Assembly: GCF_002007215.1 (NCBI RefSeq)
Contig: NZ_MUHX01000001.1
Span: 1 to 64,000, forward strand
Length of the DNA: 64,000 nucleotides
Direction of reading: 5' to 3'
Source: Pyramidobacter sp. C12-8
GTDB lineage: Bacteria; Synergistota; Synergistia; Synergistales; Dethiosulfovibrionaceae
Part shown: positions 1 to 64,000 of the stretch, piece after piece
Numbering within the stretch: the stretch's first letter is position 1
Layout of the letters: each line of letters begins with the position of its first letter
Notes under the pieces: model-generated
What the model saw: the letters and a program-made list of their open reading frames with translations, nothing else
What the model was told of the DNA's origin: nothing
Database searches by the model: none
Position numbers and translations under genes: made by a program

Positions 1-401
1 CTTAGCGGGATTCAGCTGGGCTGGTTGTCTTTTTCTAGTGTGGGGTTACGGGAATCTAGGTTTTAAAGACTTCTCCGATGAACATCGAATGCAGCTTCAC
101 GTAGCTGGCGGCAAGATGTTTTTTTTCATCGGTCAGCCGAATGAAAAAGCCATATCTTTTTCATCTCCTTTTCTACAGTTCGTTGCACTATCAAAAGAGG
201 CTGCGCGTTCAGCATCGCCAAGTTTTTCTTGGATGAGAAGATGGGCCTGAAACGGTAATTGTCTCTTTGTCCTCGACTTATCTTCGACACCACGTGCCGT
301 TACAACGGGCTGCCGCCGGGGTATCCATAACGGCGAGAAACAGCTGGCACTGAAGGTCTGACGGGGGCTTCCTTCATGGCGTTCTTCCACGGAAAACTTA
401 T
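1..401. other. no supported gene
   Basis: I see no gene with a ribosome binding site and a recognisable product here. Short open frames exist on both strands, but none resembles a known family. A frame open from the left edge closes at a TAA near position 66 and could be the last residues of an upstream gene, but it is too short to identify. Confidence 0.5.
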
Positions 402-429
402 TTGACAGCGTCTTGCCGTAAGTTATAAT
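402..429 (+). promoter_or_regulatory. sigma70-type promoter for the DUF4236 gene
   Basis: A perfect -35 TTGACA (402-407) and a perfect -10 TATAAT (424-429) are separated by 16 bp. They lie about 90 bp upstream of the DUF4236 start codon. Confidence 0.75.
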
Positions 430-518
430 TTATGTACAAATTGAGTCGTATATGGAGGGCTGTTTTGCGGACGCGCGTTTTTGCGGGGCGCGGATATATT
501 CGAAGGAGGCTGGACAAC

Positions 519-833
519 ATGGGGTTGCGCTTTAAAAAGAGCATCAAAATTCTGCCCGGCATCAGCATCAACATCAGCAAAACCGGCGTCAGCGCCACGA
601 TCGGGCCGAAGGGGAAGAGCATCAACGTCGGCACGAACGGCATCTTCGGAAATCTCGGCCTGGGCAAGGGCGTTTCTTATCGCAAGAAGTTGGGCGACGT
701 GATGCCCAAGAACGCGGGAACCGCCGGTTTCAAGCGGGTTCTCAAGATCGTCATGCTGATCGTGATCGCGGTTTATCTGATCTGGCAGTATGCGGGGCCG
801 TTCCTCGGTGGATTTTTGGGCGGCGCGAAATGA
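519..833 (+). CDS. DUF4236 domain small membrane protein
   Basis: This 104-residue protein opens with the hallmark of DUF4236: MGLRFKKSIKILPG, followed by an INISKTGVSATIG stretch and GKGVSYRKKL near residue 50. DUF4236 is a short glycine- and serine-rich beta-repeat domain of unknown function, often at the N-terminus of small membrane proteins. Residues about 75-100 (IVMLIVIAVYLIWQYAGPFL) look like one transmembrane helix, so the domain is probably tethered to the membrane. I chose the ATG at 519 because GAAGGAGG sits 9 bases upstream; a longer open frame from 432 lacks a comparable site. The gene has its own promoter and terminator, so it is probably monocistronic. No role can be inferred from the neighbours. 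Confidence 0.85.
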   Translation: MGLRFKKSIKILPGISINISKTGVSATIGPKGKSINVGTNGIFGNLGLGKGVSYRKKLGDVMPKNAGTAGFKRVLKIVMLIVIAVYLIWQYAGPFLGGFLGGAK

Positions 834-850
834 TTTTTTCGGAGAGACGG

Positions 851-880
851 GTTCCGGTTCGAAAGAGCCGGAACTTTTTT
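851..880 (+). terminator. rho-independent terminator
   Basis: Arms GTTCCGGTTC and GAGCCGGAAC form a 10-bp stem with one G-T pair around a GAAA loop. Six T residues follow. It closes the DUF4236 unit. Confidence 0.85.
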
Positions 881-965
881 GTCCGGAGCCGGCGATTGAA
901 CTGCAAAAATGTTGGGCGGCGTTTGGATATCTATTCTTAAAAGAATAATATTTATAAGAGATTCA

Positions 966-994
966 TTGACAATCGGGTGAGGCGATGATAGTTT
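966..994 (+). promoter_or_regulatory. promoter for the Mop/TOBE gene
   Basis: TTGACA (966-971), a 17-bp spacer and TAGTTT (989-994) lie about 45 bp before the start codon. Confidence 0.6.
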
Positions 995-1037
995 AATATT
1001 GATTTATGGTCAAAATAAAATCGAAGGAGGCTTTTTT

Positions 1038-1247
1038 ATGAAATACGGCGTTCGCAACGACCTGATGGCGACGGTCCAGGCGGTGAAGAAGGGCGAGATT
1101 ATGTCGCAGATCGAATGCACCCTTGATGCCGCAGGCAAACTCAGTTCCGTGCTGACAAGTGATTCAGTGGCCGAGCTGGATCTGAATCCCGGCGACAGGG
1201 TGCATTTGTTGATCAAGGCGATTCACGTGATTCCCGCCAAGGATTGA
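1038..1247 (+). CDS. Mop-like TOBE domain molybdate/oxyanion-binding protein
   Basis: The 69-residue protein has the size and pattern of a single Mop (TOBE) domain: MKYGVRNDLMATVQAVKKGEIMSQI, a central hydrophilic strand region and a C-terminal GDRVHLLIKAIHVIPAKD. Such proteins (molbindins) bind molybdate or tungstate as oligomers in the cytoplasm and serve as storage or delivery proteins. The family identification is good. The ligand is inferred from the family, because no mod transporter or molybdopterin gene is adjacent. The ATG at 1038 is preceded by GAAGGAGG at 7 bases, which rules out the upstream in-frame start at 999. The gene has its own promoter and a downstream terminator. Confidence 0.85.
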   Translation: MKYGVRNDLMATVQAVKKGEIMSQIECTLDAAGKLSSVLTSDSVAELDLNPGDRVHLLIKAIHVIPAKD

Positions 1248-1298
1248 TCTTTGGTTGATCTTCCCCGCAGCTGCGGTGGCGCGGCTGAATTCGCAAGG

Positions 1299-1327
1299 GA
1301 GTCCGACATTGCGCCGGGCTCTTTTTT
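1299..1327 (+). terminator. rho-independent terminator
   Basis: GAGTCCG pairs with CGGGCTC (one G-T pair) and is followed by six T residues. It ends the Mop gene transcript. Confidence 0.65.
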
Positions 1328-1391
1328 GTTTTTGTCGGAATCAGGCGCGCTGCGGCATCTGCCGGGTGGGGCCGTAGTTTTTTGCCGAAGA

Positions 1392-1420
1392 TTGCCTCTT
1401 TATGTTCAATATATTAAAAT
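1392..1420 (+). promoter_or_regulatory. promoter of first DUF3798 gene
   Basis: TTGCCT (1392-1397), a 17-bp spacer and TAAAAT (1415-1420) lie about 48 bp before the start codon at 1468. Confidence 0.55.
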
Positions 1421-1467
1421 TACTCTGTGGCGCGGAGCAAAATTTATGGAAAGAGGTGGCGGAAGGT

Positions 1468-2673
1468 ATGAGAAAATATTTTGCAGCGGCGTTGGTTCTG
1501 GGAGCGGCTTGGTGCTCGGGAACGGCTTTTGCGGCGGAGCCGGCGAAGTTCCACATCGGCGTCTGCACGGGAACCGTTTCGCAGTCGGAAGACGAATTGC
1601 GCGGCGCCGAAGCGCTGATCAGAAAATACGGCGACGTGATGCACGGCGGCATCGTCAATCACGTGACCTATCCCGACAATTTCATGACGGAGCAGGAGAC
1701 GACGATCTCACAGATCGCTTCTTTCGCCGACGATCCGCTGATGAGGGCCGTCGTCGTCAATCAGGCCATTCCGGGCACGACGGAAGCGTTCCGGCGCATC
1801 CGCGAAAAGCGGCCGGATATTCTGCTGTTCAGCGGCGACCCGCAGGAGGATCCTCAGGTGATCGACAGCGTCGCCGATCTGTCTACGGGCAACGACATGA
1901 TTTCGCGCGGCTATCTGAACGTGGTTCTCGCCAAGCGGCTGGGGTGCAAGCATTACGTGCATATCTCCTTCCCGCGTCATATGAGTTACGAGCTGCTTTC
2001 GCGCCGTCGTAAGATCATCGAGCAGACCTGCAGGGACATCGGCGTCGAGTTCCATTTCGAAACCGCTCCCGATCCTACCAGCGACGTGGGCGTGGCGGGC
2101 GCGCAGCAGTTCATTCTCGAAAAGATGCCCAGCTGGCTCGACAAATACGGCAAGGATACGGCGTTTTTCTGCACAAACGACGCGCAGTCGGAGCCGTTGC
2201 TCAAGTGCGTTCTCGAGCTCGGCGGCTATTTCATCGAGGGCGATTCGCCCCTGATCGGTTTTCCCGGCGCGCTGGGGCTCGACCTGTCCGACGCGGCGGG
2301 GGATTTCGACGCGATCCTGAAGCGCCTCGAGGATACTGTGGTGGCGCGCGGCGGAAAGGGCCGCATGGGATTGTGGCGCTATCCACTCGGCTTTTCCACG
2401 ACGAAGGCGCTGGGCGAATTCGCGATCGACTGCGCCGATCGGGGCGTCACGCATCAGAAGTTCCGGCGTTACTTCACCGTTTCGAAAGTGATCGGTTTCT
2501 TCAACGAGGAATCGGGGAGCTCGTCATGGAAAGGGCGCTGCTATGCCGACGCCCAGACGGGCGTGGAGGCGAAAAATCACGTGCTGCTCCTTCAGGACAC
2601 CTACACGCTTGGCGTCGGGCCGCAGCGCATGACCGAAGTCGAGATTCCCGAAAAATATCTGCAGATCCACTAG
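1468..2673 (+). CDS. exported DUF3798 family protein, copy 1
   Basis: The 401-residue product starts with a clear signal peptide (MRKYFAAALVLGAAW, with likely cleavage after AFA at about residue 23). A DUF3798 domain follows, beginning AEPAKFHIGVCTGTVSQSED. The fold pattern (alternating hydrophobic strands, VNQAIPGTTEAFRRIREKRPD, TAFFCTNDAQSEPLLKCV) resembles periplasmic binding proteins of the basic-membrane-protein/ABC type, so a periplasmic ligand-binding role is likely, but the ligand is unknown. The start at 1468 has GAGGTGG 8 bases upstream and opens the signal peptide; the longer frame from 1402 would bury it. A close paralogue follows at 2951. Each copy has its own promoter, and no permease gene is linked, so any transport partner is elsewhere. 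Confidence 0.85.
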   Translation: MRKYFAAALVLGAAWCSGTAFAAEPAKFHIGVCTGTVSQSEDELRGAEALIRKYGDVMHGGIVNHVTYPDNFMTEQETTISQIASFADDPLMRAVVVNQAIPGTTEAFRRIREKRPDILLFSGDPQEDPQVIDSVADLSTGNDMISRGYLNVVLAKRLGCKHYVHISFPRHMSYELLSRRRKIIEQTCRDIGVEFHFETAPDPTSDVGVAGAQQFILEKMPSWLDKYGKDTAFFCTNDAQSEPLLKCVLELGGYFIEGDSPLIGFPGALGLDLSDAAGDFDAILKRLEDTVVARGGKGRMGLWRYPLGFSTTKALGEFAIDCADRGVTHQKFRRYFTVSKVIGFFNEESGSSSWKGRCYADAQTGVEAKNHVLLLQDTYTLGVGPQRMTEVEIPEKYLQIH

Positions 2674-2685
2674 GCGCGCGGCAGC

Positions 2686-2728
2686 GGGGAGCGCTCTTTT
2701 TCGAATAAAGAGCGCTCCCCGTTTTTTT
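2686..2728 (+). terminator. rho-independent terminator
   Basis: A 14-bp perfect stem (GGGGAGCGCTCTTT and its complement) is followed by GTTTTTTT. It separates the two DUF3798 genes. Confidence 0.9.
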
Positions 2729-2868
2729 GTTCCACGGGATTTGTTTCGTTTTGGTCTTGCCGTATGGTTCGAGAAAAATCGGCTCGCTGCGGATGTGGCT
2801 TTGCATGTGCTTTGCGGCGTCGCTTGCGGCGGAAATATTTTATCGTAAAAATGTTTATGTCGCCCTTC

Positions 2869-2897
2869 TTGACCGTTAATTTAAAATAGATTAAAAT
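2869..2897 (+). promoter_or_regulatory. promoter of second DUF3798 gene
   Basis: TTGACC (2869-2874), a 17-bp AT-rich spacer and TAAAAT (2892-2897). The second paralogue can therefore be expressed independently of the first. Confidence 0.6.
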
Positions 2898-2950
2898 TGC
2901 CACGTGGCTCGTAATTTATCTTTTAACAGTTGAAAGAGGGGGCAAAAAAT

Positions 2951-4165
2951 ATGAAAAAATACCATCTGGCAGCGGCGTTGCTTTTGGGCGCGGCGGTGTT
3001 CGCGGGGGCGGCCTGCGCGGCCGAGCCGGCGAAGTTCCACATCGGCATCTGCACGGGCACGGTCTCGCAATCGGAGGACGACCTTCGCGGCGCCGAAGCG
3101 CTGATCCAGAAATACGGCGACGTCACCGACGGCGGCATGATCAAGCACGTAACCTATCCCGACAGCTTCATGACCGAGCAGGAGACGACCATTTCCCAGA
3201 TCGCGGCTTTTGCCGACGACCCGTTGATGAAGGCGGTCATCGTCAACCAGGGCATCCCCGGCACCACCGAGGCGTTCCGCCGTATCCGCGAGAAGCGTCC
3301 CGAGATGCTGCTCTTCGTCGGCGAAGCCCATGAGGATCCCAGCGTCATCGACAGCATCTCCGATCTCACCGTGGGCAACGACAACCTGTCGCGCGGCTAT
3401 CTGAACATCGTCCTGGCCAAGCGCCTGGGGTGCAAGCACTTCGTGCACATCTCCTTCCCCCGCCACATGAGCTACGAGCTTCTTTCCCGCCGCCGCATGA
3501 TCATGGAGCAGACCTGCAAGGACATCGGCCTCGGCTTCCACTTCGAGACCGCTCCCGATCCCACCAGCGACGTGGGCGTTGCCGGCGCGCAGCAGTTCAT
3601 CCTCGAAAAGATGCCCACTTGGATCGACAAGTACGGCAAGGACACGGCCTTCTTCTGCACCAACGACGCGCAGACCGAACCGATGCTGAAGAGCATCGTC
3701 GAGCACGGCGGCTATTTCATCGAGGCCGACCTGCCCTCGCCGTTGATGGGCTATCCCGGCGCGCTGGGGCTCGATCTCGCCGACGTGAGCGGTAACTTCG
3801 AAGCGATCCTCAAGCGCGTCGAAGACACCGTGATCGCGCGCGGCGCCGGCGGACGCATGGGCGTCTGGGCCTACTCTCTGGGCTTCACCACCTCCAAGGC
3901 GCTGGGCGAATTCGCGATCGACTGCATCGAGCAGGGCGTCACGCACCAGAAGTTCCGCCGTTACTTCGAGATCCCCAAAGTCATCAAATTCTTCGACGCC
4001 GAGTCGCCGAACTCCTCGTGGAAGGGACGCTACTACGCCGACGCGCAGACCGACGTGGAGTCGAAAAACCATATCCTCATCCTTCAGGACACCTACATGC
4101 TCGGCGCCGGCCCGCAGCACATGACCGACATCGAAGTGCCCGAAAAGTACCTGAAGATCCATTAG
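2951..4165 (+). CDS. exported DUF3798 family protein, copy 2
   Basis: This 404-residue paralogue is collinear with the upstream DUF3798 protein over its whole length. It has a signal peptide (MKKYHLAAALLLGAAVFAG, cleavage near ACA), the start AEPAKFHIGICTGTVSQSEDDL, and the same VGVAGAQQFILEKMP and AFFCTNDAQTEP segments. The small differences are mostly conservative. One is a short insertion in the second copy (ADLPSPLMGYPGALGLDL where copy 1 has GDSPLIGFPGALGLDL). The ATG at 2951 follows a GAAAGAGGGGG ribosome binding site. The pair looks like a recent tandem duplication kept under separate promoters, which may reflect different expression rather than different function. The ligand is unknown. 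Confidence 0.85.
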   Translation: MKKYHLAAALLLGAAVFAGAACAAEPAKFHIGICTGTVSQSEDDLRGAEALIQKYGDVTDGGMIKHVTYPDSFMTEQETTISQIAAFADDPLMKAVIVNQGIPGTTEAFRRIREKRPEMLLFVGEAHEDPSVIDSISDLTVGNDNLSRGYLNIVLAKRLGCKHFVHISFPRHMSYELLSRRRMIMEQTCKDIGLGFHFETAPDPTSDVGVAGAQQFILEKMPTWIDKYGKDTAFFCTNDAQTEPMLKSIVEHGGYFIEADLPSPLMGYPGALGLDLADVSGNFEAILKRVEDTVIARGAGGRMGVWAYSLGFTTSKALGEFAIDCIEQGVTHQKFRRYFEIPKVIKFFDAESPNSSWKGRYYADAQTDVESKNHILILQDTYMLGAGPQHMTDIEVPEKYLKIH

Positions 4166-4235
4166 GGAAAGACGCAGCGCCCCGTTCCGTTCGTTGAACC
4201 GCGATCCGTTGGGCGCGGGGGAATATTGTGCCCTC

Positions 4236-4264
4236 TTGCAATTTTGATGAAGTCGTGCTAATAT
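4236..4264 (+). promoter_or_regulatory. promoter of tRNA-Ala
   Basis: TTGCAA (4236-4241), a 17-bp spacer and TAATAT (4259-4264) end 33 bp before the tRNA. Confidence 0.6.
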
Positions 4265-4297
4265 GCACGAGTCATCCGGGACACGGGTGACGCATCT

Positions 4298-4373
<76 letters not shown>

Positions 4374-4382
4374 GACGAATGT

Positions 4383-4415
4383 ACGGCGTCCGAAGCGATT
4401 CGGGCGCCGTTTTTT
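4383..4415 (+). terminator. rho-independent terminator after tRNA-Ala
   Basis: ACGGCGTCCGAA pairs with TTCGGGCGCCGT (one G-T pair) around GCGA, then a run of T. It starts 10 bp after the tRNA CCA. Confidence 0.85.
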
Positions 4416-4513
4416 GTCGCTTCGTTCCGGTCTTGAAATCGGAGGCCGGCTGCCCCATAATGAAAGCCGAGCTGTTTTTCTTCACAAAATCGGTGCTGAA
4501 AGAGGCGATGTAG

Positions 4514-5503
4514 ATGCGACTTTTGCGGGAACCTGTGACGATCAAAAACGTGACGCTGAAAAACCGTCTGGTGATGCCGCCCATGGCGACGGAAAAGGCC
4601 GATCGCGGCGCGGTGACGGCGGCGACGCTGGCCTGGTACGACGAGAAGTCCCGCGGCGGATTCATCGGCCTGGTCGAAACGGAGCACTGCTACGTCAGTC
4701 CGGAAGGGCAGGCGAGTCCGTGCCAGCTTTCGATCTCGCGCGACAGCGACGTTGAAGGGCTGAGCCGGCTGGTACGGACGGTGCACGCCAACGGCTCGCC
4801 GCTCGTGGCTCAGCTGAACCACGCCGGCAGCTTGGCGAAAGAAGAGGTGACGGGGCTGCCGGCGTACGGCGCTTCGGCGGTGACGAACCCGCGCCGCGGC
4901 ACGCGCGTCCCCGTGGCGCTGGACGCGGCCGGGCTGGACAAAATCGTCCGCGATTTCGCCGCGGCCGCCCGCCGCGCGAAAGAGGCGGGCTTTGACGGCG
5001 TGGAGCTCCATTCGGCTCACGGCTATCTGCTCGACCAATTTTATTCGCCGTTGACGAACCGGCGCGGCGACGAATACGGCATTTCGCCGGAAAACCGCGT
5101 GCGCCTGCACGGCCGTGTGATCGCCGCGGTACGCGAGGCCGTCGGCGACGATTACCTCGTGGCGTTGCGCCTGGGCGCCGGCGATTACATGCCCGGCGGA
5201 GCGACAGCGGAGGACGGCGCGCGGGCGGCGGCATTCTTCGAGCGCTGCGGCGTCGACATGATCAGCCTGTCCGGCGGCATGTGCGGTTACATCGTGCCGG
5301 GGCTGGACGGCGAGGGCTATTTCAGCCGGCTTTCCGCGGCGGTGAAGGAAAAGGTTTCCGTCCCCGTGCTGCTGACCGGCGGCGTCGTCACCGGCGCCGG
5401 CGCGGAAAAACTGCTGTGGGAAGGGAAGGCCGACCTGATCGGCGTAGGGCGCGCGATCCTGCAGGACTCCGGCTGGGCGGCCCGCGTCATGAGCGGCGCA
5501 TAA
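4514..5503 (+). CDS. Old Yellow Enzyme family NADH:flavin oxidoreductase
   Basis: The 329-residue TIM-barrel flavoprotein has the OYE signatures in order: N-terminal IKNVTLKNRLVMPPMAT, an HAGSLA loop near residue 100, VELHSAHGYLLDQFYSPLTNRRGDEYG near 165-190 (FMN and substrate pocket), and LLTGGV plus GRAILQD near the C-terminus for the FMN phosphate. It ends after the barrel, so it lacks the 4Fe-4S and flavodoxin-like extension of 2,4-dienoyl-CoA reductases. It should reduce activated alkenes with NAD(P)H in the cytoplasm, but the substrate cannot be told. The ATG at 4514 follows GAAAGAGG. It is a single-gene unit downstream of the tRNA-Ala terminator. Confidence 0.85.
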   Translation: MRLLREPVTIKNVTLKNRLVMPPMATEKADRGAVTAATLAWYDEKSRGGFIGLVETEHCYVSPEGQASPCQLSISRDSDVEGLSRLVRTVHANGSPLVAQLNHAGSLAKEEVTGLPAYGASAVTNPRRGTRVPVALDAAGLDKIVRDFAAAARRAKEAGFDGVELHSAHGYLLDQFYSPLTNRRGDEYGISPENRVRLHGRVIAAVREAVGDDYLVALRLGAGDYMPGGATAEDGARAAAFFERCGVDMISLSGGMCGYIVPGLDGEGYFSRLSAAVKEKVSVPVLLTGGVVTGAGAEKLLWEGKADLIGVGRAILQDSGWAARVMSGA

Positions 5504-5609
5504 GAGGGAACGGTCCGTAAGAGCCGGCCGAAGCGCGCCCTGCTGGCGGGACAGGGCCGCCTCGTGGAAGAAGAAAGTAAAAATGCCGGAGCTTTGCCTT
5601 GTTCAGGTA

Positions 5610-5637
5610 TTGACTTTTTAGTGTCCGGGTGTAAAAA
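5610..5637 (+). promoter_or_regulatory. promoter of the leader-peptide/permease transcript
   Basis: TTGACT (5610-5615), a 16-bp spacer and TAAAAA (5632-5637) lie 56 bp before the leader peptide start. The -10 is imperfect. Confidence 0.45.
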
Positions 5638-5692
5638 TATTTTCGTCGCGGTGCGCGGCGTTAACTGAGAAAGAAAGGAGCGTTCCCGCGTC

Positions 5693-5779
5693 ATGAGAAG
5701 AATGAGCTCGCAGCAGTTCTACTTTAGCTTTTATTACGGCGTCCATGGCGTGGGAATCCCCTTGAGGTCCGACGTTTAA
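5693..5779 (+). CDS. aromatic-rich leader peptide (putative attenuator)
   Basis: A 28-codon frame (5693-5779, TAA stop) has an AAAGGAG site 12 bases upstream and reads MRRMSSQQFYFSFYYGVHG followed by nine more residues. Residues 9-15 are F-Y-F-S-F-Y-Y, six aromatic codons in seven. That is the composition of a ribosome-stalling leader sensing charged tRNA-Phe or tRNA-Tyr. The next 60 bases hold a strong terminator (5803-5835). GCGTGGG (5748-5754), 10 bases past the last Tyr codon, can pair with CCCATGC (5811-5817) at the top of that terminator, giving a mutually exclusive structure. The frame is directly readable. Its function as an attenuator of the permease/amidohydrolase operon is inferred from this architecture. 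Confidence 0.6.
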   Translation: MRRMSSQQFYFSFYYGVHGVGIPLRSDV

Positions 5780-5802
5780 CGCGTCGTGGCGCAAAGATCA
5801 AG

Positions 5803-5835
5803 GACCGGTCCCCATGCGGGAGCCGGTCTTTTTTT
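5803..5835 (+). terminator. leader terminator of putative attenuator
   Basis: GACCGG-TCCC pairs with GGGA-(G)-CCGGTC, with one bulged G and a short CATGC loop region, then seven T residues. It lies between the leader peptide stop and the permease start. A weaker second hairpin (AAACGCC/GGCGTTT, 5854-5879) follows. Confidence 0.8.
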
Positions 5836-5937
5836 ATTCTCCCGTTTTTACCGAAACGCCTTTTCCGGAGAGGCGTTTTGCGTAAAATAAGCGCTTGAAA
5901 AAATTTTCGTTGCCAATTCCCGAAAGGTGGGGTATTT

Positions 5938-7104
5938 ATGGATCAGTTAAGCGCATTGACGGTCATCGCTCTCGTGTACGCTGCGGCGAACCTTCTGGCG
6001 ATGAAGACCCGTGCCCGCGTGAGCATGATGTTCATCTGCTCGGTGATTTTCCTGGCTTTGTTCTGGAGCGGGGTGCCGACGACTCTTTTCGAGGACAGCA
6101 AGATGGTGCCGCTGGCCACGTCGTTCATCGCCCTGCTGATGGTGCAGATGGGCAGCATGATGGATGCCCGCAAGCTGCGGGAGGAGTGGAGGACGGTGGC
6201 GGTGTCGTTCCTCGGCATGTGCGCCGGCGCCGGCGCGATCCTACTGGCCGCGTCGCCTTTCATCGGCTGGGACTATGCCGTGGCGGCGACCGGCCCGGTG
6301 TCGGGCGGCGTCGTGGCCGGGCTGATCATGACCGAGGCGGCCGACGCCAAGGGGCTGACGGCGATCGGCGTGTTCGTGACGATGCTGCTGACGGTGCAGG
6401 GGTTCTTCGGCATTCCCATCGCTTCCAACTGCCTGCTGCACGAGGGCAAAAAGCTCAAGGCCCGTTTCGCCGCCGGCGAGCGCGCGCTGGCGGCGGGGCA
6501 GCCCGGCACGTCCAAGTGGGAGAAACTGATCCCGCCGATGCCCCAGCGCTGGCAGACCAGCTACGTTTACATCGCCAAAGCGTTCGCCGTCGCCTGGCTC
6601 AGCTTCAAGGCCGCGTCCTTGCTGGGCGACGCCGTGCATCCTTTTGTGATGGCGCTGCTTTTCGGCATCGTCTTTCACGAGCTGGGCTTCATCGAGACGA
6701 ACATCATGACGCTGGGCAACGCGAACGGCATGGTCATGTTCGCGATCATGATCCCCATTTACATCAGGCTGGCCAAGGCGACGCCGCGCATGATCCTCGA
6801 TCTGCTCGGGCCGCTGTTCATCGTTTTCGGTGCCACGGTCGCCGGCATCTTTATCGCTTCCATCCTTTTGAGTAAAATATTCAAGTACAGCTGGGGCCTT
6901 TCCGCGGCGCTGAGCGCCACGTGCATGATCGGTTTCCCCGGCACGCTGATCATCTCCGAGGAAGTCGCCGCTCAGCTGGGCGGCAGCGACGAAGAGCGGG
7001 AGTTCGTCCTCTCGCACGTGCTTCCCAAGATGCTCATCGCCGGATTCACCACGGTCACCATCGCCTCCGTGTTCCTGGCGGCGTTCCTCGTCAAGTTTTT
7101 CTAG
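5938..7104 (+). CDS. multi-pass membrane permease of uncertain family
   Basis: The 388-residue protein is very hydrophobic with about ten predicted membrane spans. It starts MDQLSALTVIALVYAAANLL and ends FLAAFLVKFF. A glycine-rich segment near residues 115-130 (ATGPVSGGVVAGLIMTEA) and another near 325-345 (SATCMIGFPGTLIISEEVAAQL) may be re-entrant loops in a two-fold repeat, reminiscent of glutamate/citrate-type symporters. The family may be DUF3100, but I am not certain. It is followed after 66 bp by an M20D amidohydrolase, so it probably imports an N-acyl or peptide-like substrate or exports the product. The leader peptide and terminator upstream suggest control by aromatic amino-acid supply. 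The ATG at 5938 has AAAGGTGGGG 6 bases upstream. Confidence 0.65.
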   Translation: MDQLSALTVIALVYAAANLLAMKTRARVSMMFICSVIFLALFWSGVPTTLFEDSKMVPLATSFIALLMVQMGSMMDARKLREEWRTVAVSFLGMCAGAGAILLAASPFIGWDYAVAATGPVSGGVVAGLIMTEAADAKGLTAIGVFVTMLLTVQGFFGIPIASNCLLHEGKKLKARFAAGERALAAGQPGTSKWEKLIPPMPQRWQTSYVYIAKAFAVAWLSFKAASLLGDAVHPFVMALLFGIVFHELGFIETNIMTLGNANGMVMFAIMIPIYIRLAKATPRMILDLLGPLFIVFGATVAGIFIASILLSKIFKYSWGLSAALSATCMIGFPGTLIISEEVAAQLGGSDEEREFVLSHVLPKMLIAGFTTVTIASVFLAAFLVKFF

Positions 7105-7170
7105 TTTTGCGGCTGAAAGCGGCTCCGCGGCGCGGGGCCGACAATTCAAACGATTCGAAAGGAGTCTTTT

Positions 7171-8352
7171 ATGATGGCAGACAGGCAGGACAGCGTCACA
7201 CGCGCTTCCGAAGCGGCCGTGGCCTTGCGCCGCGAGCTTCACCGTCACCCGGAACTTTCCTGGCGCGAGGTGGAGACGACGAAAAAAATCACCGCCCGGA
7301 TGGCGGAACTCGGCGTTTCCGTGATCAAAAAAGGATTCAAGGGCACTCAGTGCGGCCTCGTCGCCGAGATCAAGGGGGCCAAGCCCGGACCGACGCTGAT
7401 GATCCGCGCCGACATCGACGCGCTGCCCGTCGCCGAGGATCCGTCCCACGACGTCGCGTCCGAATGCGCGGGCGTCATGCACGCCTGCGGGCACGACGCC
7501 CACGCGGCTATCCTCGCCGGCGTCGTTCAGGTGGTGCAGGAGCACCGGGACGAACTTTGCGGCGCGGTGAGGTTCCTGTTCCAGCCCGCCGAGGAAGCGG
7601 GCCCCGGCTCCGGCGCGCCCGCGGTGATCGCCGACGGCGCGCTCGAAGGCGTCGACGCGATCATCGGCGAGCACGTGCAGAGCCAGATGCCGGCCGGTAA
7701 AATCGGCTGGAAGAAAGGGCCGATGATGGCCTCCGCCGACATCTGGGACATCGTCATCCGTGGCAAGGGCGGCCACGGCGCCAGCCCCCACCGCGCCGTC
7801 AATCCGATGCTCTGCGCGGCGGCCCTGGTGCCGGCGCTGACGGCCATCGCGCCGCAGGAAGTGAGCGCGCTCGAACCCGTTGTCGTCGGCATCGGCGCCA
7901 TCAAAGCCGGCGAAGCCCGCAACGTCATTCCCGATACCTGCACGATGTGCGGCACCGTGCGCTGCTCCGACATGGAAACGCGCGAAGCCATGCCCGAACG
8001 CTTCCACCGCATCGTCGACGGCATCGCCGCGGCGTGGAACTGCACGGCCGATCTGAAGTACGAAAAAGTCTATCCGGTCACCGTCAACGATCCCGACGTC
8101 ACCGACTGGATCCTGGACGTGGCGAAAGCCGAAGGGCTTGAGGATCGTCTTGTGGAACGCGAGTTCGCCATGGGATCCGAGGATTTCAGCTACTACGGCG
8201 AAAAAATCCCCGCCGCGTACTTCAACCTCGGCATGGGCACCGACACGCCGCATCACAGCGCCGAGTTCCGCGTCGACGACGCCGTCGTGCCGTTGGGCGT
8301 GAAGCTGCTGTCGGCGCTGGCGCTCGATTACGGCAAAAGCCGCGGGAAATAG
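7171..8352 (+). CDS. M20D-family amidohydrolase (N-acyl amino acid hydrolase type)
   Basis: The 393-residue metallopeptidase carries all the M20 amidohydrolase marks: RRELHRHPELSWRE (residues 23-36), MIRADIDALP near 75, the metal motif ACGHDAHAAIL near 105, FQPAEEAGPGSG near 138 with the catalytic Glu, the dimerisation/substrate loop GGHGASPHRAVNP near 200, and MGSEDFSYYG near 330. The family (IAA-amino acid hydrolase, hippurate hydrolase, HipO/AmaA type) cleaves N-acyl or N-aryl amino acids with zinc or manganese in the cytoplasm. It shares a probable operon with the upstream permease. AAAGGAG lies 10 bases before ATG 7171; the next codon is also ATG, so initiation could begin one residue later. 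Confidence 0.9.
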   Translation: MMADRQDSVTRASEAAVALRRELHRHPELSWREVETTKKITARMAELGVSVIKKGFKGTQCGLVAEIKGAKPGPTLMIRADIDALPVAEDPSHDVASECAGVMHACGHDAHAAILAGVVQVVQEHRDELCGAVRFLFQPAEEAGPGSGAPAVIADGALEGVDAIIGEHVQSQMPAGKIGWKKGPMMASADIWDIVIRGKGGHGASPHRAVNPMLCAAALVPALTAIAPQEVSALEPVVVGIGAIKAGEARNVIPDTCTMCGTVRCSDMETREAMPERFHRIVDGIAAAWNCTADLKYEKVYPVTVNDPDVTDWILDVAKAEGLEDRLVEREFAMGSEDFSYYGEKIPAAYFNLGMGTDTPHHSAEFRVDDAVVPLGVKLLSALALDYGKSRGK

Positions 8353-8383
8353 AAATTTTTCGCCTTTTGCCGCCGCGGGGCGC

Positions 8384-8412
8384 TTGTCAAATCGGCCGCG
8401 GCCTGCTAGACT
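8384..8412 (+). promoter_or_regulatory. promoter of thiC
   Basis: TTGTCA (8384-8389), a 17-bp spacer and TAGACT (8407-8412) end just upstream of the TPP aptamer. Confidence 0.6.
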
Positions 8413-8433
8413 GGTCCTGCATCAAACGAAGAG

Positions 8434-8518
8434 CGAACCGGGGAGCTTGCGTCACGCAGGCTGAGAGGGAACTGGCGTTCCGACCCGTGAACCTGTTGGG
8501 ATAATGCCCGCGGAGGAA
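8434..8518 (+). promoter_or_regulatory. TPP riboswitch (THI element)
   Basis: The conserved THI-box landmarks are present in order: GGGGAGC, the GCTGAGAGGGA pyrimidine-sensor segment, CGACCCGTGAACCTG, then GGATAATGCCCGCGGAGG. Binding of thiamine pyrophosphate should shut off the downstream thiC. Confidence 0.95.
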
Positions 8519-8536
8519 GACGCAGAAAAAAATGGA

Positions 8537-8576
8537 GGGAGCGGGCTCCGCACGAGGAGTCCGCTCCCTTGTTTTT
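8537..8576 (+). terminator. TPP riboswitch expression-platform terminator
   Basis: GGGAGCGGGCTCC pairs with GGAGTCCGCTCCC (13 bp, one G-T pair) and is followed by TTGTTTTT. It sits between the aptamer and the thiC start, so regulation is probably by premature termination. Confidence 0.85.
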
Positions 8577-8647
8577 CGTTCGGGCAAAAGCGCCGGTTCC
8601 GCGGAAAATCCGCTGTCCGCAGCGGAAGCAGGAAAGGAGTCCGTCAT

Positions 8648-9961
8648 ATGGAGCGAAATTACCACACGCAAATGGAAGCGGCGCGCCGCGGCATCGCCAC
8701 GCCGGAGATGGAGATCGTCGCGAAAAAAGAACGCCGCAGCGTTCGGGAACTGATGGGCTGGATGGCCGAAGGCACAGCCGTGATCCCCGCCAACCGCGGG
8801 CATCGGGGCCTCGACCCTAACGGCGTCGGCAGCATGCTCAAAACCAAGATCAACGTCAATCTCGGCGTCAGCCGCGACTGCAAGGACTACGACGTGGAAA
8901 TGCAGAAAGTCATGAGCGCCGTGAATATGGGCGCCGAAGCCATCATGGACCTGTCCAGCCACGGCGACACGCAGCCTTTCCGCCGCAAACTGTGCGGCGA
9001 GTGTCCCGCCATGATCGGCACCGTGCCCGTGTACGACGCGGTCATCCATTACCGGCGCGACCTCGCCACGCTCAGCGCTCAGGACTTCGTCGACGTGGTG
9101 CGCCTGCACGCGGAGGACGGCGTCGATTTCGTCACGCTCCACTGCGGCATCACGCGCAAGACCATCGAGCAGATCAGAAACTGCGGACGGGCGATGAACA
9201 TCGTCAGCCGCGGCGGCAGCCTCGTTTTCGTCTGGATGAGCATGACCGGCGAGGAAAATCCGTTCTACTCACATTTCGACGAGATCCTCGACATCTGCCG
9301 CGAGCACGACGTCACCATCAGCCTCGGCGACGCCTGCCGCCCCGGCTGTCTTGCCGACGCCACCGACGTCTGCCAGATCGAGGAGCTCGTCCGCCTCGGT
9401 GAATTGACCCGCCGCGCTTGGGCGAAGGACGTTCAGGTCATGGTCGAAGGCCCGGGGCACGTGCCGCTGGATCAGATCGCCGCCAACATGAAAGTGCAAC
9501 AGACCATCTGCCGGGGCGCGCCGTTCTACGTGCTCGGCCCCCTCGTCACCGACATCGCCCCCGGTTACGACCACATCACCGCCGCCATCGGCGGCGCGGT
9601 GGCGGCGGCCAACGGCGCGGCCTTCCTGTGCTACGTCACGCCCGCCGAACATCTGGCCCTGCCCAACGTGGACGACGTCAAACAGGGCATCATCGCCAGC
9701 CGCATCGCCGCCCACGCCGCCGACATCGCCAAGGGCATTCCCGGCGCGCGCGAGCAGGACGACCGCATGGCCGCGGCGCGGCGCAAGCTCGATTGGGACG
9801 CGCAGTGGCTGGAAGCCGTCGATCCGGAGACCGCCAAAGCCATCCGCGCAAGCCGGGCCCCCGAAGACGACCACAGCGAAACCTGCAGCATGTGCGGCAA
9901 ATTCTGCGCCGTGCGCAGCATGAACAAGGCGCTGGCCGGCGAGTACATCGACATTCTGTAA
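8648..9961 (+). CDS. thiC: phosphomethylpyrimidine synthase ThiC
   Basis: The 437-residue radical-SAM enzyme converts aminoimidazole ribotide to hydroxymethylpyrimidine phosphate in thiamine biosynthesis. Family signatures are NRGHRGLDPNGVG, CKDYDVEMQKVMSAVNMGAEAIMDLSSHGDT, MVEGPGHVPLDQI, and PFYVLGPLVTDIAPGYDHITAAIGGA. The cluster-binding cysteines sit at the extreme C-terminus (CSMCGKFC, residues 413-420, C-x2-C-x3-C). The length is that of the short ThiC type that lacks the N-terminal extension of the E. coli protein. The ATG at 8648 follows GGAAAGGAG. It is the only thiamine gene here and is regulated by the TPP riboswitch upstream. A strong terminator follows. Confidence 0.97.
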   Translation: MERNYHTQMEAARRGIATPEMEIVAKKERRSVRELMGWMAEGTAVIPANRGHRGLDPNGVGSMLKTKINVNLGVSRDCKDYDVEMQKVMSAVNMGAEAIMDLSSHGDTQPFRRKLCGECPAMIGTVPVYDAVIHYRRDLATLSAQDFVDVVRLHAEDGVDFVTLHCGITRKTIEQIRNCGRAMNIVSRGGSLVFVWMSMTGEENPFYSHFDEILDICREHDVTISLGDACRPGCLADATDVCQIEELVRLGELTRRAWAKDVQVMVEGPGHVPLDQIAANMKVQQTICRGAPFYVLGPLVTDIAPGYDHITAAIGGAVAAANGAAFLCYVTPAEHLALPNVDDVKQGIIASRIAAHAADIAKGIPGAREQDDRMAAARRKLDWDAQWLEAVDPETAKAIRASRAPEDDHSETCSMCGKFCAVRSMNKALAGEYIDIL

Positions 9962-9965
9962 AAAC

Positions 9966-10006
9966 GAGCCGCCGCGGGGACGCAAAAAGATCCCCCGCGG
10001 CGGCTC
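9966..10006 (+). terminator. rho-independent terminator after thiC
   Basis: GAGCCGCCGCGGGG pairs with CCCCGCGGCGGCTC. The stem is very strong, and the downstream T-tract is weak (GTTCGTT). Confidence 0.75.
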
Positions 10007-10082
10007 GTTCGTTGTCGAAAAGCGACACCTTATTTTCAGTCAATAGTTTGCAAAGAAGCGTCATCCGTCATTCCAAACCGAG

Positions 10083-10098
10083 TGTTCCACGTGGAACA
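10083..10098. promoter_or_regulatory. parS: parS-like ParB binding site 1
   Basis: Perfect 16-bp palindrome TGTTCCACGTGGAACA in the gap between thiC and the cytidylate-kinase-like gene. It matches the bacterial chromosomal parS pattern TGTTNCACGTGNAACA. Identical copies occur at 14529 and 52514. Confidence 0.85.
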
Positions 10099-10127
10099 TT
10101 TTGATTCGTCTTTGTCTGCGGCCAGTT

Positions 10128-10742
10128 TTACCCGAACCGCCGCGCGGTCTCGACGATCAGGGCCGCGGCGGCCTCGCAGCCGAAGGCGCTGCTGTTGAGT
10201 GTGAGGTGGTAGCGATGGATATGGCCCCATTTGCTGCCGGCGTAATACTGGTAGTGCTTGGAGCGGATCTTGTCGTTGCGCTGCACGGTTTTTTCGGCGC
10301 CCTCCGCGGGCAGACCGTATTCGCCGACGGCGCGGGCGACGCGGTCGGCCAGCGGCGCGTGGATGAACACGTTCAGGCAGTCGGTGCGGTCGCGCAGGAT
10401 GTAATCGGCGCAGCGCCCGACGATGACGCAGGGAGCTTTCTCGGCCAGTTCGCGGATGATCTTGCTCTGCAGGATGAAGAGGTTGTCCGAGGCGGGCAGT
10501 CCGTCGTTGATGAACATCGAGTTGGCGTAATAGCCGTTGGCGGCCAGGTTGAACAAATAGTTGGGCGTGACCTGCTCTTCGGTGTTTCTGATGTAATCGA
10601 TGGCAAAACCACTCTTCTTGGCGGCGAGGTCGATCAGGACCTTGTCGTAGAATCCGTACCCCAGCATTTGGGCAGTCCGTTCGCCGATGCTGCGTCCGCC
10701 GCTGCCGTATTCGCGACCGATGGTGATGATGCGTGCTGTCAT
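10128..10742 (-). CDS. cytidylate kinase-like family protein
   Basis: The 204-residue protein begins with a P-loop typical of the cytidylate-kinase-like family: ITIGREYGSGGRSIGERTAQMLGY (residues 5-28). It keeps APCVIVGRCADYILRD near residue 105 and the Arg-rich lid/core segment NDKIRSKHYQYYAG near 160. These proteins share the nucleoside monophosphate kinase fold, but most are of unknown substrate, and many anaerobes carry several copies besides the true Cmk. It is transcribed divergently from the lysA leader. No partner gene is evident. The ATG has GGCAGGAGGGA upstream on the minus strand, a good site. Confidence 0.85.
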   Translation of the reverse strand: MTARIITIGREYGSGGRSIGERTAQMLGYGFYDKVLIDLAAKKSGFAIDYIRNTEEQVTPNYLFNLAANGYYANSMFINDGLPASDNLFILQSKIIRELAEKAPCVIVGRCADYILRDRTDCLNVFIHAPLADRVARAVGEYGLPAEGAEKTVQRNDKIRSKHYQYYAGSKWGHIHRYHLTLNSSAFGCEAAAALIVETARRFG

Positions 10743-10978
10743 GTGAATCAGTCCCTCCTGCCTCTTGAGAATGGATTTTTACGCAGATCGTCCGGGAAAA
10801 ATGAGTGCAGCCACGGAATAAAGACCCTCTTCTTTATAATAAAATACCACAAACACCGCCTTTTTTCCAGTATCAGGCTGAAGCGACGGCGGTTTCGCCG
10901 CGGCGGCCGGGAAAAAACGCTTGCGAAAAATGGCTGTCGGAATTGACGGAACAGTGAAAAATTATTTCGATTTCGCCC

Positions 10979-11006
10979 TTGACAGACGGGAAACTGCGGT
11001 TATAAT
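10979..11006 (+). promoter_or_regulatory. promoter of the T-box/lysA transcript
   Basis: Perfect TTGACA (10979-10984) and perfect TATAAT (11001-11006), 16-bp spacer. Transcription should start near 11013, just before the T-box leader. Confidence 0.85.
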
Positions 11007-11012
11007 TTTCAG

Positions 11013-11296
11013 CAACAGATGAATAGGGATAAAGGCGATGAACCGGATCCCGTCGATTCGTCATTTTCACGGTGCCAGAGAGGAGATCCCACAGGCTGAA
11101 AGGGTTTCCGCGTGAAAGAATCCGGCGGGCAAGGCCCGGGGAGCTGGGATTGAAAAAGCGCATTCGACGCCGGAGTAGATTTCCCGGATTGACCCTCGTG
11201 ATCGGGTCCGAGCGGGATGCAGCGATGCGTCCAAGAAGGGTGGTACCGCGAGACTGATTTCAGGCTCGTCCCTACAGCGCGGGGACGAGCCTTTTT
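11013..11296 (+). promoter_or_regulatory. T-box riboswitch (probable lysine specifier) with terminator
   Basis: The leader has the T-box layout: a GATGAATAGGGAT start, a Stem I with an AGAGAGG segment (11077-11083), the invariant T-box AAGGGTGGTACCGCG (11236-11250), and a terminator GGCTCGTCCC/GGGACGAGCC with TTTTT (11263-11296). CCGGAT pairs with ATCCGG near the base of Stem I. The 3' side of the resulting internal loop reads GTG-AAA-GA, placing AAA (Lys, 11115-11117) as the specifier. This agrees with lysA downstream. The specifier assignment is my manual fold, not a covariance search. Confidence 0.85.
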
Positions 11297-11339
11297 GCTT
11301 CCCGCGCTGTCACGGTCCTCCCGGCAGGACGGCTGCGTT

Positions 11340-11420
11340 CAAGCAGGGTGGTACCGCGTGCCGAAAATGAGAAGCGCGTCCCTGTGTATTTGCGAAAAAT
11401 ACACAGGGACGCGCTTTTTT
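11340..11420 (+). promoter_or_regulatory. second T-box antiterminator/terminator module without Stem I
   Basis: A second copy of the T-box core (AGCAGGGTGGTACCGCG, 11342-11358) lies only about 45 nt after the first terminator. Its own terminator follows: an 18-bp stem beginning AGCGCGTCCCTGTGT, then TTTTT (11373-11420). There is no room for a specifier-bearing Stem I, so this is a partial duplication acting in series with the complete T-box. Confidence 0.8.
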
Positions 11421-11443
11421 ATGAACTTTTCCGAAGGGATGGG

Positions 11444-12754
11444 ATGACGATGAATCATTTGATCTGGGGCGGCTGCGATACGGTGACGCTGGCCGAACGA
11501 TACGGCACGCCGCTGTACGTGATGGACGAAACGATGCTGCGCGACCGCTGCCGGCGGCTGCGCGCCGCGGCAGCGGGGCGGAACGCGCGCGTCTGCTACG
11601 CCGGCAAGGCTTTTCTGAACGCCGCCATGGCCCGCCTGATCGACGAAGAAGGGCTGTGCCTCGACACCGTGTCGCCGGGCGAGTTCCATATCGCCTGCGC
11701 GGCGGGCTTCCCGACGGAGCGCGTGACGCTGCACGGCAACGCCAAGACGGAAGAGTTCCTCGCCGCCGGGCTGGAACGCGGCGTCGGCGCGGTGGCGGTC
11801 GACAGCGAAGACGAGCTGGCGCTGCTGGCGCGCCTCTGCGCGAAACGCGGCGCCCGGCAGAAGATCCTGCTGCGCCTCAGCCCCGGCATCGAGGCGCGTA
11901 CGCACCGTTCCATCCAGACGGCGCAGAAGGACTGCAAGTTCGGCGTGCCTCTGGCGCATCTGGAGCGCGCCGTGCGCTTCGCCCTCGGCGCGTCGGGGCT
12001 CGACCTGGCGGGGCTGCACGTCCACGTCGGCAGCCAGATCCGCGACGTCGAAACCTATCTGCGGGCGGCGGACCGCATGACGGAGATCATGCTGAAGCTG
12101 CGCGAAGCGACGGGCTTCGCGGCGCGCGAGCTCGACCTCGGCGGCGGCTTCGCCATTCCCGAGCGTCCCGGCGAGGCCGGAGCGCCGGCGGAACGCTTTG
12201 TCGCCGCCATCCTCGACCGCGTCGACGCGCGCTGCGCCGAGCTGGGTCTGGAGCGTCCCGAAGTCGCCTTCGAGCCGGGACGGTGGATAGCGGGCGAGGC
12301 GGGAATTACGCTCTACACGGTACAGGGCGTCAAGGAGATCCCCGGCGTGCGCACCTACGTGGCGGTGGACGGCGGCATGACGGACAACCCGCGCCCGCAG
12401 CTTTACCAGGCGGAATACGGGGTGCTCTTGGTCAACGACACGGAACGCCCCGCAGACCGCCGCGCCGCGATCGCCGGGCCGTGCTGCGAGACGGGCGACG
12501 TGCTGACGCTCGACACTCCCGTGCCGGAGCTGCGCCGCGGCGACGTGCTGGCCGTGCCGCTGACGGGCGCCTACAATTATTCCATGTTCAGCACCTACAA
12601 CTGCGCCCTGCGCCCCGCCGTGATCTTCGCCCGCGACGGACAGGCCCGCGTGGCGGTGCGCCGGCAGACGCTCGACGAGCTGCTGAGCGGTCAGCTGGAG
12701 TGGGCGGGGAATTCGCGGCGGAACGCCGCCGCTGGATCCGGTAAAACGGTATGA
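11444..12754 (+). CDS. lysA: diaminopimelate decarboxylase
   Basis: The 436-residue fold-type III PLP enzyme catalyses the last step of lysine synthesis, meso-diaminopimelate to L-lysine plus CO2. The PLP lysine is in VCYAGKAFLN near residue 50. HVHVGSQIRDVETY (near 190), LDLGGGFAIPE (near 225), FEPGRWI (near 275), GPCCETGDVL and GAYNYSMFSTYN complete the active site, including the Cys-Glu-Ser/Thr-Gly-Asp-like loop. I chose ATG 11444 after GAAGGGATGGG; ATG 11450 is also possible. The start lies about 23 bp after the second T-box terminator, so expression depends on readthrough at both terminators. A transporter follows after 31 bp, probably in the same operon. Confidence 0.95.
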   Translation: MTMNHLIWGGCDTVTLAERYGTPLYVMDETMLRDRCRRLRAAAAGRNARVCYAGKAFLNAAMARLIDEEGLCLDTVSPGEFHIACAAGFPTERVTLHGNAKTEEFLAAGLERGVGAVAVDSEDELALLARLCAKRGARQKILLRLSPGIEARTHRSIQTAQKDCKFGVPLAHLERAVRFALGASGLDLAGLHVHVGSQIRDVETYLRAADRMTEIMLKLREATGFAARELDLGGGFAIPERPGEAGAPAERFVAAILDRVDARCAELGLERPEVAFEPGRWIAGEAGITLYTVQGVKEIPGVRTYVAVDGGMTDNPRPQLYQAEYGVLLVNDTERPADRRAAIAGPCCETGDVLTLDTPVPELRRGDVLAVPLTGAYNYSMFSTYNCALRPAVIFARDGQARVAVRRQTLDELLSGQLEWAGNSRRNAAAGSGKTV

Positions 12755-12785
12755 GCCGATTTCGATTTTCGAGGAGGTCTTTGTG

Positions 12786-14462
12786 ATGTCTCACCGTCGA
12801 ATTTCTCTGGTGCTTTTCGTCGCGGCCGCTCTCGTGGCGGCGCTTTGCGGAACGGCGTGTGCCGCCGCGGACGAAGCGGCCTCGCCTTACTTCGGGGTTC
12901 TGTCGCTGCTGCCGCCTGTGGTCGCCATCGTGCTCTGCCTGACCACGCACGAGGTCATTCCCTCGCTGTTCGTCGGCAGCTGGATCGCCGGCACCATGGT
13001 CAACGGCTGGAATCCGATTTACGGTTTTGGCGCGGCCATCGAGAACATCTGGAACTCGCTCGGTGATCCGTGGGGCGCCCGCATCTTCATGACGTGCATC
13101 GTCATGAGCGGCATGGTCGGCGTCATGCAGGCGGGCGGCGGGGTGCGCGCCGCCGTCAACGCCCTGTCGCGCAAGGTCAGGAGCAGCCGCAGCGCCATGC
13201 TGTTCACCGAGCTGGCCGGGATCGTGATTTTTTTTGAGGACTACGTGACCGCCGCCGTGGTCGGCACGACGATGCGTCCCATTTCCGACAGCTACCGGGT
13301 GTCGAAGGAAAAACTGTCCTATCTCGTGGACAGCACGGCCGCTCCGGTGGCGGCCATCGCCGGCGTCTCGTCCTGGGTGGCCTATATGGTCGGCCAGATC
13401 GGCAAACAGTACGGCGAGCTCGGCATTCAGGGCAGCGCTTACAACACGTATCTTCGGTCCATCCCGTTCGTGTTCTACAATCTGATCGCTCTTCTGCTGG
13501 TGACGCTGGTGGTTCTGAGCCGCCGCGATTTTGGGCCGATGCTGGCCGCCGAGCGCCGCGCCCGCAGCACCGGCAAAGTCCTTCGCGACGGCGCCATGCC
13601 GTTGACGAGTGCGGCCGGAGATCCCGACCTCGAGCCGGCCGAAAACGCGCCCGACCGCGTCGTCAACTTCGTGCTGCCGGTCGTGTTTCTCGTGGTTTTC
13701 ATCGTCGGCATGCTGCTGGTCACGGGAGGTTTTCCAAAAGCGGGGCTGAGCGAAGCCATGGCCAACTCCGACAGCTCGCTGGCGCTGATCTACGGTTCTT
13801 ACGCCGCGGCGGTGATGACGCTGGCGCTGTTCCGTCTTCAGCGCGCGGCCAGCCTGAGCCGCCTGTTCCGCGGCTTTCTCAAGGGCGGCCAGGCGGTCTT
13901 CGTCGGTTCGATGATCCTCATCTACGCCTGGGGCATCAGCGCTTCGATCAAATCCGTCGGCACGGCGGCGTATCTCGTCTCGGTCACGAAGGACTTTCTC
14001 GCCCCCGGCTGGATCCCGCTGCTGACCTTCCTGACGGGCATGGTCATCTCCTTCTGCACAGGCACGTCCTACGGCACGATGGGAATCCTGATGCCTATCG
14101 TCGTGCCGCTGCTGGCCAAAGTTTCGGCCGCAGCCGGCATCGACGTGACGACCTACATGCTGCCCACCGTCGGCGCCGTGTTCGCCGGCGCCGTCTTCGG
14201 CGATCACTGCAGTCCCATCAGCGATACGACGATCATGTCGTCCATGTTCTGCGGCGCCGATCACATCGACCACGTCAAGACGCAGCTTCCTTACGCGCTT
14301 CTGGCGGGCGTGGGGGCGGCGGCAAGCTATCTCTGCATTGCCCTCGGCCTGAATCACTGGCTGTCGCTGGCAGTCGGGGCGGCGCTGGTCGCGGCGGCCT
14401 TCTTCGCCGTGTCCGGCCGCGTCGATGACTACGCTCCCGCCGGCGCCGAAACGCGGGATTGA
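12786..14462 (+). CDS. NhaC-family transporter, probable lysine transporter (LysW-like)
   Basis: The 558-residue protein has a signal-like first segment and about twelve further membrane spans. Its pattern is that of the NhaC antiporter superfamily: ELAGIVIFFEDYVTAAVVGTTMRPISD (near 140-165), LVDSTAAPVAAIAGVSSW, and the C-terminal ISFCTGTSYGTMGILMPIVVPL with FGDHCSPISDTTIMSS. Relatives in this family that sit behind lysine T-boxes or L-box riboswitches have been proposed as lysine importers (LysW). Here it directly follows a T-box-regulated lysA, so lysine uptake is more likely than sodium/proton exchange, though not proved by sequence. GAGGAGG precedes the start. GTG 12783 is an alternative initiation codon. 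Confidence 0.8.
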   Translation: MSHRRISLVLFVAAALVAALCGTACAAADEAASPYFGVLSLLPPVVAIVLCLTTHEVIPSLFVGSWIAGTMVNGWNPIYGFGAAIENIWNSLGDPWGARIFMTCIVMSGMVGVMQAGGGVRAAVNALSRKVRSSRSAMLFTELAGIVIFFEDYVTAAVVGTTMRPISDSYRVSKEKLSYLVDSTAAPVAAIAGVSSWVAYMVGQIGKQYGELGIQGSAYNTYLRSIPFVFYNLIALLLVTLVVLSRRDFGPMLAAERRARSTGKVLRDGAMPLTSAAGDPDLEPAENAPDRVVNFVLPVVFLVVFIVGMLLVTGGFPKAGLSEAMANSDSSLALIYGSYAAAVMTLALFRLQRAASLSRLFRGFLKGGQAVFVGSMILIYAWGISASIKSVGTAAYLVSVTKDFLAPGWIPLLTFLTGMVISFCTGTSYGTMGILMPIVVPLLAKVSAAAGIDVTTYMLPTVGAVFAGAVFGDHCSPISDTTIMSSMFCGADHIDHVKTQLPYALLAGVGAAASYLCIALGLNHWLSLAVGAALVAAAFFAVSGRVDDYAPAGAETRD

Positions 14463-14528
14463 AACGCGCGGCTCGCCCCAAGCGGACCGTAAGGACGCAG
14501 GAAACTGAATTTGACGAACGAACGATGA

Positions 14529-14544
14529 TGTTCCACGTGGAACA
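14529..14544. promoter_or_regulatory. parS: parS-like ParB binding site 2
   Basis: Perfect 16-bp palindrome TGTTCCACGTGGAACA, identical to sites 1 and 3, in the gap after the NhaC-family transporter gene. Confidence 0.85.
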
Positions 14545-14548
14545 TTTT

Positions 14549-14588
14549 GCGCGTCCCCCGATGACGGCCGAACCATCGGGGGACGCGC
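14549..14588 (+). terminator. rho-independent terminator of the lysA operon
   Basis: GCGCGTCCCCCGATG pairs perfectly with CATCGGGGGACGCGC around a 10-nt loop. No long T-tract follows, so it may be a weak terminator or a bidirectional insulator. Confidence 0.6.
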
Positions 14589-14733
14589 TGTCGGCGGGAT
14601 CTGCTCGGCATTCCGTTTTTTGGAACCGGCGCGGCGGACGCGCCGGGATCGCGGCGTGGTAAAATTGTCGGAAAGGACAATGTCCGTTTGCCGCCGTTCA
14701 TTTAGAATCGGCCCGGAGAGAGGAAGATAGCCC

Positions 14734-15483
14734 ATGGCCCTGATGTTCACGAAAAAATTCGCGGTCCCCCAGTCGGAGGTGACGCCCTGCCGCGCGCTGA
14801 AACCGTTTCACCTGCTGAACATGCTTCAGGACGCGGCGGACGGCGCCGTCGACGCCATGAATCCGCCGCCCGACTACTGGCGTTGCGGCTGCGCATGGAT
14901 GCTGCACCAGTATTCGATCCGCCTCGACCGGCCGCTGATGAGCGGCGACGCGGGCGCGATCAACACAGGGCACATGCCGTTGCGCGATCTCTATTCGGTG
15001 CGCCGCTTCCGGCTGCTCGACGGGCGGGGAAAGCAGACCGGGCTCGCCGACAGCATGTGGATCTTCGTCGATCTGGCCTCGCGGCGTCCCGTGCGGTTGA
15101 GCCGCCGCCTGCCGGAGGTGTTCATGGAAAAGGCCGAGGAGACGCCGTTCGAGCCGGTCTTCGTGGCGCCGAAAAGGCTGGAGCGCGCCGATCGGTCCGT
15201 GCGGCTGCACGTGCGTCTCGGCGAGCTGGACGCAAACGGCCACGTCAACAACGCCTATTATCTGAGCTGGGCCGCCGAAGCCGTGCCGCGCGAGGTCTAC
15301 ATGAGCTGCGGCCTCGTCGAGGCCGACATCCTCTACAAGCATGAAGCCGTCTACGGCATGGACCTGACGGTGACGACGCAGCAGGACGGCCTGGACTTCC
15401 GTCACGAGATCCGCAGCGACGGCGGCGAGCTGATCGCCCAGTTCTCGACGCGCTGGGCCGAAGTGGGGAGCGCGCGGCCATGA
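14734..15483 (+). CDS. acyl-ACP thioesterase
   Basis: The 249-residue protein is a double-hotdog acyl-ACP thioesterase of the FatA/bacterial TE family. The first hotdog spans about residues 1-130 and the second starts near RSVRLHVRLGELDANGHVNNAYYLSWAAEAVP (residues 150-185). That segment contains the Asp, Asn and His of the catalytic D-x-N-x-H-x-N motif. These enzymes release free fatty acids from acyl carrier protein in the cytoplasm. The ATG at 14734 follows a GAGAGAGGAAGA site. Its stop overlaps the start of the next gene (ATGA), so it is translationally coupled to a ROK-family kinase, an unexpected partner. Confidence 0.85.
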   Translation: MALMFTKKFAVPQSEVTPCRALKPFHLLNMLQDAADGAVDAMNPPPDYWRCGCAWMLHQYSIRLDRPLMSGDAGAINTGHMPLRDLYSVRRFRLLDGRGKQTGLADSMWIFVDLASRRPVRLSRRLPEVFMEKAEETPFEPVFVAPKRLERADRSVRLHVRLGELDANGHVNNAYYLSWAAEAVPREVYMSCGLVEADILYKHEAVYGMDLTVTTQQDGLDFRHEIRSDGGELIAQFSTRWAEVGSARP

Positions 15484-16352
15484 TCGCCGCGGCGGATCTT
15501 GGCGGGCACACGCTGACGGCCGGGCTGGTCGAAAGCGGGCGCGTGCTGCGCAAAAAGACCGTGCCGACGTCGCCGCCGCGCACGCCGTCAGCCGTCTGTG
15601 CGGCGCTGGCGGCGCTGCTGGCGGAACTGGAAGCCGGCGACGCGCCGCTGGTCATGGGCGTGCCGGGCATGGTGCTCGACGGCCGGAGCATCGGCTGCTG
15701 CCCGAACCTGAACGGCTGGGACGGGCTGACGGACTATGCCCTTGGCGAACTGACCGGGCGCGAAACGTCCCTCGCCAACGACTGCGACTGCGCGGCCTTA
15801 GGCGAGATGCGCGGCGGCGCGGCGCGGGGGCTGAAAGACTTCGTCTTCTGCGCGCTGGGCACCGGCGTGGGCGGCGCCGTGATCGTCGGCGGACGGCTCG
15901 TGCGCGGCCGGCTCGGCCGCACCGGCGAGATCGGCCACTTCCCGCTGCTGGAGGACCGCGGCTGCGGCTGCGGCGGGCGCGGCCACGTGGAAAGCTTTTT
16001 TTCCGCCGACGTTCTGGAACGCGCCGGCGAGAAATACGGCTATGGGGGCGACATGAGAACCCTCTGGGAACAGCGCGAGAACGCCTGGCTGGCTCGTCCT
16101 TTCGCCGAGGGACTGCGCGCGCTGGCCTGCGCCTTTACGACGCTGACCCATCTGCTCGACCCCGAGGCGATCGTCGTCGGCGGCGGCCTGTCGCATCTCG
16201 ACGGTTTGCTCGACGACCTGCGCGACTACATGCAGCCGCTGCTCTCGCCCGTGTACCGCCCGGGGCCGGAGATACGGCTGGCGCTCCTCGGCGAGGACGC
16301 GCCGCTGCTCGGCGCCGAAGCTCTGTGGGCGGAAGTTCACCCGAACGGGTGA
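15480..16352 (+). CDS. ROK family protein (sugar kinase-like)
   Basis: The 290-residue protein has the ROK core: the phosphate-1 loop ADLGGHTLTAGLVESG (residues 4-19), the catalytic Asp region ANDCDCAALGE near residue 100, and the glycine-rich GTGVGGAVIVGGRLVRGRLGRTGEIGH. The zinc motif reads CGCGGRGHVES (near 165), where the usual third Cys of CxCGxxGCxE is His. The site could still bind zinc. ROK kinases phosphorylate glucose, N-acetylmannosamine or similar sugars. This divergent copy is coupled by ATGA overlap to a thioesterase, so its substrate is unclear and could be unusual. Confidence 0.8.
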   Translation: MIAAADLGGHTLTAGLVESGRVLRKKTVPTSPPRTPSAVCAALAALLAELEAGDAPLVMGVPGMVLDGRSIGCCPNLNGWDGLTDYALGELTGRETSLANDCDCAALGEMRGGAARGLKDFVFCALGTGVGGAVIVGGRLVRGRLGRTGEIGHFPLLEDRGCGCGGRGHVESFFSADVLERAGEKYGYGGDMRTLWEQRENAWLARPFAEGLRALACAFTTLTHLLDPEAIVVGGGLSHLDGLLDDLRDYMQPLLSPVYRPGPEIRLALLGEDAPLLGAEALWAEVHPNG

Positions 16353-16449
16353 TGAGATCTGCCGGGATTGGCTTTACAATCAGTTCAGTTTCACGTTCCG
16401 CGTCGTAAATCTAAAATCAAGGAAACGATCCGAAAGGAGAGATTGATTC

Positions 16450-17259
16450 ATGAAAAAGCTTTGCGCTCTGTGTCTTTCCCTGTGCTCCGTCCTGACGGCC
16501 GCGGCCGCCTTTGCCGCCGTGCCGCCTGCGCCTCAGCAGGTCCAGCAGCGGCCGAACGAGATCCTGCCGCGCGACGGGAAGCTGCCCGAACTGTCCCACG
16601 ATCACAGCGACAAATGTCCGCCGCTTGACAAGGACAAGGTGCACATCGTCTGCATCCTCGACCGTTCCGGCTCGATGCAGCACCTCACCGGCGACACCAT
16701 CGGCGGCTACAACAGCTTCATCGACAAGCAGCGCCAGGAAGTCGCTTCGGCCGTGGTTACCACGGTGCTGTTCGACCACCAGTACGAGATCCTTTACAGC
16801 GACAAGCCGATCAAGGACGTGGCGGCGCTCACCGAGAAGGAGTACTTCGCCCGCGGCAGCACGGCGCTGCTCGACGCGGTGGGGCGGACGGTTTTGCAGG
16901 TGGACGGCGACTTCAAGAAAAACGGGACCTGTCCCAAGTCGGAGTTGGTGATCTTTATGATCATGACCGACGGGCTGGAAAACGCCAGCCGCGAGTTCAG
17001 CCGCGCCGCCGTCAAGAAGCTTGTCTCCGACGCGCAGGAAAAGTACGGCTGGCAGTTCATCTTCATGGGCGCCAACATCGATTCCGTGGCCGAAGCCGGT
17101 TCGCTGGGCATCCGCAAAGAAGCCGCCATGGACTACGCCGCCGATTCCAAGGGCGTGGGCGCCGTCTATGAGAGCGCCGGCGAAGCGGTGAAAATGCTTC
17201 GCGAGAAAGGGCAGCTCGACGGCAGCTGGAAAAAGGCTCCGGCGCCCGAAAAGAAATAA
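16450..17259 (+). CDS. secreted von Willebrand factor A domain protein
   Basis: The 269-residue product has a signal peptide (MKKLCALCLSLCSVLTAAAAFA, cleavage near residue 22), a proline/glutamine-rich linker and a vWA domain from about residue 60 to 240. The MIDAS motif is intact: DRSGSMQ (near 74-80), the Thr in a GSTALLDAVG loop, and MTDGLENAS. vWA domains with a complete MIDAS bind a divalent ion and protein ligands; here they act outside the cytoplasm. It sits alone between terminator-like hairpins, with AAAGGAGAG before the ATG. No partner protein is adjacent, so the role is unknown. Confidence 0.85.
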   Translation: MKKLCALCLSLCSVLTAAAAFAAVPPAPQQVQQRPNEILPRDGKLPELSHDHSDKCPPLDKDKVHIVCILDRSGSMQHLTGDTIGGYNSFIDKQRQEVASAVVTTVLFDHQYEILYSDKPIKDVAALTEKEYFARGSTALLDAVGRTVLQVDGDFKKNGTCPKSELVIFMIMTDGLENASREFSRAAVKKLVSDAQEKYGWQFIFMGANIDSVAEAGSLGIRKEAAMDYAADSKGVGAVYESAGEAVKMLREKGQLDGSWKKAPAPEKK

Positions 17260-17276
17260 CGTCGTGTAGAATAAGT

Positions 17277-17308
17277 GCCGGAGAACTCTTTCGCAAAGAG
17301 TTCTCCGG
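17277..17308 (+). terminator. hairpin terminator after the vWA gene
   Basis: GCCGGAGAACTCTTT pairs perfectly with AAAGAGTTCTCCGGC (15 bp). The T-tract is poor, but the position fits a terminator. Confidence 0.7.
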
Positions 17309-17339
17309 CACGTTTCATTCAAATCGGAGGAAGTCGAAA

Positions 17340-17825
17340 ATGAAAAAGAAACTGATCGTTGCCGTCATTTTGTGCCTGACTTTCGCCCTGCCGGGAAGCA
17401 GCGCGCCGAGAGAGCGCTGGGAAGTCGGCGAAGTGGACACGGCTTTCAAACTGGTGGGGCCAAATCACAAAGTCGTCGTCGAAGCGTTCCGCGATCCTGA
17501 TTTTCCCTCGATCGTGTGCTACGTCTCCTACGCCAAGTCCGGCGGCGTCTCGGGCGCCCTGGGGCTGGCCGAGGATCCGGCGCGGTTCTCGCTCTCCATC
17601 GTGCGGACCGGGCGCGAGCCCATCGTTCCCGACACACGCCAGAAAAAGGAGACGCAGGTGTTCAAGTCCCGCTCGGCCATCTTCCGCAAGATGAAGGTCG
17701 TGCGCTTTTACGACGGCGAGACCGACTGCTTCGTCTATCTCGCCACCTCCACGCTGCTGCTCGACGGCAGCCCTTTCAACGCCATCGCCGTGATCCCTCT
17801 GAGGGCGTCCGTAAGCGCGAAATGA
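17340..17825 (+). CDS. creA: CreA family periplasmic protein
   Basis: The 161-residue protein has a short signal peptide (MKKKLIVAVILCLTFALPGSS) and the CreA pattern: EVGEVDTAFKLVGPNHKVVVEAFRDPDFPSIVCYVSYAKSGGVSGALGLAEDPA, then an arginine/lysine-rich FRKMKVVRFYD strand and a C-terminal NAIAVIPL. CreA is a conserved small exported protein of unknown function, first named from the E. coli cre locus. Two Cys are present in the mature region. AATCGGAGGAAG precedes the start. It is close to the CsoR/CopA genes but separated from them by a regulated promoter. Confidence 0.85.
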   Translation: MKKKLIVAVILCLTFALPGSSAPRERWEVGEVDTAFKLVGPNHKVVVEAFRDPDFPSIVCYVSYAKSGGVSGALGLAEDPARFSLSIVRTGREPIVPDTRQKKETQVFKSRSAIFRKMKVVRFYDGETDCFVYLATSTLLLDGSPFNAIAVIPLRASVSAK

Positions 17826-17866
17826 CGGGCTTATGACGTGCTGCGCACAGTTTTGCCGTCGGGCGC

Positions 17867-17895
17867 TTGACAAATACCTTATATGGGTATATTGT
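17867..17895 (+). promoter_or_regulatory. csoR-copA promoter with CsoR operator in the spacer
   Basis: TTGACA (17867-17872) and TATTGT (17890-17895) are 17 bp apart. The spacer is the imperfect palindrome ATACCTTATATGGGTAT (17874-17890), which fits operators of the CsoR/RcnR family. Apo-CsoR would block RNA polymerase until copper binds. Confidence 0.75.
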
Positions 17896-17929
17896 GTGTC
17901 TGAAATGAAACAAGGAGGGAATTGAAGAC

Positions 17930-18235
17930 ATGAAAGAAAACAACTGCGAAAACGTCCGCCGTACCAAGGAGCGCTCGCCCGAAGAGTACCGCAAGCTGAT
18001 CAACCGCCTCAGCCGCATCGAGGGACAGATCCGCGGCATCAAGGGCATGGTGGAAAAGAGCGCCTATTGTCCGGAGATCCTGATCCAGTGTTCGGCCGTC
18101 ACGGCGGCGATGAACGCCTTCAACCGCGAGCTGTTGGCGAACCACATCCGTTCCTGCGTGCTCGACGACATCCGGGCAGGGCGGGAGAAAACGATCGACG
18201 AGCTGCTGGCGACGCTGCAGAAGCTGATGAAGTGA
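17930..18235 (+). CDS. csoR: copper-sensing CsoR-family repressor
   Basis: The 101-residue all-helical protein belongs to the CsoR/RcnR (DUF156) family: INRLSRIEGQIRGIKGMVEKSAYC, then ILIQCSAVTAAMNAFNRELLANHIRSCV. The Cu(I) ligands Cys47, His72 and Cys76 occupy the expected positions of the Cys-His-Cys site. An extra N-terminal Cys6 and an internal Cys54 are also present. The family represses copper efflux genes and releases DNA on binding Cu(I). Here the gene is first in the operon with a CopA ATPase and has a matching operator in its own promoter, so autoregulation is likely. Family relatives that sense other signals exist, but the context favours copper. Confidence 0.88.
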   Translation: MKENNCENVRRTKERSPEEYRKLINRLSRIEGQIRGIKGMVEKSAYCPEILIQCSAVTAAMNAFNRELLANHIRSCVLDDIRAGREKTIDELLATLQKLMK

Positions 18236-18270
18236 CGGCGATTTTTTTTGCGGGAAAAGAGGTTTTCGCG

Positions 18271-20808
18271 ATGGAGCAATACAACGTCACGGGCATGAGC
18301 TGCGCGGCCTGCAGCGCCCGCGTGGAAAAGGCCGTGTCGAAGGTGCCCGGCGTCAGCTCCGTTTCCGTCAGCCTGCTGACCAACTCCATGGGCGTGGAGG
18401 GAACGGCGTCCGAAGCGGCGATCGTCAGAGCCGTGGAAGAGGCGGGCTACGGCGCCTCGCTCAAGGGCGCCGCGAAGCCCTCCGCCGCGGCGAAGCTGGC
18501 CGAAGACGAGGAGGCGCTGAAAGACCGCGAGACGCCGGCGCTCAAACGCCGCCTTTTCGCGTCGCTGGGCTTCCTGGGGGCGCTGATGTACCTTTCCATG
18601 GGACATTCGATGTGGGGCTGGCCGCTGCCGCAGTTCTTCGACGGCAATCCCGTCGCCGCGGGACTGGCGCAGATGATCCTGGCGGCCGTCGTCATGCTCG
18701 TCAACAAGAAGTTTTTCACCAGCGGCTTCAAGGGGCTGATGCACGGCGCGCCCAACATGGACACGCTGGTGGCGCTCGGTTCGGCGGCGTCGTTCGCCTA
18801 CAGCGTCGCGGCTTTGTTCCTGATGACCGGCGCGCAGGCGCGGGGCGACGCGGCCGCGGCGGCGCGCTATCTGCACGAGTTCTATTTCGAGTCGGCGGCC
18901 ATGATCCTGACGCTGATCACCGTCGGCAAAATGCTCGAGGCCCGCTCCAAGGGACGCACCACCGACGCCCTCAAAGGGCTGATGAAACTGGCTCCCCAAA
19001 CCGCCACGCTGCTTCGAGACGGCGCCGAGACTGTCGTGCCGATCGACCGCGTGCAGGTCGGCGACGAGTTCGCCGTCCATCCCGGCGAGAACGTGCCCGT
19101 CGACGGCGTGATCCTCGACGGCCATTCCGCCGTCAACGAAGCGGCGCTCACCGGCGAAAGCGTTCCCGTCGACAAGGCTCCCGGCGACAAAGTCAGCGCC
19201 GCCACGGTGAACCAGTCCGGCTACCTCCGCTGCCGCGCCGCCCGCGTCGGCGAGGACACCACGCTGTCGCAGATCATCCGCATGGTCAGCGACGCCGCGG
19301 CCACCAAAGCGCCGATTGCCAAAGTTGCCGACAAGGTGTCGGGCGTCTTCGTCCCCGCCGTGATCGCCGTTGCCCTGTTGACCGTCGCCGTGTGGTGGCT
19401 GCTGGGCGAAGAGTTCGGTTTCGCTCTGGCCCGCGGCATTTCCGTGCTGGTCATCTCCTGCCCTTGCGCGCTGGGGCTGGCCACGCCCGTGGCGATCATG
19501 GTCGGCAACGGCATGGGCGCGCGCCACGGGATCCTCTTCAAGACCGCCGCCTCGCTCGAGGCCGCCGGCCGCGTGCAGATCGTGGCGCTCGACAAGACCG
19601 GCACCATCACCAGCGGCGAGCCGGAAGTGACCGACCTTCTGCCCGCCGGGGGCGCGAGCGAACGGGAACTGCTCGAGCTGGCCTGCGCGCTGGAAAGCAA
19701 GAGCGAGCACCCGCTGGCCCGCGCCGTGATGCGGAAAAGCTGCGACGAAGGCCTGACCGCGGCGGAGGTGGGCGACTTCCGCGCCCTGCCCGGCAACGGC
19801 CTGACCGCCACGTTGAACGGCGAAGAACTGCTCGGCGGCAGCCTCGCATTTATCGCCGGCCGCGCCGCCGTGCCCGAAGAGATGAATGCCAAGGCCGAAG
19901 CGCTGGCGGGACAGGGCAAGACACCGCTGCTTTTCACGCGCGGCGGAAGGTTCATGGGCGTCATCGCCGTGGCCGATACCATCAAGGAAGACAGCCCGCA
20001 GGCCGTGAAGGAACTTCAGGACATGGGCATCCGCGTCGTCATGCTCACCGGCGACAACGAACGCACCGCTCGCGCCATCGGCGCGCAGGCCGGCGTCGAT
20101 CAGGTCGTGGCGGGCGTGCTGCCCGACGGTAAGGAAGCCGTGATCCGCGAGCTGCAGAAACGCGGCAAGACCGCCATGGTCGGCGACGGCATCAACGACG
20201 CCCCCGCCCTCACCCGCGCCGACACCGGCATCGCCATCGGCGCCGGCACCGACGTCGCCATCGACGCCGCCGACGTCGTACTGATGAACAGCCGCCTCAG
20301 CGACGTTCCCGCCGCCGTGCGCCTGAGCCGCGCCACGCTGCGCAACATCCACGAGAACCTGTTCTGGGCTTTCTTCTACAACGTCGTCGGCATCCCGCTG
20401 GCGGCCGGCGCCTGGATCTCCCTGCTGGGCTGGAAGATGAGCCCCATGTTCGGCGCCGCGGCCATGAGCCTGTCGAGCTTCTGCGTCGTATCCAACGCGC
20501 TCCGGCTGAACTTCTTCGACCTGCGCAGCGCGAAAAAGGATAAAAAAATCCGGCCCGTGGGGCTGGATCAGATCGAATCGGAAAAGGAGAATGGACCAAT
20601 GACCAAGACACTGAACGTTGAAGGCATGATGTGCGGACACTGCGAAGCCCGCGTCAAAAAGGCCCTGGAAGCCGTGGAAGGCGTCGCCTCCGCCGAAGTC
20701 AGCCACGAAAAAGGCACCGCCGTCGTCACGCTGAGCAAGGACGTCCCCGACGCCGTGTTGAAAAAAGCCGTCGAGGACCAGGACTACGCCGTTACCGCGG
20801 TGAAGTGA
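18271..20808 (+). CDS. copA: copper-exporting P1B-type ATPase fused to a C-terminal CopZ domain
   Basis: The 845-residue protein begins with a heavy-metal-associated domain (GMSCAACSARV, residues 8-18). It then has the P-type ATPase core: TGES near 293, the metal-gating SCPCALGLATPV near 395, DKTGTIT near 440, SEHPLARAV near 479 and GDGINDAPAL near 637. After the last membrane span and a basic linker (AKKDKKIRPVG), the frame continues without a stop into a complete CopZ-like domain (MTKTLNVEGMMCGHCEARV, residue 777 onward). The CPC motif and csoR upstream indicate Cu(I) export from the cytoplasm. A consistent reading is that a separate copZ gene became fused in frame. The ATG at 18271 is 35 bp after csoR. 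Confidence 0.93.
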   Translation: MEQYNVTGMSCAACSARVEKAVSKVPGVSSVSVSLLTNSMGVEGTASEAAIVRAVEEAGYGASLKGAAKPSAAAKLAEDEEALKDRETPALKRRLFASLGFLGALMYLSMGHSMWGWPLPQFFDGNPVAAGLAQMILAAVVMLVNKKFFTSGFKGLMHGAPNMDTLVALGSAASFAYSVAALFLMTGAQARGDAAAAARYLHEFYFESAAMILTLITVGKMLEARSKGRTTDALKGLMKLAPQTATLLRDGAETVVPIDRVQVGDEFAVHPGENVPVDGVILDGHSAVNEAALTGESVPVDKAPGDKVSAATVNQSGYLRCRAARVGEDTTLSQIIRMVSDAAATKAPIAKVADKVSGVFVPAVIAVALLTVAVWWLLGEEFGFALARGISVLVISCPCALGLATPVAIMVGNGMGARHGILFKTAASLEAAGRVQIVALDKTGTITSGEPEVTDLLPAGGASERELLELACALESKSEHPLARAVMRKSCDEGLTAAEVGDFRALPGNGLTATLNGEELLGGSLAFIAGRAAVPEEMNAKAEALAGQGKTPLLFTRGGRFMGVIAVADTIKEDSPQAVKELQDMGIRVVMLTGDNERTARAIGAQAGVDQVVAGVLPDGKEAVIRELQKRGKTAMVGDGINDAPALTRADTGIAIGAGTDVAIDAADVVLMNSRLSDVPAAVRLSRATLRNIHENLFWAFFYNVVGIPLAAGAWISLLGWKMSPMFGAAAMSLSSFCVVSNALRLNFFDLRSAKKDKKIRPVGLDQIESEKENGPMTKTLNVEGMMCGHCEARVKKALEAVEGVASAEVSHEKGTAVVTLSKDVPDAVLKKAVEDQDYAVTAVK
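20599..20808 (+). CDS. copZ: possible free CopZ chaperone from an internal start in copA
   Basis: Inside the copA frame, ATG 20599 is preceded by AAAAGGAG with about 9 bases spacing. It opens exactly the 69-residue HMA domain MTKTLNVEGMMCGHCEARV... that equals a normal CopZ. The ribosome binding site is strong for an in-frame internal position, so the copper chaperone may still be made on its own besides the fused form. The domain is certain; independent translation is inferred. Confidence 0.55.
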   Translation: MTKTLNVEGMMCGHCEARVKKALEAVEGVASAEVSHEKGTAVVTLSKDVPDAVLKKAVEDQDYAVTAVK

Positions 20809-20955
20809 ACTTTTCACAAAAAAGAACGGATAAAAAATGGCCGGATCTCGATGAACTTGGGGCATTGCGATCTGGCCATGTCTGGCGTACTCTCCAGCGG
20901 CCTGAGGAACGAAAACGCTGCCTGTCACCGCTTCGGGCTTCTGCGTCTTAAGAAA

Positions 20956-21015
20956 ACGTCAAGAACAAGAGAGGGCGAAGTCCGTACGGACTTCGCCCTC
21001 TCTTGTTCTTGACGT
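20956..21015. repeat. 60-bp perfect palindrome
   Basis: Two 30-base arms starting ACGTCAAGAACAAGAG are exact reverse complements with no spacer; the centre is at 20985/20986 (TCCGT|ACGGA). No T-tract follows either arm. It could be a very strong transcription block after copA, a recombination hot spot or a hairpin-forming element. It lies at the edge of the lower-GC region. Confidence 0.9.
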
Positions 21016-21339
21016 CTCAGCGTCAACGGACGATGGGCTTTCATGCCGAAATGTCACGGGGCGCCCTTCTTGGTCTGATGCATCTCTGGGTAGCTGATTT
21101 TTTTTCAGTCTTAACTTGGTCCTTTTATATCAATTGTTCTTGTATGCCAGTTTAATTTTCGCTTTTTTGTTCTCAGTAATTTTCATGTTTTAAGCCATTT
21201 TAGATCAATTTAGACATGTTATAAGCTGCGGTAATATTAGCTTGTTTTGCCAAGAAACAATATTAGGCGTTAGTATTGAAGAGAACTTTTGAGGTGCGCC
21301 TTTTTATTGAAGATAATTACAATGCATGAAAATCTTTTC

Positions 21340-21395
21340 TTGACAAAGAACGTATGCCGTGATATTGTCTGACTGTCAGACAATATCACGGCATA
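21340..21395 (+). promoter_or_regulatory. promoter overlapped by 43-bp inverted-repeat operator
   Basis: TTGACA (21340-21345) and TATTGT (21363-21368) are 17 bp apart. A perfect inverted repeat of 21-base arms (TATGCCGTGATATTGTCTGAC) with a 1-nt centre spans 21353-21395 and covers the -10. Transcription would start near its centre, so only one arm is transcribed. It therefore acts as DNA, as an operator, rather than as an RNA hairpin. The inner TTGTCTGAC-T-GTCAGACAA core is a plausible site for the GntR-FCD regulator encoded at 25.9 kb. Confidence 0.75.
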
Positions 21396-21518
21396 AATAA
21401 CTTTTATAGGCCGCGACTTCTCAAAGAACATGACTTACGGCAGCCATGTTCCTGTGATTCTCGGCGTTTTGTAGTCGCATGGCAGTTTGTTCTATATTTT
21501 TAGCGAGGAGGATTGGAT

Positions 21519-22607
21519 ATGTTGAGATTTGCAATGCTTGGCAGCGGCAACGGGGCACGTGCATGGTGCGCTCAGATTAGCGCCGCTGGTTATCCGATTG
21601 TCATGTGGGAGCCGCTTGATAATGTGCCGGATTTCCCGACACTACACGAGAAAAAAACGATTTCCCTCGTCGGAGACATTCAGGTCACAGGACACCTTCA
21701 CGCTGTGACGCGCGATATCAAAGAAGCTATGGATGGCGCTTCGATTGTCGTTGTGAACGTACCCTCGTTCGCTCACGGGCCTATCTTTGAAAAGATGATT
21801 CCGTTCCTCAAGGACGGTCAGCATATCGTCATCGTGCCGGGCAACTTCGGTGCGTACCGTCTCAAGACGATGATGAGCAAAATGGGCTGCAAGGCTCGAA
21901 TCTCGATTTCTACGGTAGAGACTCAGCCCTACGCCTGCCGCATTTGTGCTGTTGACAAGGTAAACATCAACAAGCGCAAGACGGCTATCTACCTCGCTAC
22001 GTCGCCGGCTTCAGCGGCCCCGGAAATACTTGACATCCTGAACTCTGCATTTGCCGGATACGTCAAGTACAAGAAGGCCGATCACATCCTTGCACTCGAC
22101 ATGTCCAACATCAATTTTACAATGCATCCGTATCCCGTGATTCTGAACTGGGGTGCGATTGAGCAGCGCGGTGACACATGGCGTCACTACATCGACGGGA
22201 TCACGCCACTCATCAGCGAGCAAATGCACGAACTGGACAAGGAACGTGTCGCAATTGGTGCGGCCTGCGGTTTTAAGCTTGATGGTTTTCTTGAGCTGAT
22301 GAAGATGTACTACGGCAACAATAGCAGCAAGAATATTTTCGAGTATGTGCACAGCCCTGAGACGCCGTATTCTGATCTCGTTGGTCAGAGCGTTCGTAGC
22401 CGTTATATTACAGAAGACGTGCCGGGGGTCATCATGCCGATCGCCTGCATCGCGCGCAAGGCAGGAACGAGGTCACCGAGGGCGGACTTGATTGTTAACT
22501 TCTGTTCGCAGCTGCATGGTACCGATTACTGGCATCAAGGCACAACGCTCGAGTCTATAGGCATTGCCGACAAGTCTATCGACGAAATCATCAATATGCT
22601 GACATAG
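21519..22607 (+). CDS. octopine/nopaline (opine) dehydrogenase family protein, copy 1
   Basis: The 362-residue protein starts with a Rossmann motif MLRFAMLGSGNGARAWCAQISAAG, followed by a VVVNVPSFAH segment near residue 82. The second half is the C-terminal helical opine-dehydrogenase domain: DMSNINFTMHPYPVILNWGAIEQRGDTWRHYIDGITP, with the characteristic Asn and His around residue 200, and SRYITEDVPGVIMPIACIARKAG near 300. The family catalyses reversible NAD(P)-dependent formation or cleavage of N-(1-carboxyalkyl) amino acids, or reduction of related 2-oxo compounds. It is the first gene after the palindromic operator and precedes a TRAP transporter. A catabolic role on an imported acidic amino-acid conjugate is inferred. 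The ATG at 21519 has GAGGAGG upstream. Confidence 0.85.
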   Translation: MLRFAMLGSGNGARAWCAQISAAGYPIVMWEPLDNVPDFPTLHEKKTISLVGDIQVTGHLHAVTRDIKEAMDGASIVVVNVPSFAHGPIFEKMIPFLKDGQHIVIVPGNFGAYRLKTMMSKMGCKARISISTVETQPYACRICAVDKVNINKRKTAIYLATSPASAAPEILDILNSAFAGYVKYKKADHILALDMSNINFTMHPYPVILNWGAIEQRGDTWRHYIDGITPLISEQMHELDKERVAIGAACGFKLDGFLELMKMYYGNNSSKNIFEYVHSPETPYSDLVGQSVRSRYITEDVPGVIMPIACIARKAGTRSPRADLIVNFCSQLHGTDYWHQGTTLESIGIADKSIDEIINMLT

Positions 22608-22819
22608 GCTAATTCTGTAGGTTCTGCACTTGTTTCAAGTCTGAAATAGTTTTTCAATTCAAGCGCATGGTACTTGAGGAAGCATGTGGGCGTCGGAAAA
22701 CATATATTTTGGGTTTCGTCATTTTTGCAGCTCAGTGGTTTTGTGTCCATTATTCTATCCTGTTGCGACTTTCATGGGCTTAAAAATAGAAGAGCGTTCA
22801 CGACATAAGGAGGGGAAAC

Positions 22820-23362
22820 ATGAAAAGTATGACAATTGTTCGAGCAAAATGGATTCGTGGGCTTGACCATGTCATTGATGCGGTTATTGTCATCGCTCTG
22901 CTCGCGGTTACGGCGCTCATGTTTGTCCAGGTTGTTATGAGATATGTTCTGCGCTCGCCGCTTATGGGCATCGAAGAGCTTAACAACTTTCCAACGACAT
23001 GGTTGTACTTGATGGCCGCCGTGAAAGCCTCTTCCGAAAAGGGGCAGCTTGTTGCGAGAGTACTAGAGATCTTTTGCAAGAGGGTACGTAGTATTTACGC
23101 TATTCGTATCATTGCCTCTATTGCTTCGACAGTTATCCTGTGCTGGCTCACGTGGTGGGGCTGGGATTACCTCAAGTATGCTCTCCGCGTCGGTAAGAAG
23201 ACGGATATCCTATTTATCCCAATGATCTACTATGAAGTGACGGTATTCATTGCGTTTGCTCTTATGCTGTTCTACACAATCGTCGAAATGCAGGAGTGCG
23301 TTCAGCAGTACCGGATGACGCCTACGGACGCCCTTGTCCCGAAACATCAGGAGGTGGCCTAA
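22820..23362 (+). CDS. dctQ: TRAP transporter small permease (DctQ)
   Basis: The 180-residue protein has four membrane spans (about residues 20-42, 58-75, 95-118, 138-160) and the DctQ pattern: AVTALMFVQVVMRYVLRSPLMGIEELNNF in the first half, then a GQLVARV loop. It is the small membrane subunit of a tripartite ATP-independent periplasmic transporter. The next gene, for the large subunit, begins on the base after the stop codon, so the two are tightly coupled. AAGGAGGGG precedes the ATG. The 212-bp gap from the opine-dehydrogenase-like gene has no gene. Confidence 0.92.
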   Translation: MKSMTIVRAKWIRGLDHVIDAVIVIALLAVTALMFVQVVMRYVLRSPLMGIEELNNFPTTWLYLMAAVKASSEKGQLVARVLEIFCKRVRSIYAIRIIASIASTVILCWLTWWGWDYLKYALRVGKKTDILFIPMIYYEVTVFIAFALMLFYTIVEMQECVQQYRMTPTDALVPKHQEVA

Positions 23363-24667
23363 ATGGACGGCGTGACTCTTTCGATTATTTCCCTTTTAAT
23401 CCTGATGATCCTGCTGTCTTTGGGCGTGCCGATCGCATTTTGTTTTAGCGGAGCGTTGTTGTTCATGGTTACATTTGGTGATATCTCGATGAAGGGTATG
23501 ATGATGTGGGGGCTCCAGCAGATTTTAAGCCCGTCGTTGCTGTGTGTGCCGCTGTTCATCTATGCAGGCTCGCTAATGAGCGGGTCAGGCATAGCAAAAT
23601 ACCTGCTTGACTTCGTTGATGTTTTCGTTGGTCGCGTCAAGGGCGGTCTCGGCATCGTTGCGATTGTTACTTGCGGCATCATGGGCGCCATTTCCGGCAG
23701 CGCATTCACTGGTCTTGCCGCGACGGGTAGCATGTTGATTCCCGAGATGGTGAAGCGAGGTTATCCACGTTCTTGCGCTACGGCGCTGATTACAGCTTCG
23801 TCGATTCTCGGCACGCTGATCCCACCCTCAACGCCAATGATCATCTTCGGTTGGGTTACTAACACGAACGTCCTTGCCTGTTTCCTGTCCACTGTAGGCC
23901 CCGGAATCCTGACAATCATCATTTTCTGTGCAATCAACATGCTTATCTGTCACAAACTTGATATGAAGCTTCTTCCTCCGCTTTCTAAACAGGAGAAACG
24001 TCGCCAAATTATCAGTAAAGGCTGGAAGGCTCTGCCGGCCATTCTAATGCCCCTTATTATTCTCGGCGGTATCTATTCCGGCGCGACGACGCCAACCGAA
24101 GCGGCGGCCGTCGCTACAGTTTACTGCTTCCCTGTCGGCTTTTTGATTTACAAGGGTTTGAAACCAAAGAATACATTCCAAATCACGAAGGACTCTGCTG
24201 TATCGGCGGGCACAATCATGGTCATGATTATGTGTTCGATGATGTTGAGCCAGACGTATGTTAGGCTTCAGGTTCCTCAGGCCATCATGGGGTCAATTTT
24301 CGGCATCACGCAGAACAAGTTTCTAATACTTCTCCTCATCAATGCCCTGTTGCTCTTTGTTGGCATGATTGTCAATGACACGACAGGCATCATTCTTGTG
24401 GCGCCGTTGCTCCAGCCGCTGGCGATGTCAATTGGTATCCACCCCGTGCATTACGCGGCTATCTTTGGCGTTAACCTCGGCATTGGCTGCCTGACTCCGC
24501 CTTACGCCTCGTTGTTGTATCTCGGCATGCGCGTCGGCAAGGTTGAGTTTTCTGATATCCTGCCGTACGTCTGTCTGTTCCTGCTAGGCTACCTGCCGGT
24601 CATGCTTGCTACGACCTACTGGCCGGCACTGTCCCTTTTCCTCCCGCGTGTTTTTGGTTACGTGTAA
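23363..24667 (+). CDS. dctM: TRAP transporter large permease (DctM)
   Basis: The 434-residue protein with about twelve spans has the DctM signatures: MILLSLGVPIAFCFSGALL, GIMGAISGSAFTGLAATGSMLIPEMVKRGYPRSCATALITASSILGTLIPPSTPMIIFGW (near 110-165), GGIYSGATTPTEAAAVA near 235, and NLGIGCLTPPYASLLYLGMRVG near 370. It forms the sodium-driven translocation unit with DctQ, delivering substrate captured by DctP into the cytoplasm. TRAP systems carry organic anions such as dicarboxylates, 2-oxo acids, sialic acid or amino acids. The neighbouring enzymes here suggest an amino-acid-like anion. Confidence 0.95.
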   Translation: MDGVTLSIISLLILMILLSLGVPIAFCFSGALLFMVTFGDISMKGMMMWGLQQILSPSLLCVPLFIYAGSLMSGSGIAKYLLDFVDVFVGRVKGGLGIVAIVTCGIMGAISGSAFTGLAATGSMLIPEMVKRGYPRSCATALITASSILGTLIPPSTPMIIFGWVTNTNVLACFLSTVGPGILTIIIFCAINMLICHKLDMKLLPPLSKQEKRRQIISKGWKALPAILMPLIILGGIYSGATTPTEAAAVATVYCFPVGFLIYKGLKPKNTFQITKDSAVSAGTIMVMIMCSMMLSQTYVRLQVPQAIMGSIFGITQNKFLILLLINALLLFVGMIVNDTTGIILVAPLLQPLAMSIGIHPVHYAAIFGVNLGIGCLTPPYASLLYLGMRVGKVEFSDILPYVCLFLLGYLPVMLATTYWPALSLFLPRVFGYV

Positions 24668-24798
24668 AAAAATAAAACTGTCGCGAGGCACGTTTTTCTT
24701 GTCCTCGTAACGTCGGGCTGTTCAGTTCCAATATTTTTACTGGCTTCAATGTACCGTGCGTAACGCACATATTCTATTTTTGTTGAGGAGGGTTTTAC

Positions 24799-25785
24799 AT
24801 GAAAAAGTTGAACGTTCTGTTTGCTGCTTTCGCTGTTTTCTACATGGGTACAGCCGCAGTTGCCGCGCCGTGGAAGCTTGCCACGATTCGTCCCGAAGGT
24901 TCAGCGATTGATATCGCGGTTCATAAGTTCGTTGACGACGTGAAGAAGGGCACCGACGGCCGCATTGATATCCAGATTTATCCGAACAGCGTTCTCGGCG
25001 ACTACACGACAGTGCAGGAGCTTGTCTCTCTCGGCTCGGTCGAGATGCAGTGTGGTTCCATGAGCTGGCAGGTCGACAAACGTCTGTCCGCCTTCATTCA
25101 ACCTTACCTTGTCAAGGACTGGGAGACAGCGAAGAAGAACTACAGCAAGGGAGCAAAGTTCACAGCTTTCTGCGAAGAGATTCTCGAGAAACAGAATGTT
25201 AAGGTCCTTGCCTATTGGCCGATTTACTTTGGCGGTATCGCTCTGACCAAAGATGTCGCCAATCCGCTTGATACCGAGAAGAAGAACCTGAAGGTTCGTG
25301 TGCCGAGCACGAAGCAGTGGGAAGCGCTTGCTGACGCCTTTGGTTTTCAGGCCACGCCACTTCCATTCTCCGAGTTCTTTACTGCGGCTCAGACTGGCAT
25401 GGTTGAGGGCATCTTCGGTGCCGGTGCTGAAAACCACTACGTGAACTTCAAGGACATAATGAAGGCTGAGATTCCCATCAACACGCACTTTGAGTGTTGG
25501 CCGCTCATCATTAACAAGGAGCTGTACGACGGACTGTCCGATGCTGATCGTGCCACTCTTGACAAGGCTGCTGCGGACTTCGAAGCTGAGCGTTGGGCCG
25601 TTGCCCCGCCTGAGACTGAAAGCTATCTCAAGAAGCTTGAAGAAAAAGGCATTAAGGTTTACCGTCCGACGCCCGAACAGCTTGAGCACTTTTCCGAGGT
25701 CGGACGCAAGGCGACATTTCCGGTCCTTGAGCAAATCTGTGGCAAGAAGGGCTATGAAGAAATCCTTGCAACGATCGTTGACTAA
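24799..25785 (+). CDS. dctP: TRAP transporter solute-binding protein (DctP)
   Basis: The 328-residue periplasmic protein has a signal peptide (MKKLNVLFAAFAVFYMGTAAVAA) and the DctP fold: PWKLATIRPEGSAIDIAVHKFVDDVKKGTDGRIDIQIYPNSVLGD, the substrate-carboxylate-binding Arg in LKVRVPSTKQWEALADAFG near residue 170, and QTGMVEGIFGAGAEN near 215. The conserved Arg means the ligand carries a carboxylate. The order dctQ-dctM-dctP is complete. A bidirectional terminator separates it from the convergent GntR gene. The exact ligand cannot be read from sequence. Confidence 0.95.
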   Translation: MKKLNVLFAAFAVFYMGTAAVAAPWKLATIRPEGSAIDIAVHKFVDDVKKGTDGRIDIQIYPNSVLGDYTTVQELVSLGSVEMQCGSMSWQVDKRLSAFIQPYLVKDWETAKKNYSKGAKFTAFCEEILEKQNVKVLAYWPIYFGGIALTKDVANPLDTEKKNLKVRVPSTKQWEALADAFGFQATPLPFSEFFTAAQTGMVEGIFGAGAENHYVNFKDIMKAEIPINTHFECWPLIINKELYDGLSDADRATLDKAAADFEAERWAVAPPETESYLKKLEEKGIKVYRPTPEQLEHFSEVGRKATFPVLEQICGKKGYEEILATIVD

Positions 25786-25836
25786 CATCTTTTTATCTGA
25801 ATTGAATTGTTGATGAAATCGAGATTCATAAGAATA

Positions 25837-25863
25837 AGCGCGCTCTCAAATTGAGGGCGCGCT
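25837..25863. terminator. bidirectional terminator between dctP and gntR
   Basis: AGCGCGCTCTCAA pairs with TTGAGGGCGCGCT (one G-T pair) around a single central base. It separates two convergent genes. Confidence 0.75.
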
Positions 25864-25892
25864 CTTAGAAAACAACGTGTTGATTAGTGCGT

Positions 25893-26579
25893 TTATTGTT
25901 CTTGTGTCTCTTCTGTCGCAGGAGCGTGCTTGTACCCCTTTTTCCAGAAGACCTCGACGTGCTTCACCATGACGCGGCGGGCCAGAGATGGATCGCCGGA
26001 CTTGATCGCCTCAAGAACTTTCCAGTGCTCCTTGCGGTCTTCTCGTGGCAACATCTTGAAATTCACCTCTTTCTGGCGCTTGATTTCACCGTTCAGTGAG
26101 TCGATCATGCGCGTCAGGTACGGATTGTCGGCTAGCCTGGCAATCGCGGCGTGGAACTTCATATGTGCCACGTTAAGTGCGGCGTCCCCGTCCTCCTCTC
26201 CTTCGCGGAGGATAGCTTCAAGTTTCTGAATCTGTTGTGGCGTGGCGCGCTGTACGCACCAGTACGCGGCCTGTCCCTCAATAAGCTTGCGGACTTCAAT
26301 GAGCTTCGCGTAAGCACTGTCGTCGAAGTCGTCCGCTTCAGGAGCATCGAGTACGTGGAGTAGAAATGTGCCTCGCCCGGGTTTTGATTCGACGATGCCA
26401 GCGTAAGCCAGAGCTTTAAGTGCCTCGCGGATGCTACTGCGGCTCACATTGAACTGCTTCGCGAGGGCGAGCTCTCCAGGCAAGCGTTCGCCAAGTTTCC
26501 ACGTGCCGTTTGCAATCTCTTTTTTCAGCTGGGCAATAATTTCAGTGTAATAGGTACCTTTCTCCAGCGGTCGAATCAT
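25893..26579 (-). CDS. GntR-family regulator, FCD (FadR) subfamily
   Basis: The 228-residue protein has an N-terminal winged helix (EIIAQLKKEIANGTWKLGERLPGELALAKQFNVSRSSIREALKALAYAGIVESKPGRGTFL, residues 12-70) and a C-terminal FCD ligand domain. The metal-site elements are LIEVRKLIEGQAAYW, HMKFHAAIARLADNPYL and MVKHVEVFW. FCD regulators sense small carboxylates or amino acids and usually repress adjacent transport and catabolic genes. Two starts are possible. I prefer the Met at 26579 because GGAG lies 9 bases upstream within the longer frame from 26594. The likely target is the 43-bp inverted repeat at 21353-21395. Confidence 0.9.
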   Translation of the reverse strand: MIRPLEKGTYYTEIIAQLKKEIANGTWKLGERLPGELALAKQFNVSRSSIREALKALAYAGIVESKPGRGTFLLHVLDAPEADDFDDSAYAKLIEVRKLIEGQAAYWCVQRATPQQIQKLEAILREGEEDGDAALNVAHMKFHAAIARLADNPYLTRMIDSLNGEIKRQKEVNFKMLPREDRKEHWKVLEAIKSGDPSLARRVMVKHVEVFWKKGYKHAPATEETQEQ

Positions 26580-26858
26580 AAAAACACGCTCCATCAGATT
26601 TGCATTTAAAATGTGTTATTGATTATTCTCTTTTTGCACTGTTTCGTTCTGTAAGTAGATTATAATCGTAGCACACATCAAAAACTCACGCAAGGCATCG
26701 AAACGTTGTGAAATATATTATTAATCACTGTGCAGAATAATATCGAGCTAATATCAAACTAACAAAAAGGCTGGGAACATATTCCCTAAGCTTTCATGTG
26801 TCAGTGGCAGCACAAATTGAATAATTTTGTACATTTTATAGGAAAGGGATTTTTGTCG

Positions 26859-28160
26859 ATGGTAAATCGTCAAAGTATTCTACTTACCATTCTCAACAAG
26901 GAAGTCAGACCGGCCCTTGGCTGTACGGGACCTGTAGCTGTTGCGTTTGCTGCGGCTGCCGCAAAGGATACTGTAGGCGGCGAACCGAAAAAGGTTCGCA
27001 TTGTTATGGACAAAGACTCGTACATCAAGAACGTTGCCGTCGGTATCCCAGGTATTGACATGCGTGGTATTGAGATCGCCGCATCGTTGGGCGCTATCGC
27101 CGGCGTTTCATCGGCGGGGCTTGAAGTACTCAAGGATGTGACGCCGTCCGATGCAGCAAAAGCCAAGGCCTTCCTGCCGAACGTTGACGTCAAGATTCAG
27201 TGGGATTTTGACAGCGTTGGCCTCTATATTGAAGCATGGGTTGCGACAGACAAGGGCGAAGGACACGTGCTTGTCGGCAAAACGCACACGAATATCATTT
27301 TCCGCGAATTGAACGGCAAGCTCATTGAAGGACAGTACGAGAAGAACTTTGATTCTGTTGTTGACCGTTCGCATGACACGATCCTTGACTATAAAATCAG
27401 CGAGATCATTGACTTCGCGAAACAGGTCCCGATTGAGGAAATCAGCATCTGCCGCGAGGCCATCGGAATGAACAAGATTATCGCCGAGCAGGGGTATAAG
27501 CCGGGTGTTGGCGAAAATTTCGGCAACGGAATTCTCGAGATCCCGTGGCCTTCCCCAATTACGAAAGCTAAGAGCTATGCGGCGGCGGCTTCTGATGCTC
27601 GCATGCAGGGACTTGAATATCCGACGATGAGTTGCGCAACGAGTGGTAATGTCGGTATCACATGTTCTATGCCGTTAATTTCCATGGGGGAGAGTCTTGG
27701 CAAATCGGAAGAAGAGATCATGCGCGCTCTTGCAGCGAGTTTCCTGCTCTGTGTACAGATGAAGAGTCTGATTGGTCGTCTCTCAATGTTCTGCGCGTGC
27801 GCGCTGGCGTCGAGTGTCGGTATCGCAGGCGGCATGGTGATGTTGCTAGGCGGTGGCACGAAAGAAGTTGATGGCGCGATACGTAACGTCGTAGGTTCTG
27901 TGTTTGGCATTTTGTGTGACGGTGCGAAGCATGGTTGTGCGCTGAAGTTGTCCATGTCCTCCGGCGTCGCGATTGAGAGCTCCTACATGGCGATGAACGG
28001 TCACTTTGTCAAGGGCGGCGATGGTTTTGTCTGCAACACAGCGGATGAGACTGTCCACCTTGTGGGGCGCATGGCCAAGGAAGGCACAGCGGGTGCCGAT
28101 CAGACGATGTGTCGCCTGCTCTACGAGCGCAACAAGATTGACTCAGCCAAGCCGTCGTAG
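26859..28160 (+). CDS. L-cysteine desulfidase / serine dehydratase alpha-like protein
   Basis: The 433-residue protein belongs to the SDH-alpha superfamily branch that includes CyuA/YhaM and archaeal L-cysteine desulfidase. Landmarks are VRPALGCTGPVAVAFAAAAAK (residues 16-36), NGILEIPWPSPITKAKSYAAAASDARMQG near 230, TSGNVGITCSMPLISM near 270, AGGMVMLLGG and GILCDGAKHGCALKLSMSSGVAIESS near 355. The Fe-S cysteines (GCTGP, GILCDGAKHGC) are kept, but the usual CTEP reads CTGP, a change beside the cluster ligand. The expected reaction is deamination of an amino acid to a 2-oxo acid in the cytoplasm. The ATG at 26859 follows GGAAAGGGA. Confidence 0.85.
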   Translation: MVNRQSILLTILNKEVRPALGCTGPVAVAFAAAAAKDTVGGEPKKVRIVMDKDSYIKNVAVGIPGIDMRGIEIAASLGAIAGVSSAGLEVLKDVTPSDAAKAKAFLPNVDVKIQWDFDSVGLYIEAWVATDKGEGHVLVGKTHTNIIFRELNGKLIEGQYEKNFDSVVDRSHDTILDYKISEIIDFAKQVPIEEISICREAIGMNKIIAEQGYKPGVGENFGNGILEIPWPSPITKAKSYAAAASDARMQGLEYPTMSCATSGNVGITCSMPLISMGESLGKSEEEIMRALAASFLLCVQMKSLIGRLSMFCACALASSVGIAGGMVMLLGGGTKEVDGAIRNVVGSVFGILCDGAKHGCALKLSMSSGVAIESSYMAMNGHFVKGGDGFVCNTADETVHLVGRMAKEGTAGADQTMCRLLYERNKIDSAKPS

Positions 28161-28313
28161 ATGCGTTGCGTCTAAAGTCTTTCCGCTGGCTGGGCGTTGT
28201 GCTAGGCCTGCGGTCCCGTTGCGTTGCCGTAACGTTCAAACGTTTTACTCTATTTTGCGTCTATATGGTTTTCAGTTTGACGGTCTTACTTTTCCGCAAG
28301 GAGGAATCTGTGC

Positions 28314-29321
28314 ATGAAAACGTTGTTGCTGAGCCAGAAGGAAGCCATGAGCTTGATTACAATGAAAGATGTTGTCGAAATCGTGGAAAAGAACTTCCGC
28401 GGCATGGGCGAAGGAAACGTCATCAACCCGACCAAGGTCAACCTTGACCTTGGCGAGACCAGCCCATACCCGCCCTATGCGGGCTACATGAACGCCATGC
28501 CGGCCTACATCGGCTGGGAGAACGTTGCCGGCATCAAGTGGGCTGGCGGCGCGCTCGGTAAACGAAAAGCCCTCGGACTGCCCTACATTTCTTCGATGAT
28601 GTTCCTCGTTGACCCCGTGACGCTCCAGTTCAAGTCCGTCATGGATAGCGCGATGATTACGAATTACCGTACTGGCGCTCAATCTGCCGTTGCAATGAAG
28701 TACCTCACGAAGAAGCGGAACATCACGTTCGGTCTGTACGGCGCTGGAATGCAGGCTCGTACGCAGGTTATGGCATTTGCTGAAATCTTTACGCTCAACA
28801 AGATCAAGGTGTATGATGTTTACACACCGGCTGCCGAGAAGTTCAAGAAAGATGTTGCTCAGTACGTGAAGAATGGCAACATTGAGATCTGCTCTGTTCC
28901 GCGTGACGTGGTCGAAGACTGTGATGCTATTGTCGCTGTCACCCAGGCCCAGAAACCGATCGTCGAAGACAGTTGGATTAGGCCGAAGCAAGTCTTCTTC
29001 CCGATGGGCAGCTGGCAGGAGTGTACGGACGAGTTCATTCTCAACGCTGACAAGATCGTCGTTGACCACATCGGCCAGTGCCTACACCGCGGTGCCTTGA
29101 AACACGTGGTGTCCGAGGGCAAGTTTTCCGAGAAGGACATCTACTGTACGATCGGCGAACTTGTTGCTGGCAAAAAGAAACTCGCATACGTCGAAGACCG
29201 CCCTGCTGAGCGCACGATTTGTATCCCGATTGGCACCGGCGCTCAGGATGTAGCTGTCGGCGGCGTCATCTACCAGCGCGCCATCGCGAAGGGTATCGGT
29301 GGCAGCTTCCAGTTCGTGTAA
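28314..29321 (+). CDS. ornithine cyclodeaminase / mu-crystallin family protein, copy 1
   Basis: The 335-residue protein has the OCD layout: N-terminal LLSQKEAMSLITMKDVVEIVEKNFRGMGEG, the substrate region NAMPAYIGWENVAGIKWAGG near 55-75, AMITNYRTGAQSAVAMKYL near 115-130, a Rossmann motif ITFGLYGAGMQARTQVMA near 138-155, and GTGAQDVAVGGVIYQRAIAKGIGG at the end. Members deaminate ornithine to proline, oxidise or reduce cyclic imines and N-alkyl amino acids, or (SbnB) hydrolyse an opine-like conjugate to 2,3-diaminopropionate. Its neighbours, opine-DH-like and serine-dehydratase genes, fit a conjugate or diamino-acid pathway better than ornithine catabolism. AAGGAGG precedes the ATG. Confidence 0.85.
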   Translation: MKTLLLSQKEAMSLITMKDVVEIVEKNFRGMGEGNVINPTKVNLDLGETSPYPPYAGYMNAMPAYIGWENVAGIKWAGGALGKRKALGLPYISSMMFLVDPVTLQFKSVMDSAMITNYRTGAQSAVAMKYLTKKRNITFGLYGAGMQARTQVMAFAEIFTLNKIKVYDVYTPAAEKFKKDVAQYVKNGNIEICSVPRDVVEDCDAIVAVTQAQKPIVEDSWIRPKQVFFPMGSWQECTDEFILNADKIVVDHIGQCLHRGALKHVVSEGKFSEKDIYCTIGELVAGKKKLAYVEDRPAERTICIPIGTGAQDVAVGGVIYQRAIAKGIGGSFQFV

Positions 29322-29421
29322 AACCGCTGGACTGAAAAGAGTGATTTCCCGGGCCGCTGCCGGATTCTTGTCCAACCGCCGTGATCAGCGTGGCGCTTCG
29401 GCCCCTGCCAAAAGCCTTTAG

Positions 29422-29441
29422 AACCTGCTGTCGCGCAGGTT
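29422..29441 (+). other. hairpin just upstream of the second OCD-family gene
   Basis: AACCTGC pairs with GCAGGTT around TGTCGC, immediately before the AAGGAGG site of the next gene. It may modulate mRNA stability or translation, but no regulator is known. Confidence 0.35.
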
Positions 29442-29465
29442 TCCCCATAAGGAGGAACGTTTCAC

Positions 29466-30470
29466 ATGAAAACCCGTCTGCTGAGCCAGGATATGATCAA
29501 GAGCCTCATCACGATGAAAGACGTCGTGGACGTCGTCGAGAAGACATACCACGGCATGGGCGAAGGTACCGTTATTAACCCCGCCAAGGTGAACCTTGAC
29601 CTTGGCGAAACTGCCGAATACCCGCCGTACAAGGGCTTCATGAACGCCATGCCCGCGTTCATCGGCTTCGAGGACATTGCGGGCCTGAAGTGGGCTGGCG
29701 GCAACCTCGGCATGCGTCCGCTCATGGACCTGCCCTATGTCTCTGCCCTGCTTATGCTGGTCGACGCTCCGACGCTCCAGTTTATCGGCGTCATGGACAG
29801 CGCTCACATCACGAACTTGCGCACCGGCGCCCAGTCTGCCGTCGCTTCGTGCTATCTCACGAAGAAGCGCAATATTACGCTGGGGCTTTACGGCGCCGGC
29901 ATGCAGGGGCACACCCAGACCATGGCGTTCGCCGAGCGCTTTACGCTGAACAAGGTCGTCGTGTACGACGTGTTCCCCGCTGCGTCTGAGAAGTATAAGG
30001 CCGACTGCGCGCACCTTGTGAAGGACGGCAACATCGTCATCGCGAAGACGCCGGAAGAGGTCTGCAAAGATGCAGACATCATTGTCTGCGTCACCCAGTC
30101 CAAGGACAAGTACGTCAAGGACGAGTGGATCAAGCCCGGCCAGATCCTGTTCCCGATGGGCTCCTACCAGGAGTGCGAGGACAAGTTTATCAAGAACGCC
30201 GACAAAATCATTGTCGACCACATCGAACAGTGCATGCACCGCGGTGCTCTGAGCGGCCTTTATGAGAAGGGCGAGCTCAAGGAGAGCGACGTGTATGCTA
30301 CGATCGGTGAAGTCGTCGCCAACAAGAAGAGTGTCGTCCCGGTCGAAGAGAGCCATGAGCGCATTCTCTGCCTGCCGATCGGCACCGGTTCGATGGACGT
30401 TGCTGTCGGCGGCATCGTGCTTGAGCGTGCCAAGGAAAAGGGCGTTGGCGGAGAGTACGAGTTCGTATAA
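29466..30470 (+). CDS. ornithine cyclodeaminase / mu-crystallin family protein, copy 2
   Basis: This 334-residue protein is collinear with the upstream OCD-family gene and clearly its paralogue (MKTRLLSQDMIKSLITMKDVVDVVEKTYHGMGEG against MKTLLLSQKEAMSLITMKDVV). The NAD-binding ITLGLYGAGMQGHTQTMAF, the substrate-side NAMPAFIGFEDIAGLKWAGG and the C-terminal GTGSMDVAVGGIVLERAKEKGVGG are kept. Differences in the binding region suggest a related but not identical substrate. Its codon use is more GC-rich than the gene before it, so the pair may not be a very recent duplication. The two could also form a hetero-oligomer, as in some OCD-fold dehydrogenases. AAGGAGG lies 9 bases before the start. Confidence 0.85.
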   Translation: MKTRLLSQDMIKSLITMKDVVDVVEKTYHGMGEGTVINPAKVNLDLGETAEYPPYKGFMNAMPAFIGFEDIAGLKWAGGNLGMRPLMDLPYVSALLMLVDAPTLQFIGVMDSAHITNLRTGAQSAVASCYLTKKRNITLGLYGAGMQGHTQTMAFAERFTLNKVVVYDVFPAASEKYKADCAHLVKDGNIVIAKTPEEVCKDADIIVCVTQSKDKYVKDEWIKPGQILFPMGSYQECEDKFIKNADKIIVDHIEQCMHRGALSGLYEKGELKESDVYATIGEVVANKKSVVPVEESHERILCLPIGTGSMDVAVGGIVLERAKEKGVGGEYEFV

Positions 30471-30581
30471 CAACGCAGCGCACTACTCTTCCGGAGCTTC
30501 ACCCCGAGGTTTCCAACGCGAATCGCAGTTGATTTGAACTCTGGAAGGTCGTCTGCAGGGTGCCAGGCTTGCGATGATCTG

Positions 30582-30618
30582 GGGCTGTCGCGCGATATTT
30601 CGTGCCGCAGCCCTTTTT
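30582..30618 (+). terminator. rho-independent terminator
   Basis: GGGCTG(T) pairs with (G)CAGCCC and is followed by TTTTT, upstream of the first serine dehydratase gene. Confidence 0.65.
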
Positions 30619-30697
30619 CAGCGCTGTTTTATATATATTATTAGATAAATTTATGTTATGCTTTTCACTTCGTTTAAGTCATTTTGGAGGAATATCC

Positions 30698-32302
30698 ATG
30701 CCTGATTGCAGCACTTGCGGCGCGTGCATCAACAGTGATCGCGGCGGTGCAGACCGACTGCCAAGCCTCTTCGATTCCATTGGACCTGTCATGACCGGTT
30801 CGTCCAGCTCCGCCACAGCGGGCGTCCTGCGTATCGGGCGTATGGGACGATTGCTGATCGGAGGCAATCCGGACGCGATCGATCTGTATTTCTACGGCGC
30901 GCTCTCGACAACGTACAAAGGCCATGCGAGCGACGGCGCGGTTGTTGCTGGTCTGCTCGGTGAGCTCGAAGACTCCGGCCTGATTGGGAAGATGCTCAGG
31001 ATTGCCGCCGAACGCGGCATTCCGGTTCACGATCATGCCGACCCCGAATCGACGCGCAACTCGATGACCGTCGACATGGCGCTTGTGCGGAACGGCGTCC
31101 ATTACCGCATCTCCGGCGTGTCCATAGGCGGCGGCGAGATCGAGATGCAGGAGGTGGACGGCTGGCCCGTCCTGCTCCATGGTTTTGAAGACGGCGCGCT
31201 GTTCCTTGCGGACCGCCGTTTCAGCCAAAGCGAAGTCGAAGCGTTCCTCGGCCGTTCCGTCCAGTCCGTGACGGCCACGGAGTACGACGGTAAAGCATTC
31301 CACACCGTTCTGACCGAGACGGCCCTGACAGAGCCGCAGATAAACGCCCTTCGCGGCGCGTCGATCCGCGTTTACCCTCTGCGCAACCTGTGGGATTTTA
31401 AACTGAAAGACCCGGTTCCTCTGTTCGACACCTTCGCCAGCTGGCTCGCCCTTGCTGAGAAGACGTCAGCCCCCTCTGCCGCGGAGGCGTATGAAGAGCG
31501 CCGGAGCGGCGTGAGCCGCGAGTGGGTGCGCAAAAAGACGCTGACCGCCTGGAATGCCATGAAGGTGGCAGTCGAGAACGGCCTCGCTGGTCATAACCGT
31601 CTGCTGGGCGGCCTGACTCCTGGCGACGACGGCGCGAGGCTCAAGAATCTCGTTGACGCGCATCAGAATCTTTCCGGCCCCGTCGTGGGTACAGCAATCG
31701 CACGTGCGCTTGCTGTCATGGAGAGTAACGGTTCCATGCGTCAGGTCGTCGCCTGTCCGACGGCAGGCTCCTGCGGCATCATGCCTGGCTGCTTGATGAC
31801 CGCGGCAGAAAAGCTTGGTTCGAGCGACGACCAGATTATCGACGCTCTCCTGGCCGGCGCAATGACCGGCGTCCTTATCGCAAAACGCGCTCCCGTTTCC
31901 GGTGCCCTTGGCGGGTGCCAGTCCGAGATCGGCGTTTCGTCCGCTATGGCAGCAGCCGCACTGGTTCAGCTGGCCGGCGGATCGGCAAAGCAGGTCCAGG
32001 AGGCGTATGCTCTCGCGCTGAAAAATGTCCTTGGGCTCGTGTGCGATCCGGTCGCCGGTCCTGTCGAAGTGCCGTGCATCAAGCGCAACGCTATCGGCGT
32101 CGCGAATGCGTTCGCCGCGGCCGACATGGCCCTTGCCGGCATTGAGAGCATCATCCCGCCTGACGAGGTCCTTGACGCCCTGATCAACACACAACAGTAT
32201 CTGCCCCGTGAGCTTCGCGGCATGATGAGCGGCGGGCTGTGCGCGACGAAAAAAGCTCACGAGCTCAAAGACTGGTGGTACAAAAAGCTCGCGACGATGT
32301 AG
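30698..32302 (+). CDS. fused L-serine dehydratase-like protein, copy 1 (atypical beta motif)
   Basis: The 534-residue protein fuses the SDH beta domain (residues about 20-210) to the Fe-S alpha domain (about 250-530). Alpha-domain landmarks are intact: PTAGSCGIMPGCLMTAAE, APVSGALGGCQSEIGVSSAMAAAALVQLAGG, and GLVCDPVAGPVEVPCIKRNAIGVANAFAAADMAL. The normal family reaction is L-serine to pyruvate plus ammonia. Two features are odd. The protein opens with a Cys motif C4-x2-C7-x2-C10 (MPDCSTCGACINS). The invariant GPSSSHTAG of the beta domain reads GSSSSATAG here, with Ala39 for His. This points to an altered substrate or a non-catalytic partner role. The start at 30698 follows TGGAGG. Confidence 0.88.
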   Translation: MPDCSTCGACINSDRGGADRLPSLFDSIGPVMTGSSSSATAGVLRIGRMGRLLIGGNPDAIDLYFYGALSTTYKGHASDGAVVAGLLGELEDSGLIGKMLRIAAERGIPVHDHADPESTRNSMTVDMALVRNGVHYRISGVSIGGGEIEMQEVDGWPVLLHGFEDGALFLADRRFSQSEVEAFLGRSVQSVTATEYDGKAFHTVLTETALTEPQINALRGASIRVYPLRNLWDFKLKDPVPLFDTFASWLALAEKTSAPSAAEAYEERRSGVSREWVRKKTLTAWNAMKVAVENGLAGHNRLLGGLTPGDDGARLKNLVDAHQNLSGPVVGTAIARALAVMESNGSMRQVVACPTAGSCGIMPGCLMTAAEKLGSSDDQIIDALLAGAMTGVLIAKRAPVSGALGGCQSEIGVSSAMAAAALVQLAGGSAKQVQEAYALALKNVLGLVCDPVAGPVEVPCIKRNAIGVANAFAAADMALAGIESIIPPDEVLDALINTQQYLPRELRGMMSGGLCATKKAHELKDWWYKKLATM

Positions 32303-32409
32303 CGGAGCCAGGCGATTGAAATTTACGATCGAAATTCAGCGTGAAACAGAAAACGTTTTCAACATACGACCGCCCCGCGTGGTTTATTACAAAATATGGA
32401 GGAATACAT

Positions 32410-34014
32410 ATGAGCATCTGTACCCAGTGTGGTATGTGCACGAACAGCGGCGGCAATACCGACCGTCTTCCGAGCCTTTTTGACTCCATCGGCCCGATCA
32501 TGACGGGGCCATCCAGCTCGCATACGGCAGGCATGGTGCGTATCGGGCGCATGTGCCGCCAATTGATTGGCGGCGCACCGGACACGATCGACCTTTACTT
32601 CTACGGCGCGCTCTCGATGACGTACAAGGGCCACGCCAGTGACTCCGGCGTTGTTGCGGGCCTGCTGGGCCAGCTTGAGGATTCTCCGGGAATCAAAACG
32701 GCGCTCCAGACAGCCAAGGCGCAAGGGATCCCTGTCGTCGTCCATCGTTACCCAGACGACACAAGCCACAGCCCGGCAACTGTCGACACAGAACTGACCC
32801 GGAACGGGGAGCGTTATCGGATTGTCGGCCTGACGATCGGCGGCGGCGAAATCCAGATGAGCGAGGTCGACGGTTTTCCTGTCGAACTCCATGGCAGCGA
32901 GGACGGCGTTTTGTTCTCCACCTCCAAAGCCTACACCGCTGCCGAGCTCTCTGCCGCAGTCGGCGCAACCTTCCAGTCCTGCGTGTCGACCGTGAAGGAC
33001 GGCGTCTATTTCCACACGGCGATCTCGGACAAGTCCCTGAGCGAGGACGCCATGGCGAAGCTGAAGCTCCTTGCTTCAAAGGTCTATCCTCTGGCTGGCC
33101 TGTGGAACTTCAAGCTTGTCAACGCTGAACCGATCGTGAATAGCTTCGATGAGCTTCTTGCCCGCGCAAAGGCTTCCTCGATCCCCGCGGTGGCCGAGGA
33201 ATTTGAAGCGCAGCGCAGCGGCGTTACGCGCGAGTGGATCCGCAAAAAGACGCTCGAGGCATGGAAAACCATGAAGGCGTCCGTCGTCGCCGGCCTTGGC
33301 AAAAACAACCTTGTGGCCGGCTTCATGCCCGGCGACGACGGTGCGAAGCTCATGAAGCTTGTGAACGAAGGCAAAAATCTCTCAGGCCCCATCGTCGGCA
33401 CGGCTGTCGCGCGCGCGATCGGCGTCATGGAGGCCAACGGCAGCATGTGCTGTGTCTGCGCTTCGCCAACGGCGGGTTCGTGCGGCGTCATTCCCGGCTG
33501 CCTCCTGACCTCTGCCGAGCAGCTCCACTCCAGCGAGGACCAAATCATTGACGCCCTGCTCGTCGCGGCCATGACGGGCGTGCTCATCGCCAAGCGCGCG
33601 CCGGTATCGGGCGCTCTTGGCGGTTGTCAGTCTGAAATCGGCGTCGCCAGCGCGATGGCTGCGGCAGGCCTTGTCCAACTTGCCGGAGGAACCCCTTTGC
33701 AGTGTTGTGAGGCAATGGCGCTTGCCCTCAAGAACATCCTGGGGCTTATCTGTGACCCCGTGGCAGGACCTGTCGAAATTCCCTGTATCAAGCGCAACGC
33801 GATTGGCGTTGGGAATGCCTACGTTGCAGCCGATATGGCACTTGCTGGCATCAGGAGTGTCATTCCACCGGACGAAGTCGTGGATGCCCTGATCAACACA
33901 CAGCAGCTTCTGCCTCGCGAGCTTCGGGGCACTCTGGTTGGCGGACTTGCCTCGACGAAGACTGCGCGTCAGCTGAAGGACGTATGGTATAAGCGCATGG
34001 AAGAGATGGGGTAA
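32410..34014 (+). CDS. fused L-serine dehydratase-like protein, copy 2
   Basis: This 534-residue paralogue has the same beta-alpha fusion. Its N-terminal Cys motif (C4, C7, C10 in MSICTQCGMCTNSGG) is also present, but the canonical beta-domain GPSSSHTAG is retained (His38). Alpha-domain signatures are ASPTAGSCGVIPGCLL, APVSGALGGCQSEIGVASAM and GLICDPVAGPVEIPCIKRNAIGVGNAYVAADMALAGI. It should be the catalytically normal member of the pair, deaminating serine or a related beta-substituted amino acid to a 2-oxo acid with a 4Fe-4S cluster. GGAGG precedes ATG 32410. The copies are adjacent on one strand, 107 bp apart, so co-transcription is likely. Confidence 0.9.
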   Translation: MSICTQCGMCTNSGGNTDRLPSLFDSIGPIMTGPSSSHTAGMVRIGRMCRQLIGGAPDTIDLYFYGALSMTYKGHASDSGVVAGLLGQLEDSPGIKTALQTAKAQGIPVVVHRYPDDTSHSPATVDTELTRNGERYRIVGLTIGGGEIQMSEVDGFPVELHGSEDGVLFSTSKAYTAAELSAAVGATFQSCVSTVKDGVYFHTAISDKSLSEDAMAKLKLLASKVYPLAGLWNFKLVNAEPIVNSFDELLARAKASSIPAVAEEFEAQRSGVTREWIRKKTLEAWKTMKASVVAGLGKNNLVAGFMPGDDGAKLMKLVNEGKNLSGPIVGTAVARAIGVMEANGSMCCVCASPTAGSCGVIPGCLLTSAEQLHSSEDQIIDALLVAAMTGVLIAKRAPVSGALGGCQSEIGVASAMAAAGLVQLAGGTPLQCCEAMALALKNILGLICDPVAGPVEIPCIKRNAIGVGNAYVAADMALAGIRSVIPPDEVVDALINTQQLLPRELRGTLVGGLASTKTARQLKDVWYKRMEEMG

Positions 34015-34339
34015 CAAAAATTGTCTCAATAATACTGGGCCTTGTTTAAAAAACAACGTGATTTGTACTCCTTCAACAAAACAACAATGGCGGCAAGATG
34101 AAGTTGAAAGCTCGCTGAAGCTGCATGGGCGGCTCTGAAATTCTTCTTGACCGGCAGGGGCGCAGAATAAAGAGACTGTCTCCAAACTGCAGAACTGTCT
34201 TTAAAGACGAAGGATACCATTTCGTTCCGCTTACATGCAGTGCTTCAACACTGGATAAATTTCATCACAGAAAAGCAAAGGGCCGCCTTAATTGGCTTTT
34301 GAGATGGCCTCTTGCTGTGCGGGAAGCGACAGGAGGAAC
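34015..34339. other. non-coding stretch upstream of the IS30 remnant
   Basis: No gene is supported. It may include decayed 5' sequence of the IS30 element, but I could not identify its inverted repeat. Confidence 0.4.
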
Positions 34340-34891
34340 TATCCGTAAAATTTGCGGTTGAAAAAAACGCGCTCACTCTTGATGCTGCATGGGGTTGTCT
34401 TCGTTTCCCTTGTAAAAGTCGGGACTTCAGGCAGTGGTCTCCCGAACAGATCGCTACACGCTTGAAAGAAGAGAAAAAACTCTATCTCCATCAGCTATGC
34501 GACGATTTACCGCTGCATCTCCAGCGGCGCTTTTGTCTGTACGTACCTCAAGAGCGTCGCCAGGACCGTCATCGATATGCTGAAAGATCTGCCCCATGAA
34601 AGCGTCACTCCGGATCGTGGCTGCGAGTTCTACAATTTCGAACAGATTGGCGCCGGTCTGGGCGGAACGAAACTCTATTATCCGAAACCACACCAGCCAT
34701 GGCAGCGGGGTACGAACGAAAACACCAACGGATTGTTACGGGAATGTTTTCCAAAGAAGAAGGATGTCACGGATATACCTAATGAAGTTATCCAGATGTA
34801 TGTCAGACGCTTGAACTCTCGACCTCGTAAATGTCTTCACTGGAAATCTCCTTACGAAGTTTTCTACTCTGCCTCGTTGCGCTTGGTTTGA
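34340..34891 (+). pseudogene. decayed IS30-family transposase
   Basis: Fragments of an IS30 transposase can be followed across frames. WSPEQIATRLKEE (around 34438-34476) continues in another frame as an ATIYR-like segment. The last 104 codons (34577-34891) then carry VTPDRGCEFYNFEQI, PHQPWQRGTNENTNGLLRECFPKK and LNSRPRKCLHWKSPYEVFY. The second catalytic Asp and the Glu are present. The middle of the DDE domain with the first Asp is missing, so the gene combines a frameshift with an internal deletion of roughly 300 bp. It cannot encode an active enzyme. It abuts a copZ 3' stub on its right. Confidence 0.85.
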
Positions 34892-34913
34892 CTATTTGCC
34901 TTCTAAAAGTTGG

Positions 34914-34961
34914 AAAAAAGCCGTCGAGGATCAGGACTACGCCGTCACCGCGATCGAATAA
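34914..34961 (+). pseudogene. 3' stub of a second copZ gene
   Basis: These 48 bases read KKAVEDQDYAVTAIE-stop, matching the end of the copA-copZ fusion (KKAVEDQDYAVTAVK-stop at 20761-20808) with only a few base differences. The stub is high GC, unlike its left neighbours, and begins directly after the IS30 remnant, so the element truncated a second copZ copy. Sequences downstream of the two copies differ. Confidence 0.8.
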
Positions 34962-34987
34962 AAGCTTTTATCGATACGAGATACGAC

Positions 34988-35048
34988 AAAGCCCAGGTTG
35001 GATCATGTCGAACATTTAGTTCGCCACGATCCAACCCGGGCTTTGTTA
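34988..35048 (+). terminator. long hairpin terminator after the copZ stub
   Basis: CAAAGCCCAGGTTGGATC pairs with GATCCAACCCGGGCTTTG (one mismatch-like G-T) around a loop, followed by TTAATTTTC. It is probably the original terminator of the truncated copZ gene. Confidence 0.7.
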
Positions 35049-35257
35049 ATTTTCAATCATCTTAAAGAGCTATCACTATGGAAGCATATGATGCGCTGGA
35101 TGGATTAATCATTATGAATTAAGGAGTCGCTGATTAAATCAGCGACTCCCCAGAGAATGTGCGTGTGTTGGAGTTTCCTTTTGACGGGAGATTTTTCTTC
35201 TTTATAACGTTCAGATTCCATTCAATGTGTCTTGACGTTTATATCGAATTCTCGGGC

Positions 35258-36112
35258 TTACGGCTCGTAAAAAGTTTCGTAGTCAGAATAAAACTGTTCA
35301 AGTTGACTTAAAGATTTCACGTAGCTTTTGTAATGTGAAATACCATAAGCAAAAATTGAATTGAGGAGCGACATGCAGCCTACATAGGACGCTACGTAAT
35401 TCTGTGTCCGTGTCGAACATGTAAAAACTAAATCTGCATAAACATATGACGGTGAAAGCTTGTCATCCGTCACTAAAACGATAGGAATTTTTCTGTCATG
35501 CAGCGTTTTGAGCATCTTGACCACGTCTTTTGAATAACGATTGAATGAAAAGGCCATAACTAAATCGTCAGAATGAACCGTAAGCATTTTGTCGATATAA
35601 TCGCCAATTCCGGGCGTAATCGGAAAAACCGTAAGTCCTTGCATACGCAACAATAAACTTGTGTAGGTTGCAAAGATTGCCGAGGTTCGGAATCCCATCG
35701 TATAGATAATATGAGCTTTTTCAGCTAGGTGAAAAAATTTCTTTATATTTTCTTGATTAATCGGGTTATTCATTGTCCTGTGAATATTCTCGATATCTAG
35801 TCTTGTTACTTCATCCAAAACGCTCTGTTGGTGTGCCTCGGTGAAATTATCGTCGTTGATATTGTAGTGACTAATCAAAGTTTGCTGAATATGATCCCGC
35901 ATTGCCTGTTTGAACTCCGAAAATGCGGAATACTGCATTTCAGTGCAAAACTTTATCACCGATGTCACGCTTACGCCGGCAGCTGTCGCTACATCAGTAA
36001 TCGTACAAAAAGGAATGTCACTGTAATGCTCCATGATGTAGGTTGCAACTTTTCTCACTGCGGGAGAAAAAGCAGATTGTCTCTTTTGAATTTTTTCCAA
36101 GAAATTTTGCAT
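35258..36112 (-). CDS. RpiR/MurR-family transcriptional regulator
   Basis: The 284-residue protein has an N-terminal HTH_6 domain (MQNFLEKIQKRQSAFSPAVRKVATYIMEHYSDIPFCTITDVATAAGVSVTSVIKFCTEMQYSAFSEFKQAMRD, residues 1-75) and a C-terminal SIS domain from about 120 to 260 (AHIIYTMGFRTSAIFATYTSLLL, DDLVMAFSFNRYSKDVVKMLKTLHDRKIPIVLVTD). RpiR regulators normally sense sugar phosphates, but several control amino-acid or opine genes. I chose the Met at 36112 because GAGGTGGGG lies just upstream, within the longer frame from 36142. It is transcribed divergently from the third OCD-family gene and probably controls module B. Confidence 0.9.
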   Translation of the reverse strand: MQNFLEKIQKRQSAFSPAVRKVATYIMEHYSDIPFCTITDVATAAGVSVTSVIKFCTEMQYSAFSEFKQAMRDHIQQTLISHYNINDDNFTEAHQQSVLDEVTRLDIENIHRTMNNPINQENIKKFFHLAEKAHIIYTMGFRTSAIFATYTSLLLRMQGLTVFPITPGIGDYIDKMLTVHSDDLVMAFSFNRYSKDVVKMLKTLHDRKIPIVLVTDDKLSPSYVYADLVFTCSTRTQNYVASYVGCMSLLNSIFAYGISHYKSYVKSLSQLEQFYSDYETFYEP

Positions 36113-36362
36113 TACAGCCCCACCTCGATTTATGTCCATCATAACAAATTTCCGCTTGAATCACATCATGAATATCTCAGAAGATGAAGATCTCAAGGTT
36201 TTCAACAAAGTTTTTTCCATTCAGTCGAAAAATCTTTGTCTATGTATACAAAATAATTTTATTTTTTTGTTGCAAGAAAAATTTTTATGCTAATATTGAA
36301 TTACATCGTACGATGCTGCAGGGACAGTTCGGCAAATTTTATTCCAAAAGGAGCGCGACGCA

Positions 36363-37391
36363 ATGAGTACTTCGCATCTTGAAATTCTATTTTTGAACAA
36401 TAAGGAGGTCAATTCTCTCGCGGGCAATTCTATGCCGGATGTTATTCACGATATCGAACGAGTTCTCTCGATGCTTGACAAGGGAGAAGCGATCAATGCC
36501 GGTAAAATCGTTCTTCATTGGGGAAAAACCATCGAAGAAGAAAACATTTACGGGCGCATCAATGCCATGCCAGGTTTTGTCGGTGGCGAATACAACATGG
36601 CTGGCATTAAATGGATTGGCAGCAATCCCAACAACTACAAACAAGGACTGCCACGTGCAACCGTAACCGTGATTCTGAATGATCCAATATCGAAAGTGCC
36701 GGTATGTATTTCTGACGCGACTACGGTCAGCGCCAAGCGTACTGGCGCCGTTGCCGGATTGGCGATGAAGTACCTCGCGGTGCAAAACGCACAAACAATG
36801 ACGATATTCGGTGCGGGAGCACAGTCGCGTACGCAGCTCGAAGCCGCTATGGTCGTTCGTCCGTCCATCAAGGAAGTTTATATTACTGACATTGTATTTG
36901 AACGTGCCGAAAGCTACGCCGCGGAAATGACCGCAAAGTATCCCGGTCTTAAAGTTACGGCAGTTCAAGACGCTTCCGGTGCCTGCAGGAAGAGCGATAT
37001 TATCAGCACCGTAACTATTGCGACAGAGCCCGTTGTGCAGGCGGAATGGATTAAAAAAGGCGCTCTCATGATCAATAATGCTGATTATGAATACACATAT
37101 GACTGCGTCAGGCTGGCCGACAAGGTTTTCGTTGATACGTGGGAAACTATCAAACATCGTATGATTAGCACTGTAGCGCTGATGTGGCGAGATGGTCTGT
37201 TTAAGGATGAACAGATCACGGCTGAGCTTGGTGAGATCATCAACGGTAAAAAGAAAGGGCGTGAGAATGACGAAGAAACAATCTACTTTAACGCCGTCGG
37301 TATGGGGGTTGAAGATATTGCAGTAGTTTCCCGTGCCTACCATAAAGCAGTGGAAAAAGGCATAGGAACCAAGGTTCCTTATTGGGTGTAG
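36363..37391 (+). CDS. ornithine cyclodeaminase / mu-crystallin family protein, copy 3
   Basis: The 342-residue protein is a more distant OCD relative of the two in module A. NAMPGFVGGEYNMAGIKWIGSNPNNYKQGLPRATVTVIL (60-100) is the substrate region, ATTVSAKRTGAVAGLAMKYLA follows, and the Rossmann motif is TMTIFGAGAQSRTQLEAA near 140. VGMGVEDIAVVSRAYHKAVEKGIG closes the protein. The IKWIGSNPNN form is typical of tyrosine/arginine-type and N-alkyl amino acid OCD relatives rather than true ornithine cyclodeaminase, but the substrate remains open. The neighbours are an RpiR regulator (divergent), a GltS-type symporter and an opine-DH-like gene. AAAGGAGCG precedes ATG 36363. Confidence 0.85.
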   Translation: MSTSHLEILFLNNKEVNSLAGNSMPDVIHDIERVLSMLDKGEAINAGKIVLHWGKTIEEENIYGRINAMPGFVGGEYNMAGIKWIGSNPNNYKQGLPRATVTVILNDPISKVPVCISDATTVSAKRTGAVAGLAMKYLAVQNAQTMTIFGAGAQSRTQLEAAMVVRPSIKEVYITDIVFERAESYAAEMTAKYPGLKVTAVQDASGACRKSDIISTVTIATEPVVQAEWIKKGALMINNADYEYTYDCVRLADKVFVDTWETIKHRMISTVALMWRDGLFKDEQITAELGEIINGKKKGRENDEETIYFNAVGMGVEDIAVVSRAYHKAVEKGIGTKVPYWV

Positions 37392-37429
37392 GCTGCTTGT
37401 CAATTTCCCCTTGCAAATAAAATAGGTCC

Positions 37430-37453
37430 TTTAATATCGCTCAGGATATTAAA
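37430..37453. repeat. 9-bp inverted repeat
   Basis: TTTAATATC and GATATTAAA are separated by GCTCAG. It sits in the gap between the OCD-family and GltS-type genes and could be an operator (perhaps for RpiR) or a small hairpin. Confidence 0.4.
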
Positions 37454-37459
37454 AGAATG

Positions 37460-37531
37460 AGGCCGCTGCAAGTGAAAGAATGAGGTTTTGCATAGAAATA
37501 GTTCTGTTCTCTCTCTAAGCGGCCTTTTATT
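37460..37531 (+). terminator. possible long-loop terminator
   Basis: AGGCCGCT (from 37460) can pair with AGCGGCCT (37518-37525), followed by TTTATTT. The loop is about 50 nt, so it may instead be part of a larger leader fold. Confidence 0.35.
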
Positions 37532-37635
37532 TAGGAGCGTTTTGTAAGTAAATATACGATGATATTGGTTTTTATAGGTGCAAAGTGACATAAAAATTGT
37601 ATTTTTTGCCGTATTTCAGGAAAGGAGCTCAAAAC

Positions 37636-39018
37636 ATGTTCCCTTTGGAAAAAATTACGAGCGGCACTATTAATAATCTGCTCCTATATATCAGTATTGT
37701 TGGTCTGTTACTTGTCGTTGCCAGTCTTATCCGACTCAAAGTACATTTTTTACGCAAAGCCTTTATTCCTGCTTCGCTACTGGCTGGAGTTATTGGTTTG
37801 GCTTTAGGCCCCTACGCGCTAAAAATTATCCCTGCTGCAATGATGACATCTATTGGTGCTTTACCAAGCTCAATGATCACGATTGTATTCTCTTGTATGT
37901 TGCTGGGAGTGAAAAAAGAGAAGACGGGAGAATATGCGCTGCATGACAGCGTCACGGGGCTTCTTTGGCTATGGTCGAATAGTTTTATGCAGGTGGGCGT
38001 CACCGCACTGTTGTGTGTCGTTTTGTTTACTCCGTTTTTTGGTGTTAACCCGCTGTTTGGCTCCCTGTTTGAGATCGGCTTTGCTGGCGGACATGGAACG
38101 GCGGGTGGCATGGCCTCGCTTTTCGAAGATCCTAAGTTGCTTAACTGGATTGATGGTGCATCCTTGGCACCTACCGTAGCTACGATCGGCCTTCTTATCG
38201 GTATTTTCGGCGGTATGGGGGCTATCAACTATGGAGTTCGTAAGAGATACACAAAAGTTCTGACTGGGCCAACAAGCGGCGGAGACTCGCGGGAGATCTA
38301 TCCTGAAGGTAATCGCGAGGCAAGTGCCAAGATGACGGTCAGTCAAGATGTTGTTGAACCTTTTGCCCTTCATTTAGGCGTTATTGGTATCGCTGTTATT
38401 GTTGGGCGCCTGATCGTGTGGAGTTTTGGCGCCATATTCAAGTACAAGGGATTGCCGCTTTTCCCTTTTGCCATGATTGGCGGGTGGTTGATCAACATTG
38501 TCATTCAGCATACGTCACTCCACGATCTTTTTGATCGTGCCACTTTTCAGCGTATCCAAGGCATGGCCCTTGAAATTCTGATCGTCGCAGCGATGGCTTC
38601 TATCAAGATTCCAGTTGTGGTCGAATATTGGATGCCGCTGCTGATTGCTACTGTCATTATTACAGTCTTCATGTATTTCTGGCTGTTCTGGCTGAGCCCG
38701 CGCGTTTTTTCCCATTGTTGGTTTGAGCAGGGCATCATTCGGTTCGGTGCATTTACTGGAGTAGCTGCCGTTGGCTATATGCTGCTTCGTACGTCCGATC
38801 CTAAGATGGAGACGGATGCTGGAACCATTTATGCTCTTGGGTGTCCTCTCATGAGCCCTTTTATCGGCGGTGGGCTAGTGACGACAATGTATCCGTACTT
38901 TATCAAAAACTTTGGCGCGTTGGCGACAGGGTTGACTCTCTGTACGGCTTCAATTGCCCTGATCGTTGTGATGCGTTTGTTCTTCTGGAATAGGGCCATT
39001 CAGAAACAACAGCGATAA
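37636..39018 (+). CDS. GltS-type sodium/glutamate-like symporter
   Basis: The 460-residue protein has about ten to twelve membrane spans in two repeats, and resembles the glutamate:sodium symporter (GltS/ESS) family. Features are FIPASLLAGVIGLALGPYAL near 45, FEIGFAGGHGTAGGMASLFED near 150 (first re-entrant loop), and FGAFTGVAAVGYMLLRTSDP with YALGCPLMSPFIGGG near 370-425. It is longer than classical GltS (about 400 residues). The family imports glutamate with sodium. The local enzymes hint at a related acidic amino acid or conjugate. ATG 37636 follows AAAGGAG. The opine-DH-like gene follows after 29 bp, indicating an operon. Confidence 0.8.
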   Translation: MFPLEKITSGTINNLLLYISIVGLLLVVASLIRLKVHFLRKAFIPASLLAGVIGLALGPYALKIIPAAMMTSIGALPSSMITIVFSCMLLGVKKEKTGEYALHDSVTGLLWLWSNSFMQVGVTALLCVVLFTPFFGVNPLFGSLFEIGFAGGHGTAGGMASLFEDPKLLNWIDGASLAPTVATIGLLIGIFGGMGAINYGVRKRYTKVLTGPTSGGDSREIYPEGNREASAKMTVSQDVVEPFALHLGVIGIAVIVGRLIVWSFGAIFKYKGLPLFPFAMIGGWLINIVIQHTSLHDLFDRATFQRIQGMALEILIVAAMASIKIPVVVEYWMPLLIATVIITVFMYFWLFWLSPRVFSHCWFEQGIIRFGAFTGVAAVGYMLLRTSDPKMETDAGTIYALGCPLMSPFIGGGLVTTMYPYFIKNFGALATGLTLCTASIALIVVMRLFFWNRAIQKQQR

Positions 39019-39047
39019 GTCTATTTTATGCGAGAGGAAGCTTTTTT

Positions 39048-40139
39048 ATGGAAGCGAGTGTTGCAGTTATTGGTGCAGGGAATGGCGGAACGGCAATCGC
39101 CGCATACCTTTCCAGCCAAGGCGTAAAAGTAAATCTATGTGACCCTTTTCCACAGTACATTGCCGGCATTCAACAAGCAAATGGCGTTAATCTAACCGTG
39201 AACGGGCGAACATCGCACTGTCAGTTGAATTTAGTGACGACTGATATTCCTCTTGCCATTCAGGATATTCATTTGATCATGGTTGTCACACCTTCTTTTA
39301 CTCATCGGTTGATTGCAGAAGCTTGTTTCAATGCGTTGGAAGAGGGACAGACTGTTGTCTTGAATCCTGGACGTACTGGCGGAGCTTTGGATTTTCTCAA
39401 TGTAATCCGTAGCCGGGGCTGCAAGGCTGACGTTACCATTGCGGAGGCACAGACACTGATCTATGCCTGTCGTAAGACGGGGCCCTCGTCTGTGGAAATC
39501 AGCGGTATAAAGAAAAAGATCCTTCTGGGAGCTCTTCCGGCAAACCGTACGGAACAGGTATTGGCAATGCTCAGGCCTTTTTATCCACAGTTCGTGGCAG
39601 CGAAGAACTGTCTGGAGACAAGTCTTTCTAACATTGGTGCGCTTTTCCATCCAACGCCGCTGTTGCTGAATATCGGTAGGGTTGAGAGTGAAACTGGTGG
39701 TTTTCGTTATTACCTTGATGGGATTTCCCCTTCCGTGACTGTTCTTGTCAAAGAGATTGACAATGAACGTATGGCCGTTGCCGCTGCTTATGGTGTGAGC
39801 GTCCTCAGTGCAGAAGAATGGCTGGTTGAATCGTATGATACTCATGGAGAGGATTTGTATCATTTGATTCAGAATAATGCCGCCTACAGCACAATCAAGG
39901 CACCAAAGACAATTGATGCCCGTTATATTACTGAGGATGTACCAATGAGCCTTGTGCCAATCTCCGAGCTGGGGCGTAAAGCGGGCGTTGCCACGCCCAA
40001 TATCGACGCTGTTATCCAGCTGACAAGCGCAATCTATAAACGAGATTTCCGAGCGAGCGGTCGCTGTTTAAAGAATCTTAGCCTTGACAGTATGGAGAGG
40101 GAACAAATCATTCATTATTTTGAGACTGGCAGCCGTTGA
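39048..40139 (+). CDS. octopine/nopaline (opine) dehydrogenase family protein, copy 2
   Basis: The 363-residue protein has an N-terminal Rossmann domain (MEASVAVIGAGNGGTAIAAYLSSQG; VVTPSFTHRLIAEACFNAL near 83) and the C-terminal opine-dehydrogenase domain (SLSNIGALFHPTPLLLNIGRVESETGGFRYYLDGISPSVTVLVKEIDNERMAVAAAYG, residues 190-245, with the conserved Asn-His pair, and ARYITEDVPMSLVPISELGRKAGVATPNID near 305-330). It is a distant paralogue of the module A protein at 21.5 kb. The classic octopine dehydrogenase motif GAGNGG is intact, so catalysis is plausible. It follows the GltS-type symporter by 29 bp. Cleavage of an imported amino-acid conjugate is inferred. Confidence 0.87.
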   Translation: MEASVAVIGAGNGGTAIAAYLSSQGVKVNLCDPFPQYIAGIQQANGVNLTVNGRTSHCQLNLVTTDIPLAIQDIHLIMVVTPSFTHRLIAEACFNALEEGQTVVLNPGRTGGALDFLNVIRSRGCKADVTIAEAQTLIYACRKTGPSSVEISGIKKKILLGALPANRTEQVLAMLRPFYPQFVAAKNCLETSLSNIGALFHPTPLLLNIGRVESETGGFRYYLDGISPSVTVLVKEIDNERMAVAAAYGVSVLSAEEWLVESYDTHGEDLYHLIQNNAAYSTIKAPKTIDARYITEDVPMSLVPISELGRKAGVATPNIDAVIQLTSAIYKRDFRASGRCLKNLSLDSMEREQIIHYFETGSR

Positions 40140-40554
40140 TCTGAATTGGTGTTAATAACTATTTCTTAATTGAAACGCTGAATAGCAATAGCGCTCCGAG
40201 GGAGATCCACAAAGCGAATTGCACGGACTGCGCAGCCGGCGAGACAGGCCCGAGCGACTGGACTCCCTTGGAGTGCTTCAGGACTGTCGTTAAACTATTC
40301 TATTAAGAATCAGTATTAGAATCCATGCTCGCTCTGATTACTGGTATGAGAATAACTGACCTTTCTCCATCGTACATGCCCCTATTATGGCCAGCACGGA
40401 GATATCCTCCCTTGTCATTGAACCGGAGCGTTCTAGACGTGTTAACCACTTTATGAATCTCGGCATCGATCCTTTCCACACCGTCAAATGAGCCATGGGC
40501 ACCCTGGATTAGGTTAAGCACGAGACATGAAGCGCAGCTTACGCCGAGACTCTG
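40140..40554. other. degenerate intergenic stretch
   Basis: No intact gene. A minus-strand open frame (40303-40746) has no recognisable family or ribosome binding site. The plus strand probably contains decayed 5' sequence of the ISL3-like transposase that follows. Confidence 0.45.
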
Positions 40555-40905
40555 TTGGCTGCACAGACTCATCCCAGAGATAAGGAATGCCTGACGAATG
40601 GCGATACGAAAGCTTGGCTTGTTGCGGCGACAAGAGGACGGGCGGAGAAAATCGAAAATGTAGCCTACACTCTTGACAAGGCACCAGAACATCAGCTGGA
40701 AAAGCAGCAGATCTGGATCGCCACAATTGCTGAGAATAGCAGCCATCTCTGTCGCGCATACCGTATGAAAGAAACGCTTCGACGGCTTCTAAAAATCGAA
40801 GACACCAACGAGGTAGAAGCAGATCTGAAAAGGTGGCTTTTGTGGACGGGCTACAGCAAAAATCCGGCTTTCAAAAACCTGTATCAGAAGGTCAAGTGCC
40901 ACTAA
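40555..40905 (+). pseudogene. ISL3-like transposase C-terminal remnant
   Basis: About 116 codons remain open with a pattern like the C-terminal region of ISL3-family transposases: EHQLEKQQIWIATIAENSSHLCRAYRMKETLRRLLKIED, then a KRWLLWTGYSKNPAFKNLYQKV segment. In the family this corresponds to the AYxLKExLR helix and the region before the final DDE Glu. The N-terminal zinc-binding and helix-turn-helix parts and most of the catalytic domain are absent or scrambled, so it is a dead fragment. The assignment is by pattern only. Confidence 0.6.
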
Positions 40906-40991
40906 AAATATATAGTCTTTATTATTTTAGGGGCTAGAACAGCTGCTTTGGCATGACCGGATGTTCATAATATAATTTAGGAGGCGTTAAT

Positions 40992-42403
40992 ATGAAATCT
41001 GTGGTTATTGTTTTTGCGATTCTTGCTACGCTTCTATTAACCTATGGATTGAGCATGCTGATGACAAGAAAGGCAGAAAAAAGAGTGTTAGTGTAGATGA
41101 TTGGGAAGTCGGCGGCCGCGAGCTTCCTCTGTATGTCGTTGTAGGTACACAATTTGCTACAGCAATGGGAGGTGGAATTCTAGTCGGACAAGTTGGCAAT
41201 GGATTCAGTAACGGATATTCAGTGATGCTTTACGGCATTCTGTGCCAGTTGTCTTTTGTTATTCTTATGTTCGTCGCTAAATGGTTGCGCGAACATAAGT
41301 TTGCGACTGTTCCTGAAATTTTACTGCACTATTCAGGTCCTAGCAAAACTGTGAGGATTCTGGCTGGCTTGATGACTATCGTTGTTCCATTTGGCTGGTG
41401 CTGTTCAAATTTAACAGCATTTGCAAAATTATATACGACAATTACAGGTATCCCCTTAAATATCTTGATTTGCGCTATGGCTGTCCTGTGTGTATTTTTT
41501 GTATTGCCTAGCGGACTTAAAACAGTAGCATGGACGGATTTTGTCTTTGGTTGTCTGATGTTTATCATCGGTACAACGATAGCAATTGCAACAGCGAGAA
41601 TGGCTGGCGGCATGTCACATGTGATGAGGACAGTTCCTCAGGATATTGTACAGTTCCCGAGCTCATTATTCAGTGTCGGTTTATCTACGAGTATTTTATG
41701 GATTTTTTCACTCACTCCTGGTGGACTGACAAATCAGATGTATTATCAGCGTATCCTTGCTTGTAAAGAAACGAACAAGGTTATTAAAAGTCTAGCTATT
41801 TCTGCTTTCTGTGCACTGTTAGCCTATGTTTGGGCTATTGTCGTTGGACTGAGTGTTCGTTCCATGAACCCTGGACTTGAACGGGAAATGGCAACGGGAT
41901 GGTTGATGAACGAATTACCTCTATGGGCGGTTGCGGTCTTTTCTGGATTGGTTGTATGCACGATTCTTTCCACAATCAGTTCTGGTATCCAATCGGTAGT
42001 TGTTAATTTGAATCGTGATATTTACCGTGTGCTGAATCCTCGAGTCTCGGAGAAATCCGCTGTACAGATAAACCGCGTTCTCTCTGTGATCGTGCTGGCG
42101 GCAGCGGCTTTGATTGCTATGTATTTTCCCCAGGTACTCAACCTCCTCGTGTTGACCTATTCGTATTCGGCTGCCGGGCTTGTTTGCCCGATCTTCCTCG
42201 GCTATATGCTACGCCGTAAGGGAATTATCACAAAGAATGGGCTCATCGCCGGCATGATCCTTGGTGTTGGAGTCTGTGCCTATTCTATGCACTTTAAGTC
42301 GGTCATTCCTTATGTGATCTGGGGTTGCCTTGCTTCTGGCGTGGCGATGATTGTTTTCAGTAAATTGGACAAGAAGAATCCCGCTTATCTGGAAGAAAAA
42401 TAA
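40992..42403 (+). pseudogene. sodium:solute symporter with an N-terminal frameshift
   Basis: The gene starts at ATG 40992 (TAGGAGGCG upstream) with a first membrane span (MKSVVIVFAILATLLLTYGLSML). The frame then stops at TAG 41094-41096. A -1 shift in the six-A run at 41077-41082 restores KSVSVDDWEVGGRELPLYVVVG, the expected SSS-family continuation, and the frame stays open to 42403. The rest has about twelve spans (GGGILVGQVGNGFSNG, LPSGLKTVAWTDFVFGCLMFIIGT, GLTNQMYYQRILACK, SAAGLVCPIFLGYMLRRKG) and belongs to the sodium:solute symporter family. It may be a pseudogene, an assembly or sequencing indel, or be translated by slippage or from ATG 41165. The substrate is unknown. Confidence 0.8.
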
Positions 42404-42422
42404 GAGCGGGGGGATGATAATT

Positions 42423-43292
42423 ATGAACGGTCAGTCGCCAGCAAGAATAGCTTGTGTACAGATGGATGTTGTACAGGGAAATGTGGGACAGAATCTTGAT
42501 ACCGCCCAGCGAATGATCGAGCAAGCCTGTCAAAATGGGGCCAATCTGCTTGTTCTGCCTGAAATGTATAATACCGGTTGCGTGTTTGACAGGCGTTCCG
42601 ACGTGTTTGCGCTTGCGGAAGCGGTGCCGAATGGAAGAAGCTCTCGGATGCTGGAGAATATAGCTCGTAAACATGGCATTTATATTGTCGCCTCATTGGT
42701 GGAGAAGGAAGAAAACGATCTCTTTAATACTGCAATATTAGTGGGACCTGACGGTTTTGTAGGCAAATATCGCAAGCTTCATCCCTGCGAAGATGAAGTC
42801 TATTGGGTTGAACCGGGAAATCTCGGTCTGCCAGTGTTTCATACGCGTATAGGTCGCATTGGTGTAATTATTTGTCTTGATGCATATTACCCAGAGACGT
42901 TTCGCATACTTGCATTGCAGGGCGCAGACATTGTCTGTGTCCCATCCAACTGGAGTGACGTCAAGGAAACACGCGCTTTACCGGATCCTTATTGGACAAT
43001 GGCTCCTGTACTGTGCATGGCGAATGCTCTCTCCAACCACATCATTGTTGCTGGCACGAACCGCGTGGGACAAACAGGAAAGATGAAATTCCCCGGACAG
43101 AGTATTATTGTCGGACCATGGGGAAATCCAATTGCGGGGCCCGGGCTCATGAAAGAAGGAGTTATCTACGCTGACGTTGATCTGTGTGACAGTAGGCGCA
43201 AATATTTCCATCCGACAAACAGCCGTCTCGCGAACCGTCGGATTGACGTGTACAGTTATGACCTAGGTTATCGTCCTGAAAAATATATGTAG
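42423..43292 (+). CDS. nitrilase-superfamily carbon-nitrogen hydrolase
   Basis: The 289-residue enzyme has the full Glu-Lys-Cys triad of the superfamily: ANLLVLPEMYNTG (Glu near residue 46), GKYRKLHPCEDEVYW (Lys near 118) and IGVIICLDAYYPETFR (Cys near 152). It shows the nitrilase-like amidase layout (QMDVVQGNVGQNLDTAQRMI at the N-terminus, GQSIIVGPWGNPIAG near 225). Members hydrolyse omega-amides, carbamoyl groups or nitriles in the cytoplasm. It starts about 20 bp after the symporter frame, with GCGGGGGG 9 bases before ATG 42423; ATG 42414 is possible. It is the last gene of module B. An amide-bearing amino acid is a likely class of substrate, inferred from context. Confidence 0.87.
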   Translation: MNGQSPARIACVQMDVVQGNVGQNLDTAQRMIEQACQNGANLLVLPEMYNTGCVFDRRSDVFALAEAVPNGRSSRMLENIARKHGIYIVASLVEKEENDLFNTAILVGPDGFVGKYRKLHPCEDEVYWVEPGNLGLPVFHTRIGRIGVIICLDAYYPETFRILALQGADIVCVPSNWSDVKETRALPDPYWTMAPVLCMANALSNHIIVAGTNRVGQTGKMKFPGQSIIVGPWGNPIAGPGLMKEGVIYADVDLCDSRRKYFHPTNSRLANRRIDVYSYDLGYRPEKYM

Positions 43293-43402
43293 CGGAAGCA
43301 TCGTTGATTAACAAAATATTATTCAAGGAGACCTCGAATAACTCTTTTTATCGGACGACATAAAGCATTCATCAGTTTTATGACACATGCTATTTGGCTC
43401 AG

Positions 43403-44287
43403 TTATTCTTCCCACTTCTGGAATCCCTTGCCCAGCACTTCCGAGGCGACGGAAAGGCGCAGGAAGGCGTTGGGGTCGTGTTCTTTGAGGAACAGCTTCA
43501 GCAGGATCTCTTGGCGCGGGGCGAGCAGGGTGATCAGCACGTGACGGGGGGCGGCGTTGAAGCCGCCGCGGGCATCGAAGATCGTCACGCCGCGGTGCAG
43601 CGTGTAGACGATGTAGTTGCGCACCAGTTCCGCTTCGCTGGTGATGATCATGGCTTCCTTGCGCGAGGAAAAGGCCCGCAGGTCGCCGTTCATGACCAGC
43701 GACGTGATGTAGGACAGCAGCAGTCCGTAGACGACGTTCTCGACCGAGACGACCCAGAAGAACAGCAGGATCACGGCGAAGTTCAGCAGCATCGAAATGT
43801 TGCCTAGCTCCACGCCCGTTTTGCGCCGTACCGCGACGCACACGATGTCGATGCCGCCGGTGGAGCCGCCGCCTGAAAACACCGTCGCCAGCGCGATGCC
43901 GTGCAGCACGGCCGCGACGACGACCAGTAGCATACGGTCGGCGATGACCGGCGCGGGGAAACGCGCAAAAAATTCCATGCCCAGCGACATCAGGACGGTA
44001 GAGTAGAGCGTCCAGTAGAAGAAGCGCTTGGGGAGCATCTTGTAAGCGAAAAGGAAAAGCGCGAAGTTGAACACGGCGTTGCTGAGCCCCAGCGGAATGT
44101 CACTGAGGTAGTTGAGGAACAGGCAAACGCCCATGACGCCCGTGTTGGGTAGCATTGCCGGTTTGATGAAGAAAACGGTGCCGACGCAGTAGAGCAGGGT
44201 GCCGACAGTGGTGACGAAAAAAGTCCGCAGTTCCTCTTTCAGCGCTTCGGGGGTGACGCGCAGACGCGCTGCGATGTTTTCAAGCAT
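43403..44287 (-). CDS. YitT family membrane protein (DUF2179)
   Basis: The 294-residue protein has five to six membrane spans in the first two thirds (TTVGTLLYCVGTVFFIKPAMLPNTGVMGVCLFLNYL, FNFALFLFAYKML, VFSGGGSTGGIDIVCVAVRRKTG near 140-160). A C-terminal soluble DUF2179 domain follows (residues about 210-290, EAMIITSEAELVRNYIVYTLHRGVTIFDARGGF). YitT proteins are widespread with no established transport activity. The high-GC codon use shows the return to core-type sequence after the accessory region. ATG 44287 has AAGGAGCGGATCG upstream on the minus strand. It is convergent with the nitrilase gene. Confidence 0.9.
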   Translation of the reverse strand: MLENIAARLRVTPEALKEELRTFFVTTVGTLLYCVGTVFFIKPAMLPNTGVMGVCLFLNYLSDIPLGLSNAVFNFALFLFAYKMLPKRFFYWTLYSTVLMSLGMEFFARFPAPVIADRMLLVVVAAVLHGIALATVFSGGGSTGGIDIVCVAVRRKTGVELGNISMLLNFAVILLFFWVVSVENVVYGLLLSYITSLVMNGDLRAFSSRKEAMIITSEAELVRNYIVYTLHRGVTIFDARGGFNAAPRHVLITLLAPRQEILLKLFLKEHDPNAFLRLSVASEVLGKGFQKWEE

Positions 44288-44441
44288 GGATCGATCCGCT
44301 CCTTATCATGATGTTCATTTTGCCGCGATCTCGCTTATCATACCTGATAAAACCTTAAAAGAGAATTCCCAGCGTCGGAAAGTCCGGCGAGACGTATAGT
44401 TTCCTTACGGAACAAACGGCCGCTCCCGACGAAAAATACGA

Positions 44442-44473
44442 AAAAGCCCCGCCGTGCAGACGGCAGGGCTTTC
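44442..44473 (-). terminator. terminator of the tRNA-Gly/Asp operon
   Basis: On the minus strand AAAGCCCTGCCGT pairs with ACGGCGGGGCTTT (one G-T pair), followed by further T residues. It lies just downstream of tRNA-Gly. Confidence 0.85.
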
Positions 44474-44481
44474 ATTCTTAA

Positions 44482-44556
44482 TGGAGCGGAAGACGGGATT
44501 TGAACCCGCGACCCCAACCTTGGCAAGGTTGTGCTCTACCCCTGAGCTACTTCCGC
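44482..44556 (-). tRNA. tRNA-Gly (GCC anticodon)
   Basis: Read on the minus strand: acceptor GCGGAAG pairs with CTTCCGC, the D-arm is GCTC...GAGC, the anticodon stem CAACC/GGTTG carries a GCC anticodon, the T-arm contains GGTTCAAATCC, and a CCA is encoded. 75 nt. Confidence 0.95.
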
Positions 44557-44564
44557 GTGGAAAA

Positions 44565-44641
44565 TGGCGGGGCTGAAGAGACTCGAACTCTCGACCTTCG
44601 GCGTGACAGGCCGACGCTCTAACCGACTGAGCTACAACCCC
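44565..44641 (-). tRNA. tRNA-Asp (GTC anticodon)
   Basis: Read on the minus strand: acceptor GGGGTTG with CAGCCCC (G-T pairs), the anticodon stem GTCGGCC...CGCCGA around loop CTGTCAC (anticodon GTC), T-arm GAGTTCGAGTCTC, discriminator G and encoded CCA. It is 8 bp upstream of tRNA-Gly in the same transcript. Confidence 0.95.
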
Positions 44642-44660
44642 ATCCACGAACGCGACACGT

Positions 44661-44689
44661 AATATACCAGACTTGGATTCCTTTGTCAA
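44661..44689 (-). promoter_or_regulatory. promoter of tRNA-Asp/tRNA-Gly
   Basis: On the minus strand TTGACA (44689-44684), a 17-bp spacer and TATATT (44666-44661) end about 20 bp before tRNA-Asp. Confidence 0.85.
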
Positions 44690-44806
44690 AGGGCAATTTA
44701 AAGCTCTGTCTTTTATCAACCGTTCTTCCTGTGACCATAAGCCTGAGTCTTGTAGATTTTGCGATTGGGCCATTTTAAACAGTGAAAGAACAATATATAA
44801 TGAAAA

Positions 44807-45010
44807 ATGCCACACAGAATGGCGCAGCTCTCAAAGGGGCATGGACTGGGGATGGTCGCCGCGGGTCCCAACGCCGTCGAGCTGAGCGGCGGCGACAGCT
44901 ACCGGCCCCGCGTGGGAAAGCGCATCTTCCTCATCGACCGCACCGAGTACCTAATCCCCGCCGACGGCGGAACGGTCGAAAAGGGGCGCTTGAGACGGCG
45001 GCTGGTGTGA
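44807..45010 (+). pseudogene. unidentified gene remnant
   Basis: A 67-codon high-GC frame includes HGLGMVAAGPNAVELSGGDSY and KRIFLIDRTEYLIPADGGTVEKGRL. It looks like genuine coding sequence, with strand-like alternation and natural codon use. However, it has no family I recognise, no ribosome binding site, and is much shorter than a typical domain. It is probably the residue of a deleted gene between the tRNAs and the PucR-linked cassette. It could also be an unrecognised small protein. Confidence 0.3.
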
Positions 45011-45072
45011 TTCGGACTGACCGTCGCTCGTTTTCAGGAAAAAATCCAGTTTTCGAGAACGGAGGGGATCAC

Positions 45073-45927
45073 GTGAAAGTGCAGATTTCATTGACTGTCG
45101 AAGCGGGCAAGCGTTTGATCGCCAAAGCGATATCGACGCTGCCCGCCGTTCGGAGGGCGCTGGCGGAGGGGCGGCTGCTCCTTAAGGGCGGCACGACCGT
45201 TTCGCTGATTTCCGAAGCGGTCTGCGGCGTTCCGCTGAAGATCTGCGGGCGCATCGACCGCCGCGGCGCCGGTTCCTGCGCCGGAAACTGCGCGGCCCCT
45301 CACAGCCTTCTGCTGCATCGGGGCGTTCCTGCGCCGCTGGACGCCGAGCTTTGGTCCTCCGGAAAATTGAGATTTTCGCCGGGCGACGCCTGCGTGATCG
45401 GCGCCAACCTCGTGGATCGTCACGGACGCGCGGCGATGCTGGCCGGAAGCCCTTTCGGCGGAGCGCTGCACTTTTTTACGAGCCTTCCCGCCGAAGGCGT
45501 GGAGATGATCGTTGCGGCCGGACTCGAAAAATACGCGCCCTGTTCGCTGGACGACGCCGTGGCCGCCGCGTCGCGTCTCGCCCCCGATCTGTCCATGGGC
45601 ATGGCGGCAGGTCTGATTCCCATCCCCGGCCGCGTAATCAACGAAGCGGAAGCCTGCAAGATCCTCGGCGCCGCGGAAGTGCAGATTGTCGCGCGGGGCG
45701 GCATCCAGGGCGCGGAAGGCGGCTGCACGCTGCTGGCGAGCTTTGACGAACGCCCTCAGGGCGAGGCGTTCTTCAACGAAATTCTGGCGTTGTCCGGCAC
45801 GGTTTTTCAAAAAAGCGCGGGCGACGCAAAGTCGCTGAAAAGCTGTCTTGACACCGCTTGCGGCCCGACCGGCGCGGAGCACCGCGGCTGCTGGTACCGA
45901 AGCCGCCGCAGAGAACTTCCGGTCTAG
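45073..45927 (+). CDS. conserved-looking protein of unknown function, PucR-linked
   Basis: I do not recognise the family. The 284-residue protein (GTG start at 45073, GGAGGGG 5 bases upstream) is cytosolic, with alternating strands and helices. Notable segments are GRLLLKGGTTVSLISEAVCGVPLKICGRIDRRGAGSCAG (residues 35-73), SPGDACVIGANLVDRHGRAAMLAGSPFGGALHFF near 100-135, DLSMGMAAGLIPIPGRVINEAEACKILGAAEVQIVARGGIQGAEGGCTLL (170-225), and several Cys. The repeated GG/GAEG turns suggest a ligand- or nucleotide-binding fold. Its stop is 10 bp before the PucR regulator, so the two are co-transcribed. It probably belongs to the racemase/DUF917 pathway downstream. Confidence 0.6.
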   Translation: MKVQISLTVEAGKRLIAKAISTLPAVRRALAEGRLLLKGGTTVSLISEAVCGVPLKICGRIDRRGAGSCAGNCAAPHSLLLHRGVPAPLDAELWSSGKLRFSPGDACVIGANLVDRHGRAAMLAGSPFGGALHFFTSLPAEGVEMIVAAGLEKYAPCSLDDAVAAASRLAPDLSMGMAAGLIPIPGRVINEAEACKILGAAEVQIVARGGIQGAEGGCTLLASFDERPQGEAFFNEILALSGTVFQKSAGDAKSLKSCLDTACGPTGAEHRGCWYRSRRRELPV

Positions 45928-45937
45928 GATGGCCGTC

Positions 45938-47053
45938 ATGTTTACCGTTGCCGACATGCTCGAGCTGCCCGTTTTCGCCGGCCATGAAATCGCTGCGGGC
46001 AAAAAAGGGACGGGAAACCGCGTCCGCTTCATCGATTTCATCGAGATCCCCGACCCTTCCGGCTGGTGCCGCCCCGACACGTTCTCCTTCACGACCGGTT
46101 ACGCCTTCCGCAACAATCCCGAGCAGATCTGCCGCATCATCCGCGTCTTGAGCGCAGGCAGAGCCGCCGGGCTGGGCGTCAAGCTGGGACGTTTCATCAG
46201 CGCGATCCCGCCGCAGGCGTTCAGCCTCGCCGACGAGCTGGACTTTCCCCTGGTCATCCTGCCCAAAGGACTGGCTTATGCCGTTGTCTCGCGCACGGTC
46301 ATGCGCGAGATATTCCGTACTGAACGGAGCTGTCGCGACGACGCCGGCGAGCCTCTCAGCCTTTTTCAGCTGGAGCAGGATCCCGTCGGCCTGCTCGAGT
46401 CGCTGAAACGGCAGGGCTGGGAAAGCTCCCGGAGCGTATGGAGCCTGCAATGGGAGAATCTGCCGCCGCAGCGGCCTTCCCTGCCGCCGCCGCGCGCTTT
46501 CCAGTACAGCGCCAACAGCTCCCTGCGCATGCTCGTCGCTCAGCTGCCCGGCGAGCGGGCGGATCACTTCGTCGAATTTCTGAAATGCTGCCTGCCGCAG
46601 CAGATGGAACGCCAAAGCCTGGGCATCTCCGGCCCCGCGCCGCTGAAAAATATCGTCCAGAGCTTCGCGGAAGCGAGAGCGGCCCTGCAGCTCGGCGCAC
46701 AGCTCGGCTTCGACGAAGGCGTCTTCGTCTACTCGGAGCTGGAACTTCTGGATCTCCTCAAAAAGAACCGGCCGCCGGCCGAGCTTCAGGAGGCCGCCTC
46801 GCGCTGTCTGCGTCCCCTCCTCGACGAAGACGTGAAAAAGCATTCCAGTCTCGCGCAGACCCTTCGCGTCTGGTTCGCCTGCGACGGTTCCTCCGAAAAA
46901 GCCGCTCAACGGCTGCACATCCATCGCAACACCCTGCTTTACCGCCACAAGCGGATCATGGAACTTCTCCCCCTGAACCGATACGGCTCAACGCCGTTCC
47001 GTCTGGCGCTGTTTTTTCTGTACGCGAAAAACGACGCCGGCGGAGAATCGTAA
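45938..47053 (+). CDS. PucR-family transcriptional regulator
   Basis: The 371-residue protein has the PucR N-terminal sensor domain (MFTVADMLELPVFAGHEIAAGKKGTGNRVRFIDFIEIPD, then FTTGYAFRNNPEQICRIIRVLS, residues 1-120). A central region contains FAEARAALQLGAQLG, and the C-terminal PucR-type HTH is TLRVWFACDGSSEKAAQRLHIHRNTLLYRHKRIMELLPLN (about 320-360). PucR activators typically control purine, amino-acid or hydantoin catabolic genes in response to the substrate. The likely targets are the OPT-racemase-DUF917-DUF1177-AroM genes downstream. ATG 45938 has an AGGA at 8 bases; ATG 45929 in the same frame is possible. Confidence 0.9.
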   Translation: MFTVADMLELPVFAGHEIAAGKKGTGNRVRFIDFIEIPDPSGWCRPDTFSFTTGYAFRNNPEQICRIIRVLSAGRAAGLGVKLGRFISAIPPQAFSLADELDFPLVILPKGLAYAVVSRTVMREIFRTERSCRDDAGEPLSLFQLEQDPVGLLESLKRQGWESSRSVWSLQWENLPPQRPSLPPPRAFQYSANSSLRMLVAQLPGERADHFVEFLKCCLPQQMERQSLGISGPAPLKNIVQSFAEARAALQLGAQLGFDEGVFVYSELELLDLLKKNRPPAELQEAASRCLRPLLDEDVKKHSSLAQTLRVWFACDGSSEKAAQRLHIHRNTLLYRHKRIMELLPLNRYGSTPFRLALFFLYAKNDAGGES

Positions 47054-47109
47054 AAGCTCCCTGAAGGAACGCGTTTTGAAAGGACGCTCCTTCAGGGGGC
47101 TTTATTTTT
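47054..47109 (+). terminator. rho-independent terminator after pucR
   Basis: AAAGCTCCCTGAAGGA pairs with TCCTTCAGGGGGCTTT (one G-T pair) around a loop of about 20 nt, followed by ATTTTTA. It separates the regulator unit from the OPT operon. Confidence 0.8.
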
Positions 47110-47126
47110 AGAATTGTGCGCCTGCA

Positions 47127-47220
47127 TAATTTGATACTGTATTTTTATGCAAAAATATATTTATTATATTATTTAGCATGATAAAATTCAATAAGATCTC
47201 TAAAAACTTTATCGACGGGA
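47127..47220 (+). promoter_or_regulatory. AT-rich promoter region of the OPT operon with inverted repeat
   Basis: Very AT-rich stretch between the terminator and the OPT gene. GCATAA (from about 47132) and TTATGC form an inverted repeat with about 17 nt between, a possible PucR operator. Exact -35/-10 assignment is uncertain. Confidence 0.35.
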
Positions 47221-47288
47221 GGGTTATGTGCAGGCATTTCTTTTGAGAAGGTCTTACCATTTTCGACGAAGGTCAGGAGGTCAGTCAC

Positions 47289-48920
47289 ATGTCAGAAGAG
47301 AAAAAAGTTCCGCACGTCAAGGCTTTCGAGGGGCAAACGTTTGTCATCAGCGCGCTGGTTTCCGTCTTTTCGGCGGTCATCTGTATGCAGATCATCTCCC
47401 GCATCGGAACGACGCCGAACACATCCGTCATCGGCGCGCTGTTCGCCATGGCGCTTGCCAGGATCCCCTTCGCCAGGCTGAGCCGATTCCGCAGCCTGGA
47501 CCGACAGAATCTGGTGCAGACGATGGCTTCGGCCGCCGGATTCGGCGCGGCCAATTGCTGCCTGCTTGCCGTCGGGATCCTCTACGTTTTCGGCGATCCT
47601 TCCCTGATCGTGCCGATGCTTATCGGATCCGGTATGGCGACGCTGATCGGCATGCATCTCGTTTATTCGCTGTTCGATTCCGAGATGTTCCCCGCCCGGG
47701 AATCGTGGGCGCCGGGGATCGCCACCGCGGAAGCGCTGATCGCTGGAGACGAAGGCGGTAAAAAAGGACGTACGCTTTTGAGCGGCATCGTTTTAGGCGC
47801 GGCAGGCGCCGGATGCCGGATCAAGCCTTTTCTTTCCGGCGGTCTTCCCATGGCCGGCGTCGGCATCGCGTTTATCGCCAACCCATGGGCCATGTCGGCT
47901 CTGGCTGCGGGGCTTTTGATCCGCGGCTATTATCCGAGCCTTGTCCCTTGGCTCAGTTCTCTTGGACTGACGAATCTCCCGGCCGATCTCGGGAAAACGT
48001 ACATCCCGCACGGTTTTATGATCGGCGCCGGGTTGATCTCGCTGATCCAGGCGCTCGTCATGATCTTCAAAAAATCCGTCCGCGAGTTCTCGTCCGAAAG
48101 CGCGCCCACGGTGACTCACGCGGCGGCTAAGAAAGCCATCGCCGCCCATATTGGATATTTCGCCGTGGCGGCTGTCATTTTGGCGGCCATTACCGGGTTC
48201 ATGACTTCCATGGAGACACCCAAGCTCATTCTCTGGGGTGTCTGGTGCACGTTTTCGTCGATCTCCGCCGCAATCCTGGTCGGGCTGTGCGCCATGTTCT
48301 CGGGCTGGTTCCCCGGTTTTGCCGTGACCGTGATTTTCGTCAGCCTCGGCCTGTTCATGAACTTTCCGCCGGCGGCGCTGGCGGTGCTGGCAGGCTTCGT
48401 TTCCAGCACGGGCCCATGTTTTGCCGACATGGGATACGATCTGAAGACGGGCTGGGTCATCAGAGGAAGCGGGAAGAATCGCGAGTACGAACTGGACGGA
48501 CGTCGCCAGCAGATGTTTTCCGAACTCTTCGGCGGCCTGATCGCTGCTGTGGTGGTCGGACTTTTGATGAAGATGCATTTCAATCTCAATCTGCTTCCAC
48601 CCGTCAGCCGGGTTTTCGCGGCCACGATCCAGGCGGGTTCCGATTATGCGATCCTTCTTGAAATGCTGTGCTGGGCCGTCCCCGGCGCGCTTCTGCAGGT
48701 CGCCGGCGGTTCGAAAAAGGCGCTGGGCATTCTCTGCGCCACGGGACTGCTGATCCGCAACCCCATTTACGGCGTCGGCCTGGTGGTCGCCCTGATCCTG
48801 CGGGCGCTCTTCATCAAAAACCACGAAGAGGCGATGCAGCTCTACGGCGCGGGTTTCGTGGCCGGCGACGGGCTTTTCGGTTTCTTCAACGCCATCGGGC
48901 GTTCCTTCGGTTGGTGGTAA
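47289..48920 (+). CDS. OPT family transporter
   Basis: The 543-residue protein has about fourteen membrane spans and the oligopeptide transporter (OPT) superfamily pattern: KAFEGQTFVISALVSVFSAVICMQIISRIGTTPNTSVIGALFAMALARI at the N-terminus, ESWAPGIATAEALIAGDEGGKKGRTLLSGIVLGAAGAG near 135, and KKALGILCATGLLIRNPIYGVGLVVALILRAL near the end. Bacterial OPT members import peptides or amino-acid conjugates with protons. It is the first gene of a five-gene unit with a racemase, DUF917, DUF1177 and AroM proteins, so it is probably the uptake system of that pathway. GGAGGTCAG precedes ATG 47289. Confidence 0.88.
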   Translation: MSEEKKVPHVKAFEGQTFVISALVSVFSAVICMQIISRIGTTPNTSVIGALFAMALARIPFARLSRFRSLDRQNLVQTMASAAGFGAANCCLLAVGILYVFGDPSLIVPMLIGSGMATLIGMHLVYSLFDSEMFPARESWAPGIATAEALIAGDEGGKKGRTLLSGIVLGAAGAGCRIKPFLSGGLPMAGVGIAFIANPWAMSALAAGLLIRGYYPSLVPWLSSLGLTNLPADLGKTYIPHGFMIGAGLISLIQALVMIFKKSVREFSSESAPTVTHAAAKKAIAAHIGYFAVAAVILAAITGFMTSMETPKLILWGVWCTFSSISAAILVGLCAMFSGWFPGFAVTVIFVSLGLFMNFPPAALAVLAGFVSSTGPCFADMGYDLKTGWVIRGSGKNREYELDGRRQQMFSELFGGLIAAVVVGLLMKMHFNLNLLPPVSRVFAATIQAGSDYAILLEMLCWAVPGALLQVAGGSKKALGILCATGLLIRNPIYGVGLVVALILRALFIKNHEEAMQLYGAGFVAGDGLFGFFNAIGRSFGWW

Positions 48921-48999
48921 GCGCATTGTATCTTCGACGTGACCGGCAGCGCCATGCTTCCATAAAAACGGCGCTGCCGTGAAAGGGTGTGAAAATTCG

Positions 49000-49650
49000 A
49001 TGTCGGAGAAGAAAAAAATCGGTCTAATCCGCGTCCTGACGACGCCGGATCAGGAGTTGCTCCAGCTTCACGGGCGTATGATCGAATCGTGTTTTCCCGG
49101 TCTGTCCGTCGAATCGCGGTGCATCGCCGATCAGGACGAAGGGATCCATGACGAGGCAAGTCATGCGAAGGCGCTGCCCAAGGTGCTGGCGCTGGGGCGC
49201 GCTTTCGCGGACGAAAACGTCGACGCCGTCTATATCAGCTGCGCCGGCGATCCCGGCGTCGGCATCCTCCAACGGGAGCTCGCCGTCCCGGTCGTCGGCG
49301 CCGGCACGGCGACGGCGCACGTGGCCAGCGCCTACGGGGTTTCCGTGGGAGTGTTGGGGATCACGGACGACGTACCGGAAGAGATCGCAAAAATTTTAGG
49401 CGGCCGTATCGTCGGTTCTCTGCGCCCGCCGCAGATCCATACGACGCTGGATCTGTTCCGCCCCGACGCGATGGACGCGCTCGCGGAAGCCGGCTGTGCG
49501 CTGAAAAGCAAGGGCGCCAAGCTGCTCCTTCTGGCCTGCACCGGTTTGGCGACGATCAACGCCGCTCCGGAGCTGCGTCGCCGCGTCGGCTTGCCGGTGC
49601 TGGATCCGCTGCGCTGCGCGGCCACCTGCCTGTGGACGGCCTTGTGTTGA
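49000..49650 (+). CDS. Asp/Glu/hydantoin racemase family protein
   Basis: The 216-residue protein has two pseudo-symmetric halves of the Asp/Glu racemase superfamily: KIGLIRVLTTPDQELLQLHGRMIESCFPG, DAVYISCAGDPGVGILQRELAVPVVGAGTATAHVA (first catalytic Cys near residue 85), VLGITDD, and GAKLLLLACTGLATINAAPELRRRVGLPVLDPL (second catalytic Cys near 180). Both cysteines needed for proton transfer are present, so racemase or epimerase activity on an amino acid or hydantoin is plausible. Malonate decarboxylases in the superfamily keep only one Cys, which argues against that role. It sits between the OPT transporter and DUF917 genes. Confidence 0.87.
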   Translation: MSEKKKIGLIRVLTTPDQELLQLHGRMIESCFPGLSVESRCIADQDEGIHDEASHAKALPKVLALGRAFADENVDAVYISCAGDPGVGILQRELAVPVVGAGTATAHVASAYGVSVGVLGITDDVPEEIAKILGGRIVGSLRPPQIHTTLDLFRPDAMDALAEAGCALKSKGAKLLLLACTGLATINAAPELRRRVGLPVLDPLRCAATCLWTALC

Positions 49651-49663
49651 AGGAGGTCTTTGC

Positions 49664-50743
49664 ATGTCTCGATTGAAACTGACTCAGGAACACGTGGAAG
49701 CCGCGCTGCTGGGCGGCTGTTTTCTTGGCGGTGGCGGCGGCGGTTCGATGGCCAAGGGGCGCGCGCTCGGCGAAGCGGCTCTTTCCTCCGGTCCGTTGGA
49801 ACTGGTCTCGCTGGACGAGATCGATCCCGAAGCGGTCGTCGTCACCTGTTCGGCGGTGGGTGCGCCGGCCTCGAAAGAAGCGATGGCCAAGCCCGAAGCG
49901 GCCATGCGCGTCATTGAATTGATGGCAAAACTGGACGTGTCGCCTCCGGCCGGACTGATCACCAACGAAAATGGCGGCGGCTCGACGTTCAACGGCTGGC
50001 TGCCGGCCGCCATGAGCGGGCTGCCCCTGATCGACGCGCCGTGCAACGGACGCGCGCATCCCACCGGCGTCATGGGATCTATGGCGTTGCACCGCGACAA
50101 TCGTTACGTTTCGAAGCAGACGGCGGCGGGAGGAAATCCCGAGACGGGGCGCTACCTCGAAGCGGCTTTCAGCGGCCCCATGGAGGCCGTAGCGGCGCTT
50201 GTGCGGCAGTGCGCCGTTCAGGCCGGAGGACTGGTTGCGGTGGCCCGTAATCCGGTCAAAGCCCATTATTTGAAAGAACATGCCGCGCCGGGAGCCGTGA
50301 TGCTGGCCATCGAAACTGGGACGAAAATGCTTGAAGCCCGTTCCCGCGGAGCCGAAGCTGTTGTCCAGGCGGCGGTCGGCTTTCTCGGCGGCCGCGTCGT
50401 TACGGCGGGCACGGTGGACGCTATCGACCTGATTACCGAAGGCGGGTTCGACCATGGCGTCGTTTCCGCAGGCGGGTGCGAACTCGCGTTCTGGAACGAA
50501 TTCATGACGCTGGACCGCGGCGGCGAACGGCTGGGGACCTTCCCCGATCTGATCATGACCACGGACGCAGAAACCGGACTTCCCGTCACCACGGCGGAGC
50601 TCGCAAAGGGGCGGCGCGTTTTCGTGACGCTGGTCCCTGCGGACAGGATCCCTCTTGGCGCAGGCATGTTCTGCCGGGAACTTTTGGAACCTATCGAGAA
50701 GGTCGTCGGCAGGGACGTGCTGCCCTACGTCACGCTGAAGTAG
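49664..50743 (+). CDS. DUF917 family protein
   Basis: The 359-residue protein matches DUF917: LTQEHVEAALLGGCFLGGGGGGSMAKG (residues 6-32), VTCSAVGAPASKEAMAKPEA near 65, GLITNENGGGSTFNGWLPAAMSGLPLIDAPCNGRAHPTGVMGSM near 100-145, and TFPDLIMTTDAETGLPVTTAELAKGRRVFVTLVPADRIPLG near 290-330. One relative is an S-methyl thiohydantoin desulfurase, and many are annotated as hydantoinase/oxoprolinase-associated, so action on a hydantoin-like ring or amide is reasonable. The exact substrate is unknown. AAGGAGG precedes the ATG, 13 bp after the racemase stop. Confidence 0.87.
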   Translation: MSRLKLTQEHVEAALLGGCFLGGGGGGSMAKGRALGEAALSSGPLELVSLDEIDPEAVVVTCSAVGAPASKEAMAKPEAAMRVIELMAKLDVSPPAGLITNENGGGSTFNGWLPAAMSGLPLIDAPCNGRAHPTGVMGSMALHRDNRYVSKQTAAGGNPETGRYLEAAFSGPMEAVAALVRQCAVQAGGLVAVARNPVKAHYLKEHAAPGAVMLAIETGTKMLEARSRGAEAVVQAAVGFLGGRVVTAGTVDAIDLITEGGFDHGVVSAGGCELAFWNEFMTLDRGGERLGTFPDLIMTTDAETGLPVTTAELAKGRRVFVTLVPADRIPLGAGMFCRELLEPIEKVVGRDVLPYVTLK

Positions 50744-50811
50744 TGCAGCCGCCGTGTTCGCAATAACCGAAGAGAAAAAAATAGACGTAGAAAATCAAGG
50801 AGGTACCGATC

Positions 50812-51774
50812 ATGTCTCTTCTTTATACGATGAACGCGCTTGAACTGCTCGACTCGCCGTCCGTAAGCGGCGAGAGCGTCAAACAAGCGCTGATGGCCGC
50901 CGGCGTGCCGGGGGAACAGATCTCCGTCAAAACTGTTCACGGCCCCAAAGGCAGTACCGACTTCGTCAAAACGTGGTTCTACGGCTCCGAAGGCAAACAT
51001 AACGGCGGCACAGCTCCCACCATCGGTATCGTCGGCCGTCTCGGCGGCATCGGCGCGCGCCCCGAACGGATCGGGCTCGTTTCCGACGGCGACGGCGCCG
51101 TGTCGGCCGTGGCCGTCGCCATGAAACTGGGCGACATGGCGAAAAAGGGCGACGCGCTCAAAGGCGACGTGTTCGTCTCCACTCACATCTGCCCCAATTC
51201 TCCTACACGCCCTCACGATCCCGTGCCGTTCATGGGTTCTCCCATCAACATGACCATCGCCAACCGCGAAGAAATGGGCGAGGAGCTGGACGCCGTCCTG
51301 TCCATCGACACGACGCGCGGCAACCGGATCGTCAACGCCCGCGGCTTTGCCATCTCGCCGACGGTCAAGGAGGGCTGGATCCTGCGCGTCAGCGAAGATT
51401 TGCTCGAGATCATGAGCTCCGTCACGGGGGAGCTGCCCAAGGTTTTTCCCCTCAGCATGACCGACATCACGCCCTACGGCAACGGGCTCTATCACCTGAA
51501 CAGCATCCTCCAGCCCTGCACGGCCACCAAAGCGCCGGTCGTCGGCGTGGCGCTGACGTCGCAGACGACGGTCCCCGGCTGTGCTACGGGAAGCTCGCAA
51601 CCGATAGACATCGAGGCGGCCGTGCGCTTCGCCATCGAAACGGCGAAAGCGTTCGGCGAGGGCAAGTGCAAGTTTTACAGCGAGGAAGAATTCGATCTGA
51701 CCCTCAAACGTTACGGGGCCATGAACAAACTTCAAAGCATGGGCGATCTGCCGCCGGCGGATCCTCAGGCGTAA
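50812..51774 (+). CDS. DUF1177 family protein
   Basis: The 320-residue protein belongs to DUF1177, a family of unknown biochemical function. Recognisable blocks are TMNALELLDSPSVSGESVKQAL, GGTAPTIGIVGRLGGIGARPERIGLVSDGDGAVSAVAVAMKLGDM near 65-110, VFVSTHICPNSPTRPHDPVPFMGSPINM near 120-150 (two His and Cys that could bind metal), and VLSIDTTRGNRIVN near 165. The SDGDGA and HxxP-rich blocks resemble metallo-hydrolase active sites, so a peptidase or amidase function is my inference. It always occurs with OPT, AroM or DUF917 genes in the layouts I know. AAGGAGG precedes ATG 50812. Confidence 0.87.
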   Translation: MSLLYTMNALELLDSPSVSGESVKQALMAAGVPGEQISVKTVHGPKGSTDFVKTWFYGSEGKHNGGTAPTIGIVGRLGGIGARPERIGLVSDGDGAVSAVAVAMKLGDMAKKGDALKGDVFVSTHICPNSPTRPHDPVPFMGSPINMTIANREEMGEELDAVLSIDTTRGNRIVNARGFAISPTVKEGWILRVSEDLLEIMSSVTGELPKVFPLSMTDITPYGNGLYHLNSILQPCTATKAPVVGVALTSQTTVPGCATGSSQPIDIEAAVRFAIETAKAFGEGKCKFYSEEEFDLTLKRYGAMNKLQSMGDLPPADPQA

Positions 51775-51785
51775 GAGGCCCGGCC

Positions 51786-52460
51786 ATGACTTTGCGCGTA
51801 GGGACCGTCACCATTGGGCAGGCGCCAAGAACAGACGTCACGCCTGACCTTATGAAGATCCTCGGGGCGGAAGTGGAACTGATCGAAGCGGGAGCGCTGG
51901 ACGGCCTGAGTTCCGAACAGATCGCCGCCATGGCGCCGCGCCCGGGCGATTATGTGCTGGTCACGAGAATGGCCGACGGCACGTCCGTGAAAATCTGCGA
52001 ACGTGCGGTGACGCCGCTGCTGCGCCAAAAGATCGCCGCCCACTTCGCCGCGGGGATCCCCGCCGTCCTGCTGCTCTGCACGGGCGAGTTCCCCGACTTT
52101 CCAACCGGCGGGCTGCTGCTGAGGCCGCAGAAAATCCTGTTCAACATGGTTCAGGCCGTCGTGCCGGCCGGCGCGAAACTCGGCGTCTTCATGCCGTCGC
52201 CGGATCAGCTGGAACAGTCGTCGCGCCGCTGGTCGCAGATCACCGAGCAAAATCGTTCCATTGGCGCATCGCCCTACGTCCGTCCCGAAGAAACGATCCC
52301 CGCCGCGGCGGAAGAACTCGCCCGTTGGGGCGCCGACGCTCTCGTCATGGACTGCATGGGCTACACGCTGGCGATGAAGGAACAGGTTCGCCGAATTACC
52401 GGCAAACCCGTGATCCTCGCCCGCTCCATCGCCGCGCGGGTGTTGAGCGAGCTTGTGTAG
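51786..52460 (+). CDS. aroM: AroM family protein
   Basis: The 224-residue protein matches AroM of E. coli in length and pattern: MTLRVGTVTIGQAPRTDVTPDL at the N-terminus, EAGALDGLSSEQIAAMAPRPGDYVLVTRMADG near 35-65, and LLCTGEFPDF with RPQKILFNMV near 95-115. The C-terminal half has ADALVMDCMGYTLAMKEQVRRITGKPVILARSIAARVL. AroM was named from its position next to aroL but has no proved link to aromatic synthesis. Its fold is akin to Asp/Glu racemases, and here it closes a racemase-containing operon, consistent with a second racemase-like enzyme. A weak AAGAGG site precedes ATG 51786. Confidence 0.9.
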   Translation: MTLRVGTVTIGQAPRTDVTPDLMKILGAEVELIEAGALDGLSSEQIAAMAPRPGDYVLVTRMADGTSVKICERAVTPLLRQKIAAHFAAGIPAVLLLCTGEFPDFPTGGLLLRPQKILFNMVQAVVPAGAKLGVFMPSPDQLEQSSRRWSQITEQNRSIGASPYVRPEETIPAAAEELARWGADALVMDCMGYTLAMKEQVRRITGKPVILARSIAARVLSELV

Positions 52461-52513
52461 GCGACGAAGCTGGAGTAGTGTCAGCAGATGCTATTCCAAA
52501 CACCTATACGAAA

Positions 52514-52529
52514 TGTTCCACGTGGAACA
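52514..52529. promoter_or_regulatory. parS: parS-like ParB binding site 3
   Basis: Perfect 16-bp palindrome TGTTCCACGTGGAACA (AT flanked), identical to the sites at 10083 and 14529. Confidence 0.85.
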
Positions 52530-52586
52530 TTTCTCGCAAACGCAGTCATTATAATGAGTTAATTTACATGCACTAAAATAAATAAT

Positions 52587-52632
52587 CGTTCCGCCCGTTC
52601 CAGTTTCGCGCGAAACCGGAACGGGCGGAACG
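52587..52632. terminator. bidirectional hairpin terminator
   Basis: CGTTCCGCCCGTTCC pairs with GGAACGGGCGGAACG. Inside, GTTTCGC/GCGAAAC continues the palindrome across one A/C mismatch, making a 46-bp almost perfect inverted repeat. A similar core is used at 59432-59469. Confidence 0.7.
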
Positions 52633-52768
52633 TCGTTTGACGGCTTTCGTCGGCAAGGGAGCACGTTTTCGGCATGGACTGGGGTTACAGTCAGATACCT
52701 GCCGCGGTCCCAAAATATCGCATGGGAAACGCGCGAAATGAAGTTTGCGCTTTGCAAGTGCGAAAAGG

Positions 52769-54253
52769 CTACCGTCCGTGCTTGACGGCGTCGGAGATCG
52801 GCTGAAGTCTTCCCTCCGGGGACAAAGGCGCCCAGCCTCCTCCGAGGGCCTTGTAAAGTCTGATCAGAGCGCCGGTCATGTTGCCGGCGTTTGCCGCCAG
52901 TCCGTCCTCCAGAGACAGGAGCGCGCCCTGTGCTCCCAGCACTTCGCTGAAATCGGACAGCCCTTGACGATAGCGGTCTTCGGCAAGTTCAAGCGCGCGC
53001 CGGGCTGCTGAACGCCCGGCTTCCAGGGACTGCCGGCGCAAATTTTCCTGCCCGTAGGCCGCAAGGGCGTCGCGCACTTCGGCGGCAGCCTTCAGCACGG
53101 TCTTTTCATAGGCGGCCAGCAGCGCCTTTTCACGCGCACCCTGGGCCCGAACGTTGCGGCGCAGGGCTCCCGCGTTGAAGAGCGGCCAACTGAAGATCAG
53201 GGGGCCGATCGAAAATCCCTGCGATCCGGGCGAGAAAAGGTTTCCTGAATTCAGTGATTCGAAACCGACGGAACCCGACAGGCGCAGTTGAGGGGCAAGC
53301 TCGGCAGCGGCCTTTTTTTTCCGCGCCGCCTGCGCAGCCAGACGACGTTCGGCTATGCGGATATCCGGGCGTTGGCGCAGCGTCTCGGCGGGGATTCCCG
53401 TCACAAGAGCGGCCTTCGGTCGGGGGACCGGAGCAGGGGAAGCCAGCGCGTCGTTCAGAGAACCGGGGATCTCTCCGATCAAAATGGAGAGGGCGTTGCT
53501 CTTCGCTTCCAGAGCAGACCTCAGCGGCGGAATACCGGCGCGGGTCGACTCCAGGCCGTACCGCGCCTGCTGTTCCGCCAGTCCGTCGCTCAGGCCGGCT
53601 GCGCGGCGCGAGGCGACGAGACGAAGCATGTCCTCCTGACGCAGGACATTCCGTTCCATTATGTCGATCCTGGCTTGGAGCGAACGGTAATCGGCATAGT
53701 TCAGCGCCACCTCGGCGGCGATCGAGACCCAGACGTTCTGCAGTCCGGCGACCTCGGCTTCCAGGTCGGCGCGTCGCGCCGAAGCGCCCCGGCGCAGCCG
53801 GCCGAACAGATCGATCTCCCATGAAGCGTCGAACCCCAAACGGTGTCCGCTGCGTTCTCCCGTTCCTCCCGTGTTGTCGGAAATCCGGCTTCTGTGGGTT
53901 TTCCCGCCCAAGCTGACGGTCGGCGAGAGACTGGCCTCGGCAATGCCCAGCGCTGCCCGCGCTTCGTATACCCGCGCCAGCGCGGCGTCCATATCTTTAT
54001 TATGTTTCAGGGCGCGAACGATCAGTTCCGGCAGAAGCTCATCGTCCAGCGCGTCCCACCATCTGGCCAGAACCGATGCGGAGAGCCGTTCTCCGTTTGC
54101 CGAAGAAGCCGTCAAAGGATATCGTTCCGCCAGACGCAGCCAGTCGCCTTCATTTGCCTTTTCCGTCCTCCGCGCGGCGCGTCCCTGCGGACAAACCAGT
54201 GCCGTCAGCGCCGCTGTCGCCAGCGCGGCAAGCGCAAATTTTTTCCCGTTCAT
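52769..54253 (-). CDS. RND efflux outer-membrane factor (TolC/NodT family)
   Basis: The 494-residue protein has a signal peptide (MNGKKFALAALATAALTALV). The OMF pattern of two repeated coiled-coil/beta units follows: WWDALDDELLPELIVRALKHNKDMDAALARVYEARAALGIAEA near 65-105, LRQRPDIRIAERRLAAQAARKKKAAAELAPQLRLSGSVG near 315-355, and LGAQGALLSLEDGLAANAGNMTGALIRLYKALGGGW at the end. NodT-type factors are usually lipoproteins, but the segment here (LTALVC) is a poor lipobox. It forms the outer-membrane exit duct of the adjacent RND pump and proves a diderm envelope. The Met at 54253 (GAGGTGAG upstream) is the start; a longer frame lacks signals. Confidence 0.92.
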   Translation of the reverse strand: MNGKKFALAALATAALTALVCPQGRAARRTEKANEGDWLRLAERYPLTASSANGERLSASVLARWWDALDDELLPELIVRALKHNKDMDAALARVYEARAALGIAEASLSPTVSLGGKTHRSRISDNTGGTGERSGHRLGFDASWEIDLFGRLRRGASARRADLEAEVAGLQNVWVSIAAEVALNYADYRSLQARIDIMERNVLRQEDMLRLVASRRAAGLSDGLAEQQARYGLESTRAGIPPLRSALEAKSNALSILIGEIPGSLNDALASPAPVPRPKAALVTGIPAETLRQRPDIRIAERRLAAQAARKKKAAAELAPQLRLSGSVGFESLNSGNLFSPGSQGFSIGPLIFSWPLFNAGALRRNVRAQGAREKALLAAYEKTVLKAAAEVRDALAAYGQENLRRQSLEAGRSAARRALELAEDRYRQGLSDFSEVLGAQGALLSLEDGLAANAGNMTGALIRLYKALGGGWAPLSPEGRLQPISDAVKHGR

Positions 54254-54263
54254 CGCGTCGGTC

Positions 54264-57200
54264 TCACCTCGTCTTCTTCGGCGTGACGGCGGGAGCGCCG
54301 CCGCTTTTTGCACGTCTTTCGAACAGGACAAACAGCCCGGGGATCAGGAAAACGCCCAATACCGTAGCGATCGCCATCCCGAACACCATGACGCTGCCGA
54401 CGGCCCTTCGGCTGGCCGACGACGCGCCTGCGGCAAAAAGCATGGGCAGGATGCCGAAGACACAGGTCAGACCCGTCATCAGCACGGCGCGATATCGTTC
54501 ATGGGCGGCCTGCGAGGCCGCGTCGAGGATCGACAGTCCGTTTCGTTCCCGCAGCGCTTTGGCGAATTCGACGATGAGGATGGCGTTCTTCGAGGCCAGT
54601 CCCACGAGCAGAAGGATCCCCAGCTGGGCATAGACGCTCAGCGACAGCTTCATGATCCACACGCCAGCCAGAGCGCCGCCGAAAGCCGTTACCAGCGACA
54701 GGAGCACCGACAGGGGCAGCGTCCAACTCTCGTATTGAGCCACCAGGAAAAGATAGCTGAAGAGCAGCGCCAGCAACAGCACGCGGCTCAGTTCGCCGGA
54801 TTCGCCGGTGCGCTTTTCCTGAAAGCTCATGCCGGACCATTCGTAGCCATAGCCTTCGGGCAGTTCTTTTGCCAGTTCTTCAAGGAGAGCCATCCCCCGC
54901 CCGGTGCTGACGCCGGGTTTGAGTCTTACGGTAACGGCGGCTGCGGGATAGAGGTTGTAGCGATCCACTTCGCTCGGCCCCAAGCTTTTTTCCGTCGCCG
55001 CCAAAGCGCTCAGGGGCACCTGCCGTCCGGTCCTGCCGCGGACATGGATCCGCGCCATCCCGTCGACGTTCTGCCGAAACGGCGCGTCCGCTCCCAGAAG
55101 GACCTTGTTGGTCTGGTTCCCAAGGTTGACGTCGTTCACGTAGTAAGTGCCGAAATAGCACTGGAGCGTCGAAAAAACCGACGAGATCGGTACGTTCAGG
55201 TCTTCCGCTTTGGCGCGGTCGACGTTGAGACGCATATGAGGCACGCTGGCGGTGTAAGGACTGTAACTGAACAGCACTTCCGGACACCGGGCGAGACGTC
55301 CCTGAAAATCCAGGAGCACCTGATACAGTTCGGCGGGATCGAATCCCCGGCGCGACTGGAGACGGAAGTCAAGTCCTCCGCTCAGACTGACGCCGAGGAT
55401 GGGCGGCAACGTGAACACCATCACCCGCGCTTCCGCAACCGAAGCGGCGATGCCGCGCAGTTTCGCCATGACGGAGTTCAGATCCTGCCCCTCGCGCGCG
55501 TAGCGTTCCGACCAGTCCTCGAGAGTCGCCCAGACAGAGCCCACGCTCTCGTCCGCTCCGAATCCGCCGATGAAATTGTTGCCCGGGAAACCCAGGACCC
55601 ACTCGATCCCCGGCACGTCTTCCACCCTACGGCACAGCCTTTCGATCAAAGGGACCGTCCGGCTCCTGGTAGCCCCTTCGGGCAGCTGAGCGACGAGAAA
55701 AGCGCAGCCCTGATCCTCGTCGGGCAGAAACGACGTGGGGATCTTCCTCCGCATGAACCATCCCGCGCAGCCGATCAGAAGGAACAGCAGCAGCGTTACG
55801 GCGGAACGGCGGGCGATCCATACCGATCCCCTCACATAGCTTGAACGGGTTCGTTCCAGCAGACGGTTGAACCATGCGAGCGGGCCTTTCGCCGTCGGTG
55901 CGGCGGCGGAAAGCAGGGATGCGCACATCACGGGGCTGAGCGTCAGCGCGACGACCAGCGAAGACAAAACGGCGAGGGCGATGGTGACCGCGAACTGCCG
56001 GTAGATGATGCCGGTCATCCCCTTCATGAAAGCCACGGGGACGAAGATAGCCAGGAACACCATCGTTGTGGCGACCATAGGCGTCGTGATATCCTTCATG
56101 GCGCGGACCGTTGCCGAGCGGGCATCGGCGCCGTCCCGTTCCATGACGAACTGCACCCGCTCCACCACGAGAATGGCGTCGTCCACCACCGTGCCGATCA
56201 CCAGGATGAACCCGAACAGCGTCAGGATATTGAGACTGTACCCGAGGGCGGACAGCCCGGCGAGCGCGAACAGCAAGGATACGGGGATGGCCGCCACGGG
56301 CACCAGAGTCGTTCTCCAGCTCTGCAGGAACAGGTAACATACGACGACAACCAGCAGACAGGTGAGCCCCAGCGTCGCGAGGATCTCCACGAAAGACGCT
56401 CTGACGAAAGCCGTCGCATCGTAGACGATCGCCATTTCCATGTCGTTCGGGAAATCCCGTTCCAGACGGGCTATCTGAGTCCTGATCGCCGCCATGACCT
56501 CCAAGGCGTTGGAACCCGGCGACTGGCTGATCTTCAAGCTGGACGAGGGAGCCCCGTTGACAAACCCTTCGAAGCCGTAACTCTCGGCTCCAATCTCGAT
56601 GCGGGCGATCTGACCGAGAGTGACGCGACTGCCGTCGGAATCCGTACGCACGATCACGTTTCTAAAATCCTCCGCGTCGTTCAGACGTCCTTTCGTTTCG
56701 AGGGAATAAGCTATCGGAGTCCCTTCGTTGCCCGGAGCCATCCCCACGGCTCCGATAGCCGCCTGCCGGTTCTGGCTCCGTATCGCCGCTACCACGTCGT
56801 CGACGGAAAGTCCCAGGTTGGCGATGCGTTCCGGATTCAGCCAGACTCTGAGACTTCGCCCCGAACCGATGAGGAACGAGTCTCCCACGCCGTCGACGCG
56901 ATCGATGGCGTCTTTGACGTTGTTTTTCATGTAATCGTTCAGCGCCAGCAGGTCGTGAGTCCCCCCGGGAGAGACTAAACTCAGCTGAGCGATGGGCGAC
57001 ATGAATACCGGCAACGCCGAGAGTCCGCGGGCGACCACTTCGACGGGCAACTGAGGCAAGGCGAGCTGCATTCGATTCTGCACCCGGACCAGCGCCATAT
57101 CCGGATCGGTGCCGAGCTCGAAAGTCACGCTCATGACGTACGCCCCGGAATCCGAAGCCGACGACGACAGATACATCATACCTTCGACGCCGTTGACGGC

Positions 57201-57404
57201 TTTTTCCAGCGGCGCTCCTACCGTGTCGGACACGACCTGAGCCGACGCGCCGGGATAAACGGTCGAGACGCGTATCGTCGGCGGCGCGATCTCGGGGTAC
57301 TGGGCGACGGGAAGCAGAAAGAGCGCCAGCGCTCCGACGACGGACATGAGAAGAGAAAGAACGACAGCGAAACGCGGACGATCGATGAAGAACTTCGAGA
57401 TCAT
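54264..57404 (-). CDS. RND multidrug efflux permease (HAE1/AcrB type)
   Basis: The 1046-residue inner-membrane pump has the AcrB layout: [28 protein letters not shown] at the N-terminus, periplasmic [33 protein letters not shown], the proton-relay Asp pair in the fourth span ([26 protein letters not shown] near residue 400), a second periplasmic loop, and final spans with [25 protein letters not shown]. Its length matches the family. It works with the upstream membrane-fusion protein and downstream outer-membrane factor, all on one transcript in the order MFP-RND-OMF. The substrates (drugs, bile salts or metabolites) cannot be read from sequence. It is probably repressed by the adjacent MarR protein. 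Confidence 0.95.
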
Positions 57405-57411
57405 GACGCCG

Positions 57412-58584
57412 TCACCGTTCCTCAGGCGGCGCTATTGCCGTTACGGCGCTGCCGTGCCGCACGCGCTGCATCCCTCGGCGCACGATGCGGTCGCCGGGGG
57501 CCAGGCCTTCGACGATCTCGGCAAGCCCGTCCACAGTCTGACCGACGACGACGGAACGGCGAGAGACGATCCCGCCGTCGTCGACGAACCAGACGAAATC
57601 GCCCTGCCGATCGGAAATGACCGTTTCCTGCGGCACAATCAGCACCGGCCCCGCAGAACGGAGCACCCGGAGCGTCACCAGTTCTCCCGGCACCAATAAT
57701 CCGTCCGGATTGTCAAAGCGGCAGCGCGCGAGGATAGCCCCTGTTCCGGGATTCATGCGGTTATCGATAAAATCCGGACGTCCCTGGCCGGGAAGTTCCA
57801 CTCCGCCAGGCAGAACGGCGCGAACTGAGAATGTACCGGCGCCCTTCGCGCCGCCGGCGAAAAACGCCCGGCCGGCGAGATACTCGCGATCGGACAGAGC
57901 GAATGAAACGCGTATGGGATCGGTCTGCACCACCCGTGCGAGCGGGGTCGCCGAAGTCACGTAATTGCCGCGGGTAACCAGCGCCGCCCCGATGCGGCCG
58001 TCGATCGGCGAACAGATTTTCGTTCGTTCCAGGTCGATCTCGGCCATCCTCAGAGCCGCCGTCGCCCTCCGTACTTTTGCCTGGGCGTCGAGCACGGCGC
58101 AACGAGCGTCGTCAAGGGCCGACGCCGTGACCGAGCGTTTATCGGCGGCCTCCATGCGTTTGAGGAGGCGCCGCGCTCTGTCCTTGTCGGCCTGGGCCTG
58201 AGCGAGTTCCGCCCTGCGCAGTTCCGCCGCCGCGGAGAAAGAACGCCGATCCAGAGTGAAGAGCAGCTGTCCCTCTTTCACTTCGGCGCCCTCCGGGAAT
58301 TCGACCTTCTCAATGACAGCCGACACCTGCGGACGAAGTTCGACAGCCTGAACGGCTTCCACGTGCCCGATATACTCTCGGGTCAGCGCCATATCCTTTT
58401 CCTTCGCCACGAAGAGCTCCACGGGGACGGGGCGGTTGGGAGACGAAGCCGCTTTCGCCGCAGGCAGGTTCGCCGAAACAATATGGACGAACAGGACGGC
58501 GAAAAGGGAAAGCCGCGTCATCCTCTGCCCCCGCAGACAAAAGGATCGCGCCGCGCACAGATATGATCTCCTTGTACAGTTCAT
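57412..58584 (-). CDS. RND efflux membrane-fusion protein (AcrA type)
   Basis: The 390-residue periplasmic adaptor has an N-terminal signal region, a lipoyl-like half ([62 protein letters not shown]), a helical hairpin ([43 protein letters not shown]), the second lipoyl half ([25 protein letters not shown]) and beta-barrel/membrane-proximal domains. It bridges the RND pump and the TolC-like duct. Met 58584 has AAGGAG 10 bases upstream. The Met 21 residues later opens a cleaner signal peptide ([25 protein letters not shown]) and is an alternative start. A MarR-type operator lies about 110 bp upstream. Confidence 0.92.
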
Positions 58585-58690
58585 CTGAACTTACTCCTTC
58601 CTTCAGAACCTTTCGGCGTTTCGCGGGCACCTTCGATCGTGAGACGGAACAAAGTTTTGCCTGCCGAGAAAGTCTCTGTAAAATGGCATG

Positions 58691-58715
58691 AAAGAGTATA
58701 GTAACTATACTCTTT
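58691..58715. promoter_or_regulatory. MarR-type operator upstream of the efflux operon
   Basis: Perfect inverted repeat AAAGAGTATAG-TAA-CTATACTCTTT. The inner ATAG...CTAT half-sites resemble those in the marR promoter at 59251-59279, so one repressor may control both. Confidence 0.75.
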
Positions 58716-58779
58716 TCCCAAAAAACAATCCCTCTCCGCTCCCCGGAAAGTTTTTCGGAATTTGAAAACTTCCGCTTCT

Positions 58780-59244
58780 TCATTCCATAAACTTGTCAAG
58801 CTTTTCCTCGAGCATACTGAAAAAGCTCCGCAAAAAAGCTTTGTTCGCCTCCGGATAATCCGCAAGGATATCGCTGAACACTTTCTCATATTTCCGATGG
58901 AGCTCTTCGTGGCTCAGGTAAGCCGTCTTTCCTTTCGGCGTCAATTTGAGTGTTAGCCGCGACAGATTGGCGGGATCTGTTTCCTTGACGATCATCCCCT
59001 TGCGTTGCAACTTCATCAGAGTCTGAGAAACAGCGCCCTTGGTGACGCCCAGCATATCGGCCAGCCCCGTGACATGGATCCCCTCGTTTTCCTTGACCGC
59101 CTTCAGCATGTGGATCTCGGCTTCGTAGAGAGGCTGGTCGGTCCCGAAATATCGGGCTTTCTTGTCGATATCCATGGTTTTGCTCACAATCCGCAGAAAA
59201 ACATAACTGAGTCTTGACTTGTTTTTAAATTTCATGTCCATCAT
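58780..59244 (-). CDS. MarR-family transcriptional repressor
   Basis: The 154-residue protein has the MarR winged helix: HMLKAVKENEGIHVTGLADMLGVTKGAVSQTLMKLQRKGMIVKETDPANLSRLTLKLTPKGKTAYLSHEELH (residues 45-118). Dimerisation helices occupy both ends, and the C-terminal helix SFFSMLEEKLDKFME closes it. MarR proteins bind palindromes at their own promoter and at efflux operons and release on binding phenolic or other ligands. It lies directly upstream of the RND operon on the same strand. Operator-like palindromes occur in its own promoter and before the MFP gene. A start at 59235 (Met-Lys-Phe-Lys) is also possible. Confidence 0.9.
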   Translation of the reverse strand: MMDMKFKNKSRLSYVFLRIVSKTMDIDKKARYFGTDQPLYEAEIHMLKAVKENEGIHVTGLADMLGVTKGAVSQTLMKLQRKGMIVKETDPANLSRLTLKLTPKGKTAYLSHEELHRKYEKVFSDILADYPEANKAFLRSFFSMLEEKLDKFME

Positions 59245-59250
59245 GGCGAA

Positions 59251-59279
59251 AGTATATAGCCGCTATACACTCATGTCAA
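59251..59279 (-). promoter_or_regulatory. marR promoter with operator in the spacer
   Basis: On the minus strand TTGACA (59279-59274), a 17-bp spacer and TATACT (59256-59251). The spacer and -10 hold the inverted repeat GTATAGCGGCTATATAC, which fits an autorepression site. Confidence 0.75.
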
Positions 59280-59431
59280 CCTTTTTTCCGCACTCCGGGC
59301 CCCGTATCCCTTACGGCCGAAAAACACTCCTCAACGCCGCGTCTTTTCACATAGCTCATCCTATGCGGAACAATCTGCGCGGACGAAGTTACCGCAGGCA
59401 ATTCAAACGCTTATTGGTAAGAGTAAACGAT

Positions 59432-59469
59432 CCGCCCCTCTTGATTTCGCACGAAACCAAGAGGGGCGG
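59432..59469. terminator. hairpin terminator near the end of the LysR gene
   Basis: CCGCCCCTCTTG pairs with CAAGAGGGGCGG around a TTTCGCACGAAAC loop region. Followed on the minus strand by non-coding sequence, it ends the LysR unit and shares its core with the hairpin at 52587-52632. Confidence 0.7.
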
Positions 59470-59493
59470 CGCTTTTCTCCGTCGAGAAGGTTC

Positions 59494-60405
59494 CTATCGC
59501 GCCCGGCTGCCGTAGATGGAGTCCAAGCGGGCCTGAAAGCGGGCGATGAATTTTTTCTCGCGCGGGTTCAACGGATAGGAGATCTGGTGCAGCATGTAAA
59601 TGCTGGACATGGGGCCGTCGGAGATGCGGCGCATGACGATGTTGGGGATGCTCTGTTCCAGATCGGGATCCATGGGCAGGATGGCGACGTAGTTATGGCG
59701 GATGGCGTCCTGCAGGGCGCCGCGGTCGAAGATATTGAGTATCTCGCAGCTGCTGTCGAGTCCGAAAGCGCCAAGCCAGTCATCGCTGTTGAAGGTGTCG
59801 TAAGCGACGATAGGGCAGGTTTTGAGCTGAGCGGTGGTGACGGCGCGGAAACGGCTCAGGTAATGGTTCATGGAAACGACGGCTACGGGAGGCACATTGA
59901 CGGCCAGAGGCGTCATCTTGATATGATACTTCTGCATTTCCAAGTGATAGAGGCTGCGGCGGCTGTCGAGGCAGGAAACGATGGAAAGGCGGTAGGTCTG
60001 GTCCATCACGTCGCGAATGGCCTGGCGGATGCTGGTCTCTTTGATGTTGTCCTGTAGAGAGGCTTCGGGGAATTCGTTGCGGAACTGCATGAAGCTGCAC
60101 ATGAGCAGCGACGACCACGTGCCGCAGATGGAGAGGTTCTTCTGGCTGTCGAAAAGAAGGGGAATGCGTCGGATGCGCTCTGCCTCAGAGATGATAAGCT
60201 TGGCCGACAGCAGCAGCATTTTGCCTTCGGAGGTGAGCTCTATGCCGGAGTTCTTGCGCCGAAAGACGTTGAATTTCAGCTCCTGTTCCAGCTGCTTGAT
60301 AGCGGTGCTTAGCGACGGCTGCGCCACGTAAAGGTTTTGGGCGGCCTTGTTGATGGAACCGCACTTGCTGATTTCGATCACGTATTCCAGTTGCTTCAGG
60401 TTCAT
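59494..60405 (-). CDS. LysR-family transcriptional regulator
   Basis: The 303-residue protein has an N-terminal LysR helix-turn-helix (MNLKQLEYVIEISKCGSINKAAQNLYVAQPSLSTAIKQLEQELKFNVFRRKNSGIELTSEGKMLLLSAK, residues 1-70) and a C-terminal effector domain of two Rossmann-like lobes starting near residue 90 (NLSICGTWSSLLMCSFMQFRNEFPEASLQ). It is divergent from an agmatinase-family and transporter operon, the usual arrangement for a LysR activator of adjacent catabolic genes. A plausible operator (ATAGA-N15-TCTAT, 60538-60562) lies in the shared gap. The effector is unknown. Confidence 0.93.
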   Translation of the reverse strand: MNLKQLEYVIEISKCGSINKAAQNLYVAQPSLSTAIKQLEQELKFNVFRRKNSGIELTSEGKMLLLSAKLIISEAERIRRIPLLFDSQKNLSICGTWSSLLMCSFMQFRNEFPEASLQDNIKETSIRQAIRDVMDQTYRLSIVSCLDSRRSLYHLEMQKYHIKMTPLAVNVPPVAVVSMNHYLSRFRAVTTAQLKTCPIVAYDTFNSDDWLGAFGLDSSCEILNIFDRGALQDAIRHNYVAILPMDPDLEQSIPNIVMRRISDGPMSSIYMLHQISYPLNPREKKFIARFQARLDSIYGSRAR

Positions 60406-60764
60406 TCTGTCGCCTCCTTTTGCGTTTGATCCGCAACACGCCGCCGGTGAACACGATTTCTCTCATAAAAACAGTTTATCATTTTAATAAGAAGAAAGGG
60501 ACATATGAATTGGCTGATAGATTATAACGTTTTCAGGATAGATTGTCCGGCACTTTGTCTATTGAGGCGCATCTTTTTTCGATAATATGACGTAAATCTA
60601 TAAATGACCTTTTTATAAATAATTTTAAGACTGGTGAGCGATATAGGTCATTATTTTTTCAGTATAAGTACAAAAACAAAGACCCGTGATATCGTGAAGA
60701 CACAGAGAGACCGGTACTCTGAGTGTCAGTGAAATTCATCCAAAAATTATAGGGGGAATATTTT
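60406..60764. other. divergent control region of LysR and agmatinase genes
   Basis: AT-rich, with no gene. It contains the inverted repeat ATAGA-N15-TCTAT (60538-60562), a candidate LysR binding site, and the AGGGGGA ribosome binding site of the agmatinase gene. No riboswitch was recognised. Confidence 0.5.
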
Positions 60765-61718
60765 ATGTCCAATCAGCCTGCAAGCGCGCTCTCTTCGCCT
60801 CGTTTCTGCAACATGGGAACTTTTATGCGCATGGCCCGCGTCCAGAACGCCAAGGGACTTGACTTCGCCATCGCCGGCGCTCCGTTCGACACCGCCAGTT
60901 CCTTCCGCTCGGGCTCCCGTTTCGGGCCTTCGGCGATCCGCAACATCTCCTGCATGATGAAGCCCAATAACGTGATACAGCAGGTGAACATCATGGATTC
61001 CCTGACCGGCGGCGATCTGGGGGATTTCCCCATCGTGCCCGGTTACATCCATCCTTCCTACGCCGCGATCGAGGCGGGCGTCGCCGGGATCCTGAACGAC
61101 GGAGCCCTGCCGATCGTGCTCGGGGGCGATCATTCCATCACTCTGGCCGAGCTTCGTGCCGTCGCAAAGAAATACGGCCCCGTAGGACTGATTCATTTCG
61201 ACTCGCATTCGGACCTTTGCGACGAAGTTTTCGGCGAGAAGTACAACCACGGCACGCCGTTCCGCCGCGCTCTCGAAGAGGGGCTCATCGAGCCTTCGCG
61301 CTGCATCCAGGTCGGCATGCGCGGTTCGCTTTACGATCCCAACGAGCATAAGATGGCCGCCGATCTTGGCATGAAACTGATCCCCGCCCACAAGATCCGC
61401 GAGATGGGGCTGGACGCGCTGGTCGACGCCATCAAGGAACGCGTTGGCGACAAGCCCGTGTTCCTCACTTTCGACATCGATTTTGTCGATCCCGCTTACG
61501 CGCCGGGAACAGGCACGCCGGAAGTGGGAGGATTCACGTCGCTGGAAGCCCTGACGCTGATGCGGGCGCTGACGACGGTCAACTTCGCGGGATTCGACAT
61601 CGTCGAGGTGCTTCCCGCTTACGATCACGGCGAGATCACGGCCTATCTGGCGGCCAACATCGTGTTCGAGTTCCTCTCCATCCTCGCGCTTCAGAAAAAT
61701 CGGAAAGAAGGCAAATAA
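60765..61718 (+). CDS. agmatinase/arginase family ureohydrolase
   Basis: The 317-residue enzyme has the binuclear manganese motifs of the ureohydrolase family: VLGGDHSITLAELRAV near 127, IHFDSHSDLCDE near 145 (DxHxD), and LTFDIDFVDPAYAPGTGTPEVGGFTSLEA near 225-255. The FAIAGAPFDTASSFRSGSRFGPSAIRNIS N-terminus is typical of agmatinase and guanidinobutyrase rather than arginase. It should release urea from a guanidino compound in the cytoplasm. It is co-transcribed with a transporter 18 bp downstream and divergent from a LysR regulator. Which guanidino compound is used is not settled by the sequence. Confidence 0.92.
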   Translation: MSNQPASALSSPRFCNMGTFMRMARVQNAKGLDFAIAGAPFDTASSFRSGSRFGPSAIRNISCMMKPNNVIQQVNIMDSLTGGDLGDFPIVPGYIHPSYAAIEAGVAGILNDGALPIVLGGDHSITLAELRAVAKKYGPVGLIHFDSHSDLCDEVFGEKYNHGTPFRRALEEGLIEPSRCIQVGMRGSLYDPNEHKMAADLGMKLIPAHKIREMGLDALVDAIKERVGDKPVFLTFDIDFVDPAYAPGTGTPEVGGFTSLEALTLMRALTTVNFAGFDIVEVLPAYDHGEITAYLAANIVFEFLSILALQKNRKEGK

Positions 61719-61736
61719 GTCGGGGGTGAGGATTTC

Positions 61737-63200
61737 ATGAACTCTGACAAGATCCTCTACGACAAACTCTCCGCGGAAGAACGCGCGTCGCTGAACCTTA
61801 ACGACATTCTGCTGGTGGACCGGCTGGAACTTTCCTTGCGGAGCAAAGCGGTCGGCGCGCTGAAAGCCGTTCTCTTTTCGGCCGTCGCTATCTTCGTGTT
61901 TTTCGTCAACGTCACCGTCAACGGCAAGAGCGACGTGCCCTTCGGCCATATCTACAACTACTTCATCAGCGCGCTGGGCAACGCGGGGCTCTGGGGCATC
62001 ACGATCATCATCGCGCTCAACGGTATCCTCAGCGTTTACGGCAAGTTCTTCGCGCCCGAAGGCTCGCGGCTGCGCAGGTATTACGGCGGCGAATCCTTCG
62101 TCTATCCCGTGTTTTATCTGATGGGCGGCGTGTTTACGCTGATCTACACGATGGACGCCACGATCCCCGCTTTCACGGGGCCCGAGTTCATCGTCAGCTC
62201 CGCCACCGGCGGCACCGCCGTGCCTGCCATCGTCGTCGGCGTGGCGTGGATCATTCCGGTGAGCTGCGTGTTCCTGCCGTTCCTGCTGAACTACGGTCTG
62301 GTGGACATGGTGGGAACGCTCATGGAGCCGTTGATGCGCCCCGTGTTCAAAGTGCCCGGATACGCTGCGGTGAACTGTATCGCTTCCTTCGTCAGTTCCT
62401 CGTCGGTGGGCGTGCTCATCACCAATCGGCAGTACCGCAAAGGACTGTACACCGAGAAAGAGGCCGCCCTGATCGCCACCGGATTTTCCGCCGTGAGCGT
62501 GGGGTTCGCCTACATGGTCATCAAAACCGCCGGGCTGGGCGACTACTTCCTGCGCGTCTATTTCTGCTCGCTGGTCATCACGTTGATGATCAGCGCCGTC
62601 ATCTGCCGCCTGCCGCCGTTGCGGAACAAACGCAGCGTTTACGCCGACGGGCGCGCCCAGACCGAGGCGGAGATCCTGGCCCAGCGCGGCACGGGCAACC
62701 TGATTGCCAAAGGCTTCGAGCGCGCCGAGAAAAAAGCCTATACGGCCGGAAAACTTCTGCCGGAAATCAGGGACAGCGTCCTCGATGCCATGACGGTGTA
62801 TCCCAAAGTCCTGACGCTTCTGGCCGGCGTGGGCATCCTCGGGCTGATCGTCGCCACCTACACGCCGGTGTTCCAGTGGATCGGCAAGATCTTCGTTCCT
62901 CTCCTCAAGCTCTGCGCCGTTCCCGACGCCGAAGCCATCGCGCCTTCGCTGCCCGTAGGCATCGCCGAGATGTTTCTGCCCGTCATGCTCATCGCAGACA
63001 AGGCGGGCGAGCTTTCCATCAAGGCGCGCTATATGGTCACCACGGTTTCCATCTGCCAGATCATCTTCTTCTCGGAGACCATCGTGGTCATGCTGGCTTC
63101 CAAACTGCCTCTCAAGCTGAGCGATCTCGTGATCTGCTTCTTCGAGCGCACCTTCATCGCCATCCCCATCACGGCGGCGTTCATGCACCTGATGTTCTGA
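61737..63200 (+). CDS. YjiH-like membrane transporter (nucleoside-transporter gate domain)
   Basis: The 487-residue protein has about ten to eleven spans with the gate-type domain seen in YjiH and nucleoside transporters. Segments include FSAVAIFVFFVNVTVNGKSDVPFGHIYNYF (near 48-75), VNCIASFVSSSSVGVLITNRQYRKGLYTEKEAALIATGFSAVSVGFAYMVI (near 205-255), and LPVGIAEMFLPVMLIADKAGELSIKARYMVTTVSICQIIFFSETIVVML near 405-450. YjiH proteins often sit beside ureohydrolases or amino-acid catabolic enzymes. Here it follows an agmatinase-family gene and probably imports its guanidino substrate or exports a product. Start ATG 61737 with GGGGGTGAGG upstream. Confidence 0.85.
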   Translation: MNSDKILYDKLSAEERASLNLNDILLVDRLELSLRSKAVGALKAVLFSAVAIFVFFVNVTVNGKSDVPFGHIYNYFISALGNAGLWGITIIIALNGILSVYGKFFAPEGSRLRRYYGGESFVYPVFYLMGGVFTLIYTMDATIPAFTGPEFIVSSATGGTAVPAIVVGVAWIIPVSCVFLPFLLNYGLVDMVGTLMEPLMRPVFKVPGYAAVNCIASFVSSSSVGVLITNRQYRKGLYTEKEAALIATGFSAVSVGFAYMVIKTAGLGDYFLRVYFCSLVITLMISAVICRLPPLRNKRSVYADGRAQTEAEILAQRGTGNLIAKGFERAEKKAYTAGKLLPEIRDSVLDAMTVYPKVLTLLAGVGILGLIVATYTPVFQWIGKIFVPLLKLCAVPDAEAIAPSLPVGIAEMFLPVMLIADKAGELSIKARYMVTTVSICQIIFFSETIVVMLASKLPLKLSDLVICFFERTFIAIPITAAFMHLMF

Positions 63201-63233
63201 TCCGAGCCGCATCTCGCTTTACGGAAAAGCAAC

Positions 63234-63265
63234 CCATCGGCAGCACTGTCCATCGGCAGCACTGT
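63234..63265. repeat. 16-bp tandem duplication
   Basis: CCATCGGCAGCACTGT occurs twice head to tail with no spacer just downstream of the YjiH-like gene. It is two units only, so not a CRISPR or VNTR array. Confidence 0.85.
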
Positions 63266-63347
63266 CCTTGTGAACACTTCGTCCTCACTCGAGGTTCAAT
63301 GTTTCTTTTATTTCCCGTTGCACTTGGATTGTATACCTAAGAACAAA

Positions 63348-63391
63348 AAGACCTCCTGCAGTAGAATGAAATCTACGGCAGAAGGTCTTTC
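63348..63391 (+). terminator. rho-independent terminator of the agmatinase operon
   Basis: AAAGACCT(C)CTGC pairs with GCAG(A)AGGTCTTT, and an inner GTAG/CTAC extends the stem. TTTCGT follows. Confidence 0.75.
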
Positions 63392-63790
63392 GTATTAACA
63401 AGAAAATATTCAAATGCAGAATATCTGGTAAAAGGGGATGAATATATGCACCGTCATTGACCTCTGCGGCAAGATAGTAGGGGGTACAGAATCAGCACGA
63501 ACATGACGGCTTCTCCTGTGATCGATACGATCTGCGAAGCTTAAAAAACGAAAAGGTCACTGATAGACTCGCTCTCCAGAGTGACCAGGAGTCGCGGTAC
63601 AATATTAGAACTTGGATCAAGAATGCCACTTTCAGCCGTCAATGCCCAATAGAAACAGTTCCTACGATAATTCATCGATGGGAAACTTCTTCGGAACGCT
63701 TAAATCACGTACCTAAACCGCATGAAATTTGCGAACGGAATGCAACTGGCAGCCTGCGGAGTATGAAATGCAGCGCGGAATCAGAATGCG

Positions 63791-64000
63791 TCAGGATAAC
63801 TCATAGCTGTTCTCCACTTTGACCTTGCCGCTCTTGTAGCGGAGACTGCCGAAGAGAAAGGCGAAGGCGACCACGCCCAAGTTGCCTAACAACAGAGACA
63901 AGGGCAGCTTAAAGGACGAAGTGACGCCGGAGACAACAATGACCAGAAGATCTACGATGCATAGCGTTTTCAATGCGCCGTCGCTGATATGGAAGTCGGA
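63791..64000 (-). CDS. C-terminal part of a membrane protein, truncated by the window edge
   Basis: The minus-strand frame is open from the right edge to a stop at 63791. It encodes about 69 residues ending KVKVENSYELS. Two hydrophobic helices are visible (TLCIVDLLVIVVSGVTS and PLSLLLGNLGVVAFAFLFGSLRY). No initiation codon with a ribosome binding site is seen, and the frame continues past 64000 (it begins SDFHISDGALK), so this is the 3' end of a longer gene. The family is not recognised. Confidence 0.5.
   Translation of the reverse strand, partial: SDFHISDGALKTLCIVDLLVIVVSGVTSSFKLPLSLLLGNLGVVAFAFLFGSLRYKSGKVKVENSYELS

What the first reader, a model, noticed from the sequence alone, without database searches (positions are those of the whole stretch)
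45073..52460. PucR-controlled OPT-racemase-DUF917-DUF1177-AroM cassette plus an unrecognised protein
Three of the five structural genes belong to families of unknown or barely known function, and two (racemase and AroM) share a racemase-like fold. DUF917 includes a thiohydantoin desulfurase, and OPT transporters bring in peptides or conjugates. A coherent pathway for an imported cyclic or amide-linked amino-acid derivative is likely. The protein at 45073-45927, co-transcribed with pucR, matches no family I know and may be a new component.
Basis: partly seen in the sequence, partly recalled or inferred. Interest (0 to 1): 0.65.

Follow-up and report, generated by a model that had tools for sequence, protein, structure and literature searches.

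The report
Cyclic-amide breakdown cassette with unnamed protein
An anaerobic bacterium carries a conserved seven-gene set that probably imports and dismantles ring-shaped amino-acid derivatives; one of its genes belongs to a widespread but unnamed protein family that keeps turning up beside such breakdown enzymes.

Summary
All seven genes are at the stated places with the stated family assignments. The protein at 45073-45927 matches no Pfam or NCBIfam model but is real: 90-100% identical in the same genus, 39-47% in other Synergistota. In nine other Synergistota genomes its gene directly follows DUF1177, and in eight of them AroM comes next (the ninth contig ends), so it is a genuine, optional cassette component; in the window's genus it sits upstream of pucR. 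All cassette copies, including a Chloroflexi one, form one clade (100/100).

Distant relatives lie beside other ureide/hydantoin genes: ErtD/ErtE; carbamate kinase-allantoate amidohydrolase-purine permease. A closer copy sits with HyuA, racemases and DUF917. Profile and structure comparisons weakly but consistently place it in the RpiA/DeoR/LUD (ISOCOT) fold. DUF1177 is predicted to have the M17/M20 zinc-peptidase fold without their signature motifs.

Best reading: import, epimerisation, ring opening and amide hydrolysis of a cyclic amino-acid derivative (diketopiperazine or hydantoin type); the substrate is unproven. Part of the set (racemase, DUF917, AroM, OPT) is already published near cyclodipeptide oxidases. 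New here: the extra family, its fold and contexts, and the DUF1177 fold.

The parts
45073..45927 (+). Unnamed protein (284 aa), cassette component; predicted RpiA/DeoRC/LUD-like (ISOCOT) fold with a conserved cysteine-bearing C-terminal tail
   Evidence: no family; homologues; neighbourhood; model, Foldseek; profile comparison, tail; tree
45929..47053 (+). PucR-type transcriptional regulator, one base downstream of the unnamed gene
47056..47107 (+). Inverted repeat and T-rich tail: probable terminator between the [unnamed-pucR] and [OPT...AroM] units
   Evidence: hairpin kept with changes in two congeners
47289..48920 (+). OPT-family transporter
   Evidence: PF03169
49000..49650 (+). [quoted passage not shown] Cys81 and Cys180 invariant
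49664..50743 (+). DUF917 (S-Me-THD-like N and C domains), proposed cyclic-amide hydrolase; below the thiohydantoin desulfurase cut-offs
50812..51774 (+). DUF1177; predicted M17/M20 zinc-peptidase-like fold
51786..52460 (+). AroM; racemase-superfamily relative with Cys98 and Cys190 invariant
52587..52632 (.). 20-bp stem hairpin between AroM and the convergent RND efflux genes, possible shared terminator

Best explanation
A PucR-regulated catabolic cassette for a small cyclic or heterochiral amino-acid derivative, most likely a diketopiperazine or hydantoin-type cyclic amide. Proposed course: the OPT protein imports the compound; the racemase inverts an alpha-carbon with its two-cysteine acid-base pair; DUF917 opens the ring; DUF1177, a peptidase-fold hydrolase, cuts the resulting amide; AroM acts as a second epimerase on another intermediate. 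The unnamed protein is an optional extra component with an ISOCOT-like fold, most likely an enzyme acting on a ring-opened or carbamoyl/amide intermediate. Shown here: gene identities, conserved order, clade structure, conserved cysteines, predicted folds. Inferred: substrate, order of steps, every catalytic activity, regulation by PucR.
For: Conserved order PucR/OPT-RAC-DUF917-DUF1177-[unnamed]-AroM in many Synergistota and a Chloroflexi MAG, and without the unnamed gene in Niallia; partial sets in Sodalis, Klebsiella, Paenibacillus and a haloarchaeon. Thirteen of 14 sampled Synergistota genomes with a cassette-clade copy also have DUF1177, against 22 of 151 overall; Fisher p = 3e-12, not corrected for kinship. 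The racemase has both cysteines and is closest to PDB 2eq5 'hydantoin racemase' (E 4e-55); AroM keeps both cysteines. DUF1177 model: Foldseek E 4e-9 to M17 aminopeptidases, 1e-8 to the DapE catalytic domain. Racemase, DUF917, AroM and OPT genes are enriched beside cyclodipeptide oxidases (PMC11055893); an Asp/Glu racemase homologue, NozR, isomerises diketopiperazines (PMC10156859). Unnamed-family members lie with HyuA, an NCS1 permease, two racemases, two DUF917, PepV and proline racemase (L070), with ErtD/ErtE (L033) and with carbamate kinase-allantoate amidohydrolase-purine permease (L045). ISOCOT fold: weak DeoRC, LUD and RpiA hits, Foldseek ranks topped by RpiA and eIF2B, hhalign 65-70% to DeoRC (whole family and distant subset) and 22-54% to LUD, against at most 2% for seven control families.
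Against: No substrate or activity is shown for any of the seven proteins. DUF917 falls below its two characterised equivalogs. The unnamed protein is absent from about 9 of 22 DUF1177 genomes, so it is not essential to the core. ISOCOT support is weak: no Foldseek hit with E <= 0.001, TM-scores at most about 0.34 for the query, no profile match to IF-2B, and the cassette clade alone gives 1% to DeoRC. DUF1177 lacks the M20 HxD and M17 NTDAEGR motifs, and its model is poor around the possible active site. Most distant unnamed-family members, notably the archaeal ones, have neighbours with no obvious link to cyclic amides.
Confidence: 0.55

Rival explanations
1. The cassette handles damaged or D-residue-containing linear peptides (isoaspartyl, D-Asp/Glu or N-terminally cyclised peptides), with the two racemase-fold enzymes restoring L-configuration and DUF1177 and other peptidases cutting.
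For: OPT proteins are peptide-type carriers (family knowledge); Sodalis and Klebsiella plasmid versions have PepE and no DUF917; the Paenibacillus and Salinigranum versions lie next to ABC (dipeptide-type) transporters and an ArgE/DapE deacylase or an aminopeptidase; DUF1177 has a peptidase-like fold.
Against: DUF917, HyuA, ErtD/ErtE and allantoate-amidohydrolase contexts point to rings and ureides.
Confidence: 0.2
2. The unnamed protein is not an enzyme but a ligand sensor or partner of PucR, built from a DeoR-sensor-like domain without a DNA-binding part.
For: In the window's genus it is one base upstream of pucR and separated from the enzyme operon by a probable terminator; its best profile match is the DeoR sensor domain.
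Against: In nine other Synergistota genomes it is inside the enzyme operon after DUF1177 while pucR, where seen, is upstream of OPT; distant members occur without PucR.
Confidence: 0.25
3. Thiohydantoin/ergothioneine breakdown, with DUF917 as desulfurase.
For: DUF917 includes two thiohydantoin desulfurase equivalogs that this protein resembles; a distant unnamed-family gene lies beside ErtD/ErtE.
Against: Scores 274 and 268 bits against cut-offs 440 and 450; the window genome has only this one DUF917, and the examined cassettes lack an ErtD-type gene among their listed genes.
Confidence: 0.06
4. Unrelated neighbours: the unnamed gene sits next to the cassette by chance.
For: In this genus it is in a different transcription unit.
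Against: Same gene inside the operon in nine other Synergistota genomes and adjacent in a Chloroflexi MAG; one clade.
Confidence: 0.02

Closest known systems
Non-CDPS cyclodipeptide-oxidase gene clusters (PMC11055893)
   Same: Enriched in hydantoin-racemase family, DUF917, AroM and OPT genes.
   Different: That paper has no mention of DUF1177, and no cyclodipeptide oxidase was looked for or seen among the window's cassette genes.
Hydantoin/allantoin racemases (PF01177; PDB 2eq5, 3qvj, 5lfd)
   Same: The window racemase matches them and has the C-x2-DPG and ACTG cysteine motifs.
   Different: Substrate unknown; NCBIfam equivalogs not reached.
Thiohydantoin desulfurases (NF058529, NF058532)
   Same: Same family, full-length alignment.
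   Different: Far below the curated cut-offs.
DeoR sensor domain / LUD domain / RpiA (ISOCOT fold)
   Same: Glycine-rich GTT loop and D-x-x-x-x-G(A/T)N-A-x-D region align.
   Different: No HTH domain; no family cut-off reached; very remote.
M17 leucyl aminopeptidase / M20 DapE
   Same: DUF1177 model matches their catalytic-domain fold.
   Different: No HxD (M20) or NTDAEGR (M17) motif; no sequence match to any PDB chain.
Ergothioneine-utilisation genes ErtD/ErtE
   Same: Neighbours of a distant unnamed-family gene in a Rhodospirillales MAG, above cut-offs.
   Different: On the opposite strand there, and no DUF917 of the window type in that locus.

Membership tests
Thiohydantoin desulfurase (NF058529/NF058532) | Score above curated cut-off (440/450 bits) | tested here: not met
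   274 and 268 bits
DUF917 (S-Me-THD-like) | PF06032 and PF20906 above cut-off | tested here: met
   77 and 87 bits, cut-offs 27
Asp/Glu/hydantoin racemase | PF01177 above cut-off | tested here: met
   76 bits, cut-off 31
Asp/Glu/hydantoin racemase | Two catalytic cysteines | tested here: met
   Cys81 and Cys180 invariant in 12 sequences
Asp/Glu/hydantoin racemase | Racemase activity on hydantoins | not testable with these tools
   needs assay
AroM | PF07302 and NF007788 above cut-off | tested here: met
   262 and 223 bits
DUF1177 | PF06675 above cut-off | tested here: met
   434 bits
M17/M20 metallopeptidase | Catalytic-domain fold | tested here: met
   Foldseek E 4e-9 on a model of mean pLDDT 78
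M17/M20 metallopeptidase | Canonical motifs (HxD; NTDAEGR) | tested here: not met
   absent from the alignments of 15 and 17 DUF1177 sequences
DeoR-family regulator (unnamed protein) | N-terminal HTH plus DeoRC sensor | tested here: not met
   no HTH hit; DeoRC only below cut-off in 6 distant members
LUD family (unnamed protein) | PF02589 above cut-off | tested here: not met
   best E 0.024 in one relative
ISOCOT fold (unnamed protein) | Shared fold | tested here: inconclusive
   consistent but weak; no match to IF-2B
OPT transporter | PF03169 above cut-off | tested here: met
   59 bits, cut-off 26
PucR regulator | PF07905 and PF13556 above cut-off | tested here: met
   104 and 56 bits

The most novel reading that the evidence does not exclude
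The unnamed family is a new enzyme family of the RpiA/DeoR/LUD fold that carries out an undescribed step shared by several cyclic-amide and ureide catabolic systems (diketopiperazine/hydantoin cassette, ergothioneine-type and purine-ureide loci), and DUF1177 is a new branch of the M17/M20-fold hydrolases with an unusual active site.
Probability: 0.35. Interest if true: 0.65.

Novelty: new variant of a known kind. Interest (0 to 1): 0.5.

Why it matters
It gives an unannotated family, spread over Archaea and Bacteria, a testable role; gives DUF1177 a fold and hence a hydrolase hypothesis; and offers a compact operon in which DUF917, DUF1177, AroM and the unnamed protein can be assayed together on cyclic dipeptides and hydantoins, whose breakdown genes are poorly known.

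Tried and rejected
Thiohydantoin desulfurase for DUF917: below cut-off. PDB sequence searches for the unnamed protein and DUF1177: only chance-level hits. IF-2B as relative despite Foldseek ranks: no profile match. RpiA: only two Synergistota sequences found, too few for a profile. MTHFS: none in the 41 genomes with this model. Literature on DUF1177: one irrelevant paper; ergothioneine desulfurase: none held. A general substrate clue from archaeal neighbours of the unnamed family: none consistent. A conserved PucR operator between pucR and OPT was looked for in three congeners by alignment only; no palindrome was singled out.
Full report
WHAT IS THERE. The window is contig C100 of a 2.67 Mb genome in 182 contigs. 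It belongs to the Synergistota by inference: contig C39 of the same-order genome G030 has the same length and sequence match as a record named Synergistaceae bacterium. The seven genes were re-read and typed. The pucR start is probably 45929, one base after the stop of the unnamed gene. A hairpin with a T-rich tail follows pucR at 47056-47107; its sequence differs but its hairpin form remains in a congener (by inspection). The likely transcription units are therefore [unnamed-pucR] and [OPT-racemase-DUF917-DUF1177-AroM], the latter ending before a 20-pair hairpin at 52587-52632.

THE UNNAMED PROTEIN IS REAL AND PART OF THE CASSETTE. It has no Pfam or NCBIfam hit even at E 0.1. In a sample of 151 Synergistota genomes, 18 have a relative, and 38 further loci came from the GTDB genome collection, at 24-47% identity. 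In genomes G019, G016, G011, G047, G089, G130, G044 and G030 the gene lies between DUF1177 and AroM, and in G112 it follows DUF1177 at a contig end. In the window's genus it is upstream of pucR, and in a Chloroflexi MAG (L024) it is divergent from the racemase-OPT-DUF917-DUF1177-AroM row. Cassettes without it exist: several Synergistota (for example G061, G040, G049, G075), Niallia, Sodalis, Klebsiella, a haloarchaeon. Of 14 genomes with a close copy, 13 have DUF1177 (22 of 151 overall; Fisher p = 3e-12, kinship not corrected). The fourteenth, G007, has its copy at the very start of a contig, so its upstream side cannot be seen. In a maximum-likelihood tree the 11 cassette or close copies form one group with 100/100 support.

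OTHER CONTEXTS OF THE FAMILY. A second copy in G089 (L070) sits with HyuA (hydantoinase/oxoprolinase), PucR, a cytosine/purine-type permease, two racemase-family genes, two DUF917 genes, a PepV-type dipeptidase and a proline racemase. In a Rhodospirillales MAG (L033) a distant member overlaps an M20 carbamoylase-family gene and lies beside ErtE (590 bits, cut-off 520) and ErtD (652, cut-off 600), which are on the other strand. In a Peptococcaceae MAG (L045) a distant member lies between a carbamate kinase and an allantoate amidohydrolase-family gene (487 bits, cut-off 399), next to a purine permease. L033 and L045 group together in the tree (100/99) but on long branches. Many other distant members, especially archaeal ones, show no such link, so this is a recurrent association and not a rule. 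The loci were read because their neighbours looked interesting; no kinship-corrected enrichment was computed.

FOLD OF THE UNNAMED PROTEIN. AlphaFold2 on 46 sequences gave mean pLDDT 83, pTM 0.84. Foldseek against the PDB gave no hit at E <= 0.001, but the top ranks are mostly RpiA, eIF2B subunits and, lower down, CoA-transferase and MTHFS entries; TM-scores are low. Sub-threshold HMM hits include DeoRC in six members, LUD in one, RpiA in two, among other scattered chance hits. Profile-profile comparison gave 65-70% to DeoRC with the whole family or its distant part and 22-54% to LUD, against at most 2.1% for seven unrelated families. In calibration, LUD, DeoRC and IF-2B did not find each other (at most 0.9%), so the test is insensitive and a positive is notable; but IF-2B was not matched, and the cassette clade alone matched LUD and not DeoRC. 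I call the ISOCOT fold likely, not shown. The cassette clade also has a C-terminal tail with conserved cysteines (SLxEC... C...), disordered in the model.

DUF1177. Very conserved (mean column identity 71-76%), no PDB sequence relative. Its model (pLDDT 78) matches M17 leucyl aminopeptidases (E 4e-9) and the DapE catalytic domain (E 1e-8). It lacks HxD and NTDAEGR, though it has invariant Asp92, Asp94, His125, Asp166 and His228, which could bind metal (inference). The loops 79-90, 132-141 and 220-228 are poorly modelled.

THE TWO RACEMASE-FOLD ENZYMES AND DUF917. The racemase has Cys81 (SCAxDP) and Cys180 (ACTG), invariant in 12 sequences, and is closest to PDB 2eq5, called a hydantoin racemase. 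AroM has invariant Cys98 and Cys190 in 10 sequences. DUF917 aligns over its length with the thiohydantoin desulfurase models but far below their cut-offs. An Asp/Glu racemase homologue, NozR, acts on diketopiperazines (PMC10156859), and the CDO-cluster paper suggests DUF917 proteins are hydantoinases and AroM proteins isomerases, both untested (PMC11055893). Microbes that degrade both hydantoins and diketopiperazines are known, while two recombinant D-hydantoinases had no diketopiperazine activity (PMC3852281), so another enzyme is needed; DUF917 is a candidate (inference).

MECHANISM. Import (OPT), epimerisation (racemase), ring opening (DUF917), amide cleavage (DUF1177), second epimerisation (AroM), plus an optional step by the unnamed protein, under PucR. 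Every activity is inferred. The versions with PepE and without DUF917 keep the linear-peptide rival open.

NOVELTY. The core set is close to published clusters. What is added is the unnamed family as a cassette component, its likely fold, its recurrent ureide/hydantoin contexts, and the fold of DUF1177. That is a new variant of a known kind, of moderate interest.

Noticed in passing
window 30602-32302 and 32341-34014: Two tandem paralogous genes that look like single-chain L-serine dehydratases (from the sequence only), next to an ornithine-cyclodeaminase-like gene at 29466-30470.
   Followed up: no
window 35258-43292: A second amino-acid-type locus upstream: RpiR-like regulator, ornithine-cyclodeaminase-like gene, Na+/glutamate-symporter-like gene, opine-dehydrogenase-like gene, SSF symporter and CN-hydrolase; only the last two were checked by HMM.
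   Followed up: partly
window 44482-44641: tRNA-Gly and tRNA-Asp genes on the minus strand just upstream of the cassette; the 44405-44815 ORF overlaps them and is not a real gene.
   Followed up: yes
L107 (Klebsiella plasmid NZ_CP057460.1 174946-180353): IclR-OPT-DUF1177-AroM-PepE-racemase set on a conjugative plasmid, flanked by insertion sequences: the cassette is mobile.
   Followed up: partly
L078 9068-11787 and further: Distant unnamed-family member directly upstream of genes that look like threonine synthase, homoserine kinase and aspartokinase.
   Followed up: no
L026, L027, L030, L040, L043, L046, L047, L054: In Bathyarchaeota the unnamed-family gene constantly follows a gene of about 265 aa starting M(T)IIICLVG-x-H/YRR, of unknown role.
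   Followed up: no
L072 5122-6132: In G130 a second copy of the unnamed gene is split into two ORFs, next to AroM at a contig end: possible decay or assembly error.
   Followed up: no
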